Below are positions 1-30,149 of a DNA stretch of 30,149 nucleotides, piece by piece. Below the pieces are notes generated by a model. That model worked only from the letters and a program-made list of their open reading frames with translations, made no database searches and was not told the DNA's origin. Positions within the stretch are counted from its first letter, which is position 1; each line of letters starts with the position of its first letter. The translations under genes were made by a program, and so were the position numbers. Location of the stretch: positions 1 through 30,149 of the IMG/VR virus record IMGVR_UViG_3300032323_001988. One strand, 5' to 3'. Source of the stretch: a virus.

Positions 1-123
1 GGAGACTGTTATACTGTAAGAGAGAAAGATGGTCTTATCGAAAGAGCTGGTCACCAAACAACTGCCAATAGAAAAGTTAGAGTAGAAACATCTAGAGGAA
101 TTAAACAATTATTAAACGGATAA
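1..123 (+). CDS. 3' end of an unidentified upstream gene (partial)
   Basis: An open frame enters from the left edge and ends at TAA 121-123, giving the last 40 residues of a protein. The tail is basic and polar and ends in KQLLNG. Only four bases separate its stop from the next ATG at 128, and both genes lie on the same strand, so the two are probably co-transcribed. I do not recognise the family from this fragment. Partial because its start lies outside the window. Confidence 0.6.
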   Translation, partial: GDCYTVREKDGLIERAGHQTTANRKVRVETSRGIKQLLNG

Positions 124-127
124 TACA

Positions 128-784
128 ATGAGTTTAGATAAGAAAATATTAAGTGAAATTAAAAGATACAGAAGTATCGATAAATATATAACCGAACAAG
201 CTGGTGAAGATTTAGGGGCTTTGGCACCTGAAGCGGGAGCAACTCCTCCACCACCACCTGCAGGTGCAACTCCGCCTCCACCACCTGGAGATGCGGCACC
301 AACACCAATTGATGTTGAGAATGACCCCGATGTTGAAAAAATTGATAATGATGGAAAATCTGAAGTAGGTACTGATGAAGAAAGTGGTTCTGAAGAATTA
401 GATATTACCGAATTAGTAACATCTCAAAAAGAAATTCAAACCAAACAAGATGATTATTTTGAAAATTTATTTGGACAATTAAATAAATTGGAGTCAAAAT
501 TAAGTGAGATGGACGTTATCATGAATAAACTTAACGCTCTTGAAAACAAAATTGAGAAATATAGAGATAAAACACCTCAAGAAAAATTAGAATTGAGAAG
601 TTATGATTCATACCCATTTAATCAAAAATTATCACAATTTTTTGATGATAAAAAAGATGAGATGGAAAAAACGGGAAAAAATGATTATGTTTTAACACCT
701 GAGGATGTGACCGACATAAACGTTAATGATATCAAGAGTTCGTTTCAAGGAAACGGGTTTAAAGATGAATATAAATACAAATAA
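128..784 (+). CDS. Proline-rich, acidic coiled-coil hypothetical protein
   Basis: Encodes 218 aa of unknown function. The first 24 residues are charged and helical. They are followed by two copies of a GATPPPPP block (about residues 37-53, from a DNA-level direct repeat), then an acidic stretch rich in D and E (about 62-95). A heptad-like coiled coil follows (about 96-145, with regular L and I spacing), then a charged C-terminal region ending in EYKYK. There is no signal peptide or membrane segment. The shape (Pro linker, acidic spacer, coiled coil) would suit a scaffold, core or assembly protein, but that is inference only. The start is the first ATG after the upstream stop, in an A/T-rich leader without a Shine-Dalgarno. 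The gene is followed by a strong terminator, so it belongs to the upstream transcription unit rather than the replication unit. Confidence 0.8.
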   Translation: MSLDKKILSEIKRYRSIDKYITEQAGEDLGALAPEAGATPPPPPAGATPPPPPGDAAPTPIDVENDPDVEKIDNDGKSEVGTDEESGSEELDITELVTSQKEIQTKQDDYFENLFGQLNKLESKLSEMDVIMNKLNALENKIEKYRDKTPQEKLELRSYDSYPFNQKLSQFFDDKKDEMEKTGKNDYVLTPEDVTDINVNDIKSSFQGNGFKDEYKYK

Positions 785-804
785 TATTAATTAACATACT
801 AATG

Positions 805-832
805 AAAACCACCTCGAAAAGGTGGTTTTTTT
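805..832 (+). terminator. Intrinsic terminator after the coiled-coil gene
   Basis: Perfect 10-bp stem AAAACCACCT (805-814) with AGGTGGTTTT (820-829), loop CGAAA (815-819), running into a T-tract that ends at 832. It sits 20 bases after the upstream stop codon and separates that gene from the SSB gene. Confidence 0.92.
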
Positions 833-834
833 AT

Positions 835-863
835 TTGACTAACCGACAAAACTAGATTATAAT
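835..863 (+). promoter_or_regulatory. Sigma70-like promoter candidate for the replication unit
   Basis: TTGACT at 835-840 and TATAAT at 858-863 are separated by exactly 17 bases. This matches 11 of 12 positions of the classical sigma70 consensus (TTGACA and TATAAT). The site starts just after the terminator T-tract and would give a start near 870, leaving a leader of about 30 bases before the SSB ATG at 900. The usual Bacteroidota -7 form (TAnnTTTG) is not seen here. A/T-rich DNA produces such matches by chance, but the position and spacing are persuasive. Confidence 0.55.
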
Positions 864-899
864 TAACTAACAAACCAACAAAATAAAATTTAAATAAAT

Positions 900-1760
900 A
901 TGATGAGTTCATTAGACGCCGTATTGGCACAGTACGAAAAAGCACAACAAGGGGGCGGGGCCCAAAGTAAAATGTCGCAAGACGAAAGAATGAAAAAGTA
1001 TTTTGCTTTAATCTTAGGAGATAAAGAGAAATCAGGACAACGTAGAGTACGTATCCTACCTACACCAGATGGTTCTTCACCATTTAAAGAAGCTTGGTAT
1101 CACGAAATCCAAGTAGGTGGACAATGGCAAAAATTCTATGACCCAGGAAAGAATGACAATGAGCGTTCTCCTTTAAATGAGGTTTATGAAGAATTGATGT
1201 CAACAGGTAAAGAATCTGATAAAGAATTGGCGAAACAATATAAGTCTCGTAAATTCTATATCGTAAAAGTTATTGACAGAGACCGAGAAGAAGACGGTCC
1301 AAAATTTTGGAGATTTAAACACAATTACAAGAACGATGGTATCTTGGACAAAATCATCCCAATTTGGAGAAACAAAGGTGATATCACTGACCCTGAAAAA
1401 GGACGTGACCTTATCATTGAATTGACAAAATCTAAAACACCTGCAGGTAAAGAATACACAAGTGTATCTACTATTATGTATGATGACCCAACGGCAATAC
1501 ACGAAGAAAAAGTTCAAGGAGATTCTTGGATTAATGACGAGTTGACTTGGTTGGACGTATATTCTAAAAAACCTGTTGACTATCTTGAAGCGATTGCTCG
1601 TGGAGAAACTCCAAAATGGGATAGTGATAAAGGTGGTTATGTATACGGTAACGATACCGAATCTACAACATCTATGGGTGGAGCTAAAAAGGCTGAAACA
1701 AAAACACCTATCGTTGACCCTCAATCAAATGACGAGGTTGACACAGACTTACCTTTCTAA
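900..1760 (+). CDS. 32: Gene 32-like single-stranded DNA-binding protein
   Basis: A 286-aa SSB expected to coat single-stranded DNA during replication and recombination and to work with UvsX and the gp41 helicase. The N-terminus is a basic/polar arm. The gp32-type core starts with the RRVRILPTP motif (48-56) and a PFKEAWYHE strand (61-69), comparable to the T4 LPxPxGxxPF.xxxxH region. The protein contains no cysteine at all, so the T4 zinc site is absent. The segment where T4 has its zinc cluster reads FYDPGKNDNERSPLNEVYEE. The C-terminus ends EVDTDLPF (279-286), which resembles the protein-docking tip of bacterial SSB (DDIPF type) rather than the T4 gp32 tail. Two ATGs in tandem (900, 903) make the exact start ambiguous by one codon. 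The gene lies first after a promoter candidate and is followed by a hairpin. Confidence 0.88.
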   Translation: MMSSLDAVLAQYEKAQQGGGAQSKMSQDERMKKYFALILGDKEKSGQRRVRILPTPDGSSPFKEAWYHEIQVGGQWQKFYDPGKNDNERSPLNEVYEELMSTGKESDKELAKQYKSRKFYIVKVIDRDREEDGPKFWRFKHNYKNDGILDKIIPIWRNKGDITDPEKGRDLIIELTKSKTPAGKEYTSVSTIMYDDPTAIHEEKVQGDSWINDELTWLDVYSKKPVDYLEAIARGETPKWDSDKGGYVYGNDTESTTSMGGAKKAETKTPIVDPQSNDEVDTDLPF

Positions 1761-1773
1761 TTAAACAAAACAC

Positions 1774-1809
1774 ATCATGTATGGTATCTTGTATGGTACC
1801 ATGCATGAT
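1774..1809 (+). promoter_or_regulatory. Long RNA hairpin between the SSB and uvsX genes
   Basis: ATCATGTATGGTA (1774-1786) pairs with TACCATGCATGAT (1797-1809) over 13 bp with a single G-U wobble, leaving a 10-base loop TCTTGTATGG. TGTATGGTA also occurs twice as a direct repeat (1778-1786 and 1790-1798). No T-tract follows (next bases TAATTTATAC), so it does not look like a normal terminator. It ends 16 bases before the uvsX ATG and could be a processing, stability or translational control element. Confidence 0.7.
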
Positions 1810-1825
1810 TTAATTTATACAAAAC

Positions 1826-2830
1826 ATGGCAATAAAGAAAAACGATTTCAGTTCAGTTAAGAAGAAATTCTCAACTTCTGCAAAATACAAACCCCAAAGA
1901 TTCTTTGACTTAGGACAAGACTTCTTAGATGCGGTTGGATTACCTGGTCCCGCTATCGGACATTTGAATATGTTCTTGGGTCACTCAGACACAGGAAAAA
2001 CTACAGCGTTGGTTAAAACTGCCGTTGATGCTCAGAAGAAAGGTATTCTACCTGTATTCATCATCACAGAACAAAAATGGTCTTTTGAACACGCAAAACT
2101 TATGGGTTTTGAATGTGAGGAAGTTGTTGACGAAGCAACAGGTGAAGTTGATTGGGATGGTTTCTACATCTTCAATAATGACTTTGACTACATTGAGCAA
2201 ATCACAGACTACATCAATAGTTTGTTGGATGCACAGGAAAAAGGTGAGTTGGATTATAGTTTATTGTTCTTATGGGATTCTGTTGGTTCAGTTCCTTGTA
2301 AGATGACTTACGAAGGTAAGGGTGGTAAACAACACAACGCATCTACGTTAGCAGACAAGATTGGTATGGGTATCAACCAACGTATTTCAGGTTCACGTAA
2401 AGCGGATTCAAAATATGAAAACACATTGGTTATTGTTAATCAACCTTGGGTTGAGTTACCTGACAATCCATTTGGTCAACCAAAAATCAAAGCAAAAGGT
2501 GGTGAAGCCATTTGGTTAAATTCATCTTTGGTATTCTTATTTGGTAACCAAAAAGGTGCGGGAACAAACAAGATTACTGCAACTAAAGATAAGAGAAGTG
2601 TTAAGTTTGCAATTAGAACAAAAGTTTCTGTTATGAAAAACCACATCAATGGATTGGGTTATGAAGACGGAAAGATTATTGTGACACCACACGGGTTCTT
2701 AGCAGGAAAAGAAGCTGCGGAAGAAAAAGTATCTATTGAATCATACAAAAAAGAATACGCTGACTATTGGAAAGATATTCTTGGAGTTACATCTATAGAT
2801 TTTGATTTAAAAGAAGAAAAAGAGGATTAG
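1826..2830 (+). CDS. uvsX: UvsX-type RecA-like recombinase
   Basis: A 334-aa RecA/UvsX-family ATPase that would form filaments on single-stranded DNA and drive strand exchange for repair and recombination-dependent replication. The Walker A motif GHSDTGKT is at 52-59. The Walker B strand is SLLFLWD, with the aspartate at 151 followed by SVGSVP. An L2-like loop lies around KAKGGEAIW (222-230). An acidic lysine/glutamate tail ends the protein. It is shorter than T4 UvsX (about 390 aa), with the difference mainly toward the C-terminal end. The start is an ATG 16 bases after the inter-gene hairpin. This is the only complete gene in the window that ends in TAG; all others end in TAA. It lies between SSB and the exonuclease, its natural partners. 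Confidence 0.93.
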   Translation: MAIKKNDFSSVKKKFSTSAKYKPQRFFDLGQDFLDAVGLPGPAIGHLNMFLGHSDTGKTTALVKTAVDAQKKGILPVFIITEQKWSFEHAKLMGFECEEVVDEATGEVDWDGFYIFNNDFDYIEQITDYINSLLDAQEKGELDYSLLFLWDSVGSVPCKMTYEGKGGKQHNASTLADKIGMGINQRISGSRKADSKYENTLVIVNQPWVELPDNPFGQPKIKAKGGEAIWLNSSLVFLFGNQKGAGTNKITATKDKRSVKFAIRTKVSVMKNHINGLGYEDGKIIVTPHGFLAGKEAAEEKVSIESYKKEYADYWKDILGVTSIDFDLKEEKED

Positions 2831-2859
2831 TATATTGTTTCACATTATAAATCACAAAC

Positions 2860-3861
2860 GTGATTAGAACATTATTAGTAGACGGAGATAATTTATTTAA
2901 GATAGGATTCCACGGAGCAAAAGACGTGTATAACGACGGAGCTCATGTGGGTGGAGTATTTCACTTTGTGAACATACTCCGCAAATTCCTTGAAGAGCAC
3001 AACCATGATAAAGTTGTTGTGTTTTGGGATGGGGATTCAAACTCATCTATCAGAAAATCCATATACCCACAATATAAAGCGAACAGACGACAAGACATGA
3101 ATGAGTACAAGTACGAATCGTATTTGTATCAGAAGTCTCGAATCAAACAATATCTTGAAGAGATATTTGTAAGACAGGTCGAAATGAATAACAATGAGGC
3201 TGATGACCTCATTGCTTATTATTGTAAGATATCTAAAGACGAAAAGATTATCATTTTTTCTGCAGATAAAGACCTTACACAGCTTATCTCGGCGGATGTG
3301 ACAATCTATTCACCTATCACAAAACAATACTTTAAAAACGGAGATATGATATCTCTGAACAAAGTAGATATACCTCACTACAATGTATTATTAACAAAGA
3401 TATTCACTGGAGACAAATCCGATAATATTGATGGAATCCAAGGACTTGGAGAAAAAACATTAGTTAAGTTTTTCCCTCAGGTGCAGGAAAAACCCTGCAC
3501 TATGGAAGAAATCTTGGATTGTGCACGAAATATCCCGCAAAAGAAACCTATAAAAACATTGGTAAATCTTTTGGAAGGTAAAACAAAATCAACTATATTT
3601 GGAGAACAGTTTTACCTTACGAACAAAACTATAGTAGACCTTACTAATCCTTTAATAACAGATGATGGAAAAGAGTTGGTGGAACAGATATTGACGGACA
3701 GTATAGACCCTACAGATAGGGGGTACAAAAACTTAATGAGAATGATGATGGAAGACGGTCTCTTTAAGTATCTACCCAAGAATGACGAAGCTTGGGTCAA
3801 CTTCCTAAAACCATTTATGAAATTAACCAGAAAAGAAAAAAGAAAAATAAATAAAAATTAA
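2860..3861 (+). CDS. rnh: RNase H / FEN-type 5'-3' exonuclease
   Basis: A 333-aa flap-endonuclease-family nuclease, T4 RNase H-like, expected to remove RNA primers and flaps during lagging-strand synthesis. The metal-binding acidic residues are visible in order: D8 and D10 in LLVDGDNLF, D57 in WDGD, E113/D115/D116 in NNEADDL, D136 and D138 in SADKD, and D185/D188 in TGDKSDN. The helix-3-turn-helix follows (GIQGLGEKT, 192-200), as does the basic bridge Y72-K73-R76. The start must be GTG at 2860: an in-frame TAA lies at 2848-2850, and the first catalytic Asp is only residue 8. It follows uvsX by 29 bases and precedes the next gene by 3 bases. Confidence 0.93.
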   Translation: MIRTLLVDGDNLFKIGFHGAKDVYNDGAHVGGVFHFVNILRKFLEEHNHDKVVVFWDGDSNSSIRKSIYPQYKANRRQDMNEYKYESYLYQKSRIKQYLEEIFVRQVEMNNNEADDLIAYYCKISKDEKIIIFSADKDLTQLISADVTIYSPITKQYFKNGDMISLNKVDIPHYNVLLTKIFTGDKSDNIDGIQGLGEKTLVKFFPQVQEKPCTMEEILDCARNIPQKKPIKTLVNLLEGKTKSTIFGEQFYLTNKTIVDLTNPLITDDGKELVEQILTDSIDPTDRGYKNLMRMMMEDGLFKYLPKNDEAWVNFLKPFMKLTRKEKRKINKN

Positions 3862-3864
3862 ATT

Positions 3865-4317
3865 ATGAAAGAACAAGAAAGCACCAAAATGGAATTCCTA
3901 ATGACGTTGAATGACAACATCGTAGTTCAGAGATTCTTTAATGTTAGAGGGTTTAATCCTGAGGCAAAAAATTCGTTGGAATTGTATCACTTTATGAGAT
4001 ACTTGAAAGAAGAACTTCAATATCACTTAAAAATGAAAACAGTTATCTATATGATTGATAACAAAGACGCAATTTTTTCCGACCCAGCAATCATGGACAC
4101 ATCATTCACTGAAGGTAGTGAACAATTCAACCTTTACGTTAGAATTGGAGAACAGACAATCTGTCATAGATATTTTGATGGAAAATTATTCCCACCAAAA
4201 GTTCGATATACTGTTGACGTACGACCATTTTTGAAAGAGGTTTTACGTGAATTGACTGACATTTTTTCAACTCCAAAATTAAGTTTTGAATATTTGGGCG
4301 TTGACCTAAACAAGTAA
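3865..4317 (+). CDS. Hypothetical protein of the replication cluster (150 aa)
   Basis: I do not recognise this family. The 150-aa product has mixed alpha/beta character, a helical LYHFMRYLKEELQYHLKM segment near the middle of its N-terminal half, and a final helical/hydrophobic part ending LGVDLNK. It shows no nucleotide-binding, metal-binding or membrane motif. It starts 3 bases after the exonuclease stop; a second in-frame ATG (3889, eight codons in) is also possible and lies just before a conserved-looking MEFLMTLND start. Sitting between a primer-removing nuclease and the replicative helicase, it could be a helicase loader or polymerase accessory factor, but this rests on position only. 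Confidence 0.8.
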   Translation: MKEQESTKMEFLMTLNDNIVVQRFFNVRGFNPEAKNSLELYHFMRYLKEELQYHLKMKTVIYMIDNKDAIFSDPAIMDTSFTEGSEQFNLYVRIGEQTICHRYFDGKLFPPKVRYTVDVRPFLKEVLRELTDIFSTPKLSFEYLGVDLNK

Positions 4318-4352
4318 GTATTTAATAAAACAGGGGTTTACAAAAACGATAT

Positions 4353-5726
4353 ATGAACAAGAATTTTGACTACTTAGGGAACACATTCCAGATACAACTA
4401 TTAAATCAACTTATTGTAGATAAAGAATTTTCAACATCAATTATGGATGTTATTGAAAGCACTTACTTTGACAATAAGTACTTTAAAATCATCTTGCAGA
4501 TGACAAAGGAGTATCATGGGAAATATCAGTCTACCCCTAACTTTGATACTCTTGAGCAAATCGTTAAATCCGAAATCTCACAAGAATTGGTTGCTAAAAT
4601 CGTTCTTGATACCATCAAACAAATCAAAGACGCGCCATTTGAGGGTACCCAATTTGTTCAAGAAAAAGCATTGAAGTTTTGTAAACAACAAGAACTTCAA
4701 AAGGCTATGGATAAATCACAAAAGATTATTACTGAAGGTGATTTTGAATCTTATGATAAAGTTGAGGGTCTTATTCGTTTGGCGTTACAAGTTGGAGAAA
4801 GAGATTTGGGTACAACCGATATCTTCTCTAACCTTGAAACAGTATTAGACGAGGATTTTAGACACCCTATTCCAATCGGAATACCAGGAATTGACAGATT
4901 ACTTAAGGGTGGTCTTGCAAAGGGTGAAATAGGTGTTATATTGGCTCCTACGGGGGTTGGTAAAACTACCATCCTTACTAAAATTGCTAACACAGCCTTT
5001 AATCTTGGATATAACGTTCTTCAAATCTTTTTTGAGGACAACCCAAAGATTGTACAACGTAAACATTTCACCTTATGGACTGGTATTGAACCTGATAATT
5101 TGGTTCTACACAAAGAAACCGTAATGAGTAAAATAACAGAGATTAAAGAGACAATGAAGAACGAGTTAATTTTAAAGAAACTCCCTTCAGACTCTATGAC
5201 TATGAATCAAATCAAAAATCAAATCAGAAAAATGATTGCGGACGGAACAAAAATTGATTTAGTTCTTTTAGACTATATTGATTGTGTGGTTCCTGAGAGT
5301 TCAAGTAAAGATGAGTGGAAAGCCGAAGGTTCGGTTATGAGAGGATTTGAAGCGATGTGTCATGAGTTATCATTGGTAGGTTGGACTGCAACACAAGGTA
5401 ACAGGTCATCAATCTCTTCTGAGGTTGTAACTACTGACCAAATGGGTGGGTCAATTAAAAAAGCCCAAGTTGGACACGTTATCATTTCCGTGGCTAAAAC
5501 TTTACAACAAAAAGAAATGAATTTAGCAACCATTGCTATTACTAAGTCACGTATCGGTAAAGATGGGGTTGTATTTGAAAACTGTAAGTTCAACAATGAA
5601 TTACTTGAAATTGATACTGAAAGTTCGGTAACATTCTTAGGATTTGAAGAACAACAGGAAGAAAGAAAACGTGACCGTGTTAAAGAACTTTTGGAAAAAA
5701 GAAAACAAAGAGAACAACAATCGTAA
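4353..5726 (+). CDS. 41: DnaB-type replicative helicase (T4 gp41-like)
   Basis: A 457-aa hexameric-helicase-family protein expected to unwind DNA ahead of the replication fork. Residues 1 to about 150 form the helical N-terminal domain. The RecA-like motor follows: linker [15 protein letters not shown] (173-187), Walker A APTGVGKT (198-205), catalytic glutamate in FFEDN (E228), Walker B LVLLDYID with Asp307, sensor-like TQGNR (347-351), and a TKSRIGKDG basic motif typical of the arginine-finger region. The C-terminal tail is highly charged ([14 protein letters not shown]), probably an interaction tail. The start ATG lies 35 bases after the previous stop in an A/T-rich leader. No primase gene is seen in the window. 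Confidence 0.93.
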
Positions 5727-5745
5727 ACAAAATAGAAAAATAATT

Positions 5746-6693
5746 ATGGAAAAAATTTTAAAAGAAAACCCTGATAGGTTTGTTATCTTCCCAATAGAAC
5801 ATAACGACATATGGGAATATTACAAACAACATCAAGCAGCGTTTTGGACTGCAGAAGAAATTGATTTAACAAATGATATTCGTGACTGGGAAAACTTATC
5901 AGATAATGAAAAGTATTTCGTTAAGAATGTATTATCATTTTTTGCGGCTTCCGATGGTATTGTAAACGAGAATTTGGCAGAAAACTTCTTAAAAGAAGTA
6001 CAATATCCCGAAGCTAAATTCTTCTATGGGTTTCAACTTATGATGGAAAATATACATTCATTAATGTATTCACTTCTAATTGATACTTATGTTTCAAATC
6101 CTGAAGAAAAAGATGAATGTTTCCATGCAATTGATAGATTACCTGCAGTACAAAAGAAGGCGGCATGGGCTCTTGATTGGATTAAGAACGCATCTTTCCA
6201 AGAAAGATTAGTGGCGTTTGCCGCAGTTGAAGGTATCTTCTTCTCAGGTTCATTCTGTTCAATCTTTTGGTTGAAATCAAGAGGAATCATGCAAGGGTTG
6301 TGTAACGCAAATTCATTAATATTTAAAGATGAGAACTTACATTGTGATTTTGCAATTCACTTGTTGAATAATCACATAGAGGACAAACCAAGTGAAAAAA
6401 GAATTAGAGAAATCTTATTATCTGCATTGGAGATTGAGAAAGAATTTATCACAGAATCATTACCAGTTTCACTTATTGGTATGAATTCAAACTTAATGAA
6501 ACAATATCTTGAGTTTGTTGTTGATGGATTATTAATTAAGCTTGGTTGTAAAAAAGAATTTAATGTTGAACAACCATTTAAATTCATGGAACAAATCGCG
6601 GTTGAAACTAAAGGTAACTTCTTTGAATCAAGAACCGTTGAATACCAAAAAGCTAAATTAAACGAAACAATCACATTTGATGAAGATTTCTAA
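5746..6693 (+). CDS. nrdB: Class Ia ribonucleotide reductase small subunit (R2)
   Basis: A 315-aa R2 subunit that houses the di-iron tyrosyl radical cofactor used by NrdA to reduce ribonucleotides to deoxyribonucleotides. The iron ligands can be placed: D40 (TAEEID), E101 and H104 (ENIHS), E162 (VEGIFFSG), E196 and H199 (DENLHCD). The radical tyrosine is Y108 (LMYSLL). The wording [13 protein letters not shown] and the C-terminal tail TFDEDF, which docks to the large subunit, are of the eukaryotic/Bacteroidota R2 type rather than the E. coli type. The frame is open upstream to an ATG at 5644 inside the helicase gene, but alignment with R2 proteins and the A-rich leader favour the ATG at 5746, 19 bases after the helicase stop. 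It forms a pair with nrdA 12 bases downstream. Confidence 0.96.
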
Positions 6694-6705
6694 ACTATAA
6701 AAACT

Positions 6706-9126
6706 ATGATGTCATTAAGAATTAAAAAGAGAGATGGTGAGGATGCGTCCTTTAATCCACAAAAAATTTACAATAGAATTAAAAGAGCTGCGAAAGGGTT
6801 AAATGTTAATTCAGACGAGATTTTTATTAAAGTTATAACTTCGGTACCAACTGAAGGTTTAATTACAACAAAAGAGTTAGATAAACTTGTATATGAAATC
6901 GCTGCGGCATACACTGGTAGTCATCACGACTATTCAAGATTAGCATCGTCAGTTGCAATTTCTGCTTACCATAAAGAAACCAAAGATAGTTTTTCTGAAA
7001 CTATTATGGAGTTATATGAGACAGGTGTTGTTAATGAAAAGTTAATTGATATTATGAATAACTACGGTCATGAAAATATTGACGCGGTTATCAATCACGA
7101 AAATGACTATAACTTTGATTACTTTGCTTGGCGTTCATTACAAGAAATGTATTTGTTAAAAACACCTCAAGGTAAAGTAGTTGAAAGACCACAACACATG
7201 TATATGAGAGTTGCTCTATGGGTTACAAATACATTTGAAGAGGCGGTAGATTATTATAAATCACTATCTAATCAACTTATTTCACCTGCAACACCAATCA
7301 TGATTAATGCTGGTACTAAAGTACCACAGTTAGCTTCATGTGTATTACATTACAACAATTCAGATTCACGTAATGGTTTACTACAGACTTTAAATGATAT
7401 TTCAACATACTCTTCAGATGCCGCGGGTATTGGATTATCAATGTCTAATATTAGAAGTAAAGAAAGTAGAATTAACTCATCAGGTGGATTCGCTGGTGGT
7501 TTATTGAAGTACTTAAAGATTGTTAACGAATCATTAAGGTTCTTTAACCAACAAGGTAGAAGACCTGGTAGTGCAGCAATTTATCTTGAACCATGGCACA
7601 AAGATATCATGGACTTACTTGAAATTAAAAAGAACACAGGAGCTGAAGAGTTAAGAGCAAGAGATTTATTCACAGCTCTATGGATACCTGATAATTTTAT
7701 GAGAGCGGTTAAGGAAAGTGGTGATTGGTACCTATTCTGTCCTAATGATATTTTGAAAGCGGGTATTAAACCACTTCAAGAATGTTACGGTGATGAGTAC
7801 GAATCAAACTACAACAAAGCGGTTGAAATGGGTCTTGGTAAGAAAATCAAAGCTCAAGATGTTTGGACTAAAATTGTTGAATCACAAATTGAATCAGGTG
7901 TTCCTTATTTATGTTCTAAGGACAATGCAAATAAGAAAACTAACCACCAAAACATTGGGGTGATTAAACAATCAAACCTATGTAACGAGATTTACCAATA
8001 CACAGACGAAAAAACAACGGCAATCTGTACGTTATCTTCAATGGTATTAAAGAACTTCATTAAAGATGGTAAATTTGATTACAAATTGTTAATTGATGAA
8101 ACAAGAAAAGTTGTCAGAGCATTGAATAATGTCGTTGATAAAAATAGTTATTCAACCGAAAAAGGATTGAAAGGTGGTTTAGAACAAAGAGCAATTGCAA
8201 TCGGAACCCAAGGATTAGCTGACGTGTTCTATTTAATGGACTACATATTCACTTCTGAAGAAGCAAGAACATTAAATAAAAACATTTTTGAATCTATCTA
8301 CTTCGCGGCTATTACTGAAAGTATGGAGTTGTGTAAGACAGGTGGTAGAGAACCATACAAACATTTCAAAGGTTCACCAATGTCAAAAGGTATTTTCCAA
8401 TTTGATATGTGGGGATTAAATGAGTCTGACTTATTCTTAGATTGGGAATCTTTAAAAGAGGATGTTAAACAATATGGGGTATGTAACTCATTGTTTACTG
8501 CACAAATGCCTGTGGCGTCATCTGCTAAGATTACAGGGTCATTTGAAATGACTGAACCCGCACACTCAGCTTTATTCAATAGAAGAGTTGTTGGTGGTGA
8601 GATTATGATTGTTAACAAGTATTTGATTAACGATTTTGAAAAACTTGGTATTTGGAGTGAAGAGTTGAAAAACGAAATCATCATGAACGAAGGTTCAATC
8701 CAAAACATTAACTTTAATAATCACCTTGACGCTGAAGATAAAAACTATACTAAGAAAGTTAAAAGAACCGAACATTTGATTTCTAAGTACAAAACAATTT
8801 GGGAGATTTCACAAAGAGAGCTTATTGATATGGCGGCAGATAGAGCACCATTCATTGACCAATCACAATCAATGAACATCTATATGGCAAATCCAACATT
8901 ATCAAAGATTACTTCATCTCACTTCCATTCGTGGGAGAAAGGTTTAAAAACTTTATGTTATTATGTAAGAACTAAGGCAATTTCAACAGGAGCAAAACAC
9001 TTGGCAGTTGACGTTTCAAAAATACAACAACCAAGAGCTAAAGTTGAAATACCAAAAGTTGAAATAACAAATTTAACAAACAAACCTGAGGATAGTCCTT
9101 TTGAATGTTTTGGATGTAGTTCCTAA
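6706..9126 (+). CDS. nrdA: Class Ia ribonucleotide reductase large subunit (R1)
   Basis: An 806-aa catalytic subunit that reduces ribonucleoside diphosphates and supplies dNTPs for phage replication. An ATP-cone allosteric domain occupies about residues 4-92, so overall activity control by ATP/dATP is probably retained. Key catalytic residues are present: C212 (LASCVL) and C441 (AICTL), the redox pair; the N424-C426-E428 set (SNLCNE), with the thiyl radical cysteine; and the tyrosine pair Y752-Y753 (CYYVRT), which passes the radical. The C-terminal ECFGCSS carries the C801/C804 swivelling dithiol reduced by thioredoxin or glutaredoxin. It starts with two tandem ATGs (6706, 6709), 12 bases after nrdB, and is the last gene before a strong terminator. 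No frameshift, intron or intein interrupts it. Confidence 0.97.
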   Translation: MMSLRIKKRDGEDASFNPQKIYNRIKRAAKGLNVNSDEIFIKVITSVPTEGLITTKELDKLVYEIAAAYTGSHHDYSRLASSVAISAYHKETKDSFSETIMELYETGVVNEKLIDIMNNYGHENIDAVINHENDYNFDYFAWRSLQEMYLLKTPQGKVVERPQHMYMRVALWVTNTFEEAVDYYKSLSNQLISPATPIMINAGTKVPQLASCVLHYNNSDSRNGLLQTLNDISTYSSDAAGIGLSMSNIRSKESRINSSGGFAGGLLKYLKIVNESLRFFNQQGRRPGSAAIYLEPWHKDIMDLLEIKKNTGAEELRARDLFTALWIPDNFMRAVKESGDWYLFCPNDILKAGIKPLQECYGDEYESNYNKAVEMGLGKKIKAQDVWTKIVESQIESGVPYLCSKDNANKKTNHQNIGVIKQSNLCNEIYQYTDEKTTAICTLSSMVLKNFIKDGKFDYKLLIDETRKVVRALNNVVDKNSYSTEKGLKGGLEQRAIAIGTQGLADVFYLMDYIFTSEEARTLNKNIFESIYFAAITESMELCKTGGREPYKHFKGSPMSKGIFQFDMWGLNESDLFLDWESLKEDVKQYGVCNSLFTAQMPVASSAKITGSFEMTEPAHSALFNRRVVGGEIMIVNKYLINDFEKLGIWSEELKNEIIMNEGSIQNINFNNHLDAEDKNYTKKVKRTEHLISKYKTIWEISQRELIDMAADRAPFIDQSQSMNIYMANPTLSKITSSHFHSWEKGLKTLCYYVRTKAISTGAKHLAVDVSKIQQPRAKVEIPKVEITNLTNKPEDSPFECFGCSS

Positions 9127-9130
9127 TTTT

Positions 9131-9156
9131 AAAATCCCGATACAATCGGGATTTTT
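9131..9156 (+). terminator. Intrinsic terminator after nrdA
   Basis: Perfect 11-bp stem AAAATCCCGAT (9131-9141) with ATCGGGATTTT (9145-9155), 3-base loop ACA, ending in a T run. It begins 4 bases after the nrdA stop and separates the nucleotide/replication unit from the baseplate genes. Confidence 0.92.
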
Positions 9157-9204
9157 CATTTTTAAGCTATTTAAAGAAAAATAGATAGTATTATATTTAT
9201 AGGT

Positions 9205-9675
9205 ATGGCAAATGGTGTAACATATGGTTTAAATTTTCCCTTTAGAGATTCTAGACGAGGGGATTATTTAGAATTAACAGAGCTTCAATCACAGGAAATT
9301 AAGGCGGACTTAATTCATTTGTTATTGACTAGAAAAGGTTCAAGATATTTTTTACCAGAATTTGGTACTAGATTATATGAATTTTTGTTTGAACCATTTG
9401 ACGGATTAACATTTAATGCGATTGAATCTGACATTAGGGATGCTATTGAAAACTTTATGCCAAATCTATTGGTTAACAGTTTAAGTATTACACCAGCAGA
9501 CCCACAAGAAGAATTGGACATTGCGACAGGGCAAAACTCAGTTGGTACTAGTGAATCATCAATATATAGGTTCCCTGGTAAAGGAACATCAGAGTATACC
9601 GCAAAAATAAGAATAGATTATTCAACCAATGGTTCAACATTTGGTCAGAGTGATTTTGTTATTATTAATATTTAA
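9205..9675 (+). CDS. 25: Baseplate wedge protein, gp25/GPW family
   Basis: A 156-aa protein of the gp25-like (GPW) family, a core wedge component that links the tail tube/sheath start to the baseplate. Diagnostic features: the N-terminal GLNFPFRDS start, the helical segment LQSQEIKADLIHLLLTRKG, then the turn RYFLPEFGTRLYEFLFEP (47-64), which is the most conserved part of the family, and a second helix NAIESDIRDAIENFMP. The C-terminal part is a beta-rich extension containing a GTSESSIYRFPGKGT insert. It is slightly longer than T4 gp25 (132 aa). It opens the structural region after the terminator and is separated from the next wedge gene by only 5 bases, as expected for partners in the same complex. 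Confidence 0.9.
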   Translation: MANGVTYGLNFPFRDSRRGDYLELTELQSQEIKADLIHLLLTRKGSRYFLPEFGTRLYEFLFEPFDGLTFNAIESDIRDAIENFMPNLLVNSLSITPADPQEELDIATGQNSVGTSESSIYRFPGKGTSEYTAKIRIDYSTNGSTFGQSDFVIINI

Positions 9676-9680
9676 ATAAG

Positions 9681-11519
9681 ATGGCAAACAATAGAATATC
9701 ATATGCAAGTAGAGATTATCAGTCAATAAGAACTGAACTCCTAAATTACACAAAAACTTATTATCCTGATTTGATTCAGGATTTTAATGACGCATCAGTA
9801 TTCTCGGTATTCCTTGATTTGAACGCTGCGGTTGCGGACAATTTACACTATAATATAGATAGAAGTATCCAAGAAACCGTATTACAATACGCCCAACAAA
9901 GGTCTTCAATTTATAACATAGCAAGAACATATGGGTTAAAATTGCCAGGTCAAAGACCATCAGTATCGTTAGTTGATTTCTCAATTACAGTTCCCGCATT
10001 TGGAGATAAAGAAGATGAAAGATATCTTGGAATATTAGCTAGAGGGTCTCAAGTTGTTGGTGCTGGTATAGTATTTGAAAATGTTTATGACATTGACTTT
10101 GCTTCACCATATAATGCTCAAGGATTTCCAAATAGATTAAAGATTCCAAATTTTAATGCAAACAACGTATTAATTAATTACACCATAACAAAAAGAGAAC
10201 TTGTTGTTAATGGTATAACCAAGGTTTTCAAAAAAGTTATCGCAGCGAATGATGTTAAACCATTCTTTGAATTATTTCTACCTGAAAAGAATGTGTTAGG
10301 TATTACAAGTGTGTTATTAAAAAATGGTACCAACTATACAAATACTCCAACAACTGCAGAGTTCTTAGGTTTAGATAATAGATGGTATGAAGTAGATGCG
10401 TTGGCGGAAGATAGAGTGTTTGTTGAAGACCCTACAAAAGTATCTGACCAACCTGGTATTAAAGTTGGTAGGTATATCCAAACTCAAGATAGATTTATTA
10501 CTGAATATACACCTGAAGGATTTAAAAAGATGACATTTGGTGGTGGGACAAATACCGCTCAAGACCAATTAAATCAATTCACAACTTTAGGGGCGACATT
10601 AGATTTACAAAGATACTCAAATAACCTTTCATTAGGGGCGACATTAACTCCAAACTCAACTTTGTTTATTCAATATAGAGTTGGTGGTGGTTTGGCAACA
10701 AACTTAGGTACGAATGTTATTAATGCTTTAGGTACGGTTTCATTCTTTGTTAACGGACCTTCAGAGACAACAAACTCATCAGTAGTTAACTCGTTAAGAT
10801 GTGTTAATGTAACTGCGGCAGTTGGTGGTGCGGGTATTCCTTCATTAGAAGAAATTAGAAACTACGTATCATTTAACTTTGCAGCACAAAAAAGAGCGGT
10901 TACCGTTCAAGATTATGAATCGTTAATTAGAAATATGCCAGCTCAATTTGGAGCACCAGCGAAAGTATCTATTACCGAAAATGATAATAAGATATTAATT
11001 CAAATATTATCTTATGATACCTCAGGTAAATTAACTAATATTGTTTCAAATACTTTAAGACAGAACATTGCAACTTATTTATCAAACTATAGAATGATGA
11101 ATGATTACATTTCTATTTTCAGTGCGGAAGTAATTGATTTAAGTATGGATATTTCTATTGTTTTAGATTCTGCTCAAAATTCAGGTCAAGTAATTTCAAG
11201 TGTTGTTGATAAAATATCTGCATACCTTAATCCTCAAACAAGACAATTAGGTCAAAATGTTTATCTATCCGAAGTTAGAAGTTTAATTCAAAATACAAAT
11301 GGAGTACTAACAGTTGCAAATATTGACGTATTCAATGAAGTTGGAGGACAATATTCTTCAGCTGAAACATCTATGGAGTACGCAAATGCTGAGACGAAAT
11401 TAATTTTACCTGTTGATGATACAATTTTTGCCCAACCATCACAAGTATACCAAATTAGATACCCAAATAAGGACATCAGAGTTTCAGTTAAGAATTTCCA
11501 ATCTGTAACTTTTTCATAA
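9681..11519 (+). CDS. 6: Baseplate wedge protein, gp6 / baseplate J-like
   Basis: A 612-aa protein of the gp6/J-like baseplate family, which forms the wedge ring that holds the baseplate together and controls sheath contraction. The N-terminus has the typical pattern SYASRDYQSIRTELLNYTK, then the DFNDASVFSVFLDLNAAVAD helix (34-53) with the DN/Y positions common to T4 gp6. The middle is a beta-rich variable region (about 90-390). The C-terminal J-like core begins near residue 400 (KRAVTVQDYESLI), followed by a strand/helix repeat containing LSMDISIVLD and LIQNTNGVLTVANIDVF. Length is close to T4 gp6 (660 aa). It stands between gp25 and the giant protein that follows, in wedge-gene order. Confidence 0.88.
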   Translation: MANNRISYASRDYQSIRTELLNYTKTYYPDLIQDFNDASVFSVFLDLNAAVADNLHYNIDRSIQETVLQYAQQRSSIYNIARTYGLKLPGQRPSVSLVDFSITVPAFGDKEDERYLGILARGSQVVGAGIVFENVYDIDFASPYNAQGFPNRLKIPNFNANNVLINYTITKRELVVNGITKVFKKVIAANDVKPFFELFLPEKNVLGITSVLLKNGTNYTNTPTTAEFLGLDNRWYEVDALAEDRVFVEDPTKVSDQPGIKVGRYIQTQDRFITEYTPEGFKKMTFGGGTNTAQDQLNQFTTLGATLDLQRYSNNLSLGATLTPNSTLFIQYRVGGGLATNLGTNVINALGTVSFFVNGPSETTNSSVVNSLRCVNVTAAVGGAGIPSLEEIRNYVSFNFAAQKRAVTVQDYESLIRNMPAQFGAPAKVSITENDNKILIQILSYDTSGKLTNIVSNTLRQNIATYLSNYRMMNDYISIFSAEVIDLSMDISIVLDSAQNSGQVISSVVDKISAYLNPQTRQLGQNVYLSEVRSLIQNTNGVLTVANIDVFNEVGGQYSSAETSMEYANAETKLILPVDDTIFAQPSQVYQIRYPNKDIRVSVKNFQSVTFS

Positions 11520-11558
11520 CACGTTTATTTTATCTTTATTTAGTTTATTATTTAGTTG

Positions 11559-11582
11559 TGTGGACTCTTTAAAAATTCCACA
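11559..11582 (+). other. Weak hairpin in the gap after the gp6-like gene
   Basis: TGTGGA (11559-11564) can pair with TCCACA (11577-11582) over 6 bp around a 12-base A/T-rich loop. No T-tract follows, so it is at most a weak or regulatory structure. The remainder of the 91-base gap before the next ATG is A/T-rich without an evident gene. Confidence 0.25.
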
Positions 11583-11583
11583 T

Positions 11584-11596
11584 AAACTATTTATAA
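11584..11596 (+). promoter_or_regulatory. Shared AAACTATTTATAA element upstream of the giant tail gene
   Basis: The 13-base sequence AAACTATTTATAA lies 14 bases before the ATG at 11611. The identical sequence occurs at exactly the same distance before the ATG at 20317. It could be the -10 part of a phage late promoter or a leader element. No known consensus is matched, so the function is inferred from the repetition and spacing. Confidence 0.45.
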
Positions 11597-11610
11597 ATTA
11601 AAGTAACTTG

Positions 11611-14600
11611 ATGGGTCAATCATATAGAATAAGAACTGAGTTGGGTATTAGTAAATCTATTAATGTCCAGTTAGACCAAGAGTTTGAATTTTTAGAGATT
11701 TTATCGCTAAAACTTCAACAAGAGGATGTTTATGCAAAAAGTTGTGCGAATTACGGTGTTGTTGTTGGTAGAGTAACTGCAAATAATGGGTTTGGTGTTC
11801 CTAACGCTAGGGTATCTGTCTTCATACCAATTGAATCTGTTGATGAATCTAATCCGATAATTTCAAGTATATATCCATACAAATCACCAAATGATAAAAA
11901 TGAAGATGGTTATAGATATAATCTACTTCCTTACGAAAAATCATACTCAACACATGCCGCCACAGGTACATTACCAACAAGATTAGATAGTTTAACAGGT
12001 AGTACCGCAGTTGAAATCTACGACAAGTATTATAAATTTACATCAAAGACAAATGAAAGTGGGGACTACATGATAATGGGAGTACCTCAAGGACAACAAT
12101 CTATTGTTATGGATGTTGATTTGTCTGATATTGGTGAATTTTCTTTAACACCTCAAGATTTAATTAGGATGGGTCTTGCGACCGATGCTCAAGTTGCGGG
12201 TAATAGATTTAGAACCTCAGCTGATTTGAATTCATTACCACAAATAATTAATGTGGTTAAATCTATAGAAGTTTCACCACTTTGGGGTGACCCTGAATTG
12301 TGTACTATTGCAATTAACAGACTTGATTTTGATTTAAGAGATGACGCCAATGTTGATATTCAACCAACTTCAACATTTATGGGTTCTATATATAGTACTC
12401 CTGATAAAATGAGAATTAGACCCAATTCTAGACCTAAAGATAATTTTGGTAATATGTGTGGGTTAGTTGCTGGTCCAGGGCAAATATTAGCAATAAGACA
12501 AACTATTGACCAAGATGAAGATGGAAATCCTGTATTGGAACAATATCAGTTAGAACAGGCGGGTAATATTATTGACGGTAGTGGTGTTTGGTTAACCGAA
12601 TTACCAATGAATTTAGATTATTTTATTACAAATGAATTTGGTGAAAAAGTAATTTCATATGACCCAACTGTTGGTATTCCAACTAAAGCCAAGTATAGAT
12701 TTAAGATTAAATGGCAACAACCTCCAACATTAAGTGAACAAACAAGAAGACCATATTTTTTGGTTCCAAATATTAAAGAGTATGGTTGGTCAAATCCTGA
12801 TACTGACCCATTAACTTTAACAGGGAATCCTAATAAAAAATTAGCTAGTTCGTATTATTTTGGATTAGCGTGGAGTGGTTATACAAATGGATTTAGTAAA
12901 ACTTCTGGTAATGAATATTATGATAGACTTAATGAAGTTATTGATTGTGAAGACACTTTTTATGAATTTAATTTTAATAAAGTTTACACAGTTTCACAAT
13001 TAATTGATGAATTTAAAAAGGGTGGAAGGTCTAGATTTGTGGGAATCAAAGAAATTGATAGTGATGACTGTGAGTCAACTATAAATAAATTTCCAGTTAA
13101 TGAAGGATTTAGAAATTTTGATTTATTATATTTCATTTTTTCATTTTTATTTCAAATAATCCAATTAATAGGTATACCAATTATTTTTGTTGCTCGTATA
13201 ATTTTATTTATATATGCCGTAATCGTTAAGTTTTTATGTTGGTTGGCAAGAAATATATATATTAGTATTGCATTTCTTAGTTGGCATCCATTTAGAGATT
13301 TAACCAATGCTTTAGGTATTGATTGTGATAATGGTTTGAATACACAAATGAAATTAACCATGTTAACTTATCCTGATTGTGATGCTTGTGAGTGTGACGT
13401 AGATGTAACACAACCAAAAGTACAACAACTTAACCCGCCAACTCAAATGGTGAATCCAACAGGTATGTTAACGTATTTTTCATACCCTGTAAATTATAAT
13501 ACTGAATTTCAATATCTTTATGAGAATGCTTCATTTGCGTCAAATGAAATTGATATCTACGTTCAAATTAGTTCTGAATCACTTTCTGGTTTGAACAATT
13601 ACGCTTTAATTAATGACCCAACAAGATATAAATTACCTATTTCTAATATACTTAATTTACCAGGCGGTGGTGATGTTGCCGTGTCATCAAAAGACCTACC
13701 TTTAGGTGAGAGGGTAAATTTATTTAATCAACGAAGTAATTACTTTTCAGGTTTAAATAGGATTAAAGTTACGTTTGCTTCAAGTTCAAACACAGGTAAA
13801 TTTCACTACGATAATACAATAACAGTATTGGCAAATACAAATGGACAATCTTATAGCCCAGGTGATTTGTTAACATTTGTTAATCCAAATTCTAGTGATG
13901 ATAAAAATTATTTATTTAGTGCGTCTACAGCCGATATAGATATTTTTGGTATTAGTGGTACATCTTATCACTCAGGAGCAGCAACAATAAGTGTTAATTA
14001 TTGTGACCCATCATCTCCAACGACTAGTGCTACTCCAGTAAGTTATAGTTTACCATCTGGGTCAACAACTACTAATTATATATACCCATCAGACGTTGAG
14101 TATTATCAAGTAGTTACTGCAATCACTGTTTCTCAAGCAATCTCATTATGGAATACGGGGTTAACACAAACATTTCCAAATATTTTAAATTCACCGACTA
14201 AGTTTAATACTTGGCGTCAATCAGGACTATTTTCAGCTACTGTGATAAGACAAATTTCTGGTACAACAGTAAATCCATTACAATTCTATGATAACTACAC
14301 TGATGAGGTTATATTGATATTACAAAGAGGTGTTGACCCATATTCACCAAAATACACGAACAAATATGGTATTGGTAAAATATTGGGACTTCCTTCTGAA
14401 GATGATTTAACTATTGAAGTGGAAACAAGGATGAATATACCAATTCAACCGTTACCTATAAGTAGCTCAATCAGTGTTCAATCTTTTGCAAATCAAAACG
14501 AAATATATTATCCTTCATACTTCTTTAAACCAGGTATTGTTGGAAGTACAACACCTGGATTGGAATATTCATCGTATACCACAAATAATCTTGGGTATTA

Positions 14601-16662
14601 TGGTTCATTAGATGCTAGTAATTACTCTAGCGCTTATATGGCAACTATTTCAAAAAAGGTAATAACTAAAACTTCAAATGGATTTTACTCAGCAAGTATT
14701 GGTAGTGCAACATACGATTTAAGTGAGGATGTTTCAGGTATGGGTATGATGTCAATAACAAATTATACGTCAAACCCTTGTAGTATATGGAATTATAATA
14801 ATTGGAGTACATTTGCTAATACAATATCATATAGAGATTGTACGGATACTCTAATTACATTAAATGTTAATGGTGGAGAAACAGGTAGTATATGTGTTCT
14901 TAATGGGACATCTCCAAGTGCATCGGCGCCAACAACTATTTTTCTTACTAATACACCTACACCATGCTCAATTCCCGCTTTTTTTGCAGGTTCTTGGCCT
15001 ACAGCGGTTATGCCATCAAGATATTACATTAGTAATGCGTTTGGAACCGCATTTACAATGTCAATTACCGATTCAGTTAAAAATGTTATGAGAACAGATA
15101 GACTACCAACATCAGATGTACTTGATGGAGGTTCTTGGTCGGTTAATCCTAGTATTTTACAACAAAATTTACAATTTCAAATTTACAAAATAAGTGATGC
15201 GGGACCAACATTAACCCAAGGGTTTGGTAGTGGAGCATCTCAAGTAAGACCTGATATTGATGATTTACCCTATGCTGGTGAAGTATTAACAAGTTTTAGT
15301 TGTCCTGGTATGGTACCATTGGATTGTTATGAAGGTTTTGGTAGTAATTTTAGAGTTAAATCTCCTTGCAACGACCCACAGGGTGCTGGATATAATTATA
15401 TAAAAAATGGATGTTATATTTTACTTAATGAACCTGATAAACTATTCAAAGGTATAAAAAATGATATTGGTATCATATGGCCAGAATGGGGGTTTAGATT
15501 TAGATTTATGTATGGACTTTGTAGAGGAGTCTTGTCTCAAACATTCACTAATAATTGGATTAATGGTTCTTTATTTATGTTCCCAATTCAAACTGACGTT
15601 TTTTATGACAGACAAAATCAACCAATAGACCCTAAAATACCTCAAGAGATAGTTTATTTTGATAAACCAACAACAAATTTTTATTTCAGAAGTAGTCCAT
15701 ATAGTGATAACCAAAATAAATTTGTTGGAAGAAGAGGGGGGGATACTGCGGTTAACGAGTTAAATCTAATGTTTCCGACAACAATTATTAATTTGGGATA
15801 TAAGGATTCTTTTTATTCAGAAATAACTTTTGACCCATCAACAAAGGCGTATATTATACCTAGTTTAAATCCTACAAGTTATGGAGATACTTCTGATTTG
15901 GTAAATCTTTTTGTAGTATCAAGAATGGTTGACTCAGGGTTCTTGAAACAAATAATAAGTTTTGTAAATGATGCCATTGGTGTTTTGTTTTCAAGACCTG
16001 ATGATAGAGGATACCCGCTTCAAATATTTGACCCAAAAGGTAGGGTTGATGGTGACTTTGTTCAATTATGCTCAATTAATAGTGAAATAGGTAATATTAA
16101 TTTTTCGCCTGAATATTATGCAACAACACCTACAAATTCACCAACTAATGTTTTAGGTACTCCAAATAATCCAGTAATGGCTGTTTGGTTTTCATCTACA
16201 ACGGAAGATTTACAAACAAAGGATTATTTAACACCTGGTAGAATTAATTTTAGAACACCAAATAATAGTGCGAACTATCCATATCCTTATGGTATAAAAT
16301 CACAAGTAGCCCCTCATTATCAATGGGAGTTAAGAAATAATACAAATAATTTAATTTTTGGTAGTCAATTAAATAATTGGGCTACAGGACCAAATGATAT
16401 TGTTCAAAATAGAAGATATCAATCACTTGACAGAATTTCATTAATTACACCAAATTATTTTATACCACCAACTGTGACAGCAAATGATTTAAATGCTAGA
16501 GGTTATATTTTTAGTAATGATATAAGTGGTAATTATGTGTCAACTATTACAACTAGTCCTAATAAATTTATTGTTGGAGCACCTTTCCATTTTTATTTTG
16601 GAATAATTAAAGGTGAAACGGCTTTAGACCTATTTAAAACAAAATACTCAGTAATTGAATAA
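11611..16662 (+). CDS. Giant baseplate/tail protein with embedded membrane-like segment
   Basis: A 1683-aa virion protein, the largest product in the window. Its place directly after gp25 and gp6 genes suggests a T4 gp7-like baseplate role, but I see no clear gp7 signature. The N-terminus (about 1-45) is followed by an Ig-like, carboxypeptidase-regulatory-type fold split by a loop: GVVVGRVTANNGFGVPNARV at 49-68 and the TNESGDYMIMGVPQGQ part near 147-162. Residues about 503-556 are strikingly hydrophobic (LLYFIFSFLF, IPIIFVARIILFIYAVIVKF), enough for two or three membrane helices. A cysteine cluster follows (C572, C590, C593, C595). The remaining 1000 residues are beta-rich, with many N, T, S, Y and P. 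The frame is open a codon upstream to TTG 11608, but ATG 11611 is preferred. It overlaps the next gene by one base (TAATG). Confidence 0.85.
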   Translation: MGQSYRIRTELGISKSINVQLDQEFEFLEILSLKLQQEDVYAKSCANYGVVVGRVTANNGFGVPNARVSVFIPIESVDESNPIISSIYPYKSPNDKNEDGYRYNLLPYEKSYSTHAATGTLPTRLDSLTGSTAVEIYDKYYKFTSKTNESGDYMIMGVPQGQQSIVMDVDLSDIGEFSLTPQDLIRMGLATDAQVAGNRFRTSADLNSLPQIINVVKSIEVSPLWGDPELCTIAINRLDFDLRDDANVDIQPTSTFMGSIYSTPDKMRIRPNSRPKDNFGNMCGLVAGPGQILAIRQTIDQDEDGNPVLEQYQLEQAGNIIDGSGVWLTELPMNLDYFITNEFGEKVISYDPTVGIPTKAKYRFKIKWQQPPTLSEQTRRPYFLVPNIKEYGWSNPDTDPLTLTGNPNKKLASSYYFGLAWSGYTNGFSKTSGNEYYDRLNEVIDCEDTFYEFNFNKVYTVSQLIDEFKKGGRSRFVGIKEIDSDDCESTINKFPVNEGFRNFDLLYFIFSFLFQIIQLIGIPIIFVARIILFIYAVIVKFLCWLARNIYISIAFLSWHPFRDLTNALGIDCDNGLNTQMKLTMLTYPDCDACECDVDVTQPKVQQLNPPTQMVNPTGMLTYFSYPVNYNTEFQYLYENASFASNEIDIYVQISSESLSGLNNYALINDPTRYKLPISNILNLPGGGDVAVSSKDLPLGERVNLFNQRSNYFSGLNRIKVTFASSSNTGKFHYDNTITVLANTNGQSYSPGDLLTFVNPNSSDDKNYLFSASTADIDIFGISGTSYHSGAATISVNYCDPSSPTTSATPVSYSLPSGSTTTNYIYPSDVEYYQVVTAITVSQAISLWNTGLTQTFPNILNSPTKFNTWRQSGLFSATVIRQISGTTVNPLQFYDNYTDEVILILQRGVDPYSPKYTNKYGIGKILGLPSEDDLTIEVETRMNIPIQPLPISSSISVQSFANQNEIYYPSYFFKPGIVGSTTPGLEYSSYTTNNLGYYGSLDASNYSSAYMATISKKVITKTSNGFYSASIGSATYDLSEDVSGMGMMSITNYTSNPCSIWNYNNWSTFANTISYRDCTDTLITLNVNGGETGSICVLNGTSPSASAPTTIFLTNTPTPCSIPAFFAGSWPTAVMPSRYYISNAFGTAFTMSITDSVKNVMRTDRLPTSDVLDGGSWSVNPSILQQNLQFQIYKISDAGPTLTQGFGSGASQVRPDIDDLPYAGEVLTSFSCPGMVPLDCYEGFGSNFRVKSPCNDPQGAGYNYIKNGCYILLNEPDKLFKGIKNDIGIIWPEWGFRFRFMYGLCRGVLSQTFTNNWINGSLFMFPIQTDVFYDRQNQPIDPKIPQEIVYFDKPTTNFYFRSSPYSDNQNKFVGRRGGDTAVNELNLMFPTTIINLGYKDSFYSEITFDPSTKAYIIPSLNPTSYGDTSDLVNLFVVSRMVDSGFLKQIISFVNDAIGVLFSRPDDRGYPLQIFDPKGRVDGDFVQLCSINSEIGNINFSPEYYATTPTNSPTNVLGTPNNPVMAVWFSSTTEDLQTKDYLTPGRINFRTPNNSANYPYPYGIKSQVAPHYQWELRNNTNNLIFGSQLNNWATGPNDIVQNRRYQSLDRISLITPNYFIPPTVTANDLNARGYIFSNDISGNYVSTITTSPNKFIVGAPFHFYFGIIKGETALDLFKTKYSVIE

Positions 16663-18353
16663 TGGATAAGTATACAATCATACCAAGTAGTTTAGAATTT
16701 AAGTCAGCACCGTTTGTTGACCAAGAAATCTCATTGTCTTTAACACAACAGAGTCAAGAGATAACGGAATACGACAGAAGTCAAAGTATTAGTCTTGCTC
16801 AATTATATGATGATGAAAGACAAGCTTGTACAATCTTTAGACCAACATTTAAAGTAAATTATTTATATTCAAACACATATACAGGAACTACAAAATACAT
16901 ACCTTTTGTAAATAATTTATATTATACTGACCCAATAGTTTCAAAATCAAACAATATTTGGAGAGGGTTTCCTCAGTATTATGAGTTTGATTTTTTTAGA
17001 CCCGATATTAGTGACCAACATATTAGATATCAGGCAAAAAGTGCCTACACTTATAATTGGACTTATTATATAAGTTATGCTCATAAAAACAATTATGATA
17101 AAGATTTATATTATAATTTAAATGGGACAAGTTTAAATTGGAAAGCATCAGAAGGAATACCATTTTATATTAATAACTCTCTTCAAAACGGTAGTAACGT
17201 TATTGCGTTTCAATGTGTTGCACCTCATGGTTTAACTGTTGGAGAGTATGTTGAACTATCGTTTAATTATAATGGAATTAAATTATTCCAAGTTTTTTCA
17301 TTAGGTAATGGTCAATTTGGTAGTGATGTTAATGTTTTTAACATTTATAATGTTGGATATACAGGAGCAACTTTTGCAAATAAAACAACAGGTACATTCA
17401 AAAGAGTTATTGACCCTGAAACTATTTTAGAAACTAAATCAAAATACTATGTTAGGGAACATAAAATATTAACTAATGTTAATGATTGTACTATGACAAA
17501 AAACGGGTTTGAAAAAAATGTGTTTAATGAAGAAAAGAAGTTTGAATATAGTTCAATTACTCCAAATAATGTTTCAAGAGTATCTCAAAAAACCAGTAGT
17601 AATTCATACAATATTACTGTTAATTATGATGTAAATCTTGCAGGATTAATTGACAACCAAAAAAGACCTATTAGTGAATTGTTTTTAACAATAATTAATA
17701 AAGGTTATACAGGATATTTTAATTACCCAAATAATGGTGTTGGTTTAAAACAAGGGTGGAAATTTAACTTAACAAGTACTTCTAATTTTTGGTGGAGTTC
17801 AACAAATTTAAATTCAAATACAAATATATTAACTTCAAGTTATACTAAACCTGGGTATTCAAAAACTTTTTATTATAACCAAGATTTAATGTCGGGAGAC
17901 ACAATTGATGGTGATTTTTGTGAGTGGAATGATTATGAACAATTGGAACGAGTTGTTTCGCCATATTATCACAAGTTAAAATATAATCAAAATATATTTC
18001 AAACAACATCTGTAACAAGTACAAATGCTCCAGGTTTTTATTATGAACCACACACCCCAATGACTATTAGAGTTTTTTCAGATTATGTTGAGACGGGAGA
18101 CATTGAATTTGTTGACGGTGTTCCTAGCTATGCATATTTTTCAAACTCTGACCAACAATTTAGGTGGAGAGATTTATATAGTTATGGGTTTATTGATAAT
18201 TTGGATAGAGGTGTTGATTATCCATTTTTAAATTTTGCACAATATCCATTCAAGGACGTTCAATTTAGATTAATCCCTGAAGGAATAAACTACAACTCCT
18301 CATTACTTGGAGTTCCTTTCCCTGTTAAACCTTTGATAGATGGATGTGAATAA
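16662..18353 (+). CDS. Virion structural protein, unknown (563 aa)
   Basis: A 563-aa protein rich in Y, N, F and S with a beta-strand character typical of tail or baseplate components. I cannot assign a named family. A segment with APHGLTVGEYVELSFNY, then NIYNVGY and TGTFKRVID, looks like a small beta domain found in tail proteins. Further on, RPISELFLTIINKGYTGYF is a compact motif that appears conserved in type (polar start, hydrophobic strand, aromatic end). There is no signal peptide or membrane helix. The start ATG shares its A with the preceding TAA stop, implying translation coupled to the giant gene. It overlaps the next gene by 14 bases. A role as a baseplate or fibre-attachment protein is inferred from position. 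Confidence 0.82.
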   Translation: MDKYTIIPSSLEFKSAPFVDQEISLSLTQQSQEITEYDRSQSISLAQLYDDERQACTIFRPTFKVNYLYSNTYTGTTKYIPFVNNLYYTDPIVSKSNNIWRGFPQYYEFDFFRPDISDQHIRYQAKSAYTYNWTYYISYAHKNNYDKDLYYNLNGTSLNWKASEGIPFYINNSLQNGSNVIAFQCVAPHGLTVGEYVELSFNYNGIKLFQVFSLGNGQFGSDVNVFNIYNVGYTGATFANKTTGTFKRVIDPETILETKSKYYVREHKILTNVNDCTMTKNGFEKNVFNEEKKFEYSSITPNNVSRVSQKTSSNSYNITVNYDVNLAGLIDNQKRPISELFLTIINKGYTGYFNYPNNGVGLKQGWKFNLTSTSNFWWSSTNLNSNTNILTSSYTKPGYSKTFYYNQDLMSGDTIDGDFCEWNDYEQLERVVSPYYHKLKYNQNIFQTTSVTSTNAPGFYYEPHTPMTIRVFSDYVETGDIEFVDGVPSYAYFSNSDQQFRWRDLYSYGFIDNLDRGVDYPFLNFAQYPFKDVQFRLIPEGINYNSSLLGVPFPVKPLIDGCE

Positions 18354-19182
18354 AATACAAATAAGAAGAGACGGATTTGTTAATAAAGAATTAGTAATAC
18401 CTATAGAATTAACTTGGGATTATTTAGGTTTAGACCAAAGTATTGATGAATATGAAACCGAAATAATAAAAAAAGTAACTGGTACGTATGGTGATTTTGA
18501 GGTTACAAGATTTGCTCATGCTCCTGTTGTAGTTTCTGACCCATTTAGTGACAACGCTTTTGAGTTTACCGATATCCAATACGAGTTTAACTTTTATTCT
18601 GGAGGTACCTTAGACAATTCGGCAAATTGGAGAAACGATTATATGTCTGAAGGATTTACTACCGATGAAATTTATTATTACACAAACAATTTTTCAAATT
18701 CATTTTTCAAGTTAGATTTATATGATAATGTTGATGAAAAACGTCAAACAAATTATATAACAATTATTATACCAACCCAACAAGGGTTAACCATGGATAC
18801 AATAATGCAAAGGACTCCAGTTAAAGTTAAAAAACCTTATTTTGTTTTGGATTATGTTGGAGATAAAGAAGGGTTTTTCATTTATTGGTTGAAAAAAAGA
18901 AACTTTTTAAATATAAAAACTTTCTTTATGACTGCAAAATTTTATGATGCAAAAAATGGGTATTTTACCAAAATGATGAACATGCCACAATCATCAATTG
19001 TTGGAGATAAGTTTACTTTTGATAGTACAAAGTATTTCTATTATAGGGTTGAATTGGATTATGAGAAACACAATTACCAAACGTTTAATATGAATCCAGA
19101 ACAAACACTTTATAGTAACTTGGGAGGTAGAGCGGGGGCAACAATACCCATAAAATGGTACGAATATGTTAATCCAAAATAA
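18340..19182 (+). CDS. Virion structural protein, unknown (280 aa)
   Basis: I do not recognise this 280-aa protein. It is mixed, with an acidic/aromatic N-terminal half and several amphipathic strands (NYITIIIPTQQG, KKPYFVLDYVGD), and ends IPIKWYEYVNPK. No catalytic motif, membrane helix or coiled coil is visible. The ATG at 18340 lies 14 bases inside the end of the preceding gene, and its own stop overlaps the next start as TAATG, so the four genes from 11611 to 20291 read as one translationally linked block. Probable tail or baseplate component by context. Confidence 0.82.
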   Translation: MDVNKIQIRRDGFVNKELVIPIELTWDYLGLDQSIDEYETEIIKKVTGTYGDFEVTRFAHAPVVVSDPFSDNAFEFTDIQYEFNFYSGGTLDNSANWRNDYMSEGFTTDEIYYYTNNFSNSFFKLDLYDNVDEKRQTNYITIIIPTQQGLTMDTIMQRTPVKVKKPYFVLDYVGDKEGFFIYWLKKRNFLNIKTFFMTAKFYDAKNGYFTKMMNMPQSSIVGDKFTFDSTKYFYYRVELDYEKHNYQTFNMNPEQTLYSNLGGRAGATIPIKWYEYVNPK

Positions 19183-20291
19183 TGGAAGATTTTTATAAAA
19201 TTATAGTATCACCTGAAACCGTTTTTGGAGATTTATTTCTTGTAAATCTTAATGGTCAGAATGTTAATAATACCTATTCAGGTCAAACTGTTGGGGTTTA
19301 TTCTGCTATGACTAAAGTTGTTAGTTCAGGTCCTAATGGTACTTCTTTATTAACAGGATTGACCGTACCAATTTTAATTAGACAAACTGCCGTTGATGTT
19401 GGATATTATAGTCCATTTGATGGTGCGGTATTACAAAAAGACGTTGTTGCAAATTTTATATTTTCATCAACAACTTCAAATCCTTATGTATATAACATTT
19501 ATAATACATCAAGTGAGTTTCAGAAGTTTCTTGATTTGTCTGCATATAAAGTAGATTGGGGTGACGGGTCACCGAAACAAACAATTACCACTTATACACC
19601 GAATTCGTTGAGTCATACATACCCAAACGCAAATACAACTTACACAATTTCGTTAGAGCAAACAAATCCATGGGGTATAACTAGAGTTTCTAAGACTATT
19701 ACCACACCTTATAGTTTGGTAACACCAACAAATCCAAATGGGGAGGCGTTCTTCACTCCTGCTGGTGGTAATTGGGCGGGAACACCTGTAAGTTATGATT
19801 ATATATTTTCAGGTGATGCGGTTAATGAAGTATCTGCTCAAACATCATTTAATTATGTTACAGTACCTTATACTGTTTCAGGTTTAACAAAATCAAGTAT
19901 AACAGATTTGGCATTATATGGGTCTGTAAAATATGTTGTTGGCGCTGTTGTAATTAAAAATGGTCAAATATGGGGTACTATTACTGATATGAACCCTATT
20001 TATACCGCGTATACAATAAACAATGTTAACTACTTTGATTATGTTGATGGTACTACAATATTTTTTGAACAATCTTCGGGATTTACAGAAAATAATTTAA
20101 CACAAACGCCAATAACAAAAGACGAGGTTTTACTTAAGGTTATTGACCAAGCGCAGATACAAAGTAACATCTTTATTGAACGAGGAAAGAACTCAGCATA
20201 TGAAAGAATTCAAAGAATGGGAGAGGTAGATAATCTTGGAGACATGATTAATTACGGGTACGGATTTTTTAACGTTGAAAAAAAGAACTAA
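19182..20291 (+). CDS. Tail protein with PKD-like domain
   Basis: A 369-aa protein of probable tail or fibre function. Residues about 119-176 form a PKD-like beta domain: YKVDWGDGSPKQT (122-134), then the LSHTYPNANTTYTISL strand pair (143-158) and a closing VSKTITTP. WGDG followed by HTY is the hallmark of PKD domains, which in bacteria and phages are surface-exposed interaction modules. The flanking regions are Thr/Ser/Asn-rich beta structure, and the C-terminus is more charged and helical (SAYERIQRMGEVDNLGDM), perhaps an attachment part. The start shares a base with the preceding stop (TAATG). Assignment of the PKD fold is fairly secure; the role in the particle is inferred. Confidence 0.82.
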   Translation: MEDFYKIIVSPETVFGDLFLVNLNGQNVNNTYSGQTVGVYSAMTKVVSSGPNGTSLLTGLTVPILIRQTAVDVGYYSPFDGAVLQKDVVANFIFSSTTSNPYVYNIYNTSSEFQKFLDLSAYKVDWGDGSPKQTITTYTPNSLSHTYPNANTTYTISLEQTNPWGITRVSKTITTPYSLVTPTNPNGEAFFTPAGGNWAGTPVSYDYIFSGDAVNEVSAQTSFNYVTVPYTVSGLTKSSITDLALYGSVKYVVGAVVIKNGQIWGTITDMNPIYTAYTINNVNYFDYVDGTTIFFEQSSGFTENNLTQTPITKDEVLLKVIDQAQIQSNIFIERGKNSAYERIQRMGEVDNLGDMINYGYGFFNVEKKN

Positions 20292-20302
20292 ACTATTTAT
20301 AA
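20290..20302 (+). promoter_or_regulatory. Second copy of the AAACTATTTATAA element
   Basis: Identical 13-base sequence to that at 11584-11596, again 14 bases before an ATG (20317), and overlapping the TAA stop of the preceding gene by two bases. It marks the first real gap after a run of overlapping genes, which fits an internal promoter or leader signal. Function is inferred. Confidence 0.45.
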
Positions 20303-20316
20303 GATAAAAAGAAACT

Positions 20317-21225
20317 ATGGCAATCGGCTCATACGGCACAATTAGACCTTCAGACGTATCACCTGAAGATGTACAAATTATAATGAACTATACACCATCA
20401 AGGGATGTTACGGATAATTTTATCCTTACAGAGCTTGATGCACAAACATTATTAAAACCTTATTTTAATAACACAGAAACTGGAGGAAACGCTGGTGTTG
20501 AAGTTTTAGGTGGTTTATATAACTTAACCTTACCCGCAGAACAATTTAATGCTCTTGGGATTTATACTTTATATTTAAGACCAGCACAAATTAGAACTAA
20601 AATTACAGATTGTGGTGTACTAAGTGCGTTGCCAAATGTTAAAGGTATTATAATTGATATTACAAATGTACCTGTACAATTTCAAAACAAATTTGTTCCT
20701 CAAGGACTTGTTGGTTTTAGAATTGAATATTTAAACGCTGACGGTTCAAAAATACCTAATTTCTTTAGAGTTGTAACATCATCATTCTTCTGTGAACCAG
20801 TTGTTACAAATGAGATTAATACAACACAAAAATCTATTAGATATAGATATGTTGACGGTAATTCAAATTTAATATTTTTGACATTATCGCCATCATCTTC
20901 ACCAACAAATAAGCCAAATGCAACACCATTTATTGGGCAACCAAACCAAAATATTATAATTTCAAACACATTTTTTAATCCTGTGACATTGGAGATTGAT
21001 ATGGTTGAGTACGATATTTCGTCTCTTGCAATTGCTCTTTACGGTAATCAAACTAAATCTATTGATGATGGTATCTACACAATTTACGACTCTGAAAATA
21101 ATATTTACAGACAGTACAACTTGTATGAAATTAGAGACCAATTTAATGCATTACTTTATGAGGTTAGACAAAGTAGAGGAAATAATATTGATTTTAGTAA
21201 AAACTTTACAACGATAACAACTTAA
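20317..21225 (+). CDS. Virion structural protein, unknown (302 aa)
   Basis: A 302-aa protein I cannot place in a named family. The N-terminus (MAIGSYGTIRPSDVSPEDV) leads into alternating strands such as LGIYTLYLRPAQIRT and VKGIIIDITNVPVQF, a Ser/Pro/Asn-rich linker near SPSSSPTNKPNA (about 192-203), and a charged, helical C-terminus (YNLYEIRDQFNALLYEVRQ). The layout of beta body plus C-terminal helix would suit a tail accessory or fibre-connector protein. It is preceded by the AAACTATTTATAA element and an A-rich leader, and its stop overlaps the next start as TAATG, so it is probably co-translated with the gpI-like gene downstream. Confidence 0.82.
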   Translation: MAIGSYGTIRPSDVSPEDVQIIMNYTPSRDVTDNFILTELDAQTLLKPYFNNTETGGNAGVEVLGGLYNLTLPAEQFNALGIYTLYLRPAQIRTKITDCGVLSALPNVKGIIIDITNVPVQFQNKFVPQGLVGFRIEYLNADGSKIPNFFRVVTSSFFCEPVVTNEINTTQKSIRYRYVDGNSNLIFLTLSPSSSPTNKPNATPFIGQPNQNIIISNTFFNPVTLEIDMVEYDISSLAIALYGNQTKSIDDGIYTIYDSENNIYRQYNLYEIRDQFNALLYEVRQSRGNNIDFSKNFTTITT

Positions 21226-24209
21226 TGGCGGTAGAAATAAAAAATACTAAATACTTTTATCCCCCAAGACCAGGTAGTGGTGCGGGTACCTTCTCAGACA
21301 ACATTGTAGGATTACAAACTGTTGAGGGTGGAGGACTTACGCAAGGTAACTTTGAGTTTACTACTGGTGTAACAGAAAAGGTTAACAGAACCTTTAATGT
21401 GGGCGCGTTCTCTGAACCAATGTCATTGGACATGATGGGTATTGATAGTTTGGAAGAGAGTAGAAGAATTATTGCAACTCAGTTTAGGGTTTATCCAAAT
21501 TACGATATTTCTCAAGTTCTTAACTTTTCAATGTATGGTTCACTATCTAAAAGATTTAGTGTTTCTATCACAAGAATTATTAATTATTTTCCTGCTTCGT
21601 TAGACATAATGTTTAATAATGATGATTTTACGACAGGTAATACCGCTTATGATATTGTTTACGATTCTCAAAATGACGACACTTATTTCAAAGTAAATGT
21701 TGATAGGATTAACAATCCTTTTGATATTGATTATTCAGTTAGTGCTGCAACCAATCTATCAATTAGAGAGATTGAGGTGTCACCTTATAGAAATTTATAT
21801 AACACTTATTTAGATTATTGTATTAGTATAAATGACGATATCTTTAAAATACTTTCGTTTGCGCCGTCAGAAACATTGTCATCAGGATATATTGAATTTT
21901 ATGTTTCAGGTGCTCCATTTGGTAAAAGTGCAACAACAATCAATGACGAGTTTCAAATTAGACCAAACGACTTTATTGTTGATAAAGTTTTTCAAGAATC
22001 ATTTGATGAAATTGAAAAGTTTTTAGTTAATAGATTAGTTAGACCCGAATACACTGCGGTATTCCAAGTTCCTCAACAAAATGAATTTGGTCAAACATAT
22101 ACAGAATATAAACAAGTGACTTGGCCAAAACAGGGTACATGGAATTTAGATATTCGTTCATTTTTATTTGACAATTATTTGGAAGAAATCCAAGATATTG
22201 CGGTCAATTTGGATTCATTTAAAACAAACTTAATTTCAAGATTTTTAATTACCGATTCATTAAAAGAGTTTGACACTTTAGGTCAAAAAGTTGAAAAGAT
22301 ATTCCAAATTTATGGTAGAAGTTTTGACCAAATAAAACAATTTATTGATGGGTTGGCTTACATGAATTCGGTTAACTATAATCCTTCAAATGATATTCCA
22401 TCTGAGTTATTGGTTAATTTATCAAGAACTTTGGGATGGTCATCAAACTTCTCGCCAATCACAAACGAAGATTTTTTAAGTTCTGTTTTTGGTAATACCT
22501 CAACTCCAACTTATCCTGGATATGCCAGAGCTTTGACACCAACCGAATTAAACTATGCTTATTATAGAAACTTAATTCTTAATGCGTCATACCTTTTCAA
22601 ATCAAAGGGAACAAGAAGGTCAATTGAATTCTTATTAAGATTAATTGGGGCTCCTGATTCATTAATTGAATACAATGAGCACATTTATTTGGCTGACCAA
22701 AAAATTAATCTTGACCAATTCTACACACAATGGGCGGAAATCTCAGGGGGTACTTATGTTAATGAAGTACCAGCTTATTTGCCAGGAGAAACATATAAAG
22801 CTAAAGGTCGATTATATACTGCATTTACTTCAACCGAAACTTATCAAGATGTTAACATTAGATTAGATGATTATCCTATGGATTTTCAAGGTTATCCAAA
22901 GGCACCTGTAAATACGGAAACATTCTTTTTCCAAATTGGTGCAGGTTGGTATGAAGTTACTCCGCAACATAGAAGTCCTGACCAAGTTCAACTTACAGGT
23001 AATGTTTTTACAGGTCAAAACTATAATATACAAACTCAGTTAACTCCTTTTACATATGGACAAACTTATCTTAACAGATATAGAGATTTTCCATACATGA
23101 ATGAAGGATTTAAACTACAAAAAGTTGTAGATAATAATAAATCTTGGTTATCCGATGATAATAGAATTAGAATTTCAACTCAAGGAGATTACAACGCTTA
23201 TTATTATGTTGATAATGAGAAATTAGTTTTAAATGTTAAGAATGTTGACATATTTTTAAATCCTGCTCAAGGTATTGTTTATGATGTTTGGAACCAATCG
23301 GTTCAATATGATTACCCAATTCCCGAATCAGGTCTAACAGTTGGTTATCCTGTTCCAGGTGGTGTTGATTGGACTTATGTTAATCCTGAACCAAAGAAAA
23401 AAACATTCTTTGAATTTTCTCAAACATTTTGGGAGAATATGATTAACACAAGAAATAGATTATATATTACTGATGGTAAAACGGGTGGATATCCTACTTT
23501 ACAATCAATCTTTTGGAAATACATTGAGTCAGAACAAACTGTTGGAATCCCAAACAACAAATACACGTATCAAAAGTTAATTGATTATGTAAATGGTATT
23601 GGTCCTTATTGGACTAAGTTGGTTGAACAAATGGTTCCTGCAACAACTATTTGGAATGGAGGGGTTAGATTAGAAAACTCAATCTTTAACAAACAAAAAT
23701 TTGTATATAGAAGACAAAGAGGTTGTCAATTTGTACCTGTTCCTGTTGACCCATGTTTTATTATATCAGGAATATTTGATTATACATGTGAAACTGAATA
23801 TGCTGACTTTAATATTTATCCATGGCTTAATGGGGATGTTACTGTGTCAAACTTTAGTAGTATATTAGTTAATAGAGTTAATAATATGTTGGCTCAAAGC
23901 GGATTAACACTTAATGAGTGTTATGAAAATTCAATATTAAGTGATTGGTATGTTGATTTAACAATTAACGGAGAACAAATTATTAAAGAATCTTTCTATA
24001 CAGGGTATGGAATGTCTGATGTACCAACCAACACACAATGGAGAAATGCTTTGATTAATTATTTACCTCAATTATATAATTATGGCTACACATATTACTT
24101 AAATGGTAATACATTAACAATTACAAATTTATCATGTTTAACACAGGATATCGTTAATGCGGTTTCACTAGACGTGGGAATAAACATTAATATTAACTGT
24201 ACACAATAA
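21225..24209 (+). CDS. Large tail protein with P2 gpI-like segment
   Basis: A 994-aa tail/baseplate protein. Residues about 440-490 hold a segment resembling the P2 gpI tail-protein family: a helical run ending in LFKSKGTRRSIEFLLRLIG followed by APDSLIEYNEHIYL. In P2 this family helps attach tail fibres to the baseplate, usually as a protein of under 200 aa, so here it would be embedded in a much larger chain. A second conserved-looking block near 790-835 reads WTKLVEQMVPATTIWNGG, then ENSIFNKQKFVYRRQRGC. The rest is beta-rich with many Y, N and F. The C-terminal 160 residues contain six cysteines. TAATG overlaps link it to genes on both sides. The family link is moderate; a fibre-attachment role immediately upstream of fibre genes is a sensible inference. 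Confidence 0.83.
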   Translation: MAVEIKNTKYFYPPRPGSGAGTFSDNIVGLQTVEGGGLTQGNFEFTTGVTEKVNRTFNVGAFSEPMSLDMMGIDSLEESRRIIATQFRVYPNYDISQVLNFSMYGSLSKRFSVSITRIINYFPASLDIMFNNDDFTTGNTAYDIVYDSQNDDTYFKVNVDRINNPFDIDYSVSAATNLSIREIEVSPYRNLYNTYLDYCISINDDIFKILSFAPSETLSSGYIEFYVSGAPFGKSATTINDEFQIRPNDFIVDKVFQESFDEIEKFLVNRLVRPEYTAVFQVPQQNEFGQTYTEYKQVTWPKQGTWNLDIRSFLFDNYLEEIQDIAVNLDSFKTNLISRFLITDSLKEFDTLGQKVEKIFQIYGRSFDQIKQFIDGLAYMNSVNYNPSNDIPSELLVNLSRTLGWSSNFSPITNEDFLSSVFGNTSTPTYPGYARALTPTELNYAYYRNLILNASYLFKSKGTRRSIEFLLRLIGAPDSLIEYNEHIYLADQKINLDQFYTQWAEISGGTYVNEVPAYLPGETYKAKGRLYTAFTSTETYQDVNIRLDDYPMDFQGYPKAPVNTETFFFQIGAGWYEVTPQHRSPDQVQLTGNVFTGQNYNIQTQLTPFTYGQTYLNRYRDFPYMNEGFKLQKVVDNNKSWLSDDNRIRISTQGDYNAYYYVDNEKLVLNVKNVDIFLNPAQGIVYDVWNQSVQYDYPIPESGLTVGYPVPGGVDWTYVNPEPKKKTFFEFSQTFWENMINTRNRLYITDGKTGGYPTLQSIFWKYIESEQTVGIPNNKYTYQKLIDYVNGIGPYWTKLVEQMVPATTIWNGGVRLENSIFNKQKFVYRRQRGCQFVPVPVDPCFIISGIFDYTCETEYADFNIYPWLNGDVTVSNFSSILVNRVNNMLAQSGLTLNECYENSILSDWYVDLTINGEQIIKESFYTGYGMSDVPTNTQWRNALINYLPQLYNYGYTYYLNGNTLTITNLSCLTQDIVNAVSLDVGINININCTQ

Positions 24210-27200
24210 TGGCTGCATTTCAATATACGATAGCATTAACTGGAGATTGTTCAAATACTGATTCTGGTGAAATACAACTTTTAATTTTTGGTGGTACTCC
24301 ACCATACACTATTGAATGGGTTAGTCCAAGTTTAGGTACTGATGTTGTAACAACGAATCCATCAGTGAGAACTTCGTTAAGTGCTGACACATATAGTGTT
24401 AGAGTTAATGATAGTACATTACCGCTGAACCAAGAATTCTATATCAATATACCTGTGTCTTCAGGTATTTGTGCTAATATTGTTTCTGTCCAAAGTACTA
24501 CATGTTCTTTTGATAATGGTTCGGTGACAGGAACATCAAGTTCTAATTATTCTTCTACTAATTTTTATCTGTATTTTTCAGATGACACTTATGTGAATTC
24601 TGCAACTACAAACACCGCAGAGGTTGATTTCAATGGGTTGTCAGCGGGAACATACTACATGATTGCAGAAGATTTAGGAGGATGTTCAGGACAAAGCGCC
24701 AATTTTATTGTTGAAGATAGTGAACCGTTTACTTATGGTTTATATGTTGTGCCAAATTCAAGTTGTGGTGGTACGCCTATTGGTAAAATTATTGTAACAG
24801 GTCAAACAGGTGTTTCACCTTATACATATCAATGGAGTAATGGGGAAACAACAAGTAGTATTACAGGATTAACATCTGGAACATATTCAGTTCAGGTTAT
24901 TGACAGTTTAGGATGTTCATTATCTAAAGAAGAATTTCTTTCTGATGTACCTGTTCTTGGTTTTGGTTCTTTTACTGCAATTCAACCAACATGCTTTTCT
25001 GCTGATGGTGTTTTAACTTTACAAATTACTGGAGGCACTGCACCATATTATTATTCTGCTTCAACAGGGGACGTTAATATTCAATACGGCACTTCTTGGT
25101 CAATATCAGGTTTATCCGCTGGTGACTACAATATATTAGTGACCGATTCTGCGTTTTGTAATATCCTTGTTGGTACCTCATTGTTGACACCTCTTGGTAT
25201 TGCATCTGTTACTATATCAAGTCAAGGTTCAACATGCTCAAGTACTGACGGTTCAATCACTGTTTCAGTTGCGGGAGGAGTTTCACCATATAAGTATACT
25301 TTAATATATCCTGGTGGGAATACCCTTAATATTGACAATACTCAAACTAATCAAGTATTTAATAATTTATCAACAGGAACTTATAGTGTTGTCGTCCAAG
25401 ACTCTTCAGGATGTTCATACATGGACGAAATAACTTTATTTGCAACTGATACATATACAATATCTACTGAAGTAACAGGGACAACCTGTAATCAAGATAA
25501 TGGTGTTGTTTTAATTACAAAAACAGAAGGAGGGCAGTCACCTTTTGATTACTCTTTAGACGGTATTCAAAATGTGATAGATACAACATTATCTGCGGTA
25601 ACATTTACAAATGTTCCTTCAGGTCAACATACTGTCACGGTCGTTGATGCAACAGGATGTACACAAACAAAACAAGTTTATGTTGCGGAAAGTAACCCAT
25701 TAGAGTTCAGTTTATATAATACTTCTTGTGGAGAAGGTTCTGACGGTTCTTTAACTGCATTAATTTCTACTGGAACTCCACCATACACTTTTAATTGGTC
25801 TAATAATGTTCCCAATAATCCACAACAAATTCAAGTTACGGGATTAACGGCAGGAACATATAGTTTAACTGTTGTTGATAGTATTGGTTGTGTTTTACAA
25901 AGAGAAACAATTATTGCTTGTGATGCTCTTTATGTATCTTACCAAACGTATGTTATGGGTGGAGAACAATTTAGTATTCAATCACAAACTAAATACGGGT
26001 TACTTCAAATGTTAAATGAAGGGTTTAATGATTTAACTAATGATAAAGTTGATTGTGATTTAATTTCTGCCGTATTTGGTATTAAAGTGTCTGTTAACCC
26101 TATGGGATTAACTACAAGCCAAAACTTTTTTACGGGTACAACATTAGTAAGTGCTCCAAGTGATAATCTTTATTATGATGCGGTTAAAGATTTATTGTTG
26201 ACAGTTCCTGGTATTGGTGGGGTTACTTTTGATGTATTAAGTAATCAAATCACTGTTACTACTGACCCTGGTAATACAACATTAAATAATCAAGAAATTG
26301 TTGTTGAATTAACAATTGTTTATGACATTATGTGTTTATCTTGTGACCTACCAACAAATACACCAACAACAACACCTACACCAACGGTAACTCCAACGGT
26401 AACTCCAACGGTAACAATGACTAGTTCACCTACAAGTACGGTAACTCCAACTCAAACTAAAACGCCAACTCCAACAGTAACTCCAACAAATCCACAAAAT
26501 ACACCTACACCAACTAATACAACTACACCAACTAATACAACCACACCAACTGTTACTAAAACTCCTACTCCAACTAGAACTCCGACTAGAACTCCGACTC
26601 CAACACCAACACCTTGTAATAATAACCAAATTAAAAGAACTTTAACAGGTAATGTTATTTACCCTGTTAGACCTAGTGCTATGGTATATAATCCTAATAC
26701 AAATTTAATATACATGTTAAATTACAACGTTAGTGGTATTGATAGTAATATTGCTTGTATAAGTCCAAACCAACCATCAACGTTAATAAATTATTCATGT
26801 GAGATTATGAGCCCAAGTGGTTTTCCTGTTAACTCTCCGCAAAGTGCTTTCCTTGGAATGAATACCACATCAAATAAGATGTATGCTTGGGGTCAGGCAG
26901 TTGCTGGTGTTGGGACCATGCTTATTCTTAATTTTAATACCAACATAACATCTGCAATAAGTGGTGTTGTTAGTTTTAATGGTTACCAATATGGTATGGT
27001 TTATAATCCTACCTTAAATAAAATGTATGCTTGTTCGACTTCAGGTATTACTACAGGAGAATTAACAATCATTGATGGTGTTACAAATTCTGCAACTGTT
27101 GTTAATGGATTACCAATTAAGTCAAACTATCAACCAGCATTTAACTCAACAAACAATACAATTTATTTGGCGGGAACATCTAACACAATTAAAGTTTTTG

Positions 27201-27610
27201 ATTGTAATACGAATACTATAACGGCAAGTATACCTTTAGGAGCGTCACCTAGTTCGTTTAATTCTTTGGTTTATAAACAATCAACTAATCAAGTATTTGC
27301 GATTTACTCTACAGGAATCGCGGTTATAAACTGTAGCACTAATACCGTAACAACTAATTGGACAGTACCAATTGCAACATCATATCATTCGGCTTATAAT
27401 TCAGTTAATGATGAAATTTATATTACGAGTCTTAGTACTGGACGTTACATTTCGGTTGACGCAGTTAGTGGGTCGATAATTACAAATACTTTAATTCCTA
27501 GCCCTTCGGCACCATATGATGTTTTAGTTTATACTCCAACAAATACGATTTATGTTAGTGATACTACTCCTACCAACCCTAAATTACTTGAAATATGTGG
27601 AAGTGTTTAA
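24209..27610 (+). CDS. Tail fibre-like adhesin: SprB repeats, TP linker, beta-propeller
   Basis: An 1133-aa protein with three regions. Residues 14-569 hold seven SprB-type repeats (about 14-82, 99-168, 186-246, 262-325, 343-411, 427-492, 507-569), most with the pattern C..xDGxI...GGxxPYxYxWS...L.xGTYsVxVxDsxGC. These repeats are typical of flavobacterial gliding adhesins. Residues 570-713 form a unique beta domain closed by CLSC. Residues 714-802 are a Thr-Pro linker. Residues 810-1133 look like a YVTN/YncE-type beta-propeller, with repeated blades such as MVYNPTLNKMYA, LVYKQSTNQVFA and LVYTPTNTIYVS. No signal peptide is present, which argues for a virion protein rather than a secreted one. 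Most likely a receptor-binding or adhesion fibre. It shares one base with the upstream stop (TAATG). Confidence 0.88.
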   Translation: MAAFQYTIALTGDCSNTDSGEIQLLIFGGTPPYTIEWVSPSLGTDVVTTNPSVRTSLSADTYSVRVNDSTLPLNQEFYINIPVSSGICANIVSVQSTTCSFDNGSVTGTSSSNYSSTNFYLYFSDDTYVNSATTNTAEVDFNGLSAGTYYMIAEDLGGCSGQSANFIVEDSEPFTYGLYVVPNSSCGGTPIGKIIVTGQTGVSPYTYQWSNGETTSSITGLTSGTYSVQVIDSLGCSLSKEEFLSDVPVLGFGSFTAIQPTCFSADGVLTLQITGGTAPYYYSASTGDVNIQYGTSWSISGLSAGDYNILVTDSAFCNILVGTSLLTPLGIASVTISSQGSTCSSTDGSITVSVAGGVSPYKYTLIYPGGNTLNIDNTQTNQVFNNLSTGTYSVVVQDSSGCSYMDEITLFATDTYTISTEVTGTTCNQDNGVVLITKTEGGQSPFDYSLDGIQNVIDTTLSAVTFTNVPSGQHTVTVVDATGCTQTKQVYVAESNPLEFSLYNTSCGEGSDGSLTALISTGTPPYTFNWSNNVPNNPQQIQVTGLTAGTYSLTVVDSIGCVLQRETIIACDALYVSYQTYVMGGEQFSIQSQTKYGLLQMLNEGFNDLTNDKVDCDLISAVFGIKVSVNPMGLTTSQNFFTGTTLVSAPSDNLYYDAVKDLLLTVPGIGGVTFDVLSNQITVTTDPGNTTLNNQEIVVELTIVYDIMCLSCDLPTNTPTTTPTPTVTPTVTPTVTMTSSPTSTVTPTQTKTPTPTVTPTNPQNTPTPTNTTTPTNTTTPTVTKTPTPTRTPTRTPTPTPTPCNNNQIKRTLTGNVIYPVRPSAMVYNPNTNLIYMLNYNVSGIDSNIACISPNQPSTLINYSCEIMSPSGFPVNSPQSAFLGMNTTSNKMYAWGQAVAGVGTMLILNFNTNITSAISGVVSFNGYQYGMVYNPTLNKMYACSTSGITTGELTIIDGVTNSATVVNGLPIKSNYQPAFNSTNNTIYLAGTSNTIKVFDCNTNTITASIPLGASPSSFNSLVYKQSTNQVFAIYSTGIAVINCSTNTVTTNWTVPIATSYHSAYNSVNDEIYITSLSTGRYISVDAVSGSIITNTLIPSPSAPYDVLVYTPTNTIYVSDTTPTNPKLLEICGSV
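26346..26615 (+). repeat. Thr-Pro-coding low-complexity repeats in the SprB-type fibre gene
   Basis: Degenerate short in-frame repeats encode about 89 residues of TPT, TPTPT and TNTTTPT type. Local arrays include CCAACGGTAACT (12 bases, about three copies near 26390-26416) and a 15-base unit around CCAACTAATACAACT (near 26510-26545). They join the SprB-repeat arm to the beta-propeller as an extended, flexible stalk. Confidence 0.85.
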
Positions 27611-27620
27611 ATAATTAATT

Positions 27621-27929
27621 ATGGTACAAATAAGAATAACGGAAATATCGGGAGGTACATACCCAATACAAGTCATACTTTCTGACATCTATGGTAATAA
27701 TGCAACTACTCTTGCAACGATAAATCCTGGACCTGTTCCGCCTGTTCAAACTTATAATTCAACAATACCTTCAATATTTCAAACTGCGCCTGAGGTGATG
27801 TTAACTTTGATTGACGCAAACGGTTGTCAATTATTTAAAATTCTTGATTGTACATTTGGTTGTGCGTTTGAAATTACCATTGAATTGTCTTCTTGTATTG
27901 TTAATATCAACATAACAGAGGCACCTTAA
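27621..27929 (+). CDS. Small beta-rich protein next to the fibre gene
   Basis: A 102-aa protein of unknown function beginning 10 bases after the SprB-repeat fibre gene. It has ISGGTYPIQVILSD near the start, a Pro-rich middle (NPGPVPPVQ) and a C-terminal half with LIDANGCQLFKILDCTFGC. The DxNGC pattern recalls the end of an SprB repeat (VxDSxGC), so the gene could be a single divergent adhesin module or a fibre accessory. No signal peptide or membrane helix is seen. The A/T-rich leader (ATAATTAATT) has no Shine-Dalgarno. Confidence 0.75.
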   Translation: MVQIRITEISGGTYPIQVILSDIYGNNATTLATINPGPVPPVQTYNSTIPSIFQTAPEVMLTLIDANGCQLFKILDCTFGCAFEITIELSSCIVNINITEAP

Positions 27930-27979
27930 TTATTTAGTTGGTTAATTTTCCCATTTTTAAAATAAAAGTAATCATTTCA

Positions 27980-28001
27980 GGTATTTATTTAATAAAATAC
28001 C
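27980..28001 (+). promoter_or_regulatory. A/T-rich hairpin just upstream of a fibre start codon
   Basis: GGTATTT (27980-27986) pairs with AAATACC (27995-28001) around the loop ATTTAATA. It ends 4 bases before the ATG at 28006. The left arm includes TATTTAT, at nearly the same distance from the start as the TATTTATAA core at 11588 and 20294, so the site could be a promoter-like element as well as an RNA structure. The remaining bases of the 76-base gap show no gene. Confidence 0.4.
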
Positions 28002-28005
28002 ATAG

Positions 28006-29127
28006 ATGACTACATACACTATAACTGTTACCAATAATGCTGTTGGTTGTGATAATGAAATTGAACAGCAATTAACGGTAGAAGGTTGCTCAACATATAT
28101 TGTCAGATTAACTTCTAATTCAAATGCGTTAGGACCATTTAATGTCTACGTTAATGGGTTACTTTATTATTCTAATGTAACAAGGGTAGAAATGTTGCTT
28201 GGTGTTGAGGTAATTCTTGAATGTGGTACTCCTACTCCAACACCAACTCCAAGTATTACACCAACAAATCAAACTCCAACACCAACTCCAACAAATACTT
28301 CAACACCGACTAATACTCCAACAAATACTTCAACGCCAACTCAAACACCTACGCCAGGAGCGTCTCAAACACCTACGCCAACAAATACTTCAACACCGAC
28401 TAATACTCCAACAAATACTTCAACACCGACTAATACTCCAACAAATACTTCAACACCGACTAATACTCCAACAAATACTTCAACACCGACTAATACTCCA
28501 ACACCTACAAGTGCTGGATTTTCGGCGTACATATTCGCGGAACCTCAAGACTTTAATGATGGATTAGTGATTGAGGATTATATGACTGTTCAAAACTCGG
28601 CGACATGGGGAGGATATCAATTCTATGGTATACCAAGTAGTACAAATTACTCATCAAATCTTGATTTATATGCTCATTTCTCAGGATGGACTAGTGGTCT
28701 TGGTAATTATATAACCGCACCTCAATCGTTTGCAGGACCAATTAGACAAGCTTCTGGTGCGGGCACCGATGCTTACGGATGTTCCCAAAATCAATATACT
28801 TTTGGAACAATTCCAATCTTAACTTCTCAAGTTGATGTTAATATACAATATTTTTATTCTATTTGGATACCATTGGCTGGTGTTGGTGGTAGTATGACTA
28901 ATATGACTGTGGATATTGGTTCGGGTGCACCATGTACCTCAAATATATTAAATGACGGTATTCCTGATAGTATTGCGGGAACTAATGTAAATGTAACTTC
29001 AGGTGGTGCAATACCTGCAGGTAATTATAGAGTGCTTTGGTTAGGTTCTTTTGCGGTACAACCATCGGCAGTTCCTCCACCACCATTATCTATTCCATTA
29101 TACTTTAAAGGAGACACTAAAACTTAA
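28006..29127 (+). CDS. Tail fibre-like protein with hypervariable TP linker
   Basis: A 373-aa protein with three parts. Residues 1-73 form a small beta domain. Its first 28 residues ([19 protein letters not shown]) resemble the last half of an SprB repeat, and its second half carries [13 protein letters not shown], then [12 protein letters not shown]. Residues 74-168 are a Thr-Pro/Asn-Thr linker built on the 10-residue unit [10 protein letters not shown]. Residues 169-373 are a Gly/Ser/Tyr-rich C-terminal domain with two to three cysteines that starts [17 protein letters not shown] do not recognise it, but it is a likely receptor-binding head. No signal peptide. The plan (adhesin domain, TP stalk, head) is the same as in the 1133-aa protein upstream, suggesting an accessory or alternative fibre. 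Confidence 0.85.
28291..28500 (+). repeat. Near-perfect 30-base tandem repeat in a fibre gene
   Basis: The 30-base unit (first 20 bases ACAAATACTTCAACACCGAC) occurs in five perfect copies: one at 28291-28320 and four head-to-tail at 28381-28500. Two diverged units lie between (28321-28380). Each copy encodes [10 protein letters not shown] in frame, so gain or loss of copies keeps the reading frame and only changes stalk length. Confidence 0.93.
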
Positions 29128-29147
29128 AAATAAGCAAAATATAAAAT

Positions 29148-30149
29148 ATGTCATTTCCATATAAAAATCCAATAACCGCAAGTCAAATTTCTGGAGCAGA
29201 AAGCGCTTCAAGAACATCAACATTTGGTACTAATTTCTCAGTTCTCCAAACAGGGGGATACATGGAAGTTTATACTTTATCTGATTTGAACTGGTCCACT
29301 TATGGTGCAACAGGTGCAATTCAAAATTCTGGTAATACAATACCAATTCAATTTACTGTTGGTGGGGCTTCTAACACATTAACCCTTAACTCGGATAACA
29401 TTTCTTCAGGTAGACGAAGATTGGGTATGCAAGTTCATGTGCAAGAAAATGATACGGTTTATCAATATACCATACCAAACTACAATACGTTATATGGAGC
29501 ATTGACAGGTTTAACTGGATTATCAGCAATATCTGTTAGTGATTATGCAACAACCGTAAATACTCGTTCTCAAGCTGGTAGAGATTTTATAAACGCTTGG
29601 ACTGGCTCAACAATTGAAGGGGTTGGTGGTGTAACAAAAGATAATGCTCGTTGGAGAATATTTTATGGTAGTGACGTTCAAATAACAGGTGGAACCTATT
29701 TTTCAGGAACTCAAGAATTAGATTTATATAATAGTACTGGTGGTACAATTACAATCTCAGGATTTAATGGTACAGTAACAGGTGGAACATATAATAGTGG
29801 GACAGGAACACTTACTTTAGGTAGTAGTGACAATTCTTCTTTTGATGTTACAGGATTTACAAGTGGAGGAGGAGGAAGTCCTCTTACAGTTTATGATGCC
29901 ACGTCAGGTGTAACCGCAACAAACGTTACAGGTATGACATTCTCAGGTGCTTCTGTTATTGATAACGGAGGTGGAAATGTAATAATTAATTTTACAGGTG
30001 GAACGGGAACTTCAGGTTCATCAGGAACTAATGGCACTTCAGGAACTAGCGGTACTTCAGGAACTAGCGGTACTTCAGGAACTAGCGGTACTTCAGGAAC
30101 TAGCGGTACTTCAGGAACTAGCGGTACTTCAGGAACTAGCGGTTCATCA
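29148..30149 (+). CDS. Fibre-like protein with GGTY repeats and collagen-like tail (partial)
   Basis: The frame runs from ATG 29148 without a stop through the right edge (334 codons seen). The N-terminal 175 residues form a unique domain ([16 protein letters not shown] start) and may attach to the tail. Two tandem beta modules follow at about 179-206 and 210-237, each of the form TGGTY.sGT..L.l......i.GF ([35 protein letters not shown]). A Gly-rich hinge (GGGGS, about 240-244) and a third beta segment follow. From residue 284 there is a collagen-like Gly-X-Y tract, almost entirely GTS triplets. Collagen-like stalks are common in phage fibres and trimerise. Start chosen because it is the first ATG after the preceding stop, 20 bases away, in an A/T-rich leader. 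Confidence 0.85.
30036..30143 (+). repeat. 18-base tandem repeat encoding a GTS collagen-like stalk
   Basis: Six perfect head-to-tail copies of the 18-base unit ACTTCAGGAACTAGCGGT, in frame, encode repeated Gly-Thr-Ser triplets. The array is preceded by less regular GTS/GSS/GTN triplets and the window ends just after it, so the full array length is unknown. Confidence 0.93.

Follow-up and report, generated by a model that had tools for sequence, protein, structure and literature searches.

A giant baseplate-locus protein of uncultivated lake phages carries a conserved hydrophobic block with exchangeable cassettes, a candidate membrane-inserting module

The passage of DNA across the inner membrane by contractile phages is, to our knowledge, largely unresolved, and attention has so far been directed to the tape measure protein and the hub. 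The window analyzed here is a 30,149-nucleotide stretch of viral DNA. Within its baseplate gene cluster, a giant gene encodes a protein with a long internal hydrophobic segment. The question raised by this locus is whether the segment enters a membrane during infection or has another use in or outside the particle.

The giant gene is part of a cluster on the plus strand (Table 1). Its reading frame (11608-16662) begins with a TTG at 11608 and runs through 1684 codons. Residues are numbered from the ATG at 11611, and the length of 1683 residues given in an earlier note on this DNA matches the count from that codon. The gene on the 3' side encodes a 563-aa protein whose family was not recognized. 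The order of gp6, giant, and 563-type gene is kept among relatives, with the upstream neighbor retained in 119 of 120 homologous loci and the downstream neighbor in 83 of 83. This gene position is what places the giant, by inference, in the virion and at the tail base. The name "baseplate wedge protein", used in the earlier note, likewise comes from position. The giant matched nothing in PHROGs and showed no sequence link to T4 gp7, gp8, gp9, gp10, gp11, or gp53; an hhalign comparison of the giant family with one T4 gp7 sequence gave a probability of 0.1%, and distant homology can escape such a single-sequence comparison.

Several other genes of the window can be placed. A DnaB-like helicase gene and the genes for the small and large subunits of ribonucleotide reductase occupy 4353-9126; they share the strand of the baseplate cluster and lie directly 5' of it. 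The ORFs at 24209-27610 and 28006-29127 each match phrog_15511, the former also with a Hoc-like match, and are probably related tail-fibre-type proteins. Long (1265-1404 aa) baseplate-region proteins of Flavobacterium phage immuto, Microcystis phage Mel-JY01, and LR756508 are related to the 994-aa ORF at 21225-24209 and not to the giant. Because the immuto-type long protein aligns with this ORF, it was rejected as the counterpart of the giant. These three records hold the nearest gp6 sequences, and a whole-record profile search of them for a giant homologue was silent.

Table 1. Features of the giant gene and its upstream neighbors in the window
Feature	Position	Strand	Basis or remark
gp25-like baseplate wedge gene	9205..9675	+	phrog_261 E 4e-19, phrog_43 E 5e-10
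gp6 / Baseplate_J-like gene	9681..11519	+	PF04865 E 6e-7; phrog_6 E 1e-22
Giant protein gene	11611..16662	+	1683 aa from ATG; between gp6-like gene and 563-aa gene
N-terminal soluble beta-rich region (predicted), residues 45-465	11743..13005	+	AF2, VIA, sub-cut-off PF13620
Invariant C487, just 5' of hydrophobic block	13069..13071	+	57/57 and 96/96
Hydrophobic helix (predicted), residues 505-548	13123..13254	+	One 44-residue helix in both AF2 models; hydropathy
Residue 529, polar site mid-helix	13195..13197	+	Arg in window
Exchangeable distal part of block, residues 529-569	13195..13317	+	Local divergence, cassette comparison, AF2
CxxCxC (C590, C593, C595) inside LxMxTYPxCxxCxC	13378..13395	+	57/57; 120/120 distinct proteins by pattern
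Middle beta-rich region (predicted), residues 620-1119	13468..14967	+	AF2 model 1; missing from short class
Second hot spot, residues 1055-1130	14773..15000	+	Local divergence between close pairs

The segment at 13120-13280 corresponds to about residues 503-557 of the giant and is strongly hydrophobic. Membrane character was judged with hydropathy scales. The Kyte-Doolittle (KD) maxima of the giant are 2.62 as a 19-residue mean and 2.22 as a 40-residue mean, and the hydropathy maximum of all other ORFs of the window is 1.77 or less. Of 10,000 shuffles of the giant protein, 85 reached the 19-residue maximum, one reached the 60-residue maximum, and none attained the 40-residue maximum, for which the best shuffled value was 2.07. 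The unusual feature is therefore the length of the stretch. On the Wimley-White octanol scale, the sums stay above zero from residue 494 to about 563, with a peak of +15.6. Eisenberg hydrophobicity of the segment is 0.66-0.85 and its moment 0.22-0.42, so that at least 19 residues combine membrane-level hydrophobicity with a low amphipathic moment. Judged by its sequence, this low moment is membrane-like rather than surface-amphipathic. The hydrophobic segment that the earlier note had described at these positions is borne out by both hydropathy and shuffling.

Homologues were collected from IMG/VR. The first scan confirmed 487 relatives and 80 of them were retained; later scans with diverged members and an N-terminal motif enlarged the set. 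Conserved N-terminal motifs guided the retrieval, so members without them were missed, and IMG/VR contigs overlap between samples. The segment is found at the same position in all 120 distinct proteins of the first three scans. It is preceded by an NKFPVN-like motif and followed by a YPxCxxCxC-like motif, with 56-132 residues between the two, and the 19-residue hydropathy maximum across these proteins is 2.12-3.0. Diverged relatives with 33-39% identity, obtained by a motif scan that was not similarity-ranked, have equally or more hydrophobic blocks. The N-terminal domain occurs in 175 complete ORFs, and the block is present in 155 of these and absent from 20. Every complete long ORF (1530 aa or more) contains it; five of the 155 block-bearing ORFs are below this length and may be split or truncated. 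One locus has the giant divided into two ORFs of 807 and 1042 aa, through either gene fission or assembly error.

Most long members possess two to four membrane-length stretches in a block of 71-171 aa between the flanking cysteines, and this variation in size makes a tightly packed soluble core hardly likely. The dN/dS ratio is 0.10 for the proximal helix, 0.22 for the distal helix, and 0.36 for a second hot spot farther along the protein. The value for the proximal helix indicates purifying selection.

The fold was predicted with AlphaFold2 (AF2) for residues 1-1179 (model 1, 57 sequences) and 1-625 (model 2, 106 sequences). The N-terminal part of model 1 is poor, and about residues 620-1120 are beta-rich with high confidence. 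Model 2 has a mean pLDDT of 82. Its residues 45-465 are confidently soluble and beta-rich (pLDDT mostly > 90), and the linkers at 465-503 and 589-625 are of low confidence. Within the block, the model places a helix at 505-548 (pLDDT about 89-93), followed by a small hairpin and another, short helix. The long helix may instead be two shorter helices with a kink at G521-P523. Both models are monomeric and without lipid; what they show is a block outside the N-terminal core, not a membrane location or an unburied state in an oligomer. On these models, the block is predicted to be an autonomous helix or helix set on flexible linkers, set between the N-terminal domain and the beta-rich region. A segment buried as the core of a soluble fold would, by the earlier note, have spoken against a membrane role; in the AF2 monomer it comes out as a separate module, not as the core of the N-terminal domain.

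Residues from about 45 to 250 of the N-terminal domain are modeled as a sandwich that resembles transthyretin/carboxypeptidase-regulatory-like domains and is split by an insertion. PF13620 (CarboxypepD_reg) gave sub-cut-off matches to the corresponding region of 8 of 10 relatives, the best with 24.6 bits against the curated 32.3. Membership in PF13620 was rejected because the best score is below the curated cut-off, and only the description "transthyretin-like fold" was kept. VIA gave Z values of up to 7.3, not a level that stands out alone; the match with carboxypeptidase D covers 83 residues at Z 7.2 and rmsd 2.6. The VIA tables are filled by the N-terminal sandwich and say nothing on the fold of the remainder. 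The transthyretin-like sandwich is a common fold and tells no function. Pore-forming-toxin rows from a Foldseek search of the PDB were discarded, since the 1179-residue model gave noise with low TM-scores, and similar rows in a second search were discarded likewise. A profile search of solved structures gave no PDB match.

Conserved residues lie within and around the block. Position 529 is basic in 88 of 96 long homologues (His in 84, Arg in 4). Four invariant cysteines, C487, C590, C593, and C595, bracket the block. The long members of alignment A3 were chosen with a CxxCxC filter, and the invariance of the last three is therefore taken from the 57-member and 120-protein sets. The earlier note had located the cysteines of this region correctly and had counted C572 into the cluster with C590, C593, and C595; C572 occurs in 46% of the 57-member alignment and was dropped as not conserved. 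The quartet may clasp both ends of the block, by way of disulfides or a metal site. One homologue of the giant, a 1046-aa ORF, contains 39 Cys.

The distal part of the block is composed of the second half of the helix, a beta-hairpin at 551-558, and a helix at 560-568. Between the window and a close relative, L003, residues of about 528-577 have 37-72% nucleotide identity and are still equally hydrophobic, and the rest of the gene is mostly 90-100% identical. Two hot spots of local divergence are seen among 30 close pairs, at residues 529-569 and 1059-1129. In a tree of the N-terminal domain, the block type (with or without internal cysteines) changes at least 20 times in the long clade and hydrophobicity is never lost; 20 is a rough figure because the tree is only partly resolved. 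From these comparisons, the distal half has been swapped repeatedly for unrelated, equally hydrophobic cassettes. At the second hot spot, four homologues have an insert of about 45 residues that is hydrophobic (KD 2.73) and rich in Ala and Gly.

The 20 orthologues without the segment form a short class. All are 673-787 aa and occupy the same gene slot. Residues 1 to about 370 are common to the short and long classes (hhalign E about 1e-67), and the last 21 or so residues are also shared, which is only suggestive. The gene order is gp25, gp6, short protein, and 563-type gene, followed farther on by the 369, 302, and 994-type genes; L400 and L402 are rearranged exceptions. No protein of the short-class baseplate clusters reaches membrane-like hydrophobicity. 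A profile for the middle region as a separate gene was silent in six short-class contigs, including those of 320,934 and 298,833 bp, with a positive control. Not every phage with this slot thus requires the segment there. Absence from most homologues, which the earlier note would have held against a membrane role, is not what was found among the long homologues, all of which keep the segment, but the short class does lack it. In the same tree, the long and short forms are separated by one change (SH-aLRT 94), which fits a long form gained or lost once, and the side of the root is unsure due to long branches at L401 and L402. The slot of the 280-aa ORF of the window holds a gene of 708-996 aa in five short-class loci, and length has therefore shifted between neighboring genes. 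ORFs of 1070 and 991 aa that adjoin the short-class gene in L400 and L402 have 53 and 41 Cys.

By a narrow margin over all else, the segment is best read as a real membrane-inserting module that belongs to a tail-base protein and acts in infection. This reading draws on the length and strength of the hydrophobicity, the low moment, retention in all long homologues, purifying selection, separation in the AF2 model, His or Arg at residue 529, size variation, and cassette exchange. A further support is the precedent of Cis13, where a contractile tail base has a membrane helix (PMC8894136). Several copies per tail base would be kept shielded in the virion. Upon attachment or contraction, the copies would insert into the host membrane, where they could anchor the tail and line or stabilize the genome-entry opening. 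Exchange of cassettes would follow differences between hosts in membrane partners or exclusion systems. Two points count against a membrane module: the short class does without the segment, and T4 gp7, a tail-base protein, also has a strongly hydrophobic stretch.

T4 gp7 forms a heterotrimeric bundle with two copies of gp6. Like the giant, it lies directly 3' of gp6, is large, and has one membrane-like stretch (residues 886-904, KD 2.07); its GenBank record carries the note "predicted integral membrane domain". The earlier note's premise that wedge proteins are normally soluble therefore needs care. The gp7 stretch is about 19 aa near the C-terminus, whereas that of the giant is at least 44 residues, mid-protein, and bracketed by cysteines. 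The main rival explanation, which we regard as improbable and still ahead of the others, is a buried helical bundle in which the helices of several copies pack together or around a hub in the baseplate and never meet lipid. The gp7 stretch is in keeping with such a bundle, the monomeric AF2 models leave the helix unpaired, and the polar residue 529 could be an inter-subunit contact. A bundle of this kind is harder to reconcile with a block that has at least 44 residues, extends to as many as 171 from one flanking cysteine to the other, and holds a varying number of hydrophobic stretches, with a distal half replaced by unrelated hydrophobic sequence, and with a low hydrophobic moment, i.e., no polar face.

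Next in order, and less probable again, is an assembly anchor, in which the segment would tether the protein, and through it the assembling baseplate or tail, to the inner membrane of the cell that makes the phage and would play no part in entry. Contractile injection systems of Anabaena sit in the thylakoid membrane through a tail-fibre helix before firing, and the membrane helix at the tail base, in Cis13, was shown to matter for anchoring (PMC8894136). In Cis13, a small tail-fibre-like trimer, the helix is at the C-terminus, unlike the internal block of the giant (residues 503-557 of 1683). Moreover, a phage leaves with its particle, which would require that the segment be pulled out or shielded once more. 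A distal half that is exchanged so often is more in keeping with a changing partner than with a housekeeping anchor, and the short class presumably assembles without the segment.

A signal for another fate, e.g., early lysis, superinfection exclusion, or a peptide cleaved and released in the host, is very unlikely: exchangeable hydrophobic cassettes do resemble small phage membrane proteins in general, but the block is mid-chain in 1683 aa between conserved structural regions, is not a separate gene in the inspected loci, and, searched alone, matched no holin or other known membrane family. A frameshift, misassembly, or chance is refuted to near certainty by 120 distinct homologues in independent assemblies, by the selection on the proximal helix, and by the shuffles at 40 residues.

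Tape measure proteins of lambda and its relatives are virion proteins that take part in moving the genome across the inner membrane of the host, where they are thought to act, and their variable region follows the host partner (PMC13190303). The giant resembles them in a virion membrane role, here predicted, and in its variable region. It differs in being predicted beta-rich outside the block, in adjoining gp6, and in having no homology to them by the searches made. Membership was rejected because a mostly alpha-helical chain would be expected of a tape measure protein.

The relatives of the giant belong to a large group of uncultivated lake phages. A tblastn search of INPHARED with the long and short forms found no relative among cultured phage records, and GTDB genomes contained no relative of the giant. 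The sole deposited relative found is A0A8S5LA66, an uncharacterized protein of Myoviridae sp. ctPuP5 in BFVD (Foldseek E 1.4e-45, 34% identity over 607 columns, 625-residue model). Chen et al. 2022 describe bS21-encoding freshwater Bacteroidetes phages as large myoviruses of up to 331 kb (PMC9723584). The window is a 30-kb fragment, and the bS21 data come from the contigs of relatives, where bS21 is present in three of seven. In one of these, the gene adjoins that of the prohead protease but lies on the opposite strand, as described in that paper. The group to which the giant belongs appears to overlap with the bS21-encoding phages. NrdA is closest to Bacteroidota (45% identity), and the hosts of these large T4-like phages are probably Bacteroidota.

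A more far-reaching version of the membrane-module reading is held only tentatively and is on balance unlikely. It proposes a clade-wide, dedicated, exchangeable module of the tail base, not of the tape measure, whose multiple copies would, after contraction, enter the host membrane and form or line an entry port, and whose cassettes would match host membrane partners or evade exclusion. Orthologues without the block in the same slot are a natural control group, and the block, the His/Arg site, and the four cysteines are handles for such work. If true, a conserved, cassette-exchanged membrane module at the tail base would be a direct handle on the passage of DNA across the inner membrane.
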